A stretch of 64,000 bases of DNA from an uncultured Lachnospiraceae bacterium. GTDB lineage: Bacteria > Bacillota > Clostridia > Lachnospirales > Lachnospiraceae. The stretch lies in the NCBI GenBank assembly GCA_947177165.1, contig CAMWTP010000025.1:1-64000 (forward strand). The letters run 5' to 3'. The notes under the pieces are model-generated. The model was given only the letters and a program-made list of their open reading frames with translations. It made no database searches and was not told where the DNA came from. Positions 1 to 64,000 of the stretch are shown piece after piece (the stretch's first letter is position 1; each line of letters starts with the position of its first letter). The translations under genes and the position numbers were made by a program.

Positions 1-23
1 AGCCTTTGAATAGCAGCTTCTCA

Positions 24-60
24 GACTGTTTCGCAGATCATGTTATTCTGCGAAACAGTC
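24..60. repeat. Perfect 13-bp inverted repeat upstream of the TnpB-like gene
   Basis: GACTGTTTCGCAG (24-36) and its exact reverse complement CTGCGAAACAGTC (48-60) flank an 11-nt loop. No T-run follows, so it is not a classical terminator. It ends just before the ribosome binding site of the TnpB-like gene starting at 81. Possible roles are an operator, a structured leader, or a relict IS200/IS605-type left-end hairpin. The role is inference; the symmetry is directly visible. Confidence 0.8.
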
Positions 61-80
61 CAAGAGGTAAGGATGAAAAA

Positions 81-1433
81 ATGGCAGGCAAAAAAGGCAA
101 TACCCTCACCAAAACCGTATGGCAGTACACAGAAGTGCTCCCAGAAGATACAATAGATTTTTTGCGGGGGCTTGCCGAAGGATATGGCAAGATAAAGAAC
201 TATACCTACAAACGATATTCCGGTATCAAAAGCTTTGGCAGACTGACACCAGTATACGACATCATGGGTGAGATACGTCGTAGCGGAATTCGTACGCAGT
301 TAGGATTGCCGTCCGCATGTTTTGATCCAGCCGTTGTCGATGCAGTGTCCGATATCAAGAGCATGTGGGCAGTAGTCAGGAGTAAACTGGGTAATCTCAT
401 CACCATGAATGAAAATTTGACAGATGAGGACCGGATATATCTGCGGACCATATTAAAGCTTGACAAGACCTATGCCGCAATTCTCAATCATGAAGACTAC
501 GAGATGCCTAAAAAGGCAAAAGATTTGGAGATCGATGCGGAGCGTCTCAACAATCTTCTGCGCAGGCTTACAAGGAAATATCTGAGAAAGCCAGAGGCAG
601 GACAGTCAGATTATTTTAGCATCACACCTGCCGGGTATGCCTATAAAGATGGCGTGTTGTTGATCACAACCGGGATTCATGGCAAAAGAATACCGATTCC
701 ATTAAAAGATAACCGCACAAGTGACAGACAGCTTAAAATCTTTGTCAGGGAAAAGGATGCCGCGATTGCAATTCCAGTGGAAAGCAGGATAAAAATGCAC
801 CACGATTACACGAACACAGTCTATGTGCATATCGGCTATAAGGACATGTTTACACTGTCAAACGGAAATGTTTACGGCGCATCGCTGGGAGATATCACAG
901 CGGAAGAGACCGAGCGGCTGACAGAAAAAAATAAGAAACGCGCAAGGATACGCAGTGTGCAGAAGCGCAGTGCCGAATCCGGAGACAGGAAAAAAGCAGA
1001 CAACATCGGTGTCAATAATCTCGGCACCCAGAAGTATGATCATCAGAAGGACAAGGAGCGCGCAAAGACACAAATCTTTATCAATGCTGCGATCAACAGA
1101 ATGCTTGCGGCAGAAAAGCCAGAGCGGGTTGTGATTGCCAGGCCGGTAAAGGTTCATAAGACGAAGCTTCCATCAAAGTCGGCAAACAGAAAGATGACAA
1201 GGAATTTCAACAGTTACATCAGGGAAAGACTGACATACAAATGCCGCATGAATTCCATAGAACTTGTGGAGATCCATTCCAAAGGAACCGGAAATATCTG
1301 TTCCTGCTGCGGTGCGGAAGGAAAGCGGACAGCATCTGGCTTTGTCTGCGGAAGCTGCGGTTTACAGAGCACGACTGCACTCAATGGTGCGAAAAATATC
1401 GAGAACAAATATAAAAATATGAATTCAAAATGA
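81..1433 (+). CDS. TnpB-family RuvC-like protein lacking all catalytic acids (TldR-like candidate)
   Basis: About 450 residues with the TnpB/IS605 OrfB layout: N-terminal RNA/DNA-binding part, split RuvC-like fold and C-terminal zinc ribbon (C407, C410, C423, C426). Aligned by motif to active TnpB, the RuvC-I Asp is His (VYVHIGY, H250), the RuvC-II Glu is Ala (VVIARPV, A353), and the final D-R-D before xNAAxNI is T-T-A (431-433). The zinc ribbon and flanking motifs are intact and the frame is open, so this looks like retained loss of nuclease activity rather than decay. Nuclease-dead TnpB relatives (TldR) are known RNA-guided repressors; that function here is inference. I chose ATG 81, with AAGG 8 nt upstream, because an earlier in-frame ATG at 6 would put the hairpin 24-60 inside the coding sequence. 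No TnpA is visible, though sequence left of the window is unknown. Confidence 0.8.
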   Translation: MAGKKGNTLTKTVWQYTEVLPEDTIDFLRGLAEGYGKIKNYTYKRYSGIKSFGRLTPVYDIMGEIRRSGIRTQLGLPSACFDPAVVDAVSDIKSMWAVVRSKLGNLITMNENLTDEDRIYLRTILKLDKTYAAILNHEDYEMPKKAKDLEIDAERLNNLLRRLTRKYLRKPEAGQSDYFSITPAGYAYKDGVLLITTGIHGKRIPIPLKDNRTSDRQLKIFVREKDAAIAIPVESRIKMHHDYTNTVYVHIGYKDMFTLSNGNVYGASLGDITAEETERLTEKNKKRARIRSVQKRSAESGDRKKADNIGVNNLGTQKYDHQKDKERAKTQIFINAAINRMLAAEKPERVVIARPVKVHKTKLPSKSANRKMTRNFNSYIRERLTYKCRMNSIELVEIHSKGTGNICSCCGAEGKRTASGFVCGSCGLQSTTALNGAKNIENKYKNMNSK

Positions 1434-1741
1434 CAGGTTAAACCATACGGACCTGAGAATAAATTGTTTTTCAGAATACTTTAAAATTCTGGATAAATGA
1501 TTTCACCGATACTGGATCACAGGTTTGTATGTTGACGATAGGATGGACAGGGGGCTGTTCATCGAGGCAAAAAACGGCATTGTCTAAGCTGCTGACTGTA
1601 TGGGCAGCTTTCTGGTATGCCAGGACCGTAGCCTGATACGGAGCGAAGCATATTTTGTTATGAAATATGCAGGTGCAGAGCACCCAGCTAATGCTTATGA
1701 TATTTGAAACAGATCAAAATTCTGCCAAGGGAGGTGAGGAC
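1434..1741 (+). other. Intergenic region with two hairpins; possible guide-RNA or regulatory region
   Basis: About 300 bp without a convincing gene. Two small hairpins are visible: CAGAAT/ATTCTG (1472-1477 and 1486-1491) and GCATATTT/AAATATGC (1648-1655 and 1663-1670). In TnpB/TldR loci the guide (omega) RNA is encoded at or just after the 3' end of the protein gene, so this is where it would lie. I cannot fold it or identify a guide by eye. It also holds the ribosome binding site GGGAGGTGAGG for the next gene. Confidence 0.4.
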
Positions 1742-3112
1742 ATGAAAAGATACAGGAAAAAAGATCTGCTGCAGATTGTATCGACACTTGTGCAAGTAAA
1801 TGATTCCGTCGCCAAGGCAGTATCTTCGACGGTCCTTTTTGAAGCGGAGGAAGAATTTGCAAAATGCCAGGAGTCCGCAATCGATCTTGGAAATTACCTG
1901 GAAACACTTGATGATATGGATTATACTCCCCTGGTAAGCATTCTGGAGGATTACTGCGAGAATGTTTACCAGATGGGTATCAATATTCAGGATGAAAATC
2001 TGTGCAGAAAGCTGACCAAGAAGATCAGAAAACAGCTGCTGCAGCTGCAGAATGCCATCACCTACGATATGCCGCCGGATAAAAAAGAAGTTGTTTTTCT
2101 TCCATATAAGGCAGCGATGTGGGATTCACTGGAAAGTGTGTGGAAGGCGGCACAGGAGGATGAGAGTTGTGACGCCTATGTCATTCCGATTCCATACTTT
2201 GACAAAAATCCAGATGGAAGTTTCCGCGAGGAGCATTACGAGGGTGATCTTTATCCAGAAGATGTTCCCATCACAAGATATGACACGTACGATTTCGAGG
2301 AGCGCAGACCAGATATTATTTACATTCATAACGCATATGATAATTGGAATCTGGTCACAAGTGTTCACCCGAACTTTTTTTCGGGAAACCTGAAAAAATA
2401 CACGGAAAAACTGGTATATATTCCGTACTTTGTGCTGGATGAAGTATCACCCGACAATGAACAGGCGGTAGAAAGTATCAAACATTTCTGTTTCCTGCCG
2501 GGTATCATCAACGCAGATAAAGTGATCGTGCAGTCTGAGGATATGAAGAAAATATACATCAATGAATATCTGAAAGCGGCAAGAGAGCACGGACTGCAGG
2601 GGAAACATCTGGATAGAACATACCTGGAACAGAAGTTTCTGGGACTGGGTTCGCCGAAGTATGACAGAATATTTGCTACGAAAAGAGAGGACCTGGAGAT
2701 TCCGCAGGAATGGCTGAGCGTCATTGAAAAGCCGGATGGGAGTTGGAAGAAGATCATTCTCTACAATACCGTAATCGGCACGCTGCTTGCCCACGATGAA
2801 AAGTGGGTGGACAAGATTGAGAATGCGCTGAATATTTTTAGGGAGAATCAGGATGAGGTTGTCCTGCTGTGGCGTCCGCATCCATTGATTGAAAGCACAA
2901 TGAAATCCATGCGTCCGGCGGTGCTGGAAAAATATATGATGCTGAAAAACAATTATGTTTCAGAAGGTTGGGGGATCTATGATGACACTGCTGATGTGGA
3001 CAGGGCAGTGGTGCTCAGTGATGCGTATTATGGGGATTACAGTTCCGTGGTACAGCTGTACCGGCAGACTGGGAAGCCCATTATGATACAGAATGTGGAG
3101 ATTATAACATAA
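1742..3112 (+). CDS. CDP-glycerol glycerophosphotransferase-like (TagB/TagF-like) transferase
   Basis: A soluble protein of 456 residues. The N-terminal ~120 residues are helical (ETLDDMDYTPLVSILEDY). The C-terminal two thirds look like a GT-B-type transferase of the CDP-glycerol family: GLGSPKYDRI, then VVLLWRPHPLIE, then a DAYYGDYSSVVQLY segment, matching the GSPR..D, WRPH and D..SS pattern of TagB/TagF. It probably moves a polyol-phosphate or related group onto the glycan. Start ATG 1742 has a strong GGGAGGTGAGG site; the longer frame from 1667 overlaps a hairpin and is not preferred. It lacks the amphipathic membrane anchor common in true teichoic acid polymerases. Family assignment is moderate and substrate unknown. 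Confidence 0.6.
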   Translation: MKRYRKKDLLQIVSTLVQVNDSVAKAVSSTVLFEAEEEFAKCQESAIDLGNYLETLDDMDYTPLVSILEDYCENVYQMGINIQDENLCRKLTKKIRKQLLQLQNAITYDMPPDKKEVVFLPYKAAMWDSLESVWKAAQEDESCDAYVIPIPYFDKNPDGSFREEHYEGDLYPEDVPITRYDTYDFEERRPDIIYIHNAYDNWNLVTSVHPNFFSGNLKKYTEKLVYIPYFVLDEVSPDNEQAVESIKHFCFLPGIINADKVIVQSEDMKKIYINEYLKAAREHGLQGKHLDRTYLEQKFLGLGSPKYDRIFATKREDLEIPQEWLSVIEKPDGSWKKIILYNTVIGTLLAHDEKWVDKIENALNIFRENQDEVVLLWRPHPLIESTMKSMRPAVLEKYMMLKNNYVSEGWGIYDDTADVDRAVVLSDAYYGDYSSVVQLYRQTGKPIMIQNVEIIT

Positions 3113-3161
3113 TTTAGATAATAAATTGAACCTTGACAATTTCATATTTTACATCATTTTT

Positions 3162-3188
3162 AGAACGAATGTTACGAACAAATATTCT
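3162..3188. promoter_or_regulatory. Two overlapping LexA-like half-palindromes
   Basis: AGAACGAATGTTAC (3162-3175) and CGAACAAATATTCT (3175-3188) match 11 and 12 of 14 positions of the Gram-positive SOS consensus CGAACRNRYGTTCG, as I recall it. They lie immediately upstream of a -35 box. In AT-rich DNA such matches arise by chance, so this is a weak candidate. Confidence 0.25.
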
Positions 3189-3196
3189 AATATTTC

Positions 3197-3225
3197 TTGA
3201 CAGATCGCTTTCCGGGTGTTATATT
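3197..3225 (+). promoter_or_regulatory. SigmaA-type promoter for the small-protein/aspartic-protease pair
   Basis: A perfect -35 TTGACA (3197-3202) is followed after 17 bp by the -10 TATATT (3220-3225). The start of the next gene lies about 48 bp downstream. This is one of the cleanest promoters in the window. Confidence 0.75.
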
Positions 3226-3272
3226 TTAAATATAGTATACTATGATAAATGGAAATGAAGGAGAATGACATT

Positions 3273-3542
3273 ATGTTGAGGATATTGGATGAAAAAGTGT
3301 TGAAGACCGATGAAGAGATAGAAGAGCTATATAAGAACTGCAAGTATTTATATATCATTGACAGCTACGATAAAATGATAGAGGATGAAGGGTATCTGTA
3401 TTGTGTCAGTACATCTGAGGAATCCTATAGCGAATTATACGCAACGCGCGACAGGCTGCGTGATGAAGGCAAGATTTGTGTGGTTGGAGGCAGTTATAAT
3501 AACGGAGGTGCAATCGGTGTACAGTACGAATATAAAGGATGA
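3273..3542 (+). CDS. Small hypothetical protein (89 aa), acidic
   Basis: I do not recognise this family. It is a short soluble acidic protein with alternating strand/helix character and a glycine-rich end (VVGGSYNNGGAIGVQYEY). Start ATG 3273 is preferred over 3249 because AAGGAG lies about 9 nt before it. It sits directly behind a strong promoter and its 3' end overlaps the next gene by 26 bp, so the two are probably cotranslated. Tight coupling to a retropepsin-like protein suggests a partner, substrate or inhibitor role, but that is only inference. Confidence 0.65.
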   Translation: MLRILDEKVLKTDEEIEELYKNCKYLYIIDSYDKMIEDEGYLYCVSTSEESYSELYATRDRLRDEGKICVVGGSYNNGGAIGVQYEYKG

Positions 3543-3942
3543 CAGATATGCTGTTGACTGTCTGATCATATCCCATAAGATATCCTTGGAGAAGTTTGTT
3601 GTAGATACAGGTGCCAAATTTACGTGCTGCGGTTACAAAGCCATTGACGGACGATTGGAGGAGAAAGCACTCAGTAACTGTGAAATAAAATCGATTGGCG
3701 GTTTTGTTAAAGGGGAATATTTAAAGTTTTACAGATTGACACTACGACAGTTCACCATTGGAAACATAGATATGGGGGAACAGGATATATGGATAACTTT
3801 TGATGAAAGAATTACGGATATCATACTGGGAATGGATATCTTAAAGCAGATTATCATGATAACGAATCCTTATGACCAGAAGATTTATTTCTGCAGGGAC
3901 CGGGAGGATTATGATGATAATTTTGAGTTAGCGGCAGGTTAA
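3517..3942 (+). CDS. Retropepsin-like aspartic protease domain protein
   Basis: A single-domain protein of 141 residues. The catalytic signature FVVDTGAKFT near residue 30 (D-T-G-A) and the second hydrophobic-glycine element DIILGMDIL near residue 110 match retroviral-type aspartic proteases, which act as homodimers. Start is GTG 3517: the ribosome site GGAGG (3504-3508) is 8 nt upstream and no in-frame ATG begins near the domain. An earlier ATG at 3385 gives an unrelated shadow of the previous gene. It overlaps the 3' end of the upstream small gene and shares its promoter. The natural substrate is unknown. Confidence 0.7.
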   Translation: MYSTNIKDDRYAVDCLIISHKISLEKFVVDTGAKFTCCGYKAIDGRLEEKALSNCEIKSIGGFVKGEYLKFYRLTLRQFTIGNIDMGEQDIWITFDERITDIILGMDILKQIIMITNPYDQKIYFCRDREDYDDNFELAAG

Positions 3943-3983
3943 GGAACTGCTTGGTGCCCAGTACAATTGAATAAATAGGATAG

Positions 3984-4048
3984 AAACTGATGTAAAGTAT
4001 GAAGTTGCCAGGATGTGTTTGGGATGAGATAGTTTACATCAGTTTTTT
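3984..4048 (+). terminator. Inverted repeat with T-run ending the protease operon
   Basis: AAACTGATGTAAA (3984-3996) pairs exactly with TTTACATCAGTTT (4033-4045), which runs into a stretch of six T (4043-4048). The 36-nt loop is longer than usual for an intrinsic terminator, but the position between two transcription units fits. Confidence 0.6.
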
Positions 4049-4112
4049 ATGTGGTTTAGTTAGAATTAGTTTGCTGGTTTAAAGTGAAGTTTTTGAGGAG
4101 GGACTATTTTAC

Positions 4113-5024
4113 ATGAAGCAAAGAATGGTACAAAGAATATCCAATGGAGAAATGATTGACCTTGCAAAGTTAAATAGAAAGAAGTTAAAACGATTGCATT
4201 ATGAGGAAGAAAAATGTATTGCAAAAAAAATATGTACACTTTCGCCTTTTTCAAAAGATAGAGACGAGTATTTAAAAAAAATGTATGATTTTGCGTATGC
4301 AGTTATGCCTTGGTATCAATCAAGTAAGAAACAAAGTTACGGAGCAAATGCTAATTCTATAGGTATAGTATGCGATTTTTTGCGCGCTGATAAAACACAA
4401 AAGGTAATTTATGAGGCAGGTGTAGGAATAGGATTTAGCTGTCGGCATTTTGTTGAGATACCAAATACACAGGTAAAAGGTTGCGATGTTGTCATGAGCA
4501 AAGAAATAAAATTGTTAATGGAACAATATCAAAATTTATCTGTAGATGAAGATACATTATATAATAGTTTAAAAAAAATGGATGATGGTAGTATAGATTA
4601 TTTCTATGCAGACAATGTGATAGAACATTTATTACCTGATGAATTTCCAGAGATATTGCATTTAATTTCACGCAAGATGAAGCGGAATGGAATGCTTTTT
4701 TTAATAATACCTAACTGGCTGGATGGCCCTCATGATGTATCGAAATATTTTTTGAATCGGGGAAGTAAAGCAGAGGGGTCACATTTTATGGAGATGTCAT
4801 ATCGAGAGACATTGGATAAGTTTAAAAAGGAAAATATTAAACCAGAATATTTTACGTATAAGCATCAAGGAAAAATTAAATATTTAAAAGACAGATTAGG
4901 AATTTTGAATAAAATCAAGGTGGAAGTGGAGTCAATACTTTCCTTTGTTTTGAATAAGACAGATTGTGGAAAGAACTGGATTTATAAAATGGGTATGACA
5001 TACTATATATTAGTTCAAAAGTAA
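4113..5024 (+). CDS. Class I SAM-dependent methyltransferase
   Basis: A 303-residue protein. The SAM-binding glycine motif is EAGVGIG (101-107), followed by CDVV at the end of beta-2 and YFYADNVIEHLLPDE, the typical post-motif II segment of Methyltransf_11/23 enzymes. A strong GAGGAGGG site lies upstream of ATG 4113. It is very AT-rich and begins the low-GC half of the island. It probably methylates a sugar or another small glycan precursor; the acceptor cannot be read from sequence. No signal peptide or membrane segment is visible. Confidence 0.75.
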   Translation: MKQRMVQRISNGEMIDLAKLNRKKLKRLHYEEEKCIAKKICTLSPFSKDRDEYLKKMYDFAYAVMPWYQSSKKQSYGANANSIGIVCDFLRADKTQKVIYEAGVGIGFSCRHFVEIPNTQVKGCDVVMSKEIKLLMEQYQNLSVDEDTLYNSLKKMDDGSIDYFYADNVIEHLLPDEFPEILHLISRKMKRNGMLFLIIPNWLDGPHDVSKYFLNRGSKAEGSHFMEMSYRETLDKFKKENIKPEYFTYKHQGKIKYLKDRLGILNKIKVEVESILSFVLNKTDCGKNWIYKMGMTYYILVQK

Positions 5025-5397
5025 GCTAAATATTTATGATATTGTTATAAGTTAATATAGGAAATTAGGAAAGAATTAGACAACAGTCAATATCTGTATT
5101 GGTATACAGATTTCCTGCAATAATGGGTGCTGAATTATATTAAGGATATAAACATATTTTTGAGAGGAATATTACGTTAGGACGTAATACAAAGGTTGTA
5201 GTGGGTGCAGGCCGTAAAGCTATGATGGAATTTTGCATAATGTCTCAGAAAGTATAGATGTTGGAGTTTGTAAAGACCACAAATTGAAAACGGCGATTTG
5301 GTTTCAGAAGTAAAGCTCATACTATAATAAATAATTAATGAAAAAAGAGATATATTTGTGTATATGATTTTTAATTATTCGAAAGGACGAACTAATT
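5025..5397 (+). pseudogene. Intergenic stretch with a possible degenerate coding remnant
   Basis: No intact gene is present in about 370 bp. Around 5180-5315 two frames give protein-like pieces, NTKVVVGAGRK followed in another frame by YDGILHNVSESIDVGVCKDH, which could be the frameshifted remains of one gene. I do not recognise the family. A GAAAGGA site near 5380 serves the next gene. Confidence 0.3.
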
Positions 5398-6504
5398 TTG
5401 TTATTAAGTGAGTGGTTGAAAAGAATAGAAACGAAGAAAGTTTTTTTGGATGTCTATAGTTTTTTTTGCTTTTTGGGGATGAGGAGGCAGAATTTTACAA
5501 TTAAAAATAAAAATATGTGGAGGAAAACTATTAAAAATTGTTATAGATCAGATAAAAACGTTGAACGTGATGACTGGAAAGATTGGATACATGGGTTTTC
5601 AACAAGTAATTTGAGAATAATAAAACAATGCAGAGTGCCAATTAAGAAGACTGACCCTATTGTTGTAAGTGTTGTTCGAGATGAAAGGAAAAGGTTACCT
5701 ATATTTTTGGCATATTACAGGGAACTTGGCATTAAAAGATTTGCGATAATAGATAATAACTCTTGTGATGATTCTATAAAATGGCTGATAGATCAGTATG
5801 ATGTAGATGTATTTTCATGTACAGATATATTTAGTGATAGGAGAAAAGTTGGATGGAGCAATAGGGTAATGGGATTTTACGGAGTAAATAGGTGGTTTTT
5901 ACTCTTGGATGGTGACGAATTTATTGACTGGCCACAGCGAAGGGAACATAATCTTGCGTGGATGATACGCAATTTGGAGAACAAACATATATTTCAAGGG
6001 AAGGCTCTTATGGTAGATATGTATCCCAAAGATGGAGGTGGAGAAAAAGCGCCTTTATTTGATATTTTTGAAAAAGCATATAGCAAAGCAGATTATTTCG
6101 ACATAGACTCTTATTATGAAAAGAATACACAATATGGGAAAGTAATGACAGGAGGAATACGGAAAAGGGTTTTCGATTATGAGGTATGGTTAACAAAGTA
6201 TCCATTATTTTATTTAGAGGAGAGCAGAGTGGTTTTAAACGCACATTTATTATATCCTATTCCTATTTATAAAAGAAATCCTTATTATTTTGTAATAAGG
6301 CATTACAAATTTGTACTCAAAGAAGATATTGAAAAAATTAAAAAATATTCCAGGGAAGAGAATTTCTGTGAAAAAAGTAAAAATACAAAAATATATTTTA
6401 GTAATTATAAATTAAACAAATTTCATTTTTATTATGAAGGTTCGTGCAAATTTTATGATCCAGAATCATTGGGGAAAATTGGTTATATAGAAATCATTGA
6501 ATAA
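5398..6504 (+). CDS. Glycosyltransferase, GT2-like (Glyco_tranf_2_4 type)
   Basis: A 368-residue protein. It shows the GT-A features of the Glyco_tranf_2_4 group: VVRDERKRLPIFLAYYRELG (D95-E96), IDNNSCDDS, and a metal-binding LLLDGDEF motif (DGDE 171-174). The first ~85 residues are a basic extension of unknown role. The start appears to be TTG 5398 with an AAAGGA site 10 nt upstream. Probably cytoplasmic. It would add one sugar to the island's glycan; donor and acceptor are unknown. Confidence 0.75.
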   Translation: MLLSEWLKRIETKKVFLDVYSFFCFLGMRRQNFTIKNKNMWRKTIKNCYRSDKNVERDDWKDWIHGFSTSNLRIIKQCRVPIKKTDPIVVSVVRDERKRLPIFLAYYRELGIKRFAIIDNNSCDDSIKWLIDQYDVDVFSCTDIFSDRRKVGWSNRVMGFYGVNRWFLLLDGDEFIDWPQRREHNLAWMIRNLENKHIFQGKALMVDMYPKDGGGEKAPLFDIFEKAYSKADYFDIDSYYEKNTQYGKVMTGGIRKRVFDYEVWLTKYPLFYLEESRVVLNAHLLYPIPIYKRNPYYFVIRHYKFVLKEDIEKIKKYSREENFCEKSKNTKIYFSNYKLNKFHFYYEGSCKFYDPESLGKIGYIEIIE

Positions 6505-6619
6505 TTAATGGAAATAACATAACAATATTACTGCATTATATGGGTAATAGATTTATTTGCTAGGTGGGAATAACTTAAGGGAATGAATTCTTTGTATGTC
6601 GGGAAGGATTTGATAATTA

Positions 6620-7762
6620 ATGGGGATATCATCACTTTATTATTATAGTGTATGGGCAATAGACATATGTGTAGAAGGTAATTTTTTCTGGTTTTTTGCT
6701 GGCGGAATGAATGGGATATTTAAGGGGGATATTGAGAATGGGAGACTTGAATTATTAACTGAAATTGATGGGTGTGAAAAAACGGACGCCGTAAAATTTT
6801 CGTGTGGAATAAAAGTGGGTAGCAAGTTGTTTTTTTGTCCCTTTAATTCAAATTGTATTTGTGAGTATGATATGAAGAAAAATTCAACAAAAATTTTTAA
6901 ATCTGAACAATTGATTTGTCCAAGAATTAATAATGTAGTTCACTTTAAGGACAATTTATATTTGTTTGGAAAAAATCAATCTTTTATTGCAACTTTTGAT
7001 TTGACTAAAGAAGAAATTAATATTATGCAAAATGAGAGATTTTGTAAAAAATATGTAAAGGGTAATCCGCCAATAAGGGATTTAATAATTAGAGAGGAAT
7101 TTGTGTATATTGCGGATAAGGACAACATTATTGAACTTAATTTACTAACAAACAATGTACAGGAGTACTTTATTGAAAAAAATATTGGTAATGATCGAGC
7201 AGATACATTAGCTTTTGATGGTAAGGATTTTTGGATACTTTATAAAAAGAATGGTTTGGTTCAGTGGAATAAGGAAGAAGGAGAATTGTTTTCTAGTGTT
7301 TTACCTATCCTTGGACAAGCTGTAAAAAGTGTTGTGAGTGGTGAGTTTCTTTACATATTGTACAATGATGTGAACAAAATATTAATATTTAATCGATATG
7401 AAAAAAAGTTTTATGTTGTTGATGCGGAATATTGTGTTGCAAAGGAAGAAAAAGGATGTTTTAGTCCGTTTGTATTAGAAAAAAGGACTGGTTTGTATAT
7501 ATATACGAGTATTGATCATAAGATTATTCACATTGACTTAGATAGAAATGTGAGATATATACCACTCTATTTGAAGAATCCAGCACTGTTCATGGAGAAT
7601 TATATGCATCCTGTTTTATATGGAGAAAAAAATATATTAATTGAAAAAAAGGATTATTGGCGTGGATTAGATACATATGTGAGATGTGTGATAAAGGACG
7701 AATCATCAGATGTTGAGCAAAGGCAATGTGTCGGAAAAGATATCTATCAAACAATACAATAA
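6620..7762 (+). CDS. Predicted beta-propeller-like protein, function unknown
   Basis: A 380-residue protein without a catalytic signature I recognise. It carries a recurring ~50-residue pattern of short strands, e.g. NFFWFFAGGMNGIFKGD, NLYLFGKNQSFIATFDL, FWILYKKNGLVQWN and LYILYNDVNKILIFNRY, each an aromatic-rich strand then a turn then a second strand. This is typical of beta-propeller blades. No signal peptide is clear, so it is probably a cytoplasmic scaffold or binding protein. It is flanked by glycosyltransferase and methyltransferase genes. The call is from repeat pattern only. Confidence 0.55.
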   Translation: MGISSLYYYSVWAIDICVEGNFFWFFAGGMNGIFKGDIENGRLELLTEIDGCEKTDAVKFSCGIKVGSKLFFCPFNSNCICEYDMKKNSTKIFKSEQLICPRINNVVHFKDNLYLFGKNQSFIATFDLTKEEINIMQNERFCKKYVKGNPPIRDLIIREEFVYIADKDNIIELNLLTNNVQEYFIEKNIGNDRADTLAFDGKDFWILYKKNGLVQWNKEEGELFSSVLPILGQAVKSVVSGEFLYILYNDVNKILIFNRYEKKFYVVDAEYCVAKEEKGCFSPFVLEKRTGLYIYTSIDHKIIHIDLDRNVRYIPLYLKNPALFMENYMHPVLYGEKNILIEKKDYWRGLDTYVRCVIKDESSDVEQRQCVGKDIYQTIQ

Positions 7763-7776
7763 TAGGAAGGGAATAA

Positions 7777-8580
7777 ATGAACAATTTGGTGGCGAGAACG
7801 GGGGAAATTTATACAGATATTATTACAAATATAAATTTATTATCTGAAAGAAGAAAGTGTTTTATATGTAAAAGAACCTTTTTTACGTATTTGCCGGTAT
7901 TTAGTGAAGACTGGTATTTAAGACAATTGATACAATATGGTGTAAATTTTAACTTTAGGGATATGACATTTAACAGGTGGGAATATCGATGTCCATATTG
8001 TGGTTCAATTGATAGAACAAGGTTGATCATGTTGTATGTAAGAAGGCATTATCGGAGGGAACATAATCTAAAAGTATTATATTTTGCACCCGCGCCAGGA
8101 GGTGTGAAGTTTCTGAAAGAAAGATTGAAGTATGCAAAAGTTGATTCCAATGATTTGTATAAGAGTGGTGTGGATTATCATTTAGACATACAAAATATGC
8201 AGGAAATACCTGACAATTCATATGATTTAGTAATTTGTAGTCATGTATTAGAACATGTAGCAGATGATATAAGCGCATTAAAAGAACTATACAGGGTTAC
8301 AAAATATGGAGGAGAAGTATTGATTTTGGTGCCACTTGATACGAAGAGAGTCTGGTTTGATGAAGCAAATGGGTTGAGTAAAGAAATGAATTGGAAACGT
8401 TTTGGTCAAGTAGATCATGTAAGGCGATACACAGACAGTGAATTGAAAAAGAGAATCCAAAATGCAGGGTTTTATTGTGAATTGTTTACAGGAAATGATG
8501 TAGATGACAAAGTCAGGAGTCAAAATGCTTTTAATAAATACATTCGTATTTATATAGCGAAAAAGGAAGTAGAAAAATGA
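7777..8580 (+). CDS. Class I SAM methyltransferase with N-terminal CxxC pairs
   Basis: A 267-residue protein. Two cysteine pairs (C28/C31 and C72/C75, CPYCGS) form a likely zinc site ahead of a Methyltransf_11 domain with VLYFAPAPGG in place of the usual glycine loop and VICSHVLEHVADD near 152-164. AGGAAGGG precedes the ATG. The stop overlaps the next start (ATGA). It probably methylates a sugar in the glycan pathway; the specific position is unknown. Confidence 0.75.
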   Translation: MNNLVARTGEIYTDIITNINLLSERRKCFICKRTFFTYLPVFSEDWYLRQLIQYGVNFNFRDMTFNRWEYRCPYCGSIDRTRLIMLYVRRHYRREHNLKVLYFAPAPGGVKFLKERLKYAKVDSNDLYKSGVDYHLDIQNMQEIPDNSYDLVICSHVLEHVADDISALKELYRVTKYGGEVLILVPLDTKRVWFDEANGLSKEMNWKRFGQVDHVRRYTDSELKKRIQNAGFYCELFTGNDVDDKVRSQNAFNKYIRIYIAKKEVEK

Positions 8581-9518
8581 ATTCTTCTGAAATAAAAGTC
8601 AGTGTGATGATGGTTACATATAATCATGAAAAATATTTGGAACAGGCAATTTTAAGTGTTTTAGGGCAGAATACAGATTTTAAATATGAATTGCTGATCG
8701 GTGAGGATTGTTCTACCGATCATACAAGAAAAATAGCCGAGAAATATCAAGCAATGTATCCAGAAATTATAAAACTAATTAGCCATAATAAAAATATTGG
8801 GGCATTAAAGAATGAGGCAGATTTGAGGAGAAGATGTAAAGGACAGTATATTGCAGTGTTAGAGGGGGATGATTACTGGACAAATCCTGATAAATTAAAG
8901 ATTCAAATGGAATTTCTTGAATCCCATTTACAGTATATTGGTGTTTCGCATAATGTAACGGTTTTAGATGAAAATGGAGAAAAAGTACCTTATGAACTCG
9001 AAGGAATTCATTATCAGCAAGCGCATGTCTATACCAAAGAGGATGCGCTTGATTTTAAGATGATTGGTCACTTGTCAGGATGGATGTATAGGAACATCTG
9101 GAAAAAGATGTCCCAAAGAGAATTTAATTTGATAAAAAAATGTGATGTAAATAGCGATGTAAAACTGAGTGTCGTGCTAGGTTTGAAAGGAGATATTTAT
9201 TATATTGAGGACGAGTGGTCAGTATATAGGAGACGCTTTGAGGGGGATGGATGGTCGGCAAAATATTACAGTAGAAATCTGGAATTATATCATTATGAAA
9301 CAGATGTGAAATTAAGAAATTTTTTAGATAAGTGTTATGGTGAAAAGATAGATATAAAAGCAAGGCTATTAAAAAATATATATAGAAGCGGAACTATTTG
9401 TATCAAGAATCCTTCTAAAGAAAATGTTATGGTTTTCTTAAAATTATTTTTTAAGAAGGAAGTTTCTAAAAGAGATTTATTGCTTTATTTAGGGAGAAAA
9501 TGTTTTGAAAGAAGATAA
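8577..9518 (+). CDS. Glycosyltransferase family 2
   Basis: A 313-residue GT-A enzyme. N-terminal VSVMMVTYNHEKYLEQAI is the nucleotide-binding opening; IGEDCSTDHT (41-50) and EGDDYW (96-101) are the conserved acidic motifs. It overlaps the preceding methyltransferase by 4 bp and the following small gene by 14 bp, indicating translational coupling. It has no membrane segments, so it acts on a cytoplasmic acceptor. Confidence 0.85.
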   Translation: MNSSEIKVSVMMVTYNHEKYLEQAILSVLGQNTDFKYELLIGEDCSTDHTRKIAEKYQAMYPEIIKLISHNKNIGALKNEADLRRRCKGQYIAVLEGDDYWTNPDKLKIQMEFLESHLQYIGVSHNVTVLDENGEKVPYELEGIHYQQAHVYTKEDALDFKMIGHLSGWMYRNIWKKMSQREFNLIKKCDVNSDVKLSVVLGLKGDIYYIEDEWSVYRRRFEGDGWSAKYYSRNLELYHYETDVKLRNFLDKCYGEKIDIKARLLKNIYRSGTICIKNPSKENVMVFLKLFFKKEVSKRDLLLYLGRKCFERR

Positions 9519-9837
9519 AGTGAAGTTTGTTTATACACTCAATCAGGAGTTGGAACAGTATAAGTATTGGATAATATACGGAAGTGGAATTATGGCAGTT
9601 GAACTTTACATGACAATCATAGAAAAAGGGGGGCATATAGATTTTTTTTGCGATATGGATGATTTTTTTATCGGAAAAAGACTATTAAACAAAAAGATTA
9701 TTACAGTACAAGAAGTAGCAGAGTTTGGTAGGGATGCCTGCTTGATTGTTTGTGAAGAATATGGGGCTGAGATGCTAGAAAGGTTAAAAGAATTAAAAAT
9801 TAAAAATATTTTTGTCCCAATTTCTGAGGGTAGATAG
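9505..9837 (+). CDS. Stand-alone YGAG-type Rossmann-like module
   Basis: A protein of 110 residues consisting of a single alpha/beta module: WIIYGSGIMAVELYMTII (glycine-rich first strand and helix), then IDFFCDMDD, then a final strand near NIFVPISEGR. It resembles the nucleotide-binding half of PglD/NeuD-type or Methyltransf_14 proteins. This is the first of 17 occurrences of the module in the island. The start seems to be TTG 9505, overlapping the GT2 gene. No catalytic residues are apparent; it may bind a nucleotide or sugar nucleotide, or act as a docking subunit (inference). Confidence 0.65.
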   Translation: MKEDKVKFVYTLNQELEQYKYWIIYGSGIMAVELYMTIIEKGGHIDFFCDMDDFFIGKRLLNKKIITVQEVAEFGRDACLIVCEEYGAEMLERLKELKIKNIFVPISEGR

Positions 9838-9838
9838 A

Positions 9839-11053
9839 ATGCATATTATTAAAAATAATGGGATTATTCAAAAAATAATTAATATGAGCAACGAAAAAAA
9901 AATAGGTGTATGTGGTTATGATAAGGCAGCGATTGCATTAGAAAGATTATTAGACAGGATGGGCGTTAGAGTAGAGCGCTTTTTACTTTTAGAAAACGAT
10001 ATACAAGAATTAGCATGTCAGGATGAACGTATTATAAATTTATATGATCTTATGTATGAGGAAGAAAAATTTTTCGTTGTAGAACCACATTATGATCGTG
10101 TTCATATTAAATTTAAAAATGCTTTGGGGGACTTGGAATATAAAGAATGGAACGATTTTGTCCACATATTTAATAATGCAATACATCAAGAAGTCATTGT
10201 TAGGTTTACAGAGTGTATTGATATAAATCTTGGCGTATCGTGGAATCAGGATGAGGATGGATTTACCATATATGGCGATAGGGATGATGATACCTATACG
10301 ATTGTTACACTTGGAGGGAGTACTACATATTCCGATCAATTAGTGTATGCAAAATGTTGGTCAGAGTTACTGTATTATAAATGCTGTCAAAATGGACGAA
10401 AGGTATGTATTTTATGTGGAGGAATGCCAGCGTTAGATTCGACACAGGAATTGGTAAAATTTCTGCGAGATGTTATACCTATGAAACCTGATATGGTTTT
10501 GTCATTTAGTGGAATTAATGACTTAGTAGATTCACATGGAGATTTTAACGATTATGGAAAGGGGTATCCATTTGCTTTCCCAAGATTAAAAGTGAAGATG
10601 GATCAATTATTAAAGGATACGCAAGAACGGAATCCATTATATTTAGGGAGAAAGAGTGATTTTGAAGTTGAAGATATCTGGATACTGAATAAGAAAATTA
10701 TGAATTTTGTTGCAAGGGAAATGGGAATTGTTTTTTACACTTTTCTACAGCCAATGTTATATTGTGGTGACTATGTGATTGATCCGGAAATAATGCCCAA
10801 GTTGGAAGAATATAGGAAGAATGATAGATTTTCGTTTATGTTTGACCATGCACAAGAGTTTCGGGATAAAATAGTAAGTCAGATACAAAATGAGGATTAC
10901 ATTATTGATTTTACAGGAATATTTGACGGATGCTCAAAACTATTTATCGATTTTGCCCATGTGAATGAATGGGGAAACTCAATAATTGCTGACAGTGTTT
11001 TTAATCATATTAAAAAAGATATATGTTGTGATCGGATAGGGGGCAGATCATAA
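9839..11053 (+). CDS. SGNH/GDSL-type hydrolase with N-terminal Rossmann-like module
   Basis: About 404 residues. Residues 20-110 carry a variant of the Rossmann-like module (KIGVCGYDKAAIALERLL). The rest has SGNH blocks: LGGSTTYSD (S161 nucleophile), SFSGIND (N227) and IDFAHVNEWGN (D371/H374). Such enzymes add or remove O-acyl groups on sugars. I prefer ATG 9839, just after the upstream stop, over TTG 9812. The last base overlaps the next start. No signal peptide, so a cytoplasmic acyl hydrolase or transferase acting on the glycan is likely. Confidence 0.7.
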   Translation: MHIIKNNGIIQKIINMSNEKKIGVCGYDKAAIALERLLDRMGVRVERFLLLENDIQELACQDERIINLYDLMYEEEKFFVVEPHYDRVHIKFKNALGDLEYKEWNDFVHIFNNAIHQEVIVRFTECIDINLGVSWNQDEDGFTIYGDRDDDTYTIVTLGGSTTYSDQLVYAKCWSELLYYKCCQNGRKVCILCGGMPALDSTQELVKFLRDVIPMKPDMVLSFSGINDLVDSHGDFNDYGKGYPFAFPRLKVKMDQLLKDTQERNPLYLGRKSDFEVEDIWILNKKIMNFVAREMGIVFYTFLQPMLYCGDYVIDPEIMPKLEEYRKNDRFSFMFDHAQEFRDKIVSQIQNEDYIIDFTGIFDGCSKLFIDFAHVNEWGNSIIADSVFNHIKKDICCDRIGGRS

Positions 11054-11388
11054 TGGTCAAACAGTTATTTCAGATAAATCCACAGATATGGGAATTTGAA
11101 AATAAGGTGATTTATGGTGCAGGAAAGGAAGGACAATTACTTTATCTTAGACTTGAAAAAGAAAATTTGGATATAGAATATTTTGCAGATAGCAATATGC
11201 AATTATGGGGGCAGACTATTATGGAGAGAAAAGTATTGTCACTTGATGAATTAAAGAGTATTAACAAGGATACGGCCATTCTATTGTCCCGTGGATATGA
11301 GGAACAAATATATGAGTTTCTAATTAAAAAAGGATTTAGAAACATATTTCTATCACATATAAGTAATGGACTCATTCTGGAGGATTAG
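11053..11388 (+). CDS. Stand-alone YGAG-type Rossmann-like module
   Basis: A 111-residue protein made only of the recurring module: KVIYGAGKEGQLLYLRL, IEYFADSNMQLWG, then DTAILLSRGYEEQIYEFL. It starts within the stop of the SGNH gene (TAATG), so it is translationally coupled. It lies 2 bp before the Gfo/Idh oxidoreductase gene. Function is not known; being encoded alone between fused versions, it may serve as a subunit of either neighbour (inference). Confidence 0.65.
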   Translation: MVKQLFQINPQIWEFENKVIYGAGKEGQLLYLRLEKENLDIEYFADSNMQLWGQTIMERKVLSLDELKSINKDTAILLSRGYEEQIYEFLIKKGFRNIFLSHISNGLILED

Positions 11389-11390
11389 TA

Positions 11391-12434
11391 ATGATAAGAA
11401 TAGGAGTTATTGCTCCGGCAGAGATTGCCCAACGTCGATTTTTACCAGCATTGCATAAGTGTAATCATAATATTATTTTTGCAGGAGTAGCAGTGTGTAA
11501 TGACGATGAAAGGGAAGTGGAGAAGTTTTGCAAGATCACAGTAGAGCAATTGAAAGAAAAGCGTGATAAACAACTTATGAAAGCACAGAAGATAATTGAA
11601 GTTTATGGAGGAAAAATATATTATGGATATTCTTCAATGATTATGTCAAGGGAGATTGATGCAATATATATTCCACTACCACCTGCGTTGCACTATAAAT
11701 GGGCAAAAGACTGTTTAGAACATGGAAAACATGTTTTGCTTGAAAAGCCGTTTACAACAAATGAAAAATATACATTGGATCTTTTGAAAATCGCAAAACA
11801 ACAAAAGCTTGCTGTGATTGAAAATTATATGTTTGTATATCATGAACAAGTTGAGGCAATTAAAAATATGATCCAAGATAATATGCTGGGAACAGTTCGT
11901 TTATATGAAGCAAAATTTGGTTTTCCCAAACGTCCAGAAGGTGATTTTAGATATAATCGCTTTTTGGGAGGCGGAGCATTATTTGATTGTGGTGGATATT
12001 TGATAAAAAGTGCATCAATATTTTTAAAAGAAAATTTTGAAATACTATATGTTTTGTCGAATAAAACTGATGATAGTGAAGTTGATCTGTATGGTTCAGC
12101 TGCATTTAGAAATGCATATGGTGAAGTGATGCATATTGCATATGGTATGGATAATGCTTATCAATGTGAGATGAGTGTATGGGGTAGTAAAGCAATATTA
12201 AGGGCAGAACGTTTTTTTACAGCACCACCCCAATTGGCTCCCAATATTAAGATTAGTTATAGTGATGGTACTGTTCAAGAAATAGCTATAACGCCATGTG
12301 ATACTTTTCGAAAGTCGATAGAACATTTTGAGAATTGTATAGAAAATTTGAAAGACAGGGAAATGGCATATAAAGAAATAGAAAGACAAGCATTATATAT
12401 GGAGAGGTTTGTACAGATGTCAGATTTTCGTTAA
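11391..12434 (+). CDS. Gfo/Idh/MocA-family NAD(P)-dependent sugar oxidoreductase
   Basis: A 347-residue protein. It has an N-terminal Rossmann fold (RIGVIAPAEIAQRRFLPAL), AIYIPLPPALHYKWA, and the family signature HVLLEKPF with K119. The C-terminal half is the usual alpha/beta substrate domain (GGGALFDCGGY). It lies directly before the NDP-hexose 2,3-dehydratase gene. In NDP-2,6-dideoxysugar pathways an enzyme of this family reduces the 3-keto group right after 2,3-dehydration, so a 3-ketoreductase role is well supported by context but is inference. Confidence 0.8.
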   Translation: MIRIGVIAPAEIAQRRFLPALHKCNHNIIFAGVAVCNDDEREVEKFCKITVEQLKEKRDKQLMKAQKIIEVYGGKIYYGYSSMIMSREIDAIYIPLPPALHYKWAKDCLEHGKHVLLEKPFTTNEKYTLDLLKIAKQQKLAVIENYMFVYHEQVEAIKNMIQDNMLGTVRLYEAKFGFPKRPEGDFRYNRFLGGGALFDCGGYLIKSASIFLKENFEILYVLSNKTDDSEVDLYGSAAFRNAYGEVMHIAYGMDNAYQCEMSVWGSKAILRAERFFTAPPQLAPNIKISYSDGTVQEIAITPCDTFRKSIEHFENCIENLKDREMAYKEIERQALYMERFVQMSDFR

Positions 12435-12449
12435 TTGGAGAGAATTGAA

Positions 12450-13856
12450 GTGACAAATAAGATATCTAATAATTTAACATTGGTGCAAATAATAGAATCA
12501 TGGGTGACAACAGAAGGAACTATCCATTCATTGAGTGAGATATTAAGCTGGATAGCGGAAAAAAATGATGAGGTACAAGTATCCATTCAAAAAATTAGTC
12601 TTCAAGAAATGCAGGATTGGCATTATGATAAAGAAGAAATGGGCATAGTCAATTATTCACATACATTTTTTAAAATAACCGGTTTAAAGAAGTTTGATAA
12701 AAAAGGTGAATTAGAGTTGGAACAGCCTATTATTCTGCAAAATGAAATTGGATATTTGGGAATAATTGGAAAAGTTATTGATGGTGTATTATATTTTCTA
12801 ATGCAGGCGAAGATTGAACCAGGCAATATTAATAAAATTCAAATATCTCCTACTGTTCAGGCTACAAAAAGTAATTTCATGCGTGTTCATGGAGGAAAGG
12901 CTCCAAAATATATAGAATATTTTTCTCATAAAAAAAATTACGAGGTTATCGTTGACCAGATTCAGTCAGAGCAGTCCTCTAGATTTTATGGGAAAAGAAA
13001 TAGAAATATCTTGATTATTGTTGATGATGAAATAGAAATTGTTGATAGTCATATGTGGATGACTTTAGGGCAGATTAAGCAGTTAATGGAGTATGATAAT
13101 TTGGTAAATATGGATACCCGAACGGTTATTTCTTGCATTCCTTTTGCATTGCGCGATTTTACATATAAAGAACTCATATATATAAATACATTATTTACCA
13201 AACAAGAGTTGTATAATTCTATTTTTTTTGGGGACGCCGGGTTGAAGATAAACAATATATATCAATATATGAATGAAATAAAAATGTTGGATAACAGTAA
13301 AGTAGAGTTAGTAGATTTGAATTCACTTCAAGATTGGCGATATGACGGAAAATCATACACTTCATCTACGGGTGATTTTAATGTAATTTTTTGCGATATC
13401 GGAATTGAAGGCAGGGAGGTTAGCAAATGGCAACAGCCTCTTTTAGAAGCCAAAACAGTTTTGGTTTTAGGGTTGATATATTGTGTTTCTGATAATAAAA
13501 CAAATTTTTTGGTTCATAGTCTGTCGGAAGTTGGGTGTTTTGACAAAATTGAAATTGGTCCTACGGTACAATATTCTGATTTATATAAAAAGGACATGAA
13601 TCATATTGAAAAAGTGTTTGTTGATAAATATAAAAGAGGAGAAGGAGTAACTTTCTCTGGTCTTTTTTCAGAAGAAGGAGGGCGTTTTTATCATGAAGAA
13701 AATAGAAACGTTTTACTTCAGATTAATAAAACAGAAGTAGATCCGTTACCACCGGGATACTTTTGGGCAGATTATCAGACATTGAATATATTAATACAAT
13801 TTAATAACTGTTTGAATATCCAGTTGAGGAATCTGCTTTCGATACTGAGAATATAA
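12450..13856 (+). CDS. NDP-hexose 2,3-dehydratase (tandem domains)
   Basis: About 468 residues with two homologous halves, the usual layout for EvaA/TylX3-type enzymes (Hexose_dehydrat). The first half has EPGNINKIQISPTVQATKSN and WHYDKEE; the second repeats with QDWRYDGKS, QPLLEAKTVLVLGL and KIEIGPTVQYSD. It removes water across C2-C3 of an NDP-4-keto-6-deoxyhexose. GTG 12450 has GGAGAG 7 nt upstream and is preferred over TTG 12435, which would lie on that site. The nucleotidyltransferase and 4,6-dehydratase that must precede it are not in the window. Confidence 0.85.
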   Translation: MTNKISNNLTLVQIIESWVTTEGTIHSLSEILSWIAEKNDEVQVSIQKISLQEMQDWHYDKEEMGIVNYSHTFFKITGLKKFDKKGELELEQPIILQNEIGYLGIIGKVIDGVLYFLMQAKIEPGNINKIQISPTVQATKSNFMRVHGGKAPKYIEYFSHKKNYEVIVDQIQSEQSSRFYGKRNRNILIIVDDEIEIVDSHMWMTLGQIKQLMEYDNLVNMDTRTVISCIPFALRDFTYKELIYINTLFTKQELYNSIFFGDAGLKINNIYQYMNEIKMLDNSKVELVDLNSLQDWRYDGKSYTSSTGDFNVIFCDIGIEGREVSKWQQPLLEAKTVLVLGLIYCVSDNKTNFLVHSLSEVGCFDKIEIGPTVQYSDLYKKDMNHIEKVFVDKYKRGEGVTFSGLFSEEGGRFYHEENRNVLLQINKTEVDPLPPGYFWADYQTLNILIQFNNCLNIQLRNLLSILRI

Positions 13857-13867
13857 GGAGCGATAGG

Positions 13868-14797
13868 ATGAAAAATGCTATTGTAACCGGAGGAAACGGA
13901 TTTATCGGAAAGGCGATATGTAGAAAACTGTTAAATGAAGGAATTAAAGTCTATGTAATTGTGCGTAACCCTGAAACAATGAAAGAATTTATATCAAATT
14001 CAAATCTTGTTGTTGTTCAGGGGAGTCTGGAAGATATTTTGATATTAGAAAAAGTATTGCAAGGTCAAAATTTTGATGTTTTTTATCATTTTGCATGGGT
14101 AGGTACTTCTGGTGAAAGTTTAAGGAGTGTTCCTGTACAGGTTAGCAATATAGTTTATACATGCAATACTTTAGAATTGGCGATTAGGCTGGGATGCAAA
14201 AAATATATATTTGCAGGGACAATTAACGAATTGGAGTTATTGCCATTTTTCAATGCGGATGCGTTTAAGCCAAGAGCAGCCAGTATTTATGGCATTGTAA
14301 AGTTAGCTTGTGATTTTATATGTAAAACACTCGCTGTTGATAAAAGTATTTGCTATAATACTGCGATTATTGGTAGTTGTTTTGGTCCAGGAGATCGGTC
14401 ATGGAGAATCCATAATACATTTATTTCCAGTATGCTTGAACAAAAAGCACCTAAATTGATCAGCGGAGATATATGGCATGATTGGATATATATTGATGAT
14501 GTAGTCGGAATGTTACATGCGATTGGTGAAAAAAGTATCAATAGAAGAAATTATTATATAGGACATAGGAATTTGAAAAAGTTTAAGGATATTTTATGTG
14601 AAGTAAGAGATTATTTATGCCCGGGACTTGAATTACAGTTTGGAGAACTAAAAGACAGTTTTTGGATTGATTATTCTTTAGTGGATTTAAATGCCGTCTA
14701 TGAGGATACAGGATATGAATGCCAGACAGACTTTAAAACTGCAATATTGGAAACGGCAGAGTGGGTCAGGAAAATAAAAAAGATAGGGGATCAATGA
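13868..14797 (+). CDS. NAD-dependent epimerase/dehydratase (extended SDR), likely sugar 4-ketoreductase
   Basis: A 309-residue extended SDR. The NAD-binding motif is TGGNGFIG (7-14), the catalytic pair is Y141 and K145 (YGIVK), and the substrate region has GDIWHDWIYIDDVV. RBS AGGAG lies about 8 nt before the ATG. Next to the 2,3-dehydratase and Gfo/Idh enzyme it most likely reduces the 4-keto group to finish an NDP-2,6-dideoxyhexose. An epimerase role cannot be excluded. Confidence 0.8.
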   Translation: MKNAIVTGGNGFIGKAICRKLLNEGIKVYVIVRNPETMKEFISNSNLVVVQGSLEDILILEKVLQGQNFDVFYHFAWVGTSGESLRSVPVQVSNIVYTCNTLELAIRLGCKKYIFAGTINELELLPFFNADAFKPRAASIYGIVKLACDFICKTLAVDKSICYNTAIIGSCFGPGDRSWRIHNTFISSMLEQKAPKLISGDIWHDWIYIDDVVGMLHAIGEKSINRRNYYIGHRNLKKFKDILCEVRDYLCPGLELQFGELKDSFWIDYSLVDLNAVYEDTGYECQTDFKTAILETAEWVRKIKKIGDQ

Positions 14798-14799
14798 TT

Positions 14800-15687
14800 A
14801 TGAATGTATGTATTTCGGTTGATGATCATTACATTAATTCTGCATTGGTAATGATTAATTCTTTATTTATAAACAATAGAAATATTAAAATCCATCTTTA
14901 TGTTTTATATACCAAACATCAATTGGCGAAGCAAGGAAGGGAAGATATTTTGAAAGTAGTGAAGATGTTTCATATGAAGGCTGATTTTGTTTCTGTCAAT
15001 GATGAATGTTTTAGAGATGCTCCTTTGGTGGAGTATATTTCAATTACAACATATTATAGACTTTTGTTAATGGATCTCTTACCAGTAGATAAAGTTCTAT
15101 ATTTGGATACGGATTTAGTTGTGACCGGCTCTCTGGAAGAATTGTATAATATTGATATGAAGGACAAGGCTTTTGCAGGCGTTTTGGTACAGTCAAAGGA
15201 AAGAAAGAAAGCACTTGGAATTCAGTCAGGATATCCATATATTAATGCAGGAGTATTAATGATGAATCTCCAATGGCTGCGTGGGCACACAACAAGAGAA
15301 GATATGTTGGCTTATATTACAAAGAATAAGGCATGTCTTAGATTAGCTGATCAAGACGTCATAAATGGAATGTTTTATAGAAATAATAAGGTGATTCCTT
15401 CAAAATATAATTATTGTCCATATAAAAATAAGAGGTATTTTGAAATAAAAAAGGACTTATATAGAAGACCAGTTATTTATCATTATAGGGGTGAAAAGAA
15501 ACCATGGCAATTTAAATACGGAGGGTATGCAAAAATTATTTTTTGGAAGTATGTTAATAGGGATATTATGGAATATCCTGATATATTTAAGCTTATACAT
15601 GTAATTATTGGAGAGTTTTTGGAGTTGTGGGGATTTCTTAAACAGAAAATTATAATGGTTATGAGAGGAGACTTCTATCATGTTTAG
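14800..15687 (+). CDS. Glycosyltransferase family 8
   Basis: About 295 residues with GT8 features: NVCISVDDHYINSALVMINS, ITTYYRLLLMDLLPVDKVLY, the DxD metal motif LDTDLV (D103/D105), YINAGVLMMNL, ADQDVINGMF, and a late YHYRGEKKPW. GT8 enzymes are retaining transferases for glucose or galactose. Start could be ATG 14794 (ATGA overlap with the SDR stop) or ATG 14800; the AGGGG site is spaced better for 14800. Its end overlaps the next gene by 8 bp. Confidence 0.85.
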   Translation: MNVCISVDDHYINSALVMINSLFINNRNIKIHLYVLYTKHQLAKQGREDILKVVKMFHMKADFVSVNDECFRDAPLVEYISITTYYRLLLMDLLPVDKVLYLDTDLVVTGSLEELYNIDMKDKAFAGVLVQSKERKKALGIQSGYPYINAGVLMMNLQWLRGHTTREDMLAYITKNKACLRLADQDVINGMFYRNNKVIPSKYNYCPYKNKRYFEIKKDLYRRPVIYHYRGEKKPWQFKYGGYAKIIFWKYVNRDIMEYPDIFKLIHVIIGEFLELWGFLKQKIIMVMRGDFYHV

Positions 15688-16732
15688 AGCGTATTTGGAA
15701 GATTTTATTATTGATGAAAATGAGACTGTATATAAGGCGGCATGGCAGGCACAAAGAAATAGAACAAACTTAATTGTAATAGATCAGAATAAAAAGTTTA
15801 AAGGTATTATTGGAACAAAAGAAATTCAGAAAAGTTATTGGGGAGAATATAAAATTGTAAAAGATATATGTAATGAAAATTGTGTACATATTATCGCAGG
15901 AACAGAAGATGAAATTTATGCTGCTGCAAGAAATATATTTGCGGAAAAAAGTATTCGATTCATACCAGTTATTGATGGAGAAAAAAATGTCATGGATATG
16001 TTTTCCAGAGAAAGGGCTTTCTTTATGCAGGAATTTCAATCTCGTCGTTTGAGTAGAATGCACTATGCAGAATGCATTTATAAAATGGCGGAGGAGGCGA
16101 AACAATTAGGAATTTCGCGGTTTAGTGTAATTGAATTTGGAGTAGCGAGTGGAAATGGATTGATTACAGCAGAATTTTATGCAAAAGAGATATCAAGACT
16201 CTTGAATGTGGAAATAGAGGTATATGGTTTTGATAATGCGTCTGGACTGCCGAATATTGAGGATTATAGAAAAGAAGCAGGATGGATTTGGTTTGAGGGG
16301 CTTTTTAATGTTATGGATGTTGAAAAAACAAAAAAGCGATTACGTTTTGCAAAATTAATTTTAGGAGACATAGATCAATCATTAAAGACCTTTATTCAGG
16401 ATTATCATCCTGCACCAATCGGAGTGATGTTTGTTGATGTAGACCGTTATGCATCGACTTGTTCCATATTACATTTTTTGGAACAAAATGATAAATATTT
16501 TATGCCACGCATACAAATGTATTTTGATGATATTGTGGATTGGACGGATTCTATAGGTGAACATTTGGCAGTCAAAGAATTTAATTTGAAGCACGAAAAT
16601 ATGAAAATACTTCCTGAAGATTCGCATACGCATATTAAAATTTGTTCAAGATACTTACATTCATTATATAATAAACCATTTAGGAGCTCGTGGGAGTTTA
16701 CAGGATGTAATTATTCCTCTTATATTCTTTAG
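15680..16732 (+). CDS. CBS-domain pair fused to a TylF-like methyltransferase domain
   Basis: A 350-residue protein. Residues 1-115 look like two CBS motifs (NLIVIDQNKKFKGIIGTKEI and RFIPVIDGEKNVMDMFSRE), which normally bind adenosyl ligands. Residues 130-350 resemble TylF/macrocin-O-methyltransferase-type enzymes: SVIEFGVASGNG (E152), VYGFDNASGLPN, then MFVDVDRYAST and MYFDDIVDW as acidic metal or substrate residues. CBS domains are common on sugar nucleotidyltransferases in glycan loci; joined to a methyltransferase they are unusual. It overlaps the GT8 gene. Confidence 0.65.
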   Translation: MFRAYLEDFIIDENETVYKAAWQAQRNRTNLIVIDQNKKFKGIIGTKEIQKSYWGEYKIVKDICNENCVHIIAGTEDEIYAAARNIFAEKSIRFIPVIDGEKNVMDMFSRERAFFMQEFQSRRLSRMHYAECIYKMAEEAKQLGISRFSVIEFGVASGNGLITAEFYAKEISRLLNVEIEVYGFDNASGLPNIEDYRKEAGWIWFEGLFNVMDVEKTKKRLRFAKLILGDIDQSLKTFIQDYHPAPIGVMFVDVDRYASTCSILHFLEQNDKYFMPRIQMYFDDIVDWTDSIGEHLAVKEFNLKHENMKILPEDSHTHIKICSRYLHSLYNKPFRSSWEFTGCNYSSYIL

Positions 16733-16782
16733 GGGGAAATGGGTAGTGTAATTATTTCTTAGATTTTATTGAGGATAATAAG

Positions 16783-18621
16783 ATGAATATATTGGGAATA
16801 TCTGCATTATATCATGATGCAGCGGCTAGTTTGGTGGTAGATGGTGATATCATTGCAGCGGCACAAGAAGAACGGTTTACGCGAATAAAACATGATATGA
16901 ATATGCCAGTAAATGCGATTGAATACTGCTTAGAAGAGGGAAGAGTAGAAAAAGAAGATATTGATATAGTAGTATTTTATGACAATCCTCTATACACGCT
17001 TGATAGGTTTTTGAAGAATATTGCTGTTGCCCATGGAGATACTGCTAATATTGTTAATCGTAGCTTTGAACCTATGTTTTCTGAAAGACTATGGGTGCAC
17101 AAAATGATTGATAATGTTCTGGGAGTAAATTCTTCAAGAAAATGTCTTGTATGCGAGCACCATGTGTCACATGCTGCATCAGCTTTTTATCCATCTCCAT
17201 TTGAAAAGGCTGTTATCCTAACGATTGATGGAGTAGGTGAGTGGGCGACGACAACAATAGGAATTGGTGAAAAAGAAAGATTGTCTATTAAAGAAGAGAT
17301 GCGGTTTCCGCATTCTTTGGGTTTGTTTTATAGTGCATTTGCATATTTTTGTGGGTTTAAAGTAAATTCAGGTGAGTATAAGTTTATGGGACTGGCTCCA
17401 TATGGTGAACCAGTTTATGAAGATATTATTAAAGACAAATTATTAGATCTGAAAGAAGATGGCTCTTTTAGGATGCAGATGGAGTATTTTGACTATCAGT
17501 ATGGCAGGGCAATGACAAATCAGAAGTTTGACGAATTGTTTGGAGGGTCACGTCGATTACCAGAAAGTGCAATTACTAAACGGGAAATGAATATTGCTTC
17601 CTCTGTGCAAAAGGTAACAGAAGAAATTATTTTACGGATGGTTAGACATGCAAAAGACACTTATGGGATGGGTATAGATAACTTAGTCTTAGCAGGTGGA
17701 GTTGCATTGAATTGTGTCGCTAATGGAAAAATTAAGGATAGTGGCATTTTTAAGAATATATGGATACAGCCTGCCGCGGGAGATGCAGGAGGGAGCCTTG
17801 GAGCGGCGCTTTATGCGACATATAATTTGTCAGGTATAAATAGAATAGTTGGGAAAACTGATGTCCAAAAAGGAAGTTACCTGGGGCCAGCGTTTTCAAG
17901 CAGGGAAATTGAGAAGTATTTAAATGCAAATCGTTATATTTATCATAAAATGGATGAGGATAGCTTGTATAAATCGATTGCTTTAGAAATAGCAAATGAG
18001 AAAGTAGTTGGATTGTTTCAGGGGAGAATGGAATTTGGACCTAGGGCTTTGGGGAATCGGAGTATTGTAGCGGATGCACGCTCAGAGTATATGCAGGTAA
18101 AACTGAATAAAAAGATTAAGTTTAGAGAATCCTTTAGACCATTTGCACCTTCTGTCATTCGCGGGGATGTTTCAGATTATTTTGAATTGGATGGAGATAG
18201 TCCATATATGCTTCTGTGTAAAAATGTGTGTAAGGAAAGAAGAATTCCATTTAAACTGCATGATTTTCTGAAAGAAAACGATGGAAATATGTTAGAGGTA
18301 GTAAAACAGAAACGTTCAGACATTCCTGCTGTTACTCATGTGGACTACAGTGCTAGGATACAGACTGTGTCAGAGGATATGAATCCCTATTTTTATAAAG
18401 TAATTTGTCAATTTAAGAAGCTTACAGGATATGGGGTAGTTGTGAATACTTCGTTTAATGTGCGAGGAGAACCAATTGTATGTACTCCAGAAGATGCATA
18501 TCAGTGTTTTATGCGGACGGATATGGATGTACTTGTTTTGGAAGATTGTATATTATACAAAGAAGAACAGCCAGAATGGAATGAGGAAACAGGGTGGAGA
18601 AATATATACGAACTTGATTAG
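16783..18621 (+). CDS. NodU/CmcH/TobZ-type O-carbamoyltransferase
   Basis: A 612-residue protein of normal family length. The N-terminal Kae1-like domain begins NILGISALYHDAAASLVVDG and has HHVSHAASAF (H126, H130) and GEYKFMGLAPYGEP; the C-terminal YrdC-like region has EFGPRALGNRSI (F418 onward), RESFRPFAPS and VVNTSFNVRGEPI. These enzymes use carbamoyl phosphate and ATP to carbamoylate a sugar hydroxyl. It precedes a small gene that starts 10 bp after its stop. Confidence 0.9.
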   Translation: MNILGISALYHDAAASLVVDGDIIAAAQEERFTRIKHDMNMPVNAIEYCLEEGRVEKEDIDIVVFYDNPLYTLDRFLKNIAVAHGDTANIVNRSFEPMFSERLWVHKMIDNVLGVNSSRKCLVCEHHVSHAASAFYPSPFEKAVILTIDGVGEWATTTIGIGEKERLSIKEEMRFPHSLGLFYSAFAYFCGFKVNSGEYKFMGLAPYGEPVYEDIIKDKLLDLKEDGSFRMQMEYFDYQYGRAMTNQKFDELFGGSRRLPESAITKREMNIASSVQKVTEEIILRMVRHAKDTYGMGIDNLVLAGGVALNCVANGKIKDSGIFKNIWIQPAAGDAGGSLGAALYATYNLSGINRIVGKTDVQKGSYLGPAFSSREIEKYLNANRYIYHKMDEDSLYKSIALEIANEKVVGLFQGRMEFGPRALGNRSIVADARSEYMQVKLNKKIKFRESFRPFAPSVIRGDVSDYFELDGDSPYMLLCKNVCKERRIPFKLHDFLKENDGNMLEVVKQKRSDIPAVTHVDYSARIQTVSEDMNPYFYKVICQFKKLTGYGVVVNTSFNVRGEPIVCTPEDAYQCFMRTDMDVLVLEDCILYKEEQPEWNEETGWRNIYELD

Positions 18622-18631
18622 GGAGGGCATA

Positions 18632-18967
18632 ATGGAAAGATGTGCAAGAGAAAAAGAGACTCTTTTTCACTTTAAATTAGATGAAGAGGAGATAGAGTTT
18701 AATAAAACAACTAGTTTAGCAGAAAGTTATTTTACATTATATCCAGAAAGGGATTATCTTATGGAATACAGTTTTGAAACAGCACAACAGCTAAAGGAGA
18801 AGTTAGATGTTTTATGGGAAAATGAAAAATATATGCAAGTTATTAGTAAAACAGTGCTGGTGGCTGCACTAAAAAACAAACCGTTAGATATGGAGTCCGA
18901 AAAAAATAAGGTAGAGAGCAAACAGAATACAAATAATCAAATGCCAAATTATATATACAATTTTTAA
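18632..18967 (+). CDS. Small hypothetical protein downstream of carbamoyltransferase
   Basis: A 111-residue, charged, probably helical protein with a polar asparagine-rich C-terminus. Family not recognised. Start ATG 18632 follows a strong GGGAGGG site; a longer frame back to 18458 only shadows the carbamoyltransferase end. The 10-bp spacing suggests cotranslation with that enzyme, so a partner role is possible but not shown. Confidence 0.6.
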   Translation: MERCAREKETLFHFKLDEEEIEFNKTTSLAESYFTLYPERDYLMEYSFETAQQLKEKLDVLWENEKYMQVISKTVLVAALKNKPLDMESEKNKVESKQNTNNQMPNYIYNF

Positions 18968-18989
18968 AATGTAATAGTGGGAGATGGAG

Positions 18990-20222
18990 ATGAGAGTACT
19001 TTTTGCAGCTACAGAATATATAGAAAAAGGCAAGCCCACGACGGGATTTCCAACCTACCTGTATAGAGTATCTATGTCCCTGCTCCAGCTTGGACATAAA
19101 CCGATGATTATCGCGGGCGGCGGTTACGATGGGTATAGGGTGGAAGATGGAATAGAAATATGGACGGTGAGAACAGATGGGTGTGGCAAAGTTTTTTCTG
19201 GGAATGTTACTTTGACCAGTCTGCTGATTAGTTTTCTTATTAACAGAAAAGTACATCAAGTCATAAAAGAGCGGTCTGTCGATATTGTCCAATTTACTTC
19301 CCTTGCTGGGATTGCAGCATTTTACCATGGAAATACGCCTGCGGTAATGCGTCTATCTTCTTATGCAAAAACATATTTTTCCTCCTTGTTGACTTATGAT
19401 GCCAGAACTTTAGCTTTTAGGGCGGCGTTGGAAAGGTTTGCCGCACAGAGATGTAACGCTGTTTTTGCACCATGTGCCATTACAGCAAAAGATTTTGGAA
19501 AGGATTGCGGTAGAAAAGTTCAAGTGATAGAAACTCCTTTTGTGAATGATGTCAGGCAAATGGATTACGAGTATGTGGATCAGTATTTAAGAGATAAGAA
19601 ATATGTGTTGTTTTTTGGAAGTTTATATGCGGAAAAAGGAATATTGGTCATAGCAGAAATACTTAGGGAATTTTTAAGGGAAAATAAAGATTACTATTTT
19701 GTCTTTGTAGGCGAAATTCGCAACATAAATGGCGAAGATGCGCGGAGGGTGTTAAGAAATGCCGCTGGGGAATTTTCAGATCGTGTTTTTATATGGAAGG
19801 CATTATGTCATGACAAACTTTACCCCATCATAGAATATTCAGATTTTGTTGTATTGCCATCTCTTATGGATAATTTTCCAAATGCATGTATTGAGGCAAT
19901 GTATTTTTCCAAAATTGTTATTGGAACGAAAGGGGCAAGTTTTGAGCAGCTTATCATATCTGGATGCAATGGTTTTCTCTGCAGAATTGGAGATTCAAGG
20001 GATTTGCTTGAGAAGATGTGCATTGTAACAAATTTGGATGAGATGGAAAGGAAGTATATAGAAAAAAATGCTCATGACACTACGAAACGATTACAACCCG
20101 AATATGTGGTAAAAAAGCTTGTGAGGTTTTATGAGTATGTAATTAGTGGGAGCAAGAGACATGAGGCAGAAAGAAAGAGTAATCGAAAAAGGATTAGTCA
20201 GTGTAATTGTACCAGTATATAA
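18990..20222 (+). CDS. Glycosyltransferase family 4
   Basis: About 410 residues of GT-B fold. N-terminal RVLFAATEYIEKGKPTTGFP is the acceptor-domain glycine-rich loop; the C-terminal domain has YVLFFGSLYAEKGILVIAEI, and LPSLMDNFPNACIEAMYFSK, the E-x7-E element of GT4. ATG 18990 is preferred over 18984 because GGGAG is 6 nt upstream. Its 3' end overlaps the following GT2 gene by about 60 bp. Confidence 0.8.
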   Translation: MRVLFAATEYIEKGKPTTGFPTYLYRVSMSLLQLGHKPMIIAGGGYDGYRVEDGIEIWTVRTDGCGKVFSGNVTLTSLLISFLINRKVHQVIKERSVDIVQFTSLAGIAAFYHGNTPAVMRLSSYAKTYFSSLLTYDARTLAFRAALERFAAQRCNAVFAPCAITAKDFGKDCGRKVQVIETPFVNDVRQMDYEYVDQYLRDKKYVLFFGSLYAEKGILVIAEILREFLRENKDYYFVFVGEIRNINGEDARRVLRNAAGEFSDRVFIWKALCHDKLYPIIEYSDFVVLPSLMDNFPNACIEAMYFSKIVIGTKGASFEQLIISGCNGFLCRIGDSRDLLEKMCIVTNLDEMERKYIEKNAHDTTKRLQPEYVVKKLVRFYEYVISGSKRHEAERKSNRKRISQCNCTSI

Positions 20223-21129
20223 TGTGGAGCAGTATCTTGAAAGATGTTTTGAATCTATATTACATCAGACATATCCGCGTATAGAGCTAATTATTGTAGA
20301 TGATGGTTCAACAGATGGCAGTGGCAAAATCTGTGATTATTATAGACAGATAGATACCCGTATATCTGTGTTTCATGCCAAACATGAGGGGACATCTAAA
20401 GCAAGGAATATAGGATTGCAGTTTGCAGCCGGAGAGTTTATTGGTTTTGTAGATGCGGATGATTACATAGCTGATGATATGTATGAGAGTCTGATTGATA
20501 ATATGCATAATGGGATTGATATCGTTTGTTGCGGCAGGAGATGCGTCGTGCCTGAGGGGAAAAGTCATAATGCATATTGTATTGGTGCTGTGCGTAAATT
20601 TTCGAATCAGGAAGCTGTAGAAGAACTTCTTTTGCTTAGGGGAATTAGCTGCTCGGTATGTACCAAACTTTTTCGCAGGGAATTGTTTCATGACATCAGA
20701 TTCCCTGTTGGAAAAACGTGTGAAGATTTGCCGGTAACATATAAGTTGATAAAAAAAAGCACAAATGTGCTCCATATTGGTAGTGCAAAGTATTATAACT
20801 GTTATCGGGAGAATAGCAGATCATCACATGCTGCTGATGCACGGTGGATGGATTACGTAGTTTTTGCCAGAGATATTTTGTTGGATGTAATAGAAGAATA
20901 TCCACAACTGGCAAGGCAGGCAGAGGCAAGATATATATTGAATACATTGATAACTTTGAAGGGAATTAGTGGAAAAGAAGAAATCTATGCTAAAGCGAAA
21001 TTCCGGTTGGAATTGATGTTGCAGAGAATGGTTTTAAGAGGTCTTTTAAATCCCTTTATTCAAGAATCGCATAAGAAAGTGTTATTAAAATACAAAATAT
21101 TAAAAAATATTGATTGGGCATCAATTTAG
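20161..21129 (+). CDS. Glycosyltransferase family 2
   Basis: About 322 residues. VSVIVPVYNVEQYLERCFES, IIVDDGSTDGS and FVDADDYI are the classical GT2 A-domain motifs. Later CTKLFRRELF and CEDLPVTYKLI resemble EpsJ-type capsule transferases. ATG 20161, preceded by GGGAG, is preferred to GTG 20146. It lies inside the end of the GT4 gene, so coupled translation is likely. Confidence 0.85.
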   Translation: MRQKERVIEKGLVSVIVPVYNVEQYLERCFESILHQTYPRIELIIVDDGSTDGSGKICDYYRQIDTRISVFHAKHEGTSKARNIGLQFAAGEFIGFVDADDYIADDMYESLIDNMHNGIDIVCCGRRCVVPEGKSHNAYCIGAVRKFSNQEAVEELLLLRGISCSVCTKLFRRELFHDIRFPVGKTCEDLPVTYKLIKKSTNVLHIGSAKYYNCYRENSRSSHAADARWMDYVVFARDILLDVIEEYPQLARQAEARYILNTLITLKGISGKEEIYAKAKFRLELMLQRMVLRGLLNPFIQESHKKVLLKYKILKNIDWASI

Positions 21130-21147
21130 ATGGAGGAACAGTAAGAC

Positions 21148-22035
21148 GTGATGGTGGATAAACCTTTAGTATCTATTATAATGCCAACATATAATAGGAA
21201 AAATGTAATAGAGGAAGCAATAGATTCTTGTATCAGGCAGACATATGAAAATATTGAGGTTATTATATGTGATGATCATTCTACAGACGGAACTGAAGAG
21301 TATGTTCAAAAGCGGATTCAGGAAGATTCCCGTATAAAATATTATAAAAACCCAGATGCAAAAAAAGGTGCGAATTCGGCACGGAATACAGCAATTAGAA
21401 TGGCAAAAGGCAAGTATTTGGCTTTTTTAGATACAGATGATTATCTAATGGATGATTCCATAGAAGTCAGAATCAATGCATTTAAGGAAAATCCTAAAGT
21501 AGCAATGGTTTATGGGAATGTTTATTGTGAGTGTGGGAAGAGAAGAATAAAGTGGATATACCATAATCTGTTTAAAGATAAGGCGGTTCAGAGAAAGTTT
21601 TTAATGGAAAATCTGGCGTTGTGTTCTCAAATATCGATTATGTTCAGAAAAGAAATATTAGATAGTACAGGTATGCTGGATGAATCCCAGAAAGCATGGA
21701 CTGATGATGGTTTTGTTGTTTCGGTAGGAATGAGATATCCTATTTTGCATTGCGGAAAGTTTGTCAGTACTGCAAGGAAGAGTGAACGGAGTATGACTGG
21801 GAATAAGTGGAATATGTATGAGGGATGCAAAATAATGGTACATAAGTATAAAAGGGAAATTATCAGGTATGCTTCATTTCGGAGGTACTTGTTGTGGAAA
21901 ATCAGATTGCTTTCCGCCTATTGTTATGCGAAAGAGTCAGATTGCGATGATGGAATACGAAAGAAAATCTGGCAGTTTATGCATGAGTGGATCAGGGAAC
22001 AGATCAGACCTTATTTTAAAGTCTATTGTGAATAA
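21148..22035 (+). CDS. Glycosyltransferase family 2
   Basis: A 295-residue GT2 enzyme. Key motifs are VSIIMPTYNRKNVIEEAIDS, IICDDHSTDGT and FLDTDDYL. GGAGG lies 12-15 nt upstream; GTG 21148 or ATG 21151 may be used. The C-terminal ~80 residues are basic and helical, which could help bind a phosphorylated or membrane-near acceptor. It is the last transferase before the aminotransferase/cupin pair. Confidence 0.85.
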   Translation: MMVDKPLVSIIMPTYNRKNVIEEAIDSCIRQTYENIEVIICDDHSTDGTEEYVQKRIQEDSRIKYYKNPDAKKGANSARNTAIRMAKGKYLAFLDTDDYLMDDSIEVRINAFKENPKVAMVYGNVYCECGKRRIKWIYHNLFKDKAVQRKFLMENLALCSQISIMFRKEILDSTGMLDESQKAWTDDGFVVSVGMRYPILHCGKFVSTARKSERSMTGNKWNMYEGCKIMVHKYKREIIRYASFRRYLLWKIRLLSAYCYAKESDCDDGIRKKIWQFMHEWIREQIRPYFKVYCE

Positions 22036-22113
22036 ATAGGTTATAAACTGTTTGGAAATGTTGCTTTCTAGTGAATATGAAAATGTAATTCAAAGAGCAG
22101 GAGGTATCCTGAT

Positions 22114-23241
22114 ATGGATTTTATACCAGTAAATGAGCCGCTGTTAGACGGAAATGAAAAAAAGTATCTGTGCGAATGCATTGACACAGGATGGATTTCC
22201 TCGGAAGGACCATTTGTAAAGGAATTTGAGCAGCAAATGTGCATAACGGCAGGCAGAAAATATGGAATTGCAGTTTCGAATGGTACAGCAGCACTGGAAG
22301 TTGCTGTTCAGGCGTTAGGGATTGGAGAAGGCGATGAAGTGATTATGCCCACATTCACTATTATTTCCTGTGCAATGGCTGTCACAAAGACAGGAGCGAT
22401 TCCAGTGTTGGTTGACAGTGATCTATATACATGGAATATGAAAGCTGACGAGATAGAGAAAAAGATAACGTCAAAAACCAGAGCCATTATGATTGTCCAT
22501 ATATATGGTCTTCCTGTCGAAGTGGATAAAATACTTGCGCTGGCAAAGAAATACAACCTGCAAGTTATTGAGGATGCAGCGGAGATGCATGGTCAGACAT
22601 ACAATGGAAAACCGTGTGGAAGTTTTGGCGACATTAGTACATTCAGTTTTTATCCTAATAAGCATATAACAACAGGTGAAGGGGGAATGGTTGTCACAGA
22701 TGACGAGGAACTTGCAGAGCGATGCAGGATGCTTAGAAATCTCTGTTTTAAGAAAGATATTCGTTATGTGCATGATGAACTCAGTGACAATTACCGATTC
22801 ACGAATCTGCAGGCTGCGGTAGGATTAGCCCAATTGGAAAGGCTGGAGGAGTTTGTAGAGAAAAAAAGATGGATGGGGAGATATTATTCTGAAAAACTTC
22901 GCGATATAGAAGGAATAATTCTTCCGATGGAAAAAGAGGACTATGCAGACAATATCTATTGGGTTTATGGGATTGTGCTGGATAAAGATATTCGCGCAGA
23001 TAATAGGACTGTACAGCAGCTTTTGACACAGGAGGGAATCGGTTCGCGAACATTTTTCTGGTGCATGCATGAGCAGCCGGTATACCAGAAGCGAGGGCTG
23101 TTTGTAAATGAGTCATATCCCAATGCAGAGTATCTGGCAAGAAAAGGGTTCTATATTCCAAGCGGTCTTGCTTTGACAAAGGAACAGATGGATAAGGTAA
23201 TCATAAAAGTAGACAAGGTAATTCAGAGGGTAAGGGAATAG
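22114..23241 (+). CDS. DegT/DnrJ/EryC1/StrS PLP-dependent sugar aminotransferase (perosamine synthase-like)
   Basis: A 375-residue protein. It opens with IPVNEPLLDGNEKKYLCECI and DTGWISSEGPFV, the pattern of GDP-perosamine synthases. IEDAAEMHG (152-160) and FSFYPNKHITTGEGG with PLP lysine K183 complete the family signature. It converts a 4-keto-6-deoxy sugar nucleotide to a 4-amino sugar. AGGAGG precedes the ATG. The matching GDP-mannose 4,6-dehydratase is not in the window. The substrate assignment is inference. Confidence 0.85.
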   Translation: MDFIPVNEPLLDGNEKKYLCECIDTGWISSEGPFVKEFEQQMCITAGRKYGIAVSNGTAALEVAVQALGIGEGDEVIMPTFTIISCAMAVTKTGAIPVLVDSDLYTWNMKADEIEKKITSKTRAIMIVHIYGLPVEVDKILALAKKYNLQVIEDAAEMHGQTYNGKPCGSFGDISTFSFYPNKHITTGEGGMVVTDDEELAERCRMLRNLCFKKDIRYVHDELSDNYRFTNLQAAVGLAQLERLEEFVEKKRWMGRYYSEKLRDIEGIILPMEKEDYADNIYWVYGIVLDKDIRADNRTVQQLLTQEGIGSRTFFWCMHEQPVYQKRGLFVNESYPNAEYLARKGFYIPSGLALTKEQMDKVIIKVDKVIQRVRE

Positions 23242-23319
23242 GCATTTATCATTTGTCGGAGAAGTTTGATTGGAATTAGAAAGCGGAAGTTGACTAACGG
23301 GTTTCATAGCCCTATCGGT

Positions 23320-23336
23320 GCCTTTCGCAGAAAGGC
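23320..23336 (+). repeat. Small hairpin before the cupin gene
   Basis: GCCTTTC (23320-23326) pairs exactly with GAAAGGC (23330-23336) around a 3-nt loop. The right arm contains AAAGG, the only ribosome-site-like sequence before ATG 23348, so folding could mask it. Short and possibly fortuitous. Confidence 0.4.
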
Positions 23337-23347
23337 GGATTATATAA

Positions 23348-23788
23348 ATGGAACAAATTCAATTAATCAAGAAAAAGGAAAAAATTCTTGCCATGGTTAT
23401 CAGAAGTAATTACATATGTGAGGGTGTGGATTTCATCACGCCAGACGAATACTCACAGCAGGTGGCGTATATGCATCATCCGACAGGAAAGGCAATAGAT
23501 GCGCACATACATAACTTGGTACACCGCAATGTCGTATTGACACAGGAAGTTCTGTTTATCAAGAGTGGACGACTCCGAGTGGATTTTTATGACGATTATG
23601 AAGACTATCTGGAAAGTATCGTTTTGGAGACAGGTGATGTGATTTTGCTGGTTTCAGGTGGACATGGTTTTACTGTTTTGGAAGAGGTTGAAATGATTGA
23701 AGTAAAGCAGGGACCTTATTCAGGAGAAATTGATAAAAAACGGTTTAAAGGTATCGAGGAAAACGAGGTTGTATATAAAGAGATGTAG
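23348..23788 (+). CDS. Small cupin-fold protein
   Basis: A 146-residue protein with single-domain cupin traits: AIDAHIHNLVHRNVVLTQEV (first histidine-rich cupin motif), LFIKSGRLRVDFYDD, DVILLVSGGHGFTVLE (second motif) and VEMIEVKQGPYSGE. Proteins of this kind recur beside sugar aminotransferases in surface-glycan loci. The catalytic role is unknown; isomerase/epimerase or binding function is possible. It lies 106 bp after the DegT gene. Confidence 0.7.
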   Translation: MEQIQLIKKKEKILAMVIRSNYICEGVDFITPDEYSQQVAYMHHPTGKAIDAHIHNLVHRNVVLTQEVLFIKSGRLRVDFYDDYEDYLESIVLETGDVILLVSGGHGFTVLEEVEMIEVKQGPYSGEIDKKRFKGIEENEVVYKEM

Positions 23789-23864
23789 TTTGCAGCAGTT
23801 GACTCATTTTGAGGTAAATTATCTCAAGTAGTTACAAACAATGATAAGGAGCTAAAGTGGGGAC

Positions 23865-25109
23865 ATGGAAAGAAATTTATCGAATACAGAAGCGTTGATC
23901 CAATATTTAAAAGGAAAAGACCGAGTTGTAATATATGGTGGTGGAAAATATGCCAGGCGATTGATTGAGTATATGATTTTTATAAATGAAGTAAAGGCAG
24001 AAAGAATGATTGTAACCAAATTGTCTGAAACAGACTGTGGATATAAGGGAGTCGGGATTCAGGAGGCAATTCCTTTTTTGAAAGAAAATGGCGATTGTAA
24101 TGTGGTTATTGCGACATCAGCGGTTTATTGGGAAGATATCACACAAGTCGTTAGTAAATATGTGCAGGAATATCATTGTATTACGGATCAATTGTTTTTT
24201 GAGATGGGTAAAGAACTGGATGTACCATTTAAAAATATTGATTTTATCGTAGGAGGGTTTGGAAAATGCGGAACGACTTCTTTGTTTAAAGCATTGATAG
24301 GAGGGGGGGTATTTTTGCCAGATAAAAAAGAGAGTCAGTTCTTTCTGTGGTATCACAAGGTAAAAAATCCTAAGGAAAAATTGAGGAAGGAATATTTTAA
24401 TAATGTTCAGAACGGACAGGCAGTAGGAATGATTGAACCAACTTTTTATAATCATGCGGAAGATGTCTATGATTACTTTGGAGATAAACTGAAGATTCTT
24501 TTCCTGGTTAGAAATCCGGTTGACGCTGAGTTCTCAAAATTTAAGATGGATAATCGAAATGGAGTAGCAGGGCTTGAGCAGTCTTATCAAAAAAGTGGTG
24601 AGTTTTATCCACAAATGTTTGATGAATATTTTCAGTTGGACACTCAAAAAGATATGTATGAATATGCAAAATGGATTGAGCAGTATAAAAAATATTATCC
24701 TGACGGGCAAATTAAACTTATTTTCTTTGAAGATCTTATTAAGAATTTCCAAGTGGTCATACAAGATATTTTAGAGTTTATAGGCGTTTCCGCTCAGTAT
24801 GAACAGAGAAAATTTCCATTGGAAAACAAAGGCGATTTTGTAATGGCAGATACAGAAGGATATAAGCTGGCTGGACTGCTGCATCAGTTAGGATATGAGA
24901 TCTTTTGTTTAGATGTTGGAGATGAACAGAGGAAATGTGAATTGCGCAGCAGGTATGGGGAAGTATTGGAACAATATAGTAAAGCGGATAAGGTTACTGA
25001 TTTAAGGATAACAGATATACAACGAAAGACAATGGAAAAATATTATTTTGATAGTGTTAGACAATTGGAAAGGCTGGCGAACAGGGATCTATCCCGCCTT
25101 TGGTTTTAG
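23865..25109 (+). CDS. Rossmann-like module fused to a PAPS-dependent sulfotransferase domain
   Basis: A 414-residue two-domain protein. Residues 15-120 carry the recurring module (RVVIYGGGKYARRLIEYM). Residues 125-414 are a sulfotransferase: the 5'-phosphosulfate loop is GGFGKCGTTSL (K134, T137, T138), and the 3'-phosphate site is LVRNPVDAEFSKF (R216, S224). It should transfer sulfate from PAPS to the glycan in the cytoplasm. Carbohydrate sulfotransferases are uncommon in Firmicutes. No PAPS-synthesis genes are seen here. Confidence 0.8.
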   Translation: MERNLSNTEALIQYLKGKDRVVIYGGGKYARRLIEYMIFINEVKAERMIVTKLSETDCGYKGVGIQEAIPFLKENGDCNVVIATSAVYWEDITQVVSKYVQEYHCITDQLFFEMGKELDVPFKNIDFIVGGFGKCGTTSLFKALIGGGVFLPDKKESQFFLWYHKVKNPKEKLRKEYFNNVQNGQAVGMIEPTFYNHAEDVYDYFGDKLKILFLVRNPVDAEFSKFKMDNRNGVAGLEQSYQKSGEFYPQMFDEYFQLDTQKDMYEYAKWIEQYKKYYPDGQIKLIFFEDLIKNFQVVIQDILEFIGVSAQYEQRKFPLENKGDFVMADTEGYKLAGLLHQLGYEIFCLDVGDEQRKCELRSRYGEVLEQYSKADKVTDLRITDIQRKTMEKYYFDSVRQLERLANRDLSRLWF

Positions 25110-25281
25110 CAATATTGATTGCATCACGCATGGGGATATTGTCCAAACAATTAATGAGGTACATCATATGAGATATTTTTTTAGACCAGAACTGGAAATA
25201 ATTGATAATCTGGACTGCCAGAGGTTGGAAGAGACAGATTATAACTCATGGACAAGTTATTTTGTTGCAAAAGCCGTTTAG
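25110..25281 (+). pseudogene. Possible 3' remnant of a coding sequence
   Basis: An open frame gives a protein-like tail ending EETDYNSWTSYFVAKAV just before the next gene, overlapping the end of the sulfotransferase gene when extended upstream. A late ATG at 25168 would give 37 residues with no clear ribosome site. It looks like the C-terminus left by a recombination event near the island's composition boundary. The family is not recognised. Confidence 0.3.
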
Positions 25282-25290
25282 AGGTGAAAA

Positions 25291-26640
25291 ATGATTAATT
25301 GGAATCTAAAGGACGACTACTTTGACTATATAAAAAGCCATCCTGCCCGCAGAATTATTGTATATGGAGCAGGGAATGAGGCGAGAAAAAATTATAGGTT
25401 TATTGGGCGTATTGATTACTTTTGTGACCAAAAGGCAGACACCATTAAAGCAATAAACGGAATCCCATGTCTTTCCCCAGAAGAATTAGTGGATATTCCT
25501 TATCAGTTGGTAATACTGATTTGTATCAGAAATGAGAGTATTGTCCGGCAGATATATGAAGCATTGAATGGTATGGAATTAGAGGCAGAGGTATTCTATT
25601 ACTTTAAAAATCCGTCCTTTGCGGAATTTGATTTTTCGCCTTACACAAGGAAGCTGGATTTAAGGGACAAGCTAAGAATACGCATCGTATGCACTGATGA
25701 GAGCTGGATTCTGGGGAAATTCGCGCGAAAACTGCAGGAAGAGCTGAGCAGGCTTGGACAGGAAGCTGATATTGCGGAAGAAGAAGATACCTTGGCAGAT
25801 GTCAATCACTATGTTTATTATTGTGATCTGGCAAAAGTGTATAAAAATCCGTGTACAGTGCGGACGGCAATGGTCACACATGTTGACTGTTTATTGAAAG
25901 CGGATCTGGTAAAATTTCAAACACAGAATAAAGTTTTGTGTATCTGCATGTCTTCGGAAACGGTAAATAAGCTATCCCTGTACGGAGTAGCAAGGGAGGG
26001 CTTATGCTATGTCAATCCGGCGCAGGATGGTGATATTGAGCCAAGGAAGATAGTATTAGGGATTACAAACCGCTGTTATGGAGGTTTTGATTTCCGGAAG
26101 AGGGATTCACTCATATTGGAAGTGTGCAGGAAGCTCGAACCGCGTTTTTTCAAACTGAAAATTATGGGGGCCGGCTGGGAAACGATTGTCAGTCAGCTAC
26201 AGCAGCTGGGATTTGAAGTAGAATACTATGCAGACTTTGACAGGGAAATATACAAAAAGCTGATGCCTGGTCTGGATTACTGGATATATTATGGTTTTGA
26301 TGAGGGGGCCATGGGATATCTGGATGCGCTTGCGGCGGGGGTCAAAACAATCTGTACTCCGCAGGGGTATCATTTGGATACAAGATGCGGGCTGACGTAT
26401 CCGTGTAATACGATAGAAGATTTTGTCAGGGTACTCAGGCAGATACAGGAGGAGAAAAGGGCGGTCATTGATTCCGTAAAAGACTGGACATGGGAGAACT
26501 TTGCCAAAAAACACTTGGAGATCTGGCAGTATTTGACCGGGACAAAGCCGCTGAAAGAGCTGTATATTCACCAGAGTGAATACATGGACGGGATATTTTC
26601 GATGGTTTTGCCTGATATCAGTGAAAGGCAAATTTTATGA
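25291..26640 (+). CDS. Rossmann-like module fused to a GT-B glycosyltransferase-like domain
   Basis: A 449-residue protein. The N-terminus has the recurring module (RIIVYGAGNEARKNYRFI, then IDYFCDQKAD). From about residue 125 a GT-B fold follows, with RIRIVCTDESWILGKFARKL, VTHVDCLLKADLV and a C-terminal WIYYGFDEGAMGYLDALAAG, GT4-like but divergent (no clear E-x7-E). AGAGG precedes the ATG. It starts the more GC-rich half of the island. Confidence 0.65.
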   Translation: MINWNLKDDYFDYIKSHPARRIIVYGAGNEARKNYRFIGRIDYFCDQKADTIKAINGIPCLSPEELVDIPYQLVILICIRNESIVRQIYEALNGMELEAEVFYYFKNPSFAEFDFSPYTRKLDLRDKLRIRIVCTDESWILGKFARKLQEELSRLGQEADIAEEEDTLADVNHYVYYCDLAKVYKNPCTVRTAMVTHVDCLLKADLVKFQTQNKVLCICMSSETVNKLSLYGVAREGLCYVNPAQDGDIEPRKIVLGITNRCYGGFDFRKRDSLILEVCRKLEPRFFKLKIMGAGWETIVSQLQQLGFEVEYYADFDREIYKKLMPGLDYWIYYGFDEGAMGYLDALAAGVKTICTPQGYHLDTRCGLTYPCNTIEDFVRVLRQIQEEKRAVIDSVKDWTWENFAKKHLEIWQYLTGTKPLKELYIHQSEYMDGIFSMVLPDISERQIL

Positions 26641-26674
26641 TATCCATCAGACGATGTTAGGAGAGGAACACAAA

Positions 26675-27745
26675 GTGGACAGACATTTCGTCAGGGAAAA
26701 AAGGATGCTGCTCTTAATGCGCGAGTATGTTTTGGGCGGTGCAGAGACGCAGTTCCAGTATTTGATTGAATATGCAGAAAGCCATCAATGGAAACTGGAT
26801 GTCGTGATAGAACATGATTTGAAAAAAGAAGACGGCACGTTAAAAAAAGCTGCGGAAAAAATGGTAAATGTGCGGTTTTATGAGCTGCATGGGGACAGGG
26901 TGCAGGTGCTGGCTCATATGATCAGGAATATATTTCGTGTGAAATATAGAGCGGTTTTGATTTATTATCCTTTCCAGCTTATGCTTGCCCCGCTGATACG
27001 TATGTTTGGCATACCCGTTGTGTATTCGGAACGCGTAGATGCGTCAGGGATTGCAGGAAATCCATATTTTCAAAGATACCTGAAATCCTGCAGGCATATT
27101 ACTGCAAATTCAAGATATGCGCAAAGAGAACTGGAGAGACTAACCGGCCAGAGGGTGACATTGATCAGAAACGGTAAGCCGGCTGTTGCCATGCTTCCGC
27201 AAAAGGAACAGCGAAAAATCACACGGATACTAGTCCCGGCCAGAATAGCGCCTCCTAAAAATCAGATGCTGCCATTAACCTATTTAAAAAACTGTTCCGA
27301 TTTCGACGGAAAAATCATATTTGCGGGTATGGCGGAAGACAGGGCATATTATGAAAAGTTAAGGCAGTTTGTGCGGAAACATGGTCTTCAGGATAAAGTT
27401 GAATTTCTGGGTTATGTGGATGATATGGAGCAGGAGTACAGGAAGGCCGATCTGATTCTCCTGCCCTCGTTTGCAGAAGGAACTCCCAATGTCGTTCTGG
27501 AGGCATATGCTTACGGCAGACCAGTGATTGTTTCAGATATCAATGTGGAACAGGATATTGTACCGGACTCCAATCTGAGATTCCGTGTAAATGATCCTGC
27601 CGGGATAGGGGAGTGCATCCAGTACATACAGGAAATGCCGGATGAAACATACAGACAGTTGATTGAAACAAATCGCAGGACTGTGATACGGGATTACAGT
27701 ATAGAAAAAATGGCGGAAAGTTTTTACAGGATTTTATCTAACTGA
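26675..27745 (+). CDS. Glycosyltransferase family 4
   Basis: About 356 residues. LLLMREYVLGGAETQFQYLI is the GT4 N-terminal loop; RILVPARIAPPKNQMLPL and LILLPSFAEGTPNVVLEAYA with EAYAYGRPVIVSD form the donor site. GTG 26675 with GGAGAGG 8 nt upstream is preferred; a longer frame from 26576 would run far into the previous gene. It probably adds a hexose to the growing glycan. Confidence 0.8.
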   Translation: MDRHFVREKRMLLLMREYVLGGAETQFQYLIEYAESHQWKLDVVIEHDLKKEDGTLKKAAEKMVNVRFYELHGDRVQVLAHMIRNIFRVKYRAVLIYYPFQLMLAPLIRMFGIPVVYSERVDASGIAGNPYFQRYLKSCRHITANSRYAQRELERLTGQRVTLIRNGKPAVAMLPQKEQRKITRILVPARIAPPKNQMLPLTYLKNCSDFDGKIIFAGMAEDRAYYEKLRQFVRKHGLQDKVEFLGYVDDMEQEYRKADLILLPSFAEGTPNVVLEAYAYGRPVIVSDINVEQDIVPDSNLRFRVNDPAGIGECIQYIQEMPDETYRQLIETNRRTVIRDYSIEKMAESFYRILSN

Positions 27746-27768
27746 CAGATATAAGGAGGAAATTCACA

Positions 27769-28848
27769 TTGTATAAAGTTTTTATCTGGGGGACGGGAGA
27801 GTGGGGAGAGAAGTGTTTTCTTGATATCCTGCCGGATGTGGATATTATTGGGTTTGTTGAGAGCAAGGTGAGCAGGAAATGGTTTCACGGAAAGCGGGTC
27901 ATAGCGGGGCAGGAGCTTGCAGGGTATGAATATGATTATGTGATTATGGCAAATACGCATGAGGATGCAATCGGACGGGAATTTCACATTGATCCGTCGA
28001 AAACAGTATATTACCGGCAGATACCAAGGCCGGAGGGGGCACGGCTGTTTACTTATCAGATAGCGGACCAGGCGCGTGGATTGATGCCGTATCTTTCTGT
28101 GGAATGTGACGGATTGACATTTTTATATAACAGGACTGATTTTATGATGCCAAATGCAATGACGTTTTATAAGTCAACCTGGAGTAAGGCGGAGATGGAG
28201 TTTTTCTGGCGTACCGCACCAAGAAGGGATACGGGGATTTTTATGGACATCGGGGCCAATATCGGAACGACATCCATTTATTTTAAGAAAAAGCTTGCAA
28301 AAGATCTGTCCTATATCGCCTTTGAACCGGTGAAGGAGAATATAAAAGTTTTAAAAACGAACTGTATTTTAAACGACTGCGGGGATATTGTCGTAGAGAA
28401 TCTCGGAATATCAGATTCAGAGGGCGTAATGGGACTTACGGTGGTGGAAGCCAACTATGGCGGCAGCAGAGTGACCGATAAGGAGGAAAATCAGGACTTC
28501 TGTCAGACAATGCAGTTAGATACCTATGTCAGGAATAATAACATCTCCCCGCAGGAGGTATCTTATATCTGGATGGATATTGAGGGACATGAGGCAAATG
28601 CGGTGGCAGGAGCGCGTGCGCTGCTTTCGCAGTCAAATGCCAGTCTTTTTATGGAGTATAATGCCGGAGAATACAGGGCTGGTGGGAAACTTGCGGATGT
28701 CCTTGACGATTTAAGCAGTATTTATCATTCGTTCATTTGTTATGAACAGTATATCGCAGGAATAACGCAAAGGAGAAGCATCCGCGAACTGGAAAATCTG
28801 GCTGACGAGATGGACTGGCGGCAGTGTAATGTGCTGTTCATCAAATAA
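27769..28848 (+). CDS. Rossmann-like module fused to an FkbM-family methyltransferase
   Basis: A 359-residue protein. Residues 1-95 carry the recurring module (KVFIWGTGEWGEKCFLDI). The FkbM domain has FMDIGANIGTTSIYF (D160), YIAFEPVKENIKVLKTNC, and the family signature YIWMDIEGHEANAVAGA. FkbM enzymes O-methylate sugars or small molecules. Start is TTG 27769 behind AAGGAGGA. It begins a series of FkbM paralogues in this half. Confidence 0.8.
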   Translation: MYKVFIWGTGEWGEKCFLDILPDVDIIGFVESKVSRKWFHGKRVIAGQELAGYEYDYVIMANTHEDAIGREFHIDPSKTVYYRQIPRPEGARLFTYQIADQARGLMPYLSVECDGLTFLYNRTDFMMPNAMTFYKSTWSKAEMEFFWRTAPRRDTGIFMDIGANIGTTSIYFKKKLAKDLSYIAFEPVKENIKVLKTNCILNDCGDIVVENLGISDSEGVMGLTVVEANYGGSRVTDKEENQDFCQTMQLDTYVRNNNISPQEVSYIWMDIEGHEANAVAGARALLSQSNASLFMEYNAGEYRAGGKLADVLDDLSSIYHSFICYEQYIAGITQRRSIRELENLADEMDWRQCNVLFIK

Positions 28849-28879
28849 AATAATAGAAAATTATAAAGGAGACAGAGAC

Positions 28880-29368
28880 ATGAAAAAAGGATTAAAAAAA
28901 GTAATTTCAACATTGACAGGTGTGGCGGCAGGTGCAGTGGCAGGCGGTGTGGCGGCCAGAACCGTATCGTCAAAAAAGATTAACGAGATGGCAGTGGGAC
29001 ATGCGAAAGTCCATGAACTATATATGGCATTTGACCAATGGCTGCGTATCCGTCAGGAGGGGAAAACGCTGGTTGAATATTTCGAAAAGAATGAGTATAA
29101 GACTGTTGCGATTTATGGAATGAAAGAGTTAGGCGAGCGTTTGTATGATGAACTGGAAGGGTCGGATATCAAGGTAAAATATATTATCGATAAAAATGCG
29201 GACCAGATTTATGCGGATGTGGATGTCATAACTCCGGATGAAAAGTTGGAACCCGTGGATGTGATTGTAGTGACTGCACTCTATTATTTTGATGAGATTG
29301 AGGAAATGCTGAGCGATAAGGTGGATTATCCGGTTGTCTCTCTGGAAGATATCCTGTATGAAGCGTAA
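28880..29368 (+). CDS. Rossmann-like module with N-terminal hydrophobic anchor
   Basis: A 162-residue protein. Residues 9-27 are an uninterrupted small, hydrophobic, Gly/Ala-rich segment after basic residues (MKKGLKKVISTLTGVAAGAV), a likely membrane or glycine-zipper helix. The rest is the recurring module: TVAIYGMKELGERLYDEL, KVKYIIDKNAD, VDVIVVTALYYFDEIEEML. AAGGAG precedes ATG 28880. It could tether the island's enzymes to the membrane or to each other (inference). Confidence 0.65.
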   Translation: MKKGLKKVISTLTGVAAGAVAGGVAARTVSSKKINEMAVGHAKVHELYMAFDQWLRIRQEGKTLVEYFEKNEYKTVAIYGMKELGERLYDELEGSDIKVKYIIDKNADQIYADVDVITPDEKLEPVDVIVVTALYYFDEIEEMLSDKVDYPVVSLEDILYEA

Positions 29369-29370
29369 AT

Positions 29371-30522
29371 ATGACAAGAAATATATCAGTAATTGTGCCG
29401 GTATATAATGCGGAGGAATATTTGGGTGTATGCCTGGAATCTATAAGGAACCAAACCTATCAGTCTTTTGATGTTACTTTGGTTGACGATGGCTCCGAGG
29501 ATAAGTCGGGAACTATATGTGATCAGTTTGCATTACGCGACAAACGTTTTCATGTGATCCATAAGAAGAATGAAGGTCTGATCAGTGCGCGGAAGACAGG
29601 GATCGCAGCCGCAAAAGGGGATTATATTGCATTTGTTGACGCGGACGACTGGATTGATCCGGATTTTCTTGAAAGCAGCGTATGCCGGATGGAACAGGAA
29701 GCAGCAGACATTGTAATGGCAGGGTGTATCAGGGAGAAAGACACTTGTCAGGAAACAGTGCAGAACAGAATTGCAGCTGGAATATACAGCGGTTTGGGAT
29801 TAATGCAGGAAATATATCCTCGAATGCTGCATTATGAAGGTTTTTACGAGTTTGGAATTTTGCCTTATATCTGGAATAAAATTTATAAAAAGAAGATACT
29901 GTATTCGTGTTATAGAGATATTGATACAAGCATTTATGACGGCGAGGATGTTGCAGTTGTGTATCCATATCTGCTTAAGGCGCACAAGATAGTCATAATA
30001 GAGGATGCAAAATATCATTATCGTATTCACGGTAAGTCCATGACAGCAAATAGGAAAACAGATTATTATGAAAATACTGCAAGGCTGTATCTTTATCTTG
30101 TATCTGAATTTCGGAAAACTGCAAATTTTGAGTGCATGATGCCCCAGCTCGACCAGTATATGCGGATGATGGTATGGCAGGGAAAACCTGATGGATTTAT
30201 AGAATCCACAAAGGTCATTTTCCCGTTTAAAGAGGTACCATGTGGGGCATCAGTGATCCTATATGGAGCCGGATATGCAGGGCGGATATTTCATCACCAG
30301 CTGGTTCAGTCGGGATATTGTACGATTGCCGCGTGGGTGGACAAGGCTTTTCAGCGGGAAGAACTGAGACAGATGGGTGTAGTCGGCATGGAGGTGTTGC
30401 ATACTGCAGCATATGACTTTGTTGTCCTGGCCGTGATAGATATGGATATTGCAGCAGAGATAACAGATCAGCTGCTCTCATATGGTGTCAGCCGTGAGAA
30501 GATAATATTCTATGCCCAATAA
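29371..30522 (+). CDS. GT2 glycosyltransferase with C-terminal Rossmann-like module
   Basis: A 383-residue protein. The GT2 domain has ISVIVPVYNAEEYLGVCLES, LVDDGSEDKSG and FVDADDWIDPDF. From about residue 287 the recurring module follows: VILYGAGYAGRIFHHQLVQ, IAAWVDKAFQ, YDFVVLAVIDMDIAAEI. The same architecture occurs in genes at 32205 and 35495, so the module can be attached at either end of a catalytic domain. It starts 2 bp after the preceding gene. Confidence 0.8.
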   Translation: MTRNISVIVPVYNAEEYLGVCLESIRNQTYQSFDVTLVDDGSEDKSGTICDQFALRDKRFHVIHKKNEGLISARKTGIAAAKGDYIAFVDADDWIDPDFLESSVCRMEQEAADIVMAGCIREKDTCQETVQNRIAAGIYSGLGLMQEIYPRMLHYEGFYEFGILPYIWNKIYKKKILYSCYRDIDTSIYDGEDVAVVYPYLLKAHKIVIIEDAKYHYRIHGKSMTANRKTDYYENTARLYLYLVSEFRKTANFECMMPQLDQYMRMMVWQGKPDGFIESTKVIFPFKEVPCGASVILYGAGYAGRIFHHQLVQSGYCTIAAWVDKAFQREELRQMGVVGMEVLHTAAYDFVVLAVIDMDIAAEITDQLLSYGVSREKIIFYAQ

Positions 30523-30545
30523 AGGATAAATCTGGAGGAAATATT

Positions 30546-30983
30546 ATGGGGGAATTTAATACACAACTGACGATGAGAGATATTTTTAGGAAAATATCTG
30601 AGACACAGCCTCATCTGAGTGATTTGTATTATACCACTTTTTATTACCGTAAACTTGTCAGGATGCTCAGGGAACAGTCAAAGCTGGTGCTGTTTGGAGC
30701 TGGAAAATATGGAGAAATTGTATTTGCAGCGCTTGAACAGGAAGGGATCGATACTATTCAATGCTTCTGCGATAACAATGACAGGGTGGTGGAGACATTG
30801 GTGCATGGTCTGGAGGTTCTCTCCCCGCAGGATGCGCTAAAATGTTATCCGGATGCCTGTTTTGTGATAACGCCAAAAGATTATGATAATGAAATTTTGC
30901 GGCAATTAATTCATATGGGAGTGGATATCGAAAACATTGTGATATTTAATATAAAAAATACGGGACTGATGGTAGAAATTTAA
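30546..30983 (+). CDS. Stand-alone Rossmann-like module with helical N-terminus
   Basis: A 145-residue protein. About 45 helical residues precede the recurring module (KLVLFGAGKYGEIVFAALEQ, IQCFCDNNDRVV, LEVLSPQDAL, ACFVITPKDYDNEIL). RBS TGGAGGAA. No catalytic domain is attached. It sits between a GT2 carrying the same module and a GT4 that lacks it. Confidence 0.65.
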   Translation: MGEFNTQLTMRDIFRKISETQPHLSDLYYTTFYYRKLVRMLREQSKLVLFGAGKYGEIVFAALEQEGIDTIQCFCDNNDRVVETLVHGLEVLSPQDALKCYPDACFVITPKDYDNEILRQLIHMGVDIENIVIFNIKNTGLMVEI

Positions 30984-31032
30984 GAAAAATGCTTGAAAAA
31001 CCGGAATGCCTTCAAGGCAGATGGGAGACAGA

Positions 31033-32208
31033 ATGAAGAAGATTGCATTTGTAGTACACAGATATGGATCGGATGTGAATGGCGGTGCGGAATATCACTG
31101 CAGGGTTCTGGCAGAGCATATGGCATCGCAGTATGAAGTTGACGTGCTGACGTCGCGCTCGAAAAATACCCTTCCGTGGGATAATGCTTACAGGGAGGGG
31201 ATGGAACAGATCAACGGGATAAATGTTTACAGGTTTAGGGTGGAACATACAAGAGATGACATGCTCTTTGAGGAGCTGTCAAAAAAGGTTGGTGGAGGGA
31301 AAAAAGAGGTAGAGGACGAGTGGATCGCGCAGATGGGGCCATACTGTCCGTCTTTTGTTCCTTTTTTGGAAAAGAATGCAGACCAATATGAGGCAGTGAT
31401 TTTTGTTACATATGCATTTTACTTTACTGTAAAGGGGATGGGGCTGCATCTGAAAAACAGCATTTTACTGCCCACAGCGCATGATGATGCAGGTATACGA
31501 CTGCCAATATACCGTGATGTATTCCGCTCGCCGGCGGCTTTTTTGTACAACAGCGTCGAAGAGAGGGAGTTGATCATAGAAAATTTCCATACTGAGGCAA
31601 AGCCATCGATTCTGACCTGCGTAGGAATTGATATTCCTGAAAAAGAGACCGGTATGCTGCCGGACGGCGTCAGACCATATAAAGATCAATATATTGTCTA
31701 TGCGGGACGGGTGAGCCAGGGAAAGAATTTTGGTGAGCTGAACCGCGATTTTATTGAATATAAGAGGAGAAATCCATCAAAATTGAAGCTGGTTGTCATC
31801 GGGAAAACAGATGACAGGATGCCGCTGACATATTCAGAAGATATTATATATGCAGGATTTGTCACGGAAGAAGAAAAAACGGCCGTACTCAAAAATGCCA
31901 GACTTCTGGTAATGCCTTCGCTGTATGAGAGTCTATCATTGGTTATCCTGGAAAGCATGGCGGCAGGAAGACCTGTACTTGTGAATGGGAGGTGTGCCGT
32001 ACTTAAGGGACAGTGTATCAGGAGTAATGCAGGACTGTTTTATACGAATTATTTTGAATTTGAAGCGGCATTAAATTTTATGTTATCTAATGAGGATGCG
32101 TATCAGCAGATGTGTGAAAACGGATACCATTTTGTAAAGGAAAATTATGACTGGAATAAGGTGGCTGCAAATGTCAGCAGTCTGATTGAGGAGATCAGTG
32201 GGAAATGA
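31033..32208 (+). CDS. Glycosyltransferase family 4
   Basis: About 391 residues. KIAFVVHRYGSDVNGGAEYH is the N-terminal loop; YIVYAGRVSQGKNFGEL and VMPSLYESLSLVILESMAAG carry the GT4 donor site with the E-x7-E element. ATG 31033 has GGGAGA 7 nt upstream and is preferred over 31006. Its stop overlaps the following GT2 start (ATGA). Confidence 0.85.
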   Translation: MKKIAFVVHRYGSDVNGGAEYHCRVLAEHMASQYEVDVLTSRSKNTLPWDNAYREGMEQINGINVYRFRVEHTRDDMLFEELSKKVGGGKKEVEDEWIAQMGPYCPSFVPFLEKNADQYEAVIFVTYAFYFTVKGMGLHLKNSILLPTAHDDAGIRLPIYRDVFRSPAAFLYNSVEERELIIENFHTEAKPSILTCVGIDIPEKETGMLPDGVRPYKDQYIVYAGRVSQGKNFGELNRDFIEYKRRNPSKLKLVVIGKTDDRMPLTYSEDIIYAGFVTEEEKTAVLKNARLLVMPSLYESLSLVILESMAAGRPVLVNGRCAVLKGQCIRSNAGLFYTNYFEFEAALNFMLSNEDAYQQMCENGYHFVKENYDWNKVAANVSSLIEEISGK

Positions 32209-33515
32209 TGGAAATAAAGGTATCAGTGATTCTTCCGTCACTCAATGTAAAGGATTATATTGAGGAGGCTGTAAACAGCGTGATGGGACAGACATTAAAG
32301 GAGATAGAGATACTCTGTATTGATGCCGGTTCGGAAGATGGGACATGGGAAATTCTGTCACAGCTGGCAGAGGTTGACGAAAGGATTATACTCTGCCATA
32401 GCGACGTGAAAAGCTATGGGTACCAGGTAAACATGGGAATAAGCATGGCAAGAGGTGAGTACATTGCTATCCTGGAAACAGATGACTATGCAGATTCCGG
32501 GATGTATGAGCGGCTTTATCAGGAGGCCGTTTCTGCAGACTGTGATTATGTGAAAAGTGACTACTTTCTCTGCCGTACAGAGGCGGACGGGAAACGGACT
32601 TTTTTCAGGAGGTATTCTTTTCAGACAGATAATCTGTATGGAAAGGTGATAGAACCCGCAATATATCCTGCTGTTGCAGTAGGAGACTGGTATTTATGGA
32701 CAGGCATCTATAAAAGGAAATTTCTGACTGACTATCATATACGGTTGTCGGAAACGCCGGGGGCGGCATATCAGGATATTGGATTTATATTTCAGACAAA
32801 TATCACGGCAAAAAAAGCACTGTATGTAAAAGAGGCATATTACCGTTATCGTGTTGACAGGGAAGGTGCATCGGCTAATTCCGGACGGGGGTTAGAGTAT
32901 GCATACCAGGAATTTTTCCAGCTATATGAACGGATGAAGGACAAAGGAGATCATGCGGCATTTTGTGTTTTTTACAGCAGGATGGCAAAGTCGTTTATTT
33001 ACTGCTGTGAGGGGATGGAAGAAGGGCACACAGAGATTGATGATATCAAATGGTCGGCATATTATGAGTGGTTCCAATATCGGCTGAAGGCGGCATTGGC
33101 TCAAGGCATGGTGGATAAAACCTTATTTCGTCCAGATGTGTGGATAAAACTGGAGGATCTTTTGATATCGGAGGCATATTATCTGGAAAAGTACAGGGCA
33201 CATAAGAGAAAGATTGCAGATATCATAGGCCCCCCCGGGGAATATGCGGTCATTATTTTTGGCAGTGGTCATTACGGATGTGAGGCTTGTAAGTGGTTGA
33301 AAAAACAGGAATACGGCGTTGCATATTTTATAGACAATAACCGCGAACTATGGGGGACAAAGATTAACGGTATTGAAGTCGTTTCTCCGCAGGAGATAAA
33401 AACAAAGGATGGAATTAAAAAGTATCTGATTGCAAATGAGATGCACTCTGGTGCGATGAAGCAGCAACTTCAAAGGATGGGGGTATCTGAAAAGGATATC
33501 TGTATTTATGTGTGA
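32205..33515 (+). CDS. GT2 glycosyltransferase with C-terminal Rossmann-like module
   Basis: A 436-residue protein. GT2 motifs are VSVILPSLNVKDYIEEAVNS, CIDAGSEDGTWE and ILETDDYADSGMYE. The C-terminal ~100 residues are the recurring module: YAVIIFGSGHYGCEACKWLK, VAYFIDNNRELWGTKINGIE, VVSPQEI. The middle part is helical. It overlaps the upstream GT4 by 4 bp. Acceptor unknown. Confidence 0.8.
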   Translation: MMEIKVSVILPSLNVKDYIEEAVNSVMGQTLKEIEILCIDAGSEDGTWEILSQLAEVDERIILCHSDVKSYGYQVNMGISMARGEYIAILETDDYADSGMYERLYQEAVSADCDYVKSDYFLCRTEADGKRTFFRRYSFQTDNLYGKVIEPAIYPAVAVGDWYLWTGIYKRKFLTDYHIRLSETPGAAYQDIGFIFQTNITAKKALYVKEAYYRYRVDREGASANSGRGLEYAYQEFFQLYERMKDKGDHAAFCVFYSRMAKSFIYCCEGMEEGHTEIDDIKWSAYYEWFQYRLKAALAQGMVDKTLFRPDVWIKLEDLLISEAYYLEKYRAHKRKIADIIGPPGEYAVIIFGSGHYGCEACKWLKKQEYGVAYFIDNNRELWGTKINGIEVVSPQEIKTKDGIKKYLIANEMHSGAMKQQLQRMGVSEKDICIYV

Positions 33516-33571
33516 TAAAACAAGGTGATGAGCAGTTTAAAAATGGTTTGTATAGAAGGAGAATTCTTTAT

Positions 33572-34457
33572 ATGAAGTACAAGGAAAGTATACGGATGCT
33601 TGACCATTTTGTCGGCAAATTGCAGGATACGGAATCAGAAAAATTATTCGATGCGAGGTTTTCTTATTTTGTAAACAGGGATAAAGAAGCTTTTTATGGG
33701 CAGTTAGATGAAATATTATCAATTAGAAAACATGGGTTTCGTTGTGGATGGTTGGAACAGTATTATCAGCGTAATATGGAAAACAGGGAAGCTGGATCAG
33801 TTGATATCTGTGGGGTTTCAGGAATCAAATATTGTAATGTCTGATTATGGCGGGGGCGGTTTGTACTGTGATATTTCCGGACAGTATTTCGACCTTGAAG
33901 CAATAGTTTCAGATAAGGATGGAGAATATTTTGTAGATGCAGGTTGTTTTGATGGAAATACATCTTTGCAATGTATGGGCTGGTGTGCAGGGAATCTGAG
34001 AATGGTGTATGCATTTGAACCTGATTCTAGGAACTATCAGATCAGTTGCAAAAATCTTTCCAGGATCGGGTGTGAATTTGAGTTATATGAGTCTGCAGTA
34101 TGGAGTGGTAAGGAAGTTCTTAGATTTAAGGAAGACACAGGGGCCGGATGGGGATCATTTGTCAGCGGTAAGGGAGAAAAGAATATACGGGCGGACAGTA
34201 TTGATAATAAATTAAACGGAAGGAAAGCTACATATATCAAGATGGATGTAGAGGGGAGCGAGCTGGAAGCGCTGAGAGGAAGTATAAAAACGATAAGAGA
34301 GTACCAGCCTAAATTGGCACTGCCTCTTTACCATAAGCCTGAGGATATCATTGAAATTCCTATATTTTTAGAAGAACTGGGTTTAGGATATAAATACTAT
34401 CTGCGGCATTACCAGACAAGAATGGAAGAAACTGTTTTATATGCAGTACCATCATAA
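33572..34457 (+). pseudogene. Decayed module-FkbM methyltransferase gene (deletion plus frameshift)
   Basis: Frame one (33572-33844) begins like the paralogues at 37560 and 38657 (KLFDARFSYFVNRDKEAFYG) and then stops. Frame two (open from ATG 33708 to 34457) carries the end of the Rossmann-like module and a full FkbM domain: YFVDAGCFDGNTSLQCM, VYAFEPDSRNYQ, YIKMDVEGSELEAL and LYHKPEDIIEIP. The core of the module, about 60 residues, is missing and the two parts are in different frames. ATG 33572 has AGAAGGAG upstream. The FkbM part could still be made from 33708 as a free-standing 249-residue enzyme. Confidence 0.7.
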
Positions 34458-34531
34458 AGAAAATTGCATATAATGGAGTTTCTACAGATAGTAATTGCGT
34501 GAGCAAAAAAGTTTACATAGAGGGATTATGA

Positions 34532-35470
34532 ATGGAAAGACAGAAAGAGTTTATTATTTATGGTCTGGGAGAAAAAGGAAAAATTTATTATAACTTTTTT
34601 AAAGAAAAGGGACTGGATGGATATGTCAAAGGCTTTTGTGACCAGCGATATCTGGAACTTGGGGAATACGACGGCAGGAAATGTTATGGATATGACGAGG
34701 TGAAATCGTTAGGAATACCTTTCCTGATTTCCGTTTATGATCAACATACCTTTTCAGAGATAGCGGAGCAAATCAAAAAAGACGGAAACAGAAGTTTTGA
34801 AATGAATGATATAGCGGATTATCTGGGGGAGGACAGAGTTGTATTTAACAGGGATTTTGTCGCGTTTTACCATATTGACAATATGGATGATTACTTTGCC
34901 GAGGCGGAAGCGGATGCCAGTATCAATTGTTTCTGGGGCGAACAGACAGCATTTTTTCAGATGTTTTGTCAGTTGGACATCTCCAGCGTGATAGAGCTTG
35001 CATGCGGCAGGGGCAGGCATGTAAGAAAATATATTGATAAGGCATCAGATGTCACACTGGTTGACATTCTGGATAAGAATCTGGACATCTGCAGGGAAAG
35101 ATTCTGCCAGTATGATAAAGTACATTACTACTGTAATAACGGATTTAACCTGGAACAATTGCCATCAGGTACATATACAGCGCTGTTCTCCTATGATGCA
35201 GTGGTACATTTTGAGATGATGGATATCTATGAATATCTGAAGGATATATACAGGGTGCTGGCTGACGGAGGAAGAGCCCTGATACACCACTCGAATTATG
35301 ACGGGGATTACAAAGCGTCATTCATCGACAGTCCTCATGGAAGGAGTTATATGAATGCAGGCATATTTGCCTATCTGGCATTCCGGTGCGGATTCAAAAT
35401 ATTGGCGCAGGAAGTGGTGACATGGGGAGGCGTGGCAGACCTGGACTGCGTGTCACTGTTGGAGAAGTGA
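34532..35470 (+). CDS. Rossmann-like module fused to class I SAM methyltransferase
   Basis: A 312-residue protein. Residues 5-100 are the recurring module (FIIYGLGEKGKIYYNFFKEK, VKGFCDQRYLELG). From about residue 140 a Methyltransf_11/25-like domain follows: SSVIELACGRGRHVRKYI, VTLVDILDKNLDIC, LFSYDAVVHFEMMD, GGRALIHHSNYDGD. It lies 74 bp after the FkbM remnant. It probably methylates a sugar hydroxyl or amino group. Confidence 0.75.
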   Translation: MERQKEFIIYGLGEKGKIYYNFFKEKGLDGYVKGFCDQRYLELGEYDGRKCYGYDEVKSLGIPFLISVYDQHTFSEIAEQIKKDGNRSFEMNDIADYLGEDRVVFNRDFVAFYHIDNMDDYFAEAEADASINCFWGEQTAFFQMFCQLDISSVIELACGRGRHVRKYIDKASDVTLVDILDKNLDICRERFCQYDKVHYYCNNGFNLEQLPSGTYTALFSYDAVVHFEMMDIYEYLKDIYRVLADGGRALIHHSNYDGDYKASFIDSPHGRSYMNAGIFAYLAFRCGFKILAQEVVTWGGVADLDCVSLLEK

Positions 35471-35494
35471 TGTTTATGACATTATGGAGGAGAT

Positions 35495-36646
35495 ATGAAG
35501 CTGAGTATAGTAGTTCCAGTATATAATACAAAACAGTATTTAAATGACTGCCTGCAAAGCATTGTCGGACAGACATACACGAATATTGAGATTTTGATTG
35601 TGGATGATGGTTCCACAGATGGTTCGGATGAGGTATGCAAAATGTTTGCCGGCAAGGATGACCGTATTCTCTACATAAGGCAGGAAAACAAAGGGCTGAT
35701 CGGTGCAAGACGCACTGGCGTTGAGCATGCATCGGGAGAATTCCTTATGTTTGTGGATTCGGATGACTGGATTGAGGACGGGATGGCCGCATTTCTGGCA
35801 GAGCAGATACAGGGTGCCGATATGGCCACTTCGGGGGTGTATTATGAGACCCGTCCCGGAATGGTGACAGAATATCTGGATCAGTATGCTGCGGGGGAGT
35901 ATGGCGGAGCACAGAAAGAGTATCTGCTGAAAACGATGCTGTATGACATGGATTCTGATACACTGCAGCGCCTGACGCCATGGATCTGGAACAAACTGTA
36001 CCGGACAGGGATTGCAAGACAGGTGTACCAGAATCTGGAAACTGACAATTCTTTCGCGGAGGACGGTGTCTTTCTGTACAATTATCTCCTCATCAGCGGG
36101 GCGGTAAAAATCTGTTATCCGTGTTTTTACCATTACAGATATCGGGAAGATTCCATGTTTCATGGGGGGAATCCCAATATGCTGTCTGATATCAATAAGG
36201 CATATCTTGCATTACTGCCGGGGTTTGGCAGGCATCAGTTAAAAGACAGCCTGCTGCCGCAGCTGCAGCGCTGGGTATCAGTCACGGCGGTTATGGCAGT
36301 GAATGGAGGAATGGGTTTTTCACAGCAGATCCAGATTCCGGAATTTATGCTCGACACAGATGGATTGAAAGGAAAACGGATTGTACTTTATGGTGCGGGA
36401 AAAGCAGGAAAAGATTATTTCAGACAGCTCACAAAGATGGGGTATGAGATCGTTCTCTGGGTGGACAGTAATGGCTCAGAGGAAGGGAACGTCAGAAAGC
36501 CGCAGGATATATTGAGTGTAGAATATGACATCATACTGACTGCCGTAAGCAGACCGGAGTATGTGGAAAGCATCAGGAATTTGCTGCAGGGTTTTGGCAT
36601 CGGGGAAGAGAAAATGATATGGAGACAGCCAGTCAGGGCAATGTGA
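35495..36646 (+). CDS. GT2 glycosyltransferase with C-terminal Rossmann-like module
   Basis: A 383-residue protein, close in architecture and motifs to the gene at 29371. GT2 part: LSIVVPVYNTKQYLNDCLQS, IVDDGSTDGSDE, MFVDSDDWIEDG. C-terminal module: RIVLYGAGKAGKDYFRQLTK, IVLWVDSNGSEEG, YDIILTAVSRPEYVESI. GGAGGAG precedes the ATG. The similarity to 29371 suggests duplication within the island. Confidence 0.8.
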   Translation: MKLSIVVPVYNTKQYLNDCLQSIVGQTYTNIEILIVDDGSTDGSDEVCKMFAGKDDRILYIRQENKGLIGARRTGVEHASGEFLMFVDSDDWIEDGMAAFLAEQIQGADMATSGVYYETRPGMVTEYLDQYAAGEYGGAQKEYLLKTMLYDMDSDTLQRLTPWIWNKLYRTGIARQVYQNLETDNSFAEDGVFLYNYLLISGAVKICYPCFYHYRYREDSMFHGGNPNMLSDINKAYLALLPGFGRHQLKDSLLPQLQRWVSVTAVMAVNGGMGFSQQIQIPEFMLDTDGLKGKRIVLYGAGKAGKDYFRQLTKMGYEIVLWVDSNGSEEGNVRKPQDILSVEYDIILTAVSRPEYVESIRNLLQGFGIGEEKMIWRQPVRAM

Positions 36647-36676
36647 CACTGACGCACAGAAGTGGGGAGATACAGG

Positions 36677-37531
36677 ATGCATCTGAGTTCATATTTAAAA
36701 ATGGAATGGTTTAAAAATAAATATCTGGCCGGGCGGGAAGCAGAAGAACTGAACATTCTGGATATTGGTTCCCTTGATATGGGTGGGAGCTATAAGGCGC
36801 TTTTTGGTGAACCGGCATGGAATTATACTGGTATGGATGCGGTACATGGAGCCGGCGTGGACATTGTGGTCAGTGATTGTTACAGATGGAACGAGATAGA
36901 ATCCGCAGCCTATGATGTGGTTATTTCCGGTCAGGCGTTTGAACACATGCCGTATTTCTGGCTGGTCATGCAGGAGGTAACGCGTGTCATGAAACCGGAT
37001 GGAATATGCTGTATCATAGCACCCGGAGCCGGGCCGGAACACCGGTGTCCGGTGGACTGCTACCGCTTTTATCCGGATGGCATGATTGCAATGGCGGAAT
37101 ACGTCCACATGAATGTGCTGCATGCGTTTATGGGTGAGGGGGTAAAGGAGCCTGAAAGAGACATATTCAGGGATAATGACGGGATATGGCAGGACTGTGT
37201 ACTGATTGCGCAAAAGGGTGGCCGTTATAGTGCATGGCAGGGAGAAAAAAGAAGAAAAGCAGTGGTCTGGGGAACAGGAACGCTTGCCGCGAAGTTGTGG
37301 AACAGGATTCCTGGTCTGGATATAGAGCCTGTTGTGTTTGTGGATAATGATAAGACAAAGTGTGGCGGATTTTTCCGTGGGATCAGAGTGGCAGCGCCTG
37401 CAGAACTCTGTGACATGGAGTATGACCTGATTATTATATGTTCCCATTACATACAGGAAATACGGGAACAGCTGGTGCGTGAAATACAAGTAGATGCAGG
37501 AAAGATCGCGACCTACGAGAATTTCATATGA
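36677..37531 (+). CDS. SAM methyltransferase with C-terminal Rossmann-like module
   Basis: About 284 residues. The methyltransferase part has LNILDIGSLDMGGSYKALFG, YDVVISGQAFEHMPYFWLVM and VMKPDGICCIIAPGAG. The C-terminal ~85 residues are the recurring module: AVVWGTGTLAAKLWNRIPGL, PVVFVDNDKTKCGGFFRG, YDLIIICSHYIQEI. ATG 36677 with GGGGAGA upstream is preferred over GTG 36662. The module is at the C-terminus here but at the N-terminus of the neighbouring methyltransferases. Confidence 0.75.
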   Translation: MHLSSYLKMEWFKNKYLAGREAEELNILDIGSLDMGGSYKALFGEPAWNYTGMDAVHGAGVDIVVSDCYRWNEIESAAYDVVISGQAFEHMPYFWLVMQEVTRVMKPDGICCIIAPGAGPEHRCPVDCYRFYPDGMIAMAEYVHMNVLHAFMGEGVKEPERDIFRDNDGIWQDCVLIAQKGGRYSAWQGEKRRKAVVWGTGTLAAKLWNRIPGLDIEPVVFVDNDKTKCGGFFRGIRVAAPAELCDMEYDLIIICSHYIQEIREQLVREIQVDAGKIATYENFI

Positions 37532-37559
37532 CGAAATGTAAAGGATACAGGAGGTCCGT

Positions 37560-38618
37560 ATGGAAGAAAATCTTCAAAAGATATATCAACGGATGGACGA
37601 CCCGTTATCAAGGGAGATCTTTATCGACAGGTTAAATTACAGTGTGACGCATGAATACCACTATCTTGAAAAAATGGTGGACAGGACAGTCAGAAACAGC
37701 GGAAGATGGAAGAAATTTTGCGGGATACTGCAGGACAGGGCACAGCTGGGGGACATTTACCTCTTTGGCGCCGGGATATGGGGAAATACGCTTTATAAAG
37801 AAACGAAAGGACAGATCCAATGGCGGGGTGTTATAGACAATCAGCCCAAGGGAAAAGTAATGGCAGATTTGGAGATCATGACGCTAGAACAGTTTATGGA
37901 GCGGTGTAATGACAACACAACAGTTGTGATATCTTCTTACAAAAACGGACAGGAAATGTCTGCGCAGCTGCGGAGCGGAGGTATAAAACAGGACAGCATT
38001 ATCGATGCCGGCACAGTGATATACTGGCTGACGGAAGGTGCTGTTTACTTTGATTTGGAGCAATTATATCCACAGGCAGATTTTGAAACTTTTGTTGACG
38101 CAGGCTGTTTCGATGGTCTTACCACACAGGCTTTTTTTCAGTGGTGTAAAACAAAAGGGTATGCTTACTGTTTTGAGCCGGATGGCAAAAATGCAGAAGT
38201 TGTCCGAAAAAATCTCATAAACTGTGCAGGCCGGTATGAATTGGCAGAAAAGGCATTATGGTCAACGGAGATGGATCTGTGTATTGATGAGCGGGGAAAT
38301 TGTGCGTCCTCTGTCAGGGAAGATAATGGAACCGGTGGAAGTCCTATGACAGCCGCAGTGGCATTGGATGACTATCTTGCAGGGAAACAGGTGACATATA
38401 TTAAAATGGATGTGGAAGGGGCGGAGGCAGAGGTGCTCAAAGGCGCAAGGAATACAATAACCTGCTGCCGCCCGAGACTTGCTGTCAGCATCTATCACAG
38501 AACAGAAGACATTTTTGCGCTGCCAGAGCTGATTCTGACGTATTATCCGGGATACCGTTTTTATATGCGTCATTATTCTTTTTCGGACTACGATACTGTT
38601 CTCTATGCAGTACCATGA
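37560..38618 (+). CDS. Helical N-terminus, Rossmann-like module and FkbM methyltransferase
   Basis: A 352-residue three-part protein. Residues 1-55 are helical with LSREIFIDRLNYSVT, shared with the genes at 33572 and 38657. The recurring module follows (IYLFGAGIWGNTLYKETKG, WRGVIDNQPKG). The FkbM domain has FVDAGCFDGLTTQAFF (D180), YCFEPDGKNAEVV, YIKMDVEGAEAEVL and YHRTEDIFALPELI. AGGAGG precedes the ATG. Its stop overlaps a potential upstream start of the next gene. Confidence 0.8.
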   Translation: MEENLQKIYQRMDDPLSREIFIDRLNYSVTHEYHYLEKMVDRTVRNSGRWKKFCGILQDRAQLGDIYLFGAGIWGNTLYKETKGQIQWRGVIDNQPKGKVMADLEIMTLEQFMERCNDNTTVVISSYKNGQEMSAQLRSGGIKQDSIIDAGTVIYWLTEGAVYFDLEQLYPQADFETFVDAGCFDGLTTQAFFQWCKTKGYAYCFEPDGKNAEVVRKNLINCAGRYELAEKALWSTEMDLCIDERGNCASSVREDNGTGGSPMTAAVALDDYLAGKQVTYIKMDVEGAEAEVLKGARNTITCCRPRLAVSIYHRTEDIFALPELILTYYPGYRFYMRHYSFSDYDTVLYAVP

Positions 38619-38656
38619 CCGGCATACATAGGAACTGGATGATAGGAGTAAAAATA

Positions 38657-39712
38657 ATGACATTTACAGACATGAGGAAAATATATACCCATTTTCAGGA
38701 TGGAATTTCAAGAAAGCTATTCACTGCAAGATTGAATGTATCTGCGACAGGAGATGCAGGGTACATTACAATGCTTCCGGCAGAATACAGAAATCTGAAT
38801 GCGGATATAGAAAATTTTAGGGCAGAGTTGCTGTCCGAAGATAGAAAAAGGACAGTGATTTTCGGGGCGGGGTTTAATGGTGTGTCTATCGCAAGGGAGA
38901 TGCATATGGAGTCGTTAGTCGGTTTTATTGATAATTACAGGAGCGGTCAGATAGAGAATATGACAGGAATGCCCATCTTTTCTGTGGATCACTATATTGG
39001 CCAATATGGAATCAAACACACAAAATTTGTCATATCCGTGAGTGACAGGGAGGCAGCAGGTGAGATCTATGCACAGCTGACTACAGAGGGAGTGGACGCT
39101 GACTCAATTCTGGTAATTCCCGCAGAATACAGGAATAACACATCCCAGTATTTTGATCTGTTTACACCAGATGAACATGAAGTGTTTGTGGACTGCGGCT
39201 GTTTTGATGCCAGTACAGCGTTTCATTTTGCAGGCTGGTGTGGCAGAAAAGGATATGATAAGATATGGTGTTTTGAACCAGATAAGAGTTCATATGAGAT
39301 ATGTAAATCATTGTGTGCAGGCTGGAGAGACTGTGTGGTATATCCGTATGGGGTATCCGAACAGTCAGGTACAGTATTGTTTGAATCGGGCAAGAAAGAG
39401 GAATCAAGGATTGTAAAGCAGGTCGGACAGGAAAGGTGCGATGCCATAGAAACGGTGGCCCTGGATGAGTTTCTGCGGGGGGAAAGAGTGACTTTTATCA
39501 AAATGGATATAGAAGGAGCAGAAATAGATGCGCTGAAGGGCGCTGCGCAGATCATAAGAGATCAGAAGCCAAAGCTTGCCATATCGATCTATCACAGGGC
39601 GGAGGATATCATTGAGATACCGAAACTGATCTTAGACCTGAGACCAGATTACAAACTATATCTGCGTCATTACAGTCTGTTGTCCAATGAAACTGTCTTA
39701 TATGCATGTTAA
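38657..39712 (+). CDS. Helical N-terminus, Rossmann-like module and FkbM methyltransferase
   Basis: A 351-residue paralogue of the previous gene. It has the same N-terminal element (ISRKLFTARLNVSAT), then the module (TVIFGAGFNGVSIAREM, LVGFIDNYRSGQ), then FkbM motifs: VFVDCGCFDASTAFHF, IWCFEPDKSSYEICKSL, FIKMDIEGAEIDALKGA and YHRAEDIIEIPKLI. ATG 38657 with TAGGAGT upstream is preferred over ATG 38615, which overlaps the prior stop. Tandem paralogues with diverged acceptor regions suggest methylation at different positions. Confidence 0.8.
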   Translation: MTFTDMRKIYTHFQDGISRKLFTARLNVSATGDAGYITMLPAEYRNLNADIENFRAELLSEDRKRTVIFGAGFNGVSIAREMHMESLVGFIDNYRSGQIENMTGMPIFSVDHYIGQYGIKHTKFVISVSDREAAGEIYAQLTTEGVDADSILVIPAEYRNNTSQYFDLFTPDEHEVFVDCGCFDASTAFHFAGWCGRKGYDKIWCFEPDKSSYEICKSLCAGWRDCVVYPYGVSEQSGTVLFESGKKEESRIVKQVGQERCDAIETVALDEFLRGERVTFIKMDIEGAEIDALKGAAQIIRDQKPKLAISIYHRAEDIIEIPKLILDLRPDYKLYLRHYSLLSNETVLYAC

Positions 39713-39732
39713 TGTGGAGGAGCAGGAAAGGG

Positions 39733-41145
39733 ATGAAAATTCTTCTATTTGGCACAGGAGACTATTACAACCGGTACAAAAAATGGTTTGAACATCAGGA
39801 GGTTCTGGCTCTGCTGGACAATTCTGTACAAAAACAGCATACAGCCATAGATGCTTTAAAAGTTTTGCCTCCGGAAGAAGGTATCCGGCTGAATTATGAC
39901 ATTATTGTCATTTTAAGTTTTTATGTAAAACAAATGAAACAGCAGCTCATTTCGTTAGGCGTTGACCAGAATAAAATTTACCATTTTTATGACCTGCACC
40001 AGCTGTTTGGAACTGACAGGATCAAAAGACCCGTGCAATACTTTCTGAATGCGGAGGAGACTGCCAAATGCAGAAAAAACGGCATGCCTAAAGTACTGCT
40101 CCTGTCAAATGATCTGGCATTGGGTGGACCATCGATTGCGCTCTTCCATGCAGCAAAGGTTTTAATAAAACAGGGATATACGGTTGTGTACGCATCGATG
40201 CTGGACGGACCGTTGAAACAACAGCTTATCGAAAATGACATTCCTGTCATAATAGATGAAAATCTTCAGATAGCAACGATGCAGGAGACAGACTGGGTAT
40301 CCGCTTTTTCGCTGATCATATGCAATACCCTGAATTTTCATGTGTTTCTCTCGGAGAGAGATACCAAAATCCCCGTGATCTGGTGGCTGCATGATGCCGC
40401 TTTTTTCTATGAAGGTGTCAATGAAAATGTGATTGGAAAAATCAGCCTTTCTAATTTGAAGGCAGTATCCGTAGGACCGGTTCCGGCAGCGGCGGTCAGG
40501 AAATTTCTGCCTGGCATGGAATGCGGAGAGCTGCTGTACGGTGTGGCAGATTTCAGCCAGAAAGACGAATGCGGACAGGGAAGAACGGCCGGTTCGGATA
40601 AGGTTCGTTTTATCACAATCGGATTTCTGGAGCCAAGGAAAGGGCAGGATATTTTATTGCAGGCGATTAGAAAACTGCCTGACCATATCAGGCGCAGCAG
40701 TGAATTTTACATAGTCGGACACAATGCAACCCTGTTTGGAGAGCAGATTTGCAGCGAAATCCCGGATACTGATGGGATTGTTGTTACAGGAAGTGTCGGA
40801 CGGGAAACGCTTCATGAACTGTTGCGCAGCTCTGACGTACTGATCTGTCCTTCCAGACAGGACCCCATGCCCACTGTGGCAGCGGAGGCAATGATGCATT
40901 CCGTTCCATGCATTGTGTCGGATGCAACGGGAACGGCGGCTTATATCCATGACGGTGAGGAGGGTTTTATATTCCCAAGTGAGGATGTACAGGCGCTTGC
41001 AGATAGAATAGAGTGGTGCGTCACAAACGAAGAAGAGTTGGAAAGTATGGGGAAAAAAGCGAGAAAGCTTTATGAAAAACATTTTTCTATGCCAGCTTTC
41101 GTTAAAAGCTTTATGGAAGTGGTTCATGAGGCGTTAAGCAAGTAA
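39733..41145 (+). CDS. Rossmann-like module fused to GT4 glycosyltransferase
   Basis: About 470 residues. Residues 1-100 are the recurring module (KILLFGTGDYYNRYKKWF, VLALLDNSVQKQ, YDIIVILSFYVKQMKQQL). The GT4 domain starts near 115 with KVLLLSNDLALGGPSIALFH; the donor side has FITIGFLEPRKGQDILLQAI and LICPSRQDPMPTVAAEAMMH. ATG 39733 with a GGAGG region upstream is preferred over 39706. Confidence 0.8.
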   Translation: MKILLFGTGDYYNRYKKWFEHQEVLALLDNSVQKQHTAIDALKVLPPEEGIRLNYDIIVILSFYVKQMKQQLISLGVDQNKIYHFYDLHQLFGTDRIKRPVQYFLNAEETAKCRKNGMPKVLLLSNDLALGGPSIALFHAAKVLIKQGYTVVYASMLDGPLKQQLIENDIPVIIDENLQIATMQETDWVSAFSLIICNTLNFHVFLSERDTKIPVIWWLHDAAFFYEGVNENVIGKISLSNLKAVSVGPVPAAAVRKFLPGMECGELLYGVADFSQKDECGQGRTAGSDKVRFITIGFLEPRKGQDILLQAIRKLPDHIRRSSEFYIVGHNATLFGEQICSEIPDTDGIVVTGSVGRETLHELLRSSDVLICPSRQDPMPTVAAEAMMHSVPCIVSDATGTAAYIHDGEEGFIFPSEDVQALADRIEWCVTNEEELESMGKKARKLYEKHFSMPAFVKSFMEVVHEALSK

Positions 41146-41171
41146 TAACGGGATATGGGGTGTTGATATCA

Positions 41172-43289
41172 GTGGAAATGTCAATAGACATGTCAGCAGA
41201 CATGGATAAAATATTTGGCCAGTACAAGGACAGAAAAATAGCGTTATACGGACTCGGTACGGAGACTGAAAGGGCATTGCATGGCCTGGGTGAGTGTTAT
41301 GAGATTGTAGGACTCATGGACAGCTTTAGAACAGATGGGGAGATTTTCGGAAAACCTGTCATTTCATTTGATCATGCAGTCGATGCAGGTGTGACGTTGA
41401 TTATTGTAGTTGCACGCCCTGGTTCATGCAGGGCAATCGCAAAAGCAATAGGTGAAAGATGCCGCAGGGAAGGTATCATCCTCATGGATGTCAGGGGCAA
41501 AAATCTGTTGGAGACAAGGAAAGTATCCTATCAGTTTTCGAACATTGATGGAATGACGAAAGCAGAGCTTGAGAAAAAGATTAGGTATGCGGATGTAATA
41601 AGTTTTGATTTGTTTGATACGCTGGTCATGCGCATGACATTATATTCTGATGATGTGGCAGAGTTGGTGGACTGCAGGTTAAGGGAAAAGGGCATATTTA
41701 TAAAAAATTTCTGTAAAATCCGGCTGGAAAGTGAGAAGGAATTGTCAATAAATACAGCTCCCACACTTACAGAAATTTACCAGAATATGCTGGATAGACT
41801 GGACAACAGCAGCAACGGGAAAGCACTGACCGCCGGGCAGCTGGCTGAATTAGAGTGGGGGATAGATTTTGAACTTCTTGTTCCGAGAAAAGAAGTGTGC
41901 GATATTTTCAGGGAAACTTATGCCAGCGGGAAAAAGGTGTATATTGTATCAGATACATACTATAGTAGGAATCAGCTTGTGCAGATACTTGAAAAATGTG
42001 GGATTGGGGAATATACAGATATTTTATCATCGAGTGACTACCAACTGGGCAAGACGCAGGGATTGTATCAATGTTTAAAAAGACAGACAAATTCAAAGAG
42101 GTATCTTCATATTGGTGACGATATTGTGGCGGATATCGAAAAAGCCTGTGATTGTGGATTCGATACATACAGGGTGTTTAGCGCATTGGATTTGTTGGAG
42201 GATGTTGGAAATTTAGGTCTGGTAGAATGTGCAAAAGGGCTGTCCGACCGTTTGCGGATAGGTATGTTTGTATCTGTAATATTTAACAGTCCTTTTCACT
42301 TTGAGAATGCTGACACAAATATCTATATTCATAATGCATATGAAATAGGATATTTAATATGTGCACCAATGATTAGTGATTTTGTGCTTTGGTTTAGGCG
42401 CCATATGATAGAAAGAAAATTTCAAAATATATGGTTCAGTGCCAGAGATGGATACCTGATTAAAAAGTTGTACGAATATCTTGCTCAAATATCCGATGAT
42501 AAATGTGAAACATTATATTTCCTGACTTCGAGAACGGCAGCGATACGAGCTGGTGTAAGAGATGAGAATGATATTCAATATGTAGATGAGATGAAGTTCA
42601 GCGGCAGACTGGAAGAAAACCTTAGAGAACGTTTTGGAATCAGTATAAGTGATTGTGAACACCCGAATGTTTTGTTAAACGAGAACAGTCTGATGAAGTA
42701 CAGGGATGTTATTTTGGAAAAAGCCATTCAAGCCTATGGGAATTATCAAAGATATATAAGCAGGCTGAGGATTGGGGATGGGGACATTGCTTTTTTTGAT
42801 TTTGTGGCAAAAGGTACCGTCCAGATGTATGTACAGAGGTTAACATGTAATCGACTGAAGGGATTCTATTTTCTTCAGCTGGAAAAGGAACATATGAAGG
42901 AGAAGGCGTTGGATATCCAGTCTTTTTACGGGGAAGAGGAAACGGATTGCTGTGCGATCTTTGATAATTACTATATTCTTGAAACAGTGCTCACGGCGCC
43001 GCATCCTTCTGTAAAGGAGTTTGATGAGACAGGGAAGCCCGTTTTTGCAGATGAGACGCGAAGCAAAAGAGATCTCCTTTGTTTTGAAAAAGCGCAGGAA
43101 GGTATTTTTGACTATTTTAAAACTTATATCAGATTGTGCCCGGAAGTGGAAAGGGCAGAGAATAAAAAGCTGGATGAAGTATTTTTGGAGTTAATCCATA
43201 AAATTAAAATAATGGATTCGGATTTTTTGGATTTGGTGGTGGAGGATTCCTTTTTTAACAGGATGACGAGGATAGCAGATGTGATTTAG
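41172..43289 (+). CDS. Rossmann-like module fused to COG5610-type HAD hydrolase-like protein
   Basis: About 705 residues, the largest protein of the island. Residues ~10-105 carry the recurring module (KIALYGLGTETERALHGL, VGLMDSFRTDG). A HAD-like domain follows with VISFDLFDTLVMR (D146, F148 at the usual second-Asp position, T150), KVYIVSDTYYS and LHIGDDIVADIEKA. The C-terminal ~350 residues match what I recall of COG5610-type proteins (FQNIWFSARDGYLIKKLY, IAFFDFVAKGTVQMY), of unknown role. The start is uncertain between 41160 and 41202. It closes the + strand island. Confidence 0.65.
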   Translation: MEMSIDMSADMDKIFGQYKDRKIALYGLGTETERALHGLGECYEIVGLMDSFRTDGEIFGKPVISFDHAVDAGVTLIIVVARPGSCRAIAKAIGERCRREGIILMDVRGKNLLETRKVSYQFSNIDGMTKAELEKKIRYADVISFDLFDTLVMRMTLYSDDVAELVDCRLREKGIFIKNFCKIRLESEKELSINTAPTLTEIYQNMLDRLDNSSNGKALTAGQLAELEWGIDFELLVPRKEVCDIFRETYASGKKVYIVSDTYYSRNQLVQILEKCGIGEYTDILSSSDYQLGKTQGLYQCLKRQTNSKRYLHIGDDIVADIEKACDCGFDTYRVFSALDLLEDVGNLGLVECAKGLSDRLRIGMFVSVIFNSPFHFENADTNIYIHNAYEIGYLICAPMISDFVLWFRRHMIERKFQNIWFSARDGYLIKKLYEYLAQISDDKCETLYFLTSRTAAIRAGVRDENDIQYVDEMKFSGRLEENLRERFGISISDCEHPNVLLNENSLMKYRDVILEKAIQAYGNYQRYISRLRIGDGDIAFFDFVAKGTVQMYVQRLTCNRLKGFYFLQLEKEHMKEKALDIQSFYGEEETDCCAIFDNYYILETVLTAPHPSVKEFDETGKPVFADETRSKRDLLCFEKAQEGIFDYFKTYIRLCPEVERAENKKLDEVFLELIHKIKIMDSDFLDLVVEDSFFNRMTRIADVI

Positions 43290-43320
43290 CGGAAGAACTT
43301 ATGGAAACATACATATTTTG

Positions 43321-43349
43321 TTTACATATCTTTGTCTCAATGCTAAAAT
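43321..43349 (+). promoter_or_regulatory. SigmaA-type promoter upstream of the ATPase pseudogene
   Basis: TTTACA (43321-43326), 17-bp spacer, TAAAAT (43344-43349). It lies about 45 bp before the ATPase start, so the pseudogene retains its own promoter. Confidence 0.6.
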
Positions 43350-43393
43350 AATTGTAAATACGATCATAAGGCATGATGGAGGAGGCAAATGGA

Positions 43394-44900
43394 ATGAAGT
43401 GCAGATTTAACATTACCGGTTCCTGTAATCCGCAGCGGCATTATATGGTAAGTCTTGATGACTGATTGAAAAAGATTAAGGAAGATTATGTGGACTATGG
43501 AAGATATTTCGTCATAAACAGAGGCCGTCAATACGGAAAGACCACGACATTGGAAGCGCTGAGACGGTATTTAAAAGACGATTACACCGTTTTGTCTCTT
43601 GATTTTCAGCAGATGGGAAGAGAGGATTTTGCAGATGCAGTAACATTTGTGCAGGCTTTTTCCAAAAAACTTTGCAAGGCATTTGATCATGTTCAGGCAA
43701 AGGATAAAGAAAAACTGCAGGGAATGCTGTCAGACTTTAGAAACAATAGTTCCGATGCCAAAATGAGTGAGCTGTTTGAGTGTCTTGGCAGTCTGTGCAA
43801 AGCCAGTCTGTGCCCGATTGTATTGATGATCGATGAGGTTGACAGCGCGTCCAATAATCAGGTGTTTATAGATTTTCTGTCACAGCTTAGAAGCTATTAT
43901 TTAAAGCGTGATGAGATACCGACTTTTCATTCTGTAATCCTTGCAGGTGTCTATGATATAAAAAATCTGAAATTAAAGCTTCGCACTGAATCAGAGCATC
44001 AGTATAACAGTCCGTGGAATATTGCTGCAAAGTTCAAGATTGATATGAGTTTTTCCCCAGTGCAGATTGCGTCAATGCTGGATGAATATGAAAATGACCA
44101 TCATACAGGGATGGATGTACAGGCAATCGCCAATGTAATATATCAGTATACGTCAGGATATCCGGTTCTCGTTTCATCCATCTGCAAGTGTATTGACGAG
44201 GAACTTCCAGATGAAGAAAAATCTGAGGATTTAAGCAGGTTGTGGACCCAGGAAGGTATAGCAAAAGCTGTGACTATTATTTTGAAGGAAAGCTCAACGC
44301 TGTTTGAACACATGACAAAGCAGCTCGACACATATGAGGACTTATACAAAATAGTGGAGGACATCATCTACTGCGTTAAGAGGATTCCGTTTAGCCCTGA
44401 GGAGAAGTCCATTCATATAGGTACTATGTTCGGCTTTTTAAAGGAAGAAAACGGTCATGTTGCAATTGCAAACCGTATGTTTGAGATGTGCCTGTTAAAT
44501 ATGTTCATGGCGAAGGAATCGATTAACAGCGAGGTTTATGCGCAGGGCGGGAGCGACAGAATCGGATTCATCAATCATAATATGCTTGATATGGATTTCG
44601 TCTCTATACCTAAAGCCGATTATCAACGGCACAGGAAACTATTATATGGAAGCACAGACAAGGGATGAGCGGCGTACTGATCTGATTGTTGATTATCTCG
44701 GCGAACAGTTTATTGTCGAACTCAAAATCTGGCACGGCAGTGAATACAATGAGAGAGGGGAGAAACAGCTCACGGACTATCTGGACTATTATTGTAAGGA
44801 CAAGGGATATATGCTCAGCTTTAACTTTAACAAAGACAAGAAAGTGGGAGTAAGGGAAATTCAAGTCGGCGGAAAGACGATTGTGGAGGCTGTTGTGTGA
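43394..44900 (+). pseudogene. AAA-like ATPase with PD-(D/E)XK tail, disrupted by a TGA codon and a frameshift
   Basis: The family begins as here (MKCRFNITGSCNPQRHYMV), but codon 24 is TGA (43463-43465) where an Arg/Lys is expected before LKKIKEDY. After the P-loop NRGRQYGKTTTL and Walker B LMIDEVDS, the frame runs to 44668 and ends in unrelated residues. The expected C-terminal nuclease-like domain (LYLKPIINGTGNYYMEAQTR, LIVDYLGEQFIVELKIWHG, KQLTDYLDYY) continues to 44900 in another frame. Compared with relatives, roughly 30 residues are missing at the junction. ATG 43394 follows GGAGGAGGC. Two independent lesions support inactivation, although a TTG restart at 43466 could make a truncated ATPase. 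Confidence 0.75.
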
Positions 44901-44952
44901 AGTTATAGGAGGTCGTAGCGGAGAGGACAAGAGTTATTGCTGGGAATTTGGG

Positions 44953-46494
44953 CTAAGTCTCCTCCGCCAGTTTTTTCATACACATCCAGTAGTTTCTCTC
45001 TCTGGTGGATTTTGCATTCTGCATATGCTGTTCAATCGCACTTTTTTCAGCCAGCCAGTCTGCCCGGATGGAGCCGAGATCCAGGCAGTGTATGGCCTCC
45101 TGGATTTTTCTTTTTGACAGGCCGGCGTTCTGCATCCGTTCCAGCATCTTAGATGCCTTGCGTACATAGCAGGAGTTGTAAAACATATTTGTATCTGGCT
45201 GATATTCCAGATCAAAGATGCGGGTTCCCGCTGTATTTGGAAGAAAACAGGAATCCTCTGACGATTCTGTGATATGCAGATAATAAAGGACTGCATTTTC
45301 TTTCCCTTCTTTTTTCCGGATGATCCGGCCAAGACGCTGGATTCGCTGGCGCTGGGTCGAGGTGCCTGACAGAATGATGCCGACTGCAGCGTCTGGCACA
45401 TCAACCCCCTCATCGATGGCTTTGCAGGCAATCAATATTCGGATATCGCCCAGCCGGAACCGTTCCAGAGCATTCTTATTGGCTTGTGTTCCAAGCTTGG
45501 AATGATAGCGTGCGACCTTGCCAGGGTACAGATCATGCAGGCGTTCGTACAATGCCTCGGCTTGACGGATACGCTCACCAAAGATCAGTATTTTGTCCTG
45601 TATTCCCAGATATTGTACCAGGTCATATGTGCAGTCAAGCCGTTCGGAAGCCATGCAGACTAAACTTTTTCTTGTGTAGGAAAGATGCATATATTGACGG
45701 GCTGTGTCTGCGATTCTGCGATCTTTATCTCTAATAAGACTGCGTAGCAGTTCAAAGCGTTCTCTCTGGTCCAGCTTGTCGAGAATTGGATAAGAGGAGC
45801 GCAGAGTGAAATACAGAATAGATATTCGGTTAGAGAGTTCTTCATACTCTGCTTTTTCATCTTGATCGAAAGAGAGTCCGATATGAAAAATATCGTATTG
45901 GCATACGGTGCGCCGTGCTGCGGCCGTTTCCATTCCATAGCTGTAAATTTTGCGTCCAAGTGCTGCGGCAAGTTCATGTCCGGCCTGGCCGGAGGGGAGT
46001 GTGGCAGAGAGTCCTAGTGAGAAGAAATGGTCTATATAAGGCTCTATATGCGGCAGAAATTCAAAAATTAATTGATTCTGACCACTTACATAGTGGTGGC
46101 ATTCATCTGCGATGAGCAGTACTGACTTACCCTCGCGGAGTTCCGATAAAATCTGGCGCGCGAGTTCATAGCGCGCAGAGTTTATGACATAGATCATATA
46201 GCTGTGGTCCGGGGAGGATTTGTATCCGCATCCGCGCAGTCCGATCTGTGTTTGTGAACCTTTCTCGTGGAGAAAAGTTCTTAAAGCGCGGTTCCACTGA
46301 TGCAGGAGCGTTCCTGTAGGAACGACGATTTTGACGCGCAGCTCCAAGTCTGTTCTATGTGACAGGCGGTCGGCCGCAGTGAGTGCCAGCAGCGTCTTTC
46401 CTGAGCCAGTTACGGCCTGTACCATTCCCCTGCCATTGTTGGAAAGCCAGCGCTTGAGGCATTCCTCCTGCCATTGATATAGTTTTTGTTCCAT
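44953..46494 (-). CDS. SF2 DEAD/DEAH-like helicase (candidate defence helicase)
   Basis: A 513-residue superfamily 2 helicase. Motifs in order: QWQEECLKRWL (Q-like), AVTGSGKT (27-34), DECHH (130-134), LSATLP (162-167), KILIFGERIRQAEAL, IACKAIDEGVDVP and QRIQRLGRIIRKK. The C-terminal ~100 residues are an accessory helical part. It is transcribed divergently from three genes beginning at 46758, two of which are BrxC/BrxD-like ATPases; helicases of this kind accompany such ATPases in BREX and Shango-type systems. A minus-strand promoter lies 70-95 bp upstream. Confidence 0.8.
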   Translation of the reverse strand: MEQKLYQWQEECLKRWLSNNGRGMVQAVTGSGKTLLALTAADRLSHRTDLELRVKIVVPTGTLLHQWNRALRTFLHEKGSQTQIGLRGCGYKSSPDHSYMIYVINSARYELARQILSELREGKSVLLIADECHHYVSGQNQLIFEFLPHIEPYIDHFFSLGLSATLPSGQAGHELAAALGRKIYSYGMETAAARRTVCQYDIFHIGLSFDQDEKAEYEELSNRISILYFTLRSSYPILDKLDQRERFELLRSLIRDKDRRIADTARQYMHLSYTRKSLVCMASERLDCTYDLVQYLGIQDKILIFGERIRQAEALYERLHDLYPGKVARYHSKLGTQANKNALERFRLGDIRILIACKAIDEGVDVPDAAVGIILSGTSTQRQRIQRLGRIIRKKEGKENAVLYYLHITESSEDSCFLPNTAGTRIFDLEYQPDTNMFYNSCYVRKASKMLERMQNAGLSKRKIQEAIHCLDLGSIRADWLAEKSAIEQHMQNAKSTRERNYWMCMKKLAEET

Positions 46495-46562
46495 GATTCT
46501 GTTCCTATGTTGTGCTGGTGAGAATTTATGAAAACGGTTACTGAGTTCCTGATATATGCATG

Positions 46563-46590
46563 ATTATATCAAAAACATCGCATATTTCAA
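46563..46590 (-). promoter_or_regulatory. Minus-strand SigmaA-type promoter for the helicase
   Basis: Read on the minus strand: -35 TTGAAA (46590-46585), 16-bp spacer, -10 TATAAT (46568-46563). It is correctly placed for the helicase start at 46494. Confidence 0.7.
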
Positions 46591-46598
46591 ACAAAATG

Positions 46599-46627
46599 TT
46601 GAAAAAATGTTCTGTTTCAGATATACT
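46599..46627 (+). promoter_or_regulatory. SigmaA-type promoter for the coiled-coil/ATPase operon
   Basis: TTGAAA (46599-46604), 17-bp spacer, TATACT (46622-46627). The two divergent -35 boxes are only about 9 bp apart, so one regulator could control both directions. The + transcript has an unusually long leader of about 125 nt before ATG 46758, in which I saw no clear structure. Confidence 0.7.
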
Positions 46628-46757
46628 TTTTATAGTTTGTAGAATGAAGAGACTTTCTGGGGACGTGCGTATCTGGGAGAATTTAATTGTACAAGCGTGA
46701 GGATTATTTGCATTAGAAAAATATACATGTGCTCAAAACGCACAGATAGGAGAAAGA

Positions 46758-47525
46758 ATGAATTACGAAGATTTTTATCAGGATCTGCTGCCGCAGCAAA
46801 AAAGCGTGAAGGATGGACTTGCTTCCCTGCAGAAGCTGTTTAAGACAGTCAGCCGTGAACTGGAGGGAGGTGATGTCAAAAACCTCGCCAAGGATTTGGA
46901 GGCTATGGCGCAGACGGTTTCGGCGGTCGCGGAATCCGTGGATGCCATGAAGACTGCCACGGATGGATTTGACGCAAAGGGATATTTTGAGAGCGGGGAG
47001 TTTGCGGAGCAGATGCTGGCAGCCTGCGCGGAAAAGGGTGTGGATGTCCGCGGAGAATTTCCTGTCTATGAGATGTTTCCTTACCGCGTAAAATTAGATA
47101 CTGAGAATCAGGACGTTTATCTGGATCGCAAGAAAGTGCAGTGTATGCGGCCGGCAAGCTTTGTGGACATTGTTAAGAACGGACAGGAAAAGCTAAACAA
47201 GGCTTCGTTTAATGCTGTTTCTTTTGCAGGTGAGCTGGCGGATGCCTATGACATGGCTGTTATCAAATATAACAGGCAGAAGCAGTCAGATATTTATCTG
47301 ACAAATCTGTACAAGATCCTGGCACCGATGAGCCGTTTCCGGAAGGATTATGATCAGCAGAGCTTTGCATTTGATCTGGCAAGACTGTATATTTCCGGAA
47401 TAGAGGAGACGAAAAGTGGAAGGAAGTTCCAGTTTGGACCTAGTAGAGTAGGCGGGAAGGCAATCCGCATTCTGGACATGGAAGGTAAGGAACAGTTTCT
47501 TGCGACAATTCGTTTTTTTGAGTAG
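46758..47525 (+). CDS. Hypothetical coiled-coil protein of the ATPase/helicase module
   Basis: A 255-residue soluble protein with no recognised domain. Residues ~15-70 form a heptad-rich helical region (VKDGLASLQKLFKTVSRELE). The middle has EFPVYEMFPYRVKLDTENQD, which looks like a small alpha/beta domain, and the C-terminus ends with a beta-rich GKAIRILDMEGKEQFLATIR segment. RBS TAGGAGAAAG. It is first in a tight operon with two ATPases (20-bp gap), so it is probably a specificity or adaptor subunit (inference). Confidence 0.7.
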   Translation: MNYEDFYQDLLPQQKSVKDGLASLQKLFKTVSRELEGGDVKNLAKDLEAMAQTVSAVAESVDAMKTATDGFDAKGYFESGEFAEQMLAACAEKGVDVRGEFPVYEMFPYRVKLDTENQDVYLDRKKVQCMRPASFVDIVKNGQEKLNKASFNAVSFAGELADAYDMAVIKYNRQKQSDIYLTNLYKILAPMSRFRKDYDQQSFAFDLARLYISGIEETKSGRKFQFGPSRVGGKAIRILDMEGKEQFLATIRFFE

Positions 47526-47545
47526 GCATATGAGGGGGACCATTT

Positions 47546-48730
47546 ATGGCAGAAGCGTTCAATGAAATTTCTGGCGCTGCAAAGGAGCAGCTCACATGCG
47601 GAGTGTCGTTTCTCACCGACTTCTGGCGGGAGAAATATCTTCAGGAATACATCAGAAATGGTGGCAGCAAGATTAAATTCGTAACAGGACGTCAGGGGAG
47701 CGGGAAGACGCATTTCCTGAGGCTGATGACAGCGATTGCCAAGGAGGAGGATTACAAGACTGCGCAGTTTTCAGCAAGGGATATCTGGCTGCATGATTTT
47801 AAGGATATCTATGTGGAAATTCTCCAGCAGTGTGATATTATGGGGTGTCTGGAGGCAGTCAGCCACCAGCTGATCGAGCAGATGGGGTTTCGATTTCAGG
47901 ATATCCCGGAGGGGATGCGTTTTATTGACTATCTTTCCCAGAATGATTCGAGTGATGCGATCACCAAACGGGAAATCAGATCTCTGCTACGGAAAATCTT
48001 TTTGGACAATCCCTTGATGGACAACAATTTTGCGCTGGCGTGCAGTATGCTTGCCGGGAGCATTCTGGGATATCCTGTGTTGGAGGAGCAGAACAAGGAG
48101 CTGCTGCTTGGGTGGCTGGAGGGCGACCGCTCCATCAAATTATCCCAACTGCGTGCGCTCGATTTTTATCCCAGCCGCATCACAAAATACAATGCGAGGC
48201 ATATGCTTCGCTCTCTGGCGGAGCTGGTACATATGGGAGGACATTCTGGTCTGTTTATTACAATTGACGACATGGAGATTCTGATCAGCCGCTCCAGTCT
48301 GGAACCAGTACATTATACGAAGGTGAAGCGGGAAGATACGTATGAGAGTATCCGTCAGCTGATTGATGATATCGACAGCATGAGAAATATTATGTTTGTG
48401 TATGCTTTTGACCGCGAACTGCTCGACAATGAAAATGCGGGAGTGAAATCGTATCAGGCGTTGTGGATGCGGATTCAGAATGAGATTGTGGGAGAGCGTT
48501 TTAATCGCTTTGCGGATATGATTGATATGGACCAGCTGGCAGCACAGGAATATACGCCGGATGTGATCGTAGCAATGTCTGAGAGTATTGCAGGTGCACA
48601 GGAGGGGGGCTTGCTCAACTCGTTAGATCAAAAAACTGCAGAACAGCTTATAGAACGTGCACGCATGGGGGCGGTGGGAGTGCCTCAGTTGATTCAGATG
48701 ATGGTGCAGGGGGTGGACACAGATGTATGA
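47546..48730 (+). CDS. BrxC/BrxD-like P-loop ATPase (DUF2791-type), first copy
   Basis: A 394-residue protein. Walker A is VTGRQGSGKTHFLRLM (GRQGSGKT 48-55), and a Walker B-like GLFITIDDMEIL lies around 234-245. The later VPQLIQMMVQG tail and overall length match the P-loop family that NCBI describes as BREX system ATP-binding proteins. It overlaps the next ATPase gene by 8 bp. It probably works as part of a hetero-oligomer with that ATPase on DNA. Confidence 0.7.
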   Translation: MAEAFNEISGAAKEQLTCGVSFLTDFWREKYLQEYIRNGGSKIKFVTGRQGSGKTHFLRLMTAIAKEEDYKTAQFSARDIWLHDFKDIYVEILQQCDIMGCLEAVSHQLIEQMGFRFQDIPEGMRFIDYLSQNDSSDAITKREIRSLLRKIFLDNPLMDNNFALACSMLAGSILGYPVLEEQNKELLLGWLEGDRSIKLSQLRALDFYPSRITKYNARHMLRSLAELVHMGGHSGLFITIDDMEILISRSSLEPVHYTKVKREDTYESIRQLIDDIDSMRNIMFVYAFDRELLDNENAGVKSYQALWMRIQNEIVGERFNRFADMIDMDQLAAQEYTPDVIVAMSESIAGAQEGGLLNSLDQKTAEQLIERARMGAVGVPQLIQMMVQGVDTDV

Positions 48731-49913
48731 TATCAAAGCGAGACATATGATTGAGGCGCTGCGCTCGGGTGTGCCTTCCCGCGCTGTAGGGCAGTATTTT
48801 TCAGAGGCGCGTCCGAAAATCATGAAAGAAATCTCAGACCGGCTCGACCATGTATGTGAACAGGGCAAGTCTGGCGGCATGGTGATTTGCGGAAAGTATG
48901 GGGAAGGGAAGACTCATCTTTTAAATACCGTATTTAGCCTTGCCCATTCCAACGATATGGTAGTATCTTATCTGTCGCTGAGCAAGGAGACGCCGATGGA
49001 CAAGCTCTATCTGGTATATCAGAAGCTGATACAGAATACCTATCTTCCCAGACGGGAGCAGCCGGGATTTATGTATGAGGTGGATAAAATATCTGCGAAA
49101 AGTCCGATTGCAAATGAAATGTTTTTATATGCTGCAAAACAGCTGGAGACAGATAAGCTGTATTATTTGTTCCGCTCCTATCTCAACACAGAGGATCCGG
49201 ATGAGAAGTTTCTTTTACAGGCTGATCTGGAGGGGGATTTTGTAGCCAATGTATCGTTGAAAAAGATTTACAGGCGTATTTTTAATGAGCCTGTAAAGTA
49301 CAATGTAAATTTCACCAAGACAAAGCACTGCGGAGATTACATTTCCTTTATGAGTCACCTGTTTACACAGATGGGGTATCATGGCTGGGTAATTCTGGTG
49401 GATGAGACGGAGCTGATGGGGCGGCTTGGCAAAAAAGCGCGTCTGAATGCGTACAGGAATATGGCGAAGTTCCTGATGCCGAATTCGTGTCTGGAATCGA
49501 CGTTCAGTATTTTTGCGCTCAGTGCTTCCTATGTGGAGGATGTTATCGAGGGGAAACATGAATATATGAATCTTGAGGAGGTATATCCGGAAGAACAGGA
49601 GCCGGCCAGATCGGTCTTGGATATACTTACAAAGGCTCCCCAGCTGCTGCCTTTGACAAAAGAAGAAATCAATGAGGTATTGTGCAAGATACAGGATTTT
49701 CATGGCAAAGCCTATGAGTGGACACCCAATTTGTCAGCTGCTTCGCTGGCGGCATCAACACAGTCGGGTGGATATCTGCTGCGCACCAAAATCCGCGCGG
49801 CAATCGAGTTTTTAGACCAGCTCTATCAGTATGGAAAGGCGGGAAATACGACCATCAATGAGCTCGGAGAGGAGACGTTTGAGGAAGATGTACCGCTTAT
49901 TGATGATTTTTAA
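48723..49913 (+). CDS. BrxD-like P-loop ATPase (DUF2791-type), second copy
   Basis: A 396-residue protein. Walker A is CGKYGEGKTHLL (57-66), the GEGKTHLL form typical of DUF2791; Walker B is WVILVDETELMGRLG (D227, E228), and ALSASYVEDVI may serve as the sensor region. The C-terminal ~100 residues are likely a winged-helix part. Start overlaps the previous stop region, indicating coupling. Followed by a strong terminator. Confidence 0.75.
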   Translation: MYDIKARHMIEALRSGVPSRAVGQYFSEARPKIMKEISDRLDHVCEQGKSGGMVICGKYGEGKTHLLNTVFSLAHSNDMVVSYLSLSKETPMDKLYLVYQKLIQNTYLPRREQPGFMYEVDKISAKSPIANEMFLYAAKQLETDKLYYLFRSYLNTEDPDEKFLLQADLEGDFVANVSLKKIYRRIFNEPVKYNVNFTKTKHCGDYISFMSHLFTQMGYHGWVILVDETELMGRLGKKARLNAYRNMAKFLMPNSCLESTFSIFALSASYVEDVIEGKHEYMNLEEVYPEEQEPARSVLDILTKAPQLLPLTKEEINEVLCKIQDFHGKAYEWTPNLSAASLAASTQSGGYLLRTKIRAAIEFLDQLYQYGKAGNTTINELGEETFEEDVPLIDDF

Positions 49914-49924
49914 CAGAATCAGGT

Positions 49925-49959
49925 AAAACAAATGACTGTCGTTGACAGTCATTTGTTTT
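49925..49959. terminator. Bidirectional intrinsic terminator
   Basis: A perfect 16-bp stem, AAAACAAATGACTGTC (49925-49940) with GACAGTCATTTGTTTT (49944-49959), around a 3-nt loop. A-run and T-run at the ends allow termination from both convergent genes (ATPase operon and pepF). Confidence 0.9.
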
Positions 49960-49970
49960 AGCCGCCTTTT

Positions 49971-51770
49971 TTACCGCATCAGTTCCGCCAGTTCGTCAAT
50001 CAGGCTGTCAAACAGCTTGAGTGCCTCCTCGACAGGTTTCTTTGTGGACATGTCAACGCCTGCATCTTTTAGGATTGACACAGGGTCTTTGGAGCATCCG
50101 GCGCTCAGGAAGTTTTCTTTGTAAGCTTTTACAGCAGGTTCGCCCTCGCTCAGTATTTTCTGTGACAGTGCGATCGCGGCAGAGAATCCCGTAGCGTACT
50201 GGTACACATAGAAATTGTAGAAAAAGTGCGGGATGCGTGCCCACTCCAAGTCAATTTTTGCGTCATGTACAATATCTTTGCCGAAGTACAGGTCAATCAG
50301 ATCGTGATATATTTTGCAGGCGGATTCAGAGTTGATGCTCTCGCCGTTCTGAATCAGCTGGCTCATCTTTAACTCAAACTCTGCAAACATTGTCTGGCGG
50401 TAAAGCGTTGTCCGAAACTGCTCCAGGAAGTAGTTGATCAGGTACGCCCGCTCTTTTTTATCGGTTGTTTTCTTTAAGAGATACTGCATCAGGAGCGCTT
50501 CATTGCAGGTGGAGGCAACCTCCGCCACAAAGATTACATACTCTGCGTTCACAACGGGCTGGTTCTTGTTTGAGAGGTAGGAGTGCAGTGCATGTCCCAT
50601 CTCGTGAGCCGTTGTAAATTCACTGTCGAGATTGTTTTTGTAATTCAGGAGCACATAGGGGTGAACATAGCAGCCGCTCGAGTATGCGCCGCTGCGCTTG
50701 CCCTCGTTTTCATAGATGTCAATCCAGCGGTTTTGAAAGCCCTCGTCGAGAAGCGCCACGTAGTCGTCGCCGAGGACGGAGAGCGCTTCGCGGATGTTTT
50801 CTTTTGCCTCTGTAAATGGAATGTCGCGCTCCGCATTCGGCACGATCGGCACATACAAGTCATACATATGGAGTGCATCGACCTTTAACAGTTTCTTTCT
50901 GAGACGCACATACTTGTACATGGATTCCATGTTTTCATGGACGGCTTCGATCAGATTGTTATAGACCTGCGGAGCTACATTGTTTGCATCAAGGGCAGCT
51001 TCCAATGGACTGCCATACTTGCGCATCCTGGAGAAGAAGTTGAGCTGCTTCATCTGTGCAGACAGGATCGCGGCGGATGTATTTTTGTGCTCGGCATAGG
51101 TTTTGTACAGGGATTCAAAGGCATCTTTTCTGACATTCCTGTCATAATTCTGCATCAGCGGGATAAAGCTCGCATGCGTTACAGGGAAGCGGTTGCCCTC
51201 GATATCTGTCACGGATTCGTAGGTCATGTCCGCGTCGTTTAACAGGCTGAAGATGTCGTCGGGCGACTGTGCGAGATCGCCTGCGGCAGCCAGTATTTTT
51301 TCTTCTGCGTCGCTTAGGATATGTTCCTTTTTCCGGAGAATATCATTCAGGAATCTCTGGTACTGGTTCAGTCCGGGCTGCTTCTCATAAAATTCATTCA
51401 GGACGGCATCTGGAATCTCAAGAATTTCAGGTTCCGCAAACGAAAGTGCGGAGGAGATGGAAACAAACACTCCTGTCGTCTGATCCCGGAAACCCTGATA
51501 GGTTGTGTTTTTCGTGTCCTCGTCGGCCTTTCTCATGGAATAATTTGCAAAGCGGTCGATCAGTACTGTGATTTCATCCTGGAGCTGCAGGAAGGCGAGC
51601 AGGTTGTCTGCGGACGCACTGAGCTTTCCCTGAAAAGCTTCGATGCGCGGTATCATGCCCTTTATCTTTTCCAGATCCTTTTTCCAGTCTTCATCGCTGG
51701 CGTAGAGATCCTCGACAGCCCACGTATACTCTTTTGGGACATCGCTTCGTTTTTCATAACTTTCATTCAT
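49971..51770 (-). CDS. pepF: Oligoendopeptidase F (M3 family metallopeptidase)
   Basis: About 599 residues, the normal PepF length. The zinc site is FTTAHEMGHALH (HEMGH 389-393), with the third ligand in the VASTCNEALL region downstream. The N-terminus (RSDVPKEYTWAVEDLYASDE) is typical. ATG at 51770 has AAGGAG 9 nt upstream; a longer frame to 51803 lacks a site. It is a cytoplasmic enzyme cutting short peptides. Housekeeping, and not obviously linked to its neighbours. Confidence 0.92.
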   Translation of the reverse strand: MNESYEKRSDVPKEYTWAVEDLYASDEDWKKDLEKIKGMIPRIEAFQGKLSASADNLLAFLQLQDEITVLIDRFANYSMRKADEDTKNTTYQGFRDQTTGVFVSISSALSFAEPEILEIPDAVLNEFYEKQPGLNQYQRFLNDILRKKEHILSDAEEKILAAAGDLAQSPDDIFSLLNDADMTYESVTDIEGNRFPVTHASFIPLMQNYDRNVRKDAFESLYKTYAEHKNTSAAILSAQMKQLNFFSRMRKYGSPLEAALDANNVAPQVYNNLIEAVHENMESMYKYVRLRKKLLKVDALHMYDLYVPIVPNAERDIPFTEAKENIREALSVLGDDYVALLDEGFQNRWIDIYENEGKRSGAYSSGCYVHPYVLLNYKNNLDSEFTTAHEMGHALHSYLSNKNQPVVNAEYVIFVAEVASTCNEALLMQYLLKKTTDKKERAYLINYFLEQFRTTLYRQTMFAEFELKMSQLIQNGESINSESACKIYHDLIDLYFGKDIVHDAKIDLEWARIPHFFYNFYVYQYATGFSAAIALSQKILSEGEPAVKAYKENFLSAGCSKDPVSILKDAGVDMSTKKPVEEALKLFDSLIDELAELMR

Positions 51771-51847
51771 GGTAGAATTCTCCTTTGACAAAATAATTTT
51801 CACTTTATTCTATCATTTTATTAGTCATTATGCTAGACTAAAATGTA

Positions 51848-51889
51848 AAGAGAATTTCTAAAGCTTTACAGAAAAAGAGAATTTCTAAA
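51848..51889. repeat. 15-bp direct repeat upstream of addB
   Basis: AAGAGAATTTCTAAA occurs at 51848-51862 and again at 51875-51889, 27 bp apart from start to start. It lies about 70-110 bp before addB. Could be an operator pair or simple duplication. Confidence 0.55.
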
Positions 51890-51955
51890 TCTTCGCATAA
51901 GAAAAAGCCAGGACAGGCATTTTTCAAGTATGTTATTCAGTACAGGAGGCAGGAA

Positions 51956-54900
51956 ATGGGATTAAGGTTTTACATCGGCGCATCGGGCTCCGGTAAGAGC
52001 TATCAGCTCTACAACCATATCATCAGCGAATCGAAAGAAAATCCCCATGTCAATTATCTGATTGTGGTGCCGGACCAGTTTACGATGCAGACACAGCTTG
52101 AGATGGTCAGAAGGCACCCGAACAAGGGTATTATGAATATCGATGTACTCAGTTTCGGCAGACTCTCGCACCGCATTTTCGAGGAGGTGGGCGGCAACGA
52201 TAAGCCGGTGCTCGATGATACTGGAAAGAGTCTGGTGCTGCGGCGGGTTGCGGCGGGTGTCGAGGACAGGCTCAGCGTCATGAAGCGCAACATCCGAAAA
52301 CCGGGCTATATCAGCGAGGTAAAATCAGCGCTGTCTGAGTTTATGCAGTATGGTCTCGGGACAAAAGATGTAGAAAAACTGTGCGCGTACGCCTCGAAAA
52401 GAAATGCGCTTGCCTACAAATTAAAGGACTTGCATTTGTTATATGAGAGTTTTTTGAACTATATCAACGAGCGCTACATCACGACAGAGGAGACGCTGGA
52501 CATTCTCAGGAAAGTATTGTCAAGGTCAAAGGTTGTGAGGGGCAGTGTGATCGTCTTTGACGGGTTTACAGGGTTTACGCCGATACAGTACAATGTCATA
52601 CAGGAGCTTATGATGCGGGCGCAGGAAGTGATTGTGACTGTGACGATGGATGCGCGGGAGGATGCTTACGTGCAGGACGGGGAGCAGAAGCTCTTTCATC
52701 TGAGCAAGAAGACGATACATGATCTGGACAGACTATGCAGGGAGGCAGGTGTAGAGCGCGGGAGGGACGAAATCATAGCAGACAGGGTGGTCCGCCGCTA
52801 TGAAAATAATCCGGGCTTGTCACATCTTGAGCGGGAGCTTTTCCGGTATCCATATCAGGTGTATCAGGGGAAGCAGGAGAGTATCCATATCTTTGAGGCG
52901 TCCAATCCGAAGGAAGAGCTGCGGCAGGTCTGTCTGGAGATTCGAAGGCTTATCCGCGAGGAGAATTATTGCTACCGGGATATTGCGGTGGTGACGGGCG
53001 ATTTGGAGCGGTATGGATTTCTCTCGCGCGAAATGTTTCAGCGTTTTGAGATTCCCTATTATGTGGACCAGACAAACAAGCTGGTCCTAAATCCGTTTAT
53101 CGAGTTTATCAGGAGTGCGCTGCTGGTGGTGATACAGGAGTACTCGTATGAGGCGGTGTTTCATTTTCTCCGCTGCGGCATGGCGGGCGTGACGCCGGAT
53201 GAGACCGACAAACTGGAAAACTATTGTCTGACTATGGGAATCCGCGGCAAAAAGGCATGGAACAGCAAATTTACCCGACGCATGAAAAGGCAGGAGGAGG
53301 AAGCAGCGGAACTTGAGGAGCTGAATGCAGTCCGGGAAAAAGTCGTTGCGATGCTCGCGCCCCTTATGAAACGAAAAGCGGAAAAAAAGGCGACAGGAAA
53401 AGAACTGGTATGCGCATTGTATGAGTTTATCGTCAATGCGTCCATCGAGGAAAAACTGGCGGAGTATGAACAGTACTTTACCGGGCAGGGCGATCTTGTG
53501 CGTGCAAAGGAGTATGCTCAGATTTACAGGCTCGTCATGGAGCTGTTGGAGCAGATCTGCGGCCTTCTGGGCGAGGAGGAGCTGGAGATCAAGGAGTTTG
53601 CGGACATTCTCGACGCGGGCTTTGCCGAGATCAAAGTGGGAACAATCCCGCAGAATGTGGACAAAGTGGTGATTGGAGATATCGAGAGAACGCGTCTGTG
53701 CGAGATCAGGGCGCTGTTTTTCATCGGCGTGAATGACGGCATCATCCCAAAGAGCGGAGGAACAGGCGGTATTATCTCTGATATTGACAGGGAGTTTCTG
53801 CAGGAGTCAGAGTATGAGCTTGCGCCGACGCCGAGGCAGCAGATGTATATCCAGAGGCTCTATCTGTATCTGATGATGACAAAGCCGACAGAGCTGTTGT
53901 ATCTGTCCTATGCAAAGGTTGACAATGAGGGAAAGAGTATCCGCCCTGCATATTTGATCAACACTGTCACCAAGCTGTTTCCGGACATTGCGATCAGTCA
54001 GCCGCAGCTGCGTCCTATGGAGGAGCAGATTGAATCGCCGGAGGATACGCTCGCCTATCTCGTCACACTGCTGCGCAGGTATGCGTCGGATGAGATTGGG
54101 GAGGAGAGACGGCTGTTTATCACACTTTATGACACATATGTCAGAAACGAGCGGTATGCCCCGGTTCTGGAGCAGATGAAAAAAGCGGCTTTTTCGTATC
54201 TGGCCAACGCAGACAGAAACAGACTTCCGCGGGAGCTTGCACAGCTCTTATACGGACAGATACTGAAAAACAGCATCAGCCGGCTGGAAAAGTTTGCCGC
54301 GTGCGCCTATGCCCATTTTCTACAGTATGGGCTGAGTCTTGAGGAGCGCGGCAAGTACAGTTTTGAGAGTGTGGACATGGGAAATGTATTCCATGCGGTG
54401 CTGGAGCTTTTTTCTGAGAAGATTGTCAAGGAGGGATATACCTGGTTTGATTTTCCCAAGGAGGTGGGAGAGCGGATTGTCGGGGAATGTCTGGAGGAGT
54501 ATGCGGTGTCTTACGGCGAGACGATATTGTACAGCAGTAAGCGGAATGAGTACATGATCACGCGGATGCACCGTATCTTAAACAGAACCGTACAGACACT
54601 GCAGTACCAGATCCGGAAAGGGGCGTTCGCACCGGAGAATTTTGAGCTGTCATTTCAGGTGGTCTCAGATCTCGATGCGGTGAATATCTCGTTGTCGGAG
54701 GAGGAGCGGATGCAGCTGATCGGGCGCATCGACCGCGTGGACACCTGCAGGAAAGAGGATAAGCTGTATGTCAAGATTATCGATTACAAGTCGGGGAACC
54801 GGAAATTTGACCTTGCGGCGCTGTATTACGGGCTGCAGCTGCAGTTGGTTGTCTATATGAATGCCGCGGTGGAGGTGCTGAAAAAGAAAGAACAGGACAA

Positions 54901-55519
54901 GAAAAACGACACGCGTGTCATTCCGGCGGCGATGCTCTACTACCATGTCAGCGATCCGATGACCGAGACCGATAAGGGGCAGCCGGATATTTCCGAGATT
55001 AACGCGGCGATACTCGACGAGCTGAAGATGACAGGTATGGTCAGTGATGACGAGGAAGTGATCAAGCTGCTCGACAAGGATTTCGAGACGAAATCCACGG
55101 TGATTCCTGTGGCGAGAAAGAAGGACGGAAGCTTTACGCAGGCATCGTCTGTGCTGTCGGACAAGGATTTCAGGACGGTTTCGGACTATGTCAATCATAA
55201 GATCAAGGAGCTCGGCGTTTCCATATTAGACGGTGACATCGGGTTGAATCCGTATGAACAGAAGGATGCCAGCGCCTGTACATACTGCGATTACAAGAGC
55301 GTGTGCGGCTTTGACAGGAAGCTGGGCGCAAAGCTGGTAAGGCATCTGGAAGAGCTGAATCAGGAGTCTGCGATGGAGTGTATCCGCAGGAGTCTGGGTA
55401 TTGATGAGATAGAAGAGATAGAAGAGACAGAAGAGACGGAAGAGACGGAAGAGATAGAAGAGACGGAAGAGAATGAAGAAAAGGCAAAGAGTGAAGATCG
55501 GGAAGGGGGCAGGCTGTGA
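51956..55519 (+). CDS. addB: ATP-dependent helicase/nuclease subunit B (AddB)
   Basis: A 1187-residue protein. It begins with RFYIGASGSGKSYQLY (Walker A-like). The C-terminal nuclease has IIDYKSGNRKFD near 940. The iron-sulfur cluster cysteines are one near 783 (FAACAYAHF) and three in CTYCDYKSVC near 1108. With AddA it forms the double-strand-break processing complex that recognises Chi and feeds RecA. It ends with an unusual acidic tail of about 25 residues encoded by 9-bp repeats. AGGAGG precedes the ATG. Confidence 0.93.
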   Translation: MGLRFYIGASGSGKSYQLYNHIISESKENPHVNYLIVVPDQFTMQTQLEMVRRHPNKGIMNIDVLSFGRLSHRIFEEVGGNDKPVLDDTGKSLVLRRVAAGVEDRLSVMKRNIRKPGYISEVKSALSEFMQYGLGTKDVEKLCAYASKRNALAYKLKDLHLLYESFLNYINERYITTEETLDILRKVLSRSKVVRGSVIVFDGFTGFTPIQYNVIQELMMRAQEVIVTVTMDAREDAYVQDGEQKLFHLSKKTIHDLDRLCREAGVERGRDEIIADRVVRRYENNPGLSHLERELFRYPYQVYQGKQESIHIFEASNPKEELRQVCLEIRRLIREENYCYRDIAVVTGDLERYGFLSREMFQRFEIPYYVDQTNKLVLNPFIEFIRSALLVVIQEYSYEAVFHFLRCGMAGVTPDETDKLENYCLTMGIRGKKAWNSKFTRRMKRQEEEAAELEELNAVREKVVAMLAPLMKRKAEKKATGKELVCALYEFIVNASIEEKLAEYEQYFTGQGDLVRAKEYAQIYRLVMELLEQICGLLGEEELEIKEFADILDAGFAEIKVGTIPQNVDKVVIGDIERTRLCEIRALFFIGVNDGIIPKSGGTGGIISDIDREFLQESEYELAPTPRQQMYIQRLYLYLMMTKPTELLYLSYAKVDNEGKSIRPAYLINTVTKLFPDIAISQPQLRPMEEQIESPEDTLAYLVTLLRRYASDEIGEERRLFITLYDTYVRNERYAPVLEQMKKAAFSYLANADRNRLPRELAQLLYGQILKNSISRLEKFAACAYAHFLQYGLSLEERGKYSFESVDMGNVFHAVLELFSEKIVKEGYTWFDFPKEVGERIVGECLEEYAVSYGETILYSSKRNEYMITRMHRILNRTVQTLQYQIRKGAFAPENFELSFQVVSDLDAVNISLSEEERMQLIGRIDRVDTCRKEDKLYVKIIDYKSGNRKFDLAALYYGLQLQLVVYMNAAVEVLKKKEQDKKNDTRVIPAAMLYYHVSDPMTETDKGQPDISEINAAILDELKMTGMVSDDEEVIKLLDKDFETKSTVIPVARKKDGSFTQASSVLSDKDFRTVSDYVNHKIKELGVSILDGDIGLNPYEQKDASACTYCDYKSVCGFDRKLGAKLVRHLEELNQESAMECIRRSLGIDEIEEIEETEETEETEEIEETEENEEKAKSEDREGGRL
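55406..55477 (+). repeat. Eight 9-bp tandem repeats in the addB tail
   Basis: Units of the form GAGAYRGAA run eight times in phase, encoding repeated E-[IT]-E triplets. As a 9-bp unit, copy changes keep the frame, so the tail length may vary between strains without knocking out the gene. Confidence 0.85.
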
Positions 55520-58500
55520 TGGCGATGAAGTTTACACCGGACCAGCAGCGCGTCATCGATACCAGAAATGCGAATATTCTGGTATCCGCGGCGGCAGGGA
55601 GCGGCAAGACTGCGGTTTTGGTAGAGCGCATTATTCAGATGATCACGGATGAGAAAAAGCCTGTCGACATTGACCGGCTTTTGATCGTGACGTTTACCTC
55701 CGCAGCGGCGGCCCAGATGCGGGAGCGCATCAGCAAGGCCGTGTCCCAGAGACTGGAGGAGAACCCGGAAAGCGAGCATCTGCAGAAACAGGCGTCCCTG
55801 ATACACAATGCACAGATCACGACCATTGACTCCTTCTGTCTGTTTGTGATCCGCAACAATTTCAATGAGATCGGTCTTGACCCGGCGTTTCGCGTGGCGG
55901 ATGAGAGTGAGGTGAAGATGCTTGAGGCGGACGTGATGGGCAGGCTTCTGGAGGAGTCGCACACAGAGCCGACAGAGCGTTTTCTGCACTTTATCGAATG
56001 TTACAGCACCGGGACCAATGAGAAGAAGATTGAGGAGGCGATTCTCAGACTATATCATTTTTCTATGAGTTATCCGTTTCCGGAGCAGTGGCTGACAGAG
56101 CGTCTGGAAGATTACAGGATCGGCGATGATGGCGCGCTTTCTGATAAAAAGTGGTTTCAGTGTGCGCTCGCCTATATCCGCACAATTTTGCAGGAGTGCA
56201 GGGACAGACTGTATCAGGCGCTCGAAATTGCAGGCGGTGTGGGCGGACCGATACAGTATGTGGAGAACCTCACGGCAGATATCGAGTTGATTGAGAGGCT
56301 CCGGAGCGCTGTGGACTATCATGAATTGTATGATTTGTTTACCTATTCCTCCTTTGCCAGACTTTCCGCAAAGAAGGCGGATGGAGTAGACCCCGTTCTG
56401 CGGGAGATGGTGAAGGCGATACGTGACGAGGTGAAGAAGAATATCGCGGATCTCAAAAAGTTCCTGTTTCAGATATCTGTGGAGGATACCTTGAGCGATA
56501 TGGCGGCCTGTCAGGAGGCGGTGGAGGAGCTTGTGTCGCTTACGCTCTCGTTCAAAAAAATGCTTGACCAGTCAAAGCGCGACAAGAACGTGATCGATTT
56601 CTCTGACATGGAGCATTTTGCGCTGCAGATTTTATTAAAAAGAGATGAGGACGGCAAGATTGCGCCGTCAAACACAGCGTTGGAGCTGCAGGACTACTTT
56701 GAGGAGATTATGATCGACGAGTACCAGGATTCCAACGAGGTGCAGGAGCTGCTGTTAAAATGTATATCCGGTGAGGACAAGGGGCGCTTCAACCGGTTTA
56801 TGGTGGGCGATGTCAAGCAGAGTATCTACAAGTTTCGTCTGGCAAGGCCGGAGATCTTTATGGAGAAATATGACACATATGTCATAAATGATGAGAATGC
56901 CATTCAAAATGACAATGCCAACCGAAATATCAGGATCGATCTGAGTATGAATTTCAGAAGCCGCAGGGAAGTGACGGATTCGACGAACTTTATATGCAGT
57001 CAGCTGATGACGGCGAAAGTCGGAAATGTCGAGTATGATGACAGGGCGGCGCTGTATGTGGGCGCTTCTTATCCAGAGCCGGAGCAACAGGGCGGGAACG
57101 ACATTTACCGGACAGAGCTGCTGATTGCAGGGCCGGATTCGCTTCTGACACAGAATGACGGAGAAAATGATGATGTAGACCAGGGCGGGACAAAGTATTC
57201 TGAGAAGGAGATTGAGGCGGTGATGGTCGCGGAGCGCATCAGACAGCTGGTGGGGAGGTTTCCGGTTACAGACGCTGCATCAGGCGAGAGCAGACCAGCG
57301 AGGTACTCGGATATCGTGCTCCTGTTCCGGGCGACTGCAGGATGGGACGAGGACTTCAGGAGAATTTTGTCCGAGCGGGGGATTCCGGTGCATGTCACCA
57401 GCAAGGCAGGGTATTTTGAGACGCTTGAGATACAGGGGATTGTCAATTTTCTGCGCGTGCTTGACAATCCGCTGCAGGATGTGCCGCTTTTTGGTGTGTT
57501 GAAACTGCCGTATTTTGACCTTTCGGAGGAGGAGATTACCAATATCAGATGCTATGCGAGGGATTTTCACGAGGGACAGGCACAAAAAAAACTGTTTTTA
57601 TACGAGCAGATAAAGTTATATTATGATACCGTATACGGTCTGGATGCGCATGGCGCTGACAGGGCGCTGGAACTCAGTCAGGAATGTATTGTAAGCCGCA
57701 CAAAGCTGGAGCGCTTTCTTGCGGCGGTCACAGAGTATCGTCAGAAAGTTGCATACACACCGATCAAGGAGCTTTTGCAGCAGTTGATCGCGGACACTTC
57801 GTATGATGCTTATGTAGGTTCCATGCCGGGGGGCGACCAGCGGATTGCCAATATCGAACTGCTGCTCGAGAAGGCGGGTGCGTTTCAGAATACCAGCTTT
57901 TACGGACTGTTTCACTTTATCCGCTATCTGGAGACGATACAGGAGCAGGAGGTTGACTTTGGGGAGGCGAATATCCTTGACGAAAATGCGGACGTCGTGC
58001 GCATCATGACGATTCATAAAAGTAAGGGATTGGAATTTCCGATCTGCTTTGTCTGCGGGCTGTCCAAACAGTTTAACCAGATGGATATGCGGCAGAGCAT
58101 TCTGATGGACGTGGAACTGGGCATCGGCGTGGATTATATTGACCCGGAACTTCGTCTGAAACGCAAGACCATGCGCAAGAATGTGGTGGCGCAGCGCATG
58201 AAGGAGGACACGCGCGGCGAAGATTTGCGTGTGCTCTATGTGGCGCTCACAAGGGCGAAGGAGAAGCTCATTCTCACGGGTTTTATCAGTGATTTTGACA
58301 AGAAGCTTGCAAACAATGTGTACCTGACGATGGAGTCGTCTGAAAAACTTCCATATTCTGTGATGATGGGAGCTGTCTCCTATATGGATATGATATTGGC
58401 AGCGCTGATACGCCACCCGTGTATGCGGGAGGCATTGGAGGAGAGAGGCTTTTCATTCGCGAAGCATCAGCTTCCCTACATGGATATCCCGATTGGAATA

Positions 58501-59613
58501 GAACTGTATCGGGAGGCGGAGAGCATGGAGGAAAAGCTGAGAATGCAGGTTCACGAGCATGGCAGGATGATCATTTTGGAGGAGGAGCTTGCAGCAATGT
58601 CAGCGCCTTTGAATGCAGGGATGACGGCTGCGGATACGGAAAATCAGGAAATTGCGGATGAAGCTGCTGCTGGTCAAGCGCTGAATAATGATCCGGATAG
58701 AGAGTTGAAAGCGAAGCTGTCCGAAAAGCTGCACTTCCTGTACCCACACAGGGATCTGGAAGGACTCACTGTAAAGACGACAGTGTCGGAGCTGAAAAAG
58801 GCATCCTACGAGGAGGCATTTGCGGAGTCTGAGGAATTGATTGTGATGCCAGAGGAGAGCTACATACCCAGTTTTGCAAGGGAAATGTTGATAGATATGA
58901 CAGATGTGTCAGAAATGTCGGAGACGGAGAAAATGACAGATGTGTCAGAAAAGTCGAAATCAAGAAAAATGACAGATGTGTCAGATACTTTGCACATAGA
59001 ATCAGATTCTGGTGTGGTTTCCCGGACTGTGGGACAAATAACAAAGGCGCAGTCAGGAATACAGTACGGTACAGCAGTGCATAAGATTATGGAACTGCTG
59101 TCCTTCTCTGAGACGCTCCGGACGGATAGAGCGGAAGACGAAAAGACAAGAAAACGTTTGTATGCAGCGCTAAAAGGCGAGCGGGAACAGTGGATTGCGG
59201 AGGGAACTGTCACCAGGGAGGAGCTTGCGTGTGTCAGCATGAATAAAATGATATGCTTTTTCCAATCGAATCTGTCACAGCGGATGATTGCGGCAAACCA
59301 GCATAATGAGCTCTTCAAGGAACAACCCTTTGTACTTGGAATCAGTGCGGACAGATTAAAGCCGAGCTTCCCGCCGACAGAGACAGTATTGATACAGGGC
59401 GTCATCGATGTGTTTTTTTACGAAGATGGTGAGATTGTGCTTGCGGACTACAAGACCGATAAGGTAAGCTGTAGGGAGGAGCTGGTCAAACGCTACAGGA
59501 CGCAGCTGGACTATTACCAGATGGCACTTGAGCAGATTACTGGAAAGAAAGTGAAGGAGCGGTATCTGTATTCATTTTATCTGCAGGAGGAGATTACTGT
59601 CCCACCAGTATGA
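55519..59613 (+). CDS. addA: ATP-dependent helicase/nuclease subunit A (AddA)
   Basis: About 1364 residues. UvrD-type helicase motifs include SAAAGSGKTAVL (Walker A, ~24-31), a DEYQDSNEVQ Walker B near 400, MVGDVKQSIYKFRLA, IMTIHKSKGLEFP and LYVALTRAKEKL. The RecB-type nuclease has LADYKTDKV near 1309. Its start overlaps the addB stop (TGATG), typical of the pair. Between helicase and nuclease parts lies a 12-residue repeat (MTDVSE...) encoded by a 36-bp tandem repeat. Confidence 0.93.
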   Translation: MAMKFTPDQQRVIDTRNANILVSAAAGSGKTAVLVERIIQMITDEKKPVDIDRLLIVTFTSAAAAQMRERISKAVSQRLEENPESEHLQKQASLIHNAQITTIDSFCLFVIRNNFNEIGLDPAFRVADESEVKMLEADVMGRLLEESHTEPTERFLHFIECYSTGTNEKKIEEAILRLYHFSMSYPFPEQWLTERLEDYRIGDDGALSDKKWFQCALAYIRTILQECRDRLYQALEIAGGVGGPIQYVENLTADIELIERLRSAVDYHELYDLFTYSSFARLSAKKADGVDPVLREMVKAIRDEVKKNIADLKKFLFQISVEDTLSDMAACQEAVEELVSLTLSFKKMLDQSKRDKNVIDFSDMEHFALQILLKRDEDGKIAPSNTALELQDYFEEIMIDEYQDSNEVQELLLKCISGEDKGRFNRFMVGDVKQSIYKFRLARPEIFMEKYDTYVINDENAIQNDNANRNIRIDLSMNFRSRREVTDSTNFICSQLMTAKVGNVEYDDRAALYVGASYPEPEQQGGNDIYRTELLIAGPDSLLTQNDGENDDVDQGGTKYSEKEIEAVMVAERIRQLVGRFPVTDAASGESRPARYSDIVLLFRATAGWDEDFRRILSERGIPVHVTSKAGYFETLEIQGIVNFLRVLDNPLQDVPLFGVLKLPYFDLSEEEITNIRCYARDFHEGQAQKKLFLYEQIKLYYDTVYGLDAHGADRALELSQECIVSRTKLERFLAAVTEYRQKVAYTPIKELLQQLIADTSYDAYVGSMPGGDQRIANIELLLEKAGAFQNTSFYGLFHFIRYLETIQEQEVDFGEANILDENADVVRIMTIHKSKGLEFPICFVCGLSKQFNQMDMRQSILMDVELGIGVDYIDPELRLKRKTMRKNVVAQRMKEDTRGEDLRVLYVALTRAKEKLILTGFISDFDKKLANNVYLTMESSEKLPYSVMMGAVSYMDMILAALIRHPCMREALEERGFSFAKHQLPYMDIPIGIELYREAESMEEKLRMQVHEHGRMIILEEELAAMSAPLNAGMTAADTENQEIADEAAAGQALNNDPDRELKAKLSEKLHFLYPHRDLEGLTVKTTVSELKKASYEEAFAESEELIVMPEESYIPSFAREMLIDMTDVSEMSETEKMTDVSEKSKSRKMTDVSDTLHIESDSGVVSRTVGQITKAQSGIQYGTAVHKIMELLSFSETLRTDRAEDEKTRKRLYAALKGEREQWIAEGTVTREELACVSMNKMICFFQSNLSQRMIAANQHNELFKEQPFVLGISADRLKPSFPPTETVLIQGVIDVFFYEDGEIVLADYKTDKVSCREELVKRYRTQLDYYQMALEQITGKKVKERYLYSFYLQEEITVPPV
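58897..59004 (+). repeat. Three 36-bp tandem repeats inside addA
   Basis: ATGACAGATGTGTCAGA begins at 58897, 58933 and 58969, an exact 36-bp period. It encodes a 12-residue unit beginning MTDVS, rich in Ser, Glu and Lys, in the linker between the helicase and nuclease parts. The third copy diverges after about 17 bp. Confidence 0.85.
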
Positions 59614-59673
59614 AATTTGGAAAGTGTAACGGTGTAGTGAAAATTGTTTGAAGGTATGGAATAAGGAGGGCAT

Positions 59674-60339
59674 ATGTTTCAATATATCTTATTTGATCTG
59701 GACGGCACGCTGACAGATCCGAAGCTTGGGATCACAAGCTCGGTGCAGTATGCGCTGCGGGCGCTCGGCATAGAGGAGCCATCGCTTGATAAGCTTGAGC
59801 CTTTTATCGGACCGCCGCTGGCAGACAGTTTCCGGGAATTTTATGGTCTGGATGAGGAGCTGACTGCGACGGCGGTCGCCAGGTACCGCGAGCGGTTTCA
59901 GGATCAGGGAATCTATGAGAATGAGATCTATCCGGGAGTCGCTGATATGCTTGCGGCGCTGAAGGCGGGCGGGAAGAAGCTTTCAATCGCGTCGAGCAAG
60001 CCGACACCGTTTGTGGAGCGGATTCTTGACTATTTTGCTATCAGGACATACTTTGATGTTATTGTAGGAAGTAATCTGGACGGAACGCGCAGCAGGAAGG
60101 AAGAAGTAGTAGAGGAAGCCCTGCGGCAGATGCTTCCTGCCGGAATGACATCCGCGGAGAAAAAGGCGGCTGTCGCGATGGTGGGCGACCGCAGATTTGA
60201 CATCGAAGGAGCGAAAGAGCATGGGCTTACTTCGGTCGGGGTGTCCTTTGGCTACGCGCCGGAGGGAGAGCTGGAGCAGGCGGGAGCGGATTTTATCGTC
60301 GACACAGTCAATGCGCTGTCGGAATTATTGATGCGGTGA
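59674..60339 (+). CDS. HAD-superfamily phosphatase, phosphoglycolate phosphatase-like
   Basis: A 221-residue protein with HAD subclass I motifs: FDLDGTLTD (D8, D10), SIASSKPTPFVERIL (Ser/Thr motif II), and AMVGDRRFDIEGAKEHG (motif IV). The cap helices have the Gph/PpaX form. It hydrolyses a small phosphorylated metabolite; the true substrate is not certain. RBS AAGGAGGGC. Confidence 0.85.
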   Translation: MFQYILFDLDGTLTDPKLGITSSVQYALRALGIEEPSLDKLEPFIGPPLADSFREFYGLDEELTATAVARYRERFQDQGIYENEIYPGVADMLAALKAGGKKLSIASSKPTPFVERILDYFAIRTYFDVIVGSNLDGTRSRKEEVVEEALRQMLPAGMTSAEKKAAVAMVGDRRFDIEGAKEHGLTSVGVSFGYAPEGELEQAGADFIVDTVNALSELLMR

Positions 60340-60342
60340 ATA

Positions 60343-60398
60343 AGGAGCTGTAGAAAAATAACTGACGCATCTTGCCAGGATATTTTCCTACAGCTCCT
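60343..60398. repeat. Large imperfect inverted repeat between HAD and CPBP genes
   Basis: AGGAGCTGTAGAAAAATA (60343-60360) pairs with TATTTTCCTACAGCTCCT (60381-60398), 18 bp with one mismatch, around a 20-nt loop. The following bases are AAAAGG rather than a T-run, so on the + strand it is a poor terminator. Its shape suggests a mobile palindromic repeat or an RNA processing element. Confidence 0.75.
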
Positions 60399-60424
60399 AA
60401 AAGGAACAGGAAAGGCGGAAATAA

Positions 60425-61357
60425 ATGGGTGGGTTAGATAACAGGACAAAAAAATCAGGACGGCAGGCGAAAATCACGCCGAAGCGGACAACACTCCTGC
60501 AGAAGCTGGCATATATCGCAAGACCATTTGTGCTTTATATGCTGGTGAAGACGGCGGCGATGCTTGTTCTGGCAATTGCAGTCCCGTCGCTTCCCATAGC
60601 AGGGATGGGAGCGTGGGTGGAGAATCATGCGCACCAGCTCAGCGCAGTTGTAAACGGTGTGGCAAGTCTGATTGCAGTGTGTTTTCTGCTCAATGACTTT
60701 TTGATTGAGACGAGCACGGACGGAGAGATCGATATTGATAAAAGTGTACCCGGACAGTTTATGGATTTCATGAAAACAGAGTTTCTGGGAAAAGTGACAG
60801 CACACAGGATGACAGGACTGGCATTGTGCGTCCTGCTTGGCGTCGCTGCATCGCTGGCGCTGAACATATGGTTCAAGCTTTTGGCGGAAATGTTGTCGGG
60901 AGCTGGAAATCCAGTGCTTGATTCCGAAAAATATGAGACAGTGGAGGTAATCCAGTACTCGGTTCCGATAGGTCTTGGGCTTGTGCTATACGGAATCATC
61001 TCTCCCGCAGTGGAGGAGATGGTATTTCGCGGCGTGATCTACAGCAGGGTTAAGAAGTTTTACAGCGCAGCGAAGGCGGTTGTGTTTTCTGCACTGCTGT
61101 TCGGTGTGTTTCATGCGAATCTGCCGCAGTTTCTGTACGGCACGGCGATGGGAGTTCTCCTGGCGCTCTGTTATGAATATTCTGGCTGTTTCGCGGCACC
61201 TGTGCTGATGCATATGTCCGCCAATATTTTTGTGTTTTTGATGTCGCAGACTGCGGCATGGACAGCAGTTCTGACCACGCCTGTGTGGGGAGTGGTGGCT
61301 GCAGCACTGTCGGTTGCGGTGTTCTGGGCAATCAGAGAATGCAATGTAAAATTTTAA
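60425..61357 (+). CDS. CPBP (CAAX/Abi) family intramembrane metalloprotease
   Basis: A 310-residue integral membrane protein with about seven hydrophobic segments. The active-site motifs are VEEMVFRG (E197, E198, R202), FGVFHANLPQF (His) and LMHMSANIF (His/Asn). The first ~30 residues are basic and cytoplasmic. Members include CAAX-like endopeptidases and bacteriocin-immunity proteins; the substrate here is not known. Confidence 0.87.
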   Translation: MGGLDNRTKKSGRQAKITPKRTTLLQKLAYIARPFVLYMLVKTAAMLVLAIAVPSLPIAGMGAWVENHAHQLSAVVNGVASLIAVCFLLNDFLIETSTDGEIDIDKSVPGQFMDFMKTEFLGKVTAHRMTGLALCVLLGVAASLALNIWFKLLAEMLSGAGNPVLDSEKYETVEVIQYSVPIGLGLVLYGIISPAVEEMVFRGVIYSRVKKFYSAAKAVVFSALLFGVFHANLPQFLYGTAMGVLLALCYEYSGCFAAPVLMHMSANIFVFLMSQTAAWTAVLTTPVWGVVAAALSVAVFWAIRECNVKF

Positions 61358-61439
61358 CAATAAAGGTATTTACAAAAAAAGTAAAATGACAAAGGAGTAG
61401 AGAGTAAAAGTATGTCACTATATCAAGGGGGAATATAAA

Positions 61440-62588
61440 ATGATAAAAGTAAAAATGCCATTTGAACACTTTCAGGTGAACTGCACGGAGCCATGCAAAG
61501 TAAAAAAAGGTGTATTGAAACTGGCGGACTATGGCCTGCAGCAGGATGCGGCAACACTGAATATTTCTTCTGAGGGCAGCAAAAAGGCAAGGGAGTATGT
61601 CAATATTGCTGCAATGGAAGAAGGAAAAGCGCAATTAGGAGAAGAGCATAAGGCTGAAAAGTCTTTTCAACAGCTGATAGATGCTGCCCTAAATGGCGAG
61701 GAATTGAGCAAAGATGAGCAGGAACGCCTGAACGGAGAGCTGCCCAAAAGGATCAAGGCGCATTACAATGAAATGCAGAATTTGCGCCTGTCGGACGACG
61801 ATGAGAAGGTTCTGGAAGAATTAAAGAAACATTTTCTTATGAAGCAGCAGGCATTAAAGGATCTGCGGCAGGCGGCGGAAGATGAGACTCAGGCGGCGGA
61901 AGCCGCACAGCAGGAGGCGGAGGCCGCACAGAATGCAGATGAGGTGGCAAACAAGGCTGCTGAGGCGGATATGATTGCGAAAAGTCTGGAAGGGATGGAT
62001 CAGGAAAACGCTGCGCGAGCGCCGGAGTACAAGGAGGCTTCTGGCGGGAGCATGTCTGGTACGGCAGGGGACAATGTGGTTTCTGGTGAGGAGAAAGCGG
62101 CGGAGCATCAGAAGATTATGAATTACGATGCGGGCAATAAAGATAATATTGATGAGATTGAAAAACAGCGGCTCACAGAGACGATGCAGGAAAAAGAGTA
62201 TAGCAGGATGCTCGATGAAAGCTATGAGAGAACCATGCAGGTTTTTGACAATAAGGAATTTTCCCTGAAAGAACGTGCGGAGGTGTACAATATTTTCATG
62301 GATGAGTCCAAAGAGCTTGCCGAGAACAGGGAGATTGCCAGGCACCTAAAGATTTACGATTATAAATCTGCCATGGATCTGCGGTTAAAGGCATTGTCGG
62401 GCTATGGAAAGAAAAATACCGCGGCGCATACAGAAAAAGATGATGCGCAGGATACAGGGCGGGATTTTGTAAAAGGCGCGGCGGCAGAGAAGCTTCAGGC
62501 AGCAAGGAACCACAGGGAGAAAAACGGGGAGCCCCTGACAACAAAGGCAGTTGTGGATGACCGGGAAGACAAGGAGCAGGGGAAATAG
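61440..62588 (+). CDS. Hypothetical coiled-coil protein, unrecognised
   Basis: A 382-residue hydrophilic protein. The N-terminal 35 residues form a small beta segment (KVKMPFEHFQVNCTEPCKVK) with a Cys-x3-Cys pair; ~60-200 is a long Ala/Glu/Gln-rich coiled coil (TQAAEAAQQEAEAAQNADEV), and the C-terminus is helical. No signal peptide. RBS GGGGGAA. It may be structural or a linker protein, but I cannot assign a function. Confidence 0.65.
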   Translation: MIKVKMPFEHFQVNCTEPCKVKKGVLKLADYGLQQDAATLNISSEGSKKAREYVNIAAMEEGKAQLGEEHKAEKSFQQLIDAALNGEELSKDEQERLNGELPKRIKAHYNEMQNLRLSDDDEKVLEELKKHFLMKQQALKDLRQAAEDETQAAEAAQQEAEAAQNADEVANKAAEADMIAKSLEGMDQENAARAPEYKEASGGSMSGTAGDNVVSGEEKAAEHQKIMNYDAGNKDNIDEIEKQRLTETMQEKEYSRMLDESYERTMQVFDNKEFSLKERAEVYNIFMDESKELAENREIARHLKIYDYKSAMDLRLKALSGYGKKNTAAHTEKDDAQDTGRDFVKGAAAEKLQAARNHREKNGEPLTTKAVVDDREDKEQGK

Positions 62589-62610
62589 GGAACGATGTAC
62601 ATTTCCTGAA

Positions 62611-62638
62611 AAAACGCAGGCCAGACAGCCTGCGTTTT
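62611..62638. terminator. Bidirectional intrinsic terminator
   Basis: AAAACGCAGGC (62611-62621) pairs exactly with GCCTGCGTTTT (62628-62638) around a 6-nt loop, between convergent genes. T-run on each strand. Confidence 0.85.
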
Positions 62639-62640
62639 GA

Positions 62641-63144
62641 TTATCTCGCCATCAAATCAATGATCTCGGCGATATACATGGTGTGCATATCCCCGTCAGT
62701 GTACCATTTCGAAATTTCCGGTGACAGGAAGGAATCCTTTGTCAGTTTTGTGGCAGAGAGCTTATGGCACAGAAGGACAAAACTGCCCTCATCGATAAAT
62801 GGAATAGAGAGCTTGTAATTCCATGTGAGACCTGCCTCGGCAACTTTGTCTGTGTCGCGCCCGGAATGGGAACCGCAGTAGTTGAGTGCCTCCCTGTATT
62901 CTTTTCTCATAAAGGAAATGGAAAAAAATTCCCCAGCATCAAGGAATTCTTTGGTGTACCGCGAGTCGCGGACGAAGATGAAAGCGACATTCTTTCCCCA
63001 GAGAACGCCGACACCGCCCCAGCTGACTGTCATCGTATTTTTTTTCTTTTTGGAACCGGCTGACACAAGAGCCCAGTCCTTTCCAAAGGATTCAAACGGA
63101 TTGAATTCCAGTGTGTCAACTGGAATCGGTTGAAATACATGCAT
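62641..63144 (-). CDS. Flavin reductase-like FMN-binding protein
   Basis: About 167 residues. Split-barrel flavin reductase features: LVSAGSKKKKNTMTVSWGGV, VAFIFVRDSRYTKEFLD, FFSISFMRKEYREALNYCGS and GRDTDKVAEAGL. It probably binds FMN and passes electrons to an unknown partner. ATG at 63144 behind AAGGGGTGAT is preferred to GTG at 63153. A minus-strand promoter lies 80-108 bp upstream. Confidence 0.85.
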   Translation of the reverse strand: MHVFQPIPVDTLEFNPFESFGKDWALVSAGSKKKKNTMTVSWGGVGVLWGKNVAFIFVRDSRYTKEFLDAGEFFSISFMRKEYREALNYCGSHSGRDTDKVAEAGLTWNYKLSIPFIDEGSFVLLCHKLSATKLTKDSFLSPEISKWYTDGDMHTMYIAEIIDLMAR

Positions 63145-63223
63145 ATCAATCACCCCTTAATAAATGATATAGTTATTATGTAAAGCCTGCATTTCCACAG
63201 CTTTCTGCATGGCTTCTATCATT

Positions 63224-63252
63224 AGTATACTATTGCAGGATAGAATTGACAA
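63224..63252 (-). promoter_or_regulatory. Minus-strand promoter for the flavin reductase gene
   Basis: Read on the minus strand: TTGTCA (63252-63247), 17-bp spacer, TATACT (63229-63224). It is suitably placed for the start at 63144. Confidence 0.65.
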
Positions 63253-63357
63253 TAATTCTTGAGCCGGATTTCATAAAAAAATGCTGTCTAAGTGCGCCAA
63301 AACGCACATGCCAATGTAGTATATCAAAACTTTTTTTGGAAAATTAGGATGAAGGGC

Positions 63358-63386
63358 TTTACAAATCAAGAAAAATCTCATATAAT
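63358..63386 (+). promoter_or_regulatory. SigmaA-type promoter for gltB
   Basis: TTTACA (63358-63363), 17-bp spacer, perfect TATAAT (63381-63386). It would give a leader of about 120 nt before gltB. Confidence 0.75.
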
Positions 63387-63418
63387 ATGGAAAACGTAAC
63401 ACAATATAGAATTTTTGA

Positions 63419-63460
63419 GCAACCAAAGGCGGTTAACAGCTGTTTTTTGGTTGCTTTTTT
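63419..63460 (+). terminator. Terminator-like hairpin in the gltB leader (possible attenuator)
   Basis: GCAACCAAA (63419-63427) pairs with TTTGGTTGC (63446-63454), followed immediately by six T (63455-63460). The inner loop contains AACAGCTGTT, itself a palindrome. A second GC-rich hairpin (GCGC...AGGGAA with TTCCCCTGCGC, 63463-63490) follows. Placed between promoter and ribosome site, it suggests transcription attenuation; the signal is unknown. Confidence 0.65.
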
Positions 63461-63513
63461 GCGCGCGTAGGGAAAAGTCTTCCCCTGCGCAATTTGGAAA
63501 AAGGAGAGATAAG

Positions 63514-64000
63514 ATGTTTGATGCAAAGATGAATGTCCCAGAAGCACCGCTTCACAGAGCAGAGTTTGAACATGACAACTGCGGAATCGGTGCGGTTGTC
63601 AATATCAAAGGCGCAAAGACGCGCGAGACCGTCGAGAATGCCTTGAAAATCGTGGAGAATCTGGAGCACAGAGCCGGCAAGGACGCAGAGGGAAAGACGG
63701 GTGACGGCGTCGGTATCTTAGTCCAGATCTGCCATGACTTTTTTGTCAAAGCTACAAAGCCGCTTGGAATTGCGCTTGGCGGAGAGCGGGAGTACGGCGT
63801 CGGAATGTTTTTCTTCCCGCAGGATGAGCTCAAGAGAAATCAGGCAAAGAAGATGTTTGAGATCATCGTTGAGAAGGAAGGACTTGAATTTTTAGGGTGG
63901 CGTGAAGTGCCATGCGTGCCGGCAGTTCTCGGACACAAGGCCGTGGAGTGTATGCCCAATATCATGCAGGCATTCGTGAAGAAACCATCCAATGTGGAAA
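63514..64000 (+). CDS. gltB: Glutamate synthase large subunit, N-terminal part (cut by window end)
   Basis: Open from ATG 63514 to the window end (162 codons seen). AAGGAG lies 7 nt upstream. After 22 residues comes HDNCGIGAVVN with C23, the N-terminal nucleophile of the class II glutamine amidotransferase domain once the propeptide is removed. NLEHRAGKDAEGKTGDGVGI and YGVGMFFFPQD are also typical. It makes glutamate from glutamine and 2-oxoglutarate. Confidence 0.92.
   Translation, partial: MFDAKMNVPEAPLHRAEFEHDNCGIGAVVNIKGAKTRETVENALKIVENLEHRAGKDAEGKTGDGVGILVQICHDFFVKATKPLGIALGGEREYGVGMFFFPQDELKRNQAKKMFEIIVEKEGLEFLGWREVPCVPAVLGHKAVECMPNIMQAFVKKPSNVE

Follow-up and report, generated by a model that had tools for sequence, protein, structure and literature searches.

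The window, by which we mean the whole 64,000-nucleotide stretch analysed here, comes from an uncultured Lachnospiraceae bacterium and opens with a recombination-site core, a TnpB-like gene and a structured RNA with a predicted guide, all preceding a long island of glycan genes. The features on which the following argument is built are, in order of position:

29..55, no strand assigned: recombination-site core, TTTCGCAGA-n9-TCTGCGAAA, inside the inverted repeat 19-65; an identical 27-mer opens contig C41
81..1433, + strand: predicted nuclease-dead TnpB (dTnpB, TldR-like), 450 aa, from the ORF, family match, alignment and dN/dS
1434..1687, + strand: structured RNA scaffold (omegaRNA/gRNA-like) with a conserved 3' domain at 1568-1687, from covariation and folding
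1612..1615, + strand: pseudoknot 5' strand, CTGG (helix 3, columns 83-86)
1684..1687, + strand: pseudoknot 3' strand, CCAG, the scaffold end and the last 4 nt common to the active elements L269 and L270
1688..1704, + strand: predicted guide, CTAATGCTTATGATATT, delimited by agreement with the default copy (defined below) through positions 2-17, except 8, and a drop at 18
1742..3112, + strand: glycerophosphotransferase-like gene (PF04464), at the head of the glycan island and presumed to be the escaping copy
2328..2344, + strand: target-homologous site in this gene, ATAACGCATATGATAAT, with 3 mismatches to guide positions 2-17, including one in the seed
3249..43289, mainly + strand: rest of the glycan island, with glycosyl- and methyltransferases (partly annotated)

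A small ORF pair at 3249-3942, encoding a 97-aa protein and a retropepsin-like aspartyl protease (PF13975/PF13650, just under cut-off), is met again at several other islands of this kind (clusters 15 and 11). Beyond the island lie a minus-strand gene for a helicase resembling a phosphorothioation restriction enzyme (44953-46494, below cut-off) and addB/addA (51956-59613).

A TnpB homologue apparently devoid of catalytic acids

Counted from the ATG at position 81, the reading frame runs uninterrupted for 450 codons. Its product matches the Pfam model of the TnpB/Cas12f zinc ribbon (PF07282, E = 2.8e-11) and the NCBIfam model guided_TnpB (1e-15, yet under the family cut-off), and a 35-row alignment (A1) shows no variation at the cysteines of the zinc ribbon (C407, C410, C423 and C426). 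Placed by alignment with eight TnpBs, namely those of 24 loci offered that had a full ORF past the filter, His250 (828-830), Ala353 (1137-1139) and Ala433 (1377-1379) occupy the D, E and D columns of the catalytic site; the references carry D-E-D in seven cases, L269 and L270 among them, and D-N-D in one. The preliminary description, which had claimed the loss of all three RuvC acids from an intact 450-codon frame with both CxxC pairs, is borne out on each of these points. In the solved structures of TnpB and Cas12f (8j3r, 8dzj and 7l48), it is the RuvC/zinc-ribbon C-terminal region that aligns (E = 1.9e-11 to 6.8e-6), the best stretches lying in the C-terminal part only; unlike the window dTnpB, these proteins are presumably all nucleases. 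A second dTnpB in the same genome (C35:28292-29611), 58% identical to the first, is by the same residues likewise catalytically dead.

Matches to the dTnpB occur in 27 of the 60 genomes searched, its own included, and 26 of these belong to the same genus. A scan of a species-genome collection found 186 relatives; among the 80 listed, most are titled Lachnospiraceae, with others under Selenomonas/Selenomonadaceae and a few other Bacillota. No close phage homologue was found in 50,697 phage records, which gave three generic matches of 23-26%. In the search of the order, the main matches of the family have E-values of 1.2e-107 or lower and generic TnpBs of 3.5e-14 or higher, a gap to which the fragment L156 is an exception.

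Removal of 27 duplicate proteins from 129 records left 102 rows, of which about 97 are distinct, since five loci are counted twice through differing start calls (L055/L208, L053/L199, L060/L222, L061/L234 and L057/L218). No acid stands at any of the three catalytic places in 101 of these rows, the exception being L156, a 213-aa fragment, which argues against chance decay. At these places subfamily A has mainly H/Y, T/A and A/S/P, and subfamily B (26 of the 102 rows) has S/A, P/A/V and K/R. It had been suggested that a functional protein should have intact orthologues with the same loss, and a non-functional one relatives full of stops: orthologues of the former kind are the rule, and in-frame stops, one apiece, occur in two of the first 43 rows. 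No TnpA gene stood out among the neighbours that were looked at. The ratio dN/dS has a median of 0.10 and a range of 0.06-0.29 over 79 pairs, some of them counted twice.

The nearest active relatives, L269 and L270, which belong to the same class, retain D/E/D, are homologous to the dTnpB over its full length (E = 1.5e-120 and 5.9e-113) and group with the dead rows in the tree with a support of 99/99. The branch that would unite all dead rows has a support of 46/51 and is thereby compatible with either a single or a multiple catalytic loss. Descent from TnpB, as expected of a TldR, is thus indicated by PF07282, by the homology to L269 and L270 and by the clade support, and loss of the RuvC residues by the 101 rows and the TnpB alignment; the D/E/D triad of an active TnpB is not found in the window dTnpB or in these 101 rows.

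Paired inverted sites upstream of the gene

The core at 29-55 would be the right edge of an invertible segment whose remainder lies outside the contig of the window; it is because the contig ends near this palindromic core that the window starts only 80 bp before the dTnpB gene. The assembly contains this core four times: in the window, at the very start of C41 (with an identical spacer) and twice at the C35 paralogue, where two inverted cores enclose 303 bp just upstream of the gene. Across the family, an inverted site pair (score of at least 19) lies upstream at 49 of 82 loci and in 1 of 62 control stretches, although at least four of the 49 are doubtful, L039 and L251 being mirrored assemblies and L064 and L258 having pairs away from the gene. 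A recombinase gene lies within 3 kb at 46 of the 82 loci; in the window's own genome the sole close integrase relative (53%) is 13 kb upstream of the paralogue's segment. Of 102 loci, 19 begin no more than 250 bp before dTnpB, and none ends within 250 bp on its downstream side. The assembly of L039 (G022:C23) is mirrored around ten Ns precisely at the recombination core, which might be expected if both orientations coexist.

Three types of segment are seen: some of about 300 bp, some of about 1.4 kb with an integrase inside, and others of 100-160 bp with palindromes of the serine-recombinase type. In some segments a sigma-28-like promoter is plain to see, directed at the gene in L051 and L052 and in the opposite direction in L033; the strict pattern is present in 12 of 52 segments, as against 9.2% of shuffled ones. 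The paired sites and recombinase genes together provide what has been described upstream of csrA-associated TldR genes, namely a recombinase and a probable invertible promoter segment.

A conserved pseudoknot RNA and its guide

A conserved RNA does sit in the interval 1434-1741, which had been proposed for small-RNA sequencing. It was found by pattern in 62 of the 102 rows and corresponds to the adjacent gRNA scaffold with a 3' guide that is typical of TldRs; the 40 rows without a pattern match include 13 of subfamily A. In 55 distinct 3' domains (identical RNAs and L043, which contains Ns, were excluded), a six-helix structure with a pseudoknot has 92.5% of its cells paired, whereas slid versions reach at most 42%. 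The helices hold 177 double-change cells compared with 64 in shuffles, a number reached by none of 500 shuffles. Of the five measures, one is at chance level, namely the count of pairs in which any double change occurs (13 versus 11.7, reached in 86 of 500 shuffles). The pseudoknot pair 84-227 is GC in 22 RNAs, CG in 16, UA in 16 and AU in 1, and the window RNA (1434-1704) folds with z = -4.24. An Rfam search gave no convincing family, and a suspected group I intron of the IStron kind was not found in the active elements. Hairpins with z < -1 follow the scaffold in 39% of the 62 RNAs. At L033, L034, L036, L043 and L048 there are hairpins right after the guide, with AAAAGAC or AAAGGAC-like loops on stems that vary; their GGA loops are reminiscent of CsrA sites.

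The active elements share the layout of the scaffold, including the CTGG/CCAG pseudoknot, and differ from the window system in their intact D/E/D. L269 and L270 are alike through CCAG and then diverge, the sequence differing with each insertion, which we read as the element end, where the guide begins. By homology, CCAG at 1684-1687 places the start of the window guide at 1688, and the drop in agreement with the default gene at position 18 suggests a length of about 17 nt.

An alternative frame, in which the guide follows TATGATA, was rejected because L269 and L270 put the start 15 nt earlier; the conserved TATGATAA, earlier taken for scaffold, is then part of the guide. Searches with this late frame against flagellins, the own genome, sister loci and the own upstream region gave matches at about chance, with the exception of L192, whose match is a homologous scaffold end. 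Two further candidates were discarded, namely a hairpin over the late-frame guide (first 16 nt paired at 0.375 versus 0.378 in shuffles, n = 62) and bridge-RNA-like targeting of the recombination site in cis (mean longest match 10.5 for own and 10.4 for other sites).

Guides of subfamily A fit an unlinked copy of the glycan gene

A Glyphos-like match lies downstream of dTnpB within 700 bp in 69 of 100 loci and within 4 kb in 78 of 100. At L060 and L061 the Glyphos-like gene stands directly before dTnpB rather than after it, and in L060 it overlaps the dTnpB start. The guides of subfamily A vary in the manner of codons for N-[P/A/S/T]-Y-D, and the next gene has that motif (HNAYDN, HNPYDN). The window's genome holds three full copies of this glycan gene, one behind each dTnpB and one at C65:14909; the last, which we call the default copy, has a sigma-28-like promoter directly before it and is without dTnpB. 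A degenerate codon pattern recovers 42 sites in 16 genomes, compared with 3 for the reversed control, and three of the 42 are outside the glycan gene (one each in L342, L349 and L354). Free-standing default copies occur in 15 genomes, and tblastn detected no dTnpB in these 15 default loci; in genome G005 (76% complete) no default copy was found. An RNase J-like gene of one kind precedes both the window genome's own default (L337) and the G032 dTnpB cassette (L048), so that cassette and default can occupy one locus.

At 21 loci from 15 genomes, the mean number of mismatches over guide positions 2-17 is 1.62 against the default, 4.12 against the neighbouring copy of the locus itself and 2.25 against the defaults of other genomes, the default copies being orthologues of one another and the comparisons thus not independent; permutation of defaults among genomes gives p = 0.0024. 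The default is closer than the own gene at 16 of the 17 loci with a readable own-copy site, with one tie and no case of the reverse. Own copies are themselves near the defaults (3.18 mismatches, versus 1.88 for the guides, at the same 17 loci). Position by position, guide and default agree in 14-21 of 21 loci over positions 2-17, except at position 8 (6/21), and in 4/21 at position 18; at position 1 they disagree in 8/21. Because the 21 loci were picked by a pattern with TAA-Y and TATGAT, some of the agreement seen over positions 2-4 and 9-14 follows from the selection itself, a bias from which the permutation and the silent-site test below are free. L049, the sole subfamily A locus of the 15 genomes that the pattern missed, has a guide that, read by eye, differs from the default at 2 positions and from its own gene at 4.

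All 16 positions match the default in the guides of L037, L050 and L051, and the base that distinguishes Pro from Ala is shared with the default by 19 of 21 guides and with the own copy by 13 of 17. A seed mismatch separates guide and own copy at 16 of 17 loci. Seven of the 21 guides (L033, L041, L042, L044, L045, L046 and L057) have one mismatch to the default in the seed (positions 2-7), which in five of the seven is AAC for AAT. The guide of L033 has 1 mismatch in positions 2-14 to the window's own gene and 2 to the default; this better fit suggests that alternative copies other than the default may be the targets of some guides. In the window itself the guide has 2 mismatches to the default (at 8 and 16) and 3 to its own gene over positions 2-17, a thin case for a single locus, so that the argument rests on the family. 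For subfamily A, then, the guides match a host gene, as those of TldRs do. The preliminary description had supposed a regulator of the adjacent glycan island; that was close, in that the family of the island's first gene is the one apparently targeted, but it is the unlinked second copy that fits better.

Subfamily B guides read like codons for [IVM]-P-Y. In the G002 default they fit best at PIPYY, a candidate site to which L070 has 2 mismatches in 12 (own gene 3) and L071 has 3 (own gene 3). In L342 the 18-nt target string ATACATAATCCATATGAT has a second exact copy (G022:C12:427204-427221), some 2.4 kb further downstream than the default-gene copy; no long ORF in that frame covers it.

Silent bases are constrained at the default target

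For the silent-site test we compared 15 defaults, in which the search pattern leaves third bases free, and 17 own copies; the secondary sites L349, L351 and L354 and the genome G005 were excluded. Within IHN[A/P]YD the defaults have the same third base in 558 of 576 same-amino-acid comparisons (96.9%), as against 51.7% in the rest of the gene, which makes this stretch the first of 360 six-codon windows in silent-base identity. The same site in the copies behind dTnpB gives 387 of 750 (51.6%). In the defaults the constraint covers the run ATA-CAT-AAT-nCn-TAT-GAT-AAT; the only silent base left free in it corresponds to guide position 8, at which the guides disagree as well. All 15 defaults use ATA for the Ile that precedes the site, compared with 21 of 57 other copies (two doubles; Fisher p = 1e-5), which suggests that ATAC belongs to a flanking recognition motif; owing to the shared descent of the species, these p-values are indicative only. 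Judged by these comparisons, the target site of the default gene is under selection at its silent bases, and such selection would be evolutionary evidence that being targeted benefits the host. In copies behind subfamily A genes, silent-site identity is raised at IPIPYF (0.78, the fourth-best window), which is near the best-fitting site of the two B guides in the G002 default.

Alternative explanations

We consider the reading of the window dTnpB as a TldR-like, RNA-guided repressor, which silences the resident glycan gene while its own operon is on, to have a probability of roughly 80%. A different role for the same components would be regulation of their own transcript in cis: they could bring about processive antitermination in the long glycan operon or regulate it from the leader, and the guide's resemblance to the default gene would then be incidental. 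Processive antitermination has a parallel in systems of the UpxY/LoaP type, the RNA sits between dTnpB and the operon, and the hairpins after the scaffold in a subset of loci would suit such a role. Regulation in cis nevertheless leaves unexplained why the 16-17 nt past the pseudoknot track a gene at another locus and why the silent-site constraint is confined to the default gene, and we regard it as unlikely. The guide could instead be a relic, whether of a captured gene piece or of an ancestral insertion guided by the match, with nothing bound today. Although the seed mismatches of several guides to the default are in keeping with this, the purifying selection on the protein, the compensatory changes in the RNA and the constraint on target silent bases across 15 genomes, with the free base just where the guides disagree, make a relic very unlikely.

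Silencing of flagellin genes, in the manner of the csrA-associated and phage TldRs, would draw on the sigma-28-like promoters at some loci, on the 17 flagellin-domain matches in the own genome and on the parallels that PMC13418256 describes. These 17 matches are on C38, C37, C143, C52, C8, C43 and C93, and 12 genus mates have 3-13 each. The guide is, however, accounted for by another gene, and a motif scan of the 102 loci (1.05 Mb) revealed no flagellin-like or csrA-like ORF. The 3' sequences showed no excess match to the flagellin loci compared, a poor test of the guide given that the frames used began at guide positions 12-24, the TATGATA frame being 15 nt too late. A distant flagellin gene, the other target put forward in the preliminary description, finds no support, and we think this possibility very unlikely; the TldR-like nature of the protein, also proposed there, is upheld by its dead nuclease, intact frame, purifying selection and conserved scaffold. 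That the gene is the remnant of a decaying transposon, as the loss of every catalytic acid might suggest, has next to no likelihood, being refuted by the dN/dS of 0.10, the intact frames and the conserved position in the operon.

Relation to known TldR systems

The csrA-associated TldRs of Oscillibacter and Flavonifractor (PMC13418256) are the nearest counterparts. They too combine a chromosomal nuclease-dead TnpB with a gRNA and have their target inside the ORF of an alternative gene copy, and an invertase gene and an invertible FliA-promoter segment lie upstream, where our family has its paired inverted sites. In contrast, they adjoin csrA and fliC and target flagellins; the linked and apparently targeted gene here is glycerophosphotransferase-like, the motif scan of flanks placed neither csrA nor fliC beside the gene at any of the 102 loci, and tyrosine as well as serine recombinases are found at the switch. 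In the phage TldR-FliC modules of Enterobacteriaceae, as described in PMC13418256, a dead TnpB likewise silences the host version of a gene while the co-encoded version escapes; there the gene is a flagellin, whereas the present family has a glycan gene, a putatively switchable segment and no close phage homologue. Short guides and intragenic targets have precedents, since published TldRs repress with guides down to 6 nt and the csrA-associated ones target within ORFs (PMC13418256). This is the one TldR study that turned up in the open literature searched, and words beginning with 'glycos' or 'glycan' are absent from its main text; an earlier mention of the clade, for instance in the original TldR paper or on bioRxiv, is possible.

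A model for the exclusion of surface glycans

In the model that we propose, the dTnpB gene heads an operon, and a site-specific recombinase would flip the segment upstream of it. With the segment promoter toward the operon, dTnpB, the guide RNA (part of the same transcript, downstream of the dTnpB gene) and an alternative glycan pathway headed by the glycerophosphotransferase-like gene would be made together. The ribonucleoprotein would bind about 580-600 bp into the coding sequence of the default gene, beside the ATAC motif, and block transcription as a roadblock; since the guide runs in the same sense as the mRNA, its pairing partner would be the template strand. The adjacent copy would escape because its codons, and often also the flanking Ile codon, differ. 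One glycan programme would thereby be exchanged for another. Catalytic loss, purifying selection, the paired inverted sites and the pseudoknot RNA can be read from the DNA, as can the position and length of the guide, its match to the default and the silent-site constraint; from these we infer the inversion itself, assembly of the ribonucleoprotein, DNA binding and repression. The glycan may decorate the flagellum, the sole hint being the sigma-28-like promoters at a subset of loci.

Known targets of TldRs are flagellins and also a transporter gene. In the gut Lachnospiraceae considered here, the dTnpB family appears to silence a glycan gene, and there is a good chance that it represents a host-encoded, phase-variable, RNA-guided exclusion of surface glycans, in which the default keeps the silent bases of its 17-nt protospacer and the ATAC flank, except at the unread position 8, while the escaping copies drift. 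Subfamily B may act elsewhere in this gene family, at a second site (IPIPY[F/Y]), with layered switching among several glycan programmes as the outcome. To our knowledge, the Bacteroides UpxY/UpxZ proteins are the only previous answer to how switchable surface programmes exclude one another. The dTnpB family would offer a mechanism for such mutual exclusion, and one in which guide, target and escaping copy may all be read from sequence.
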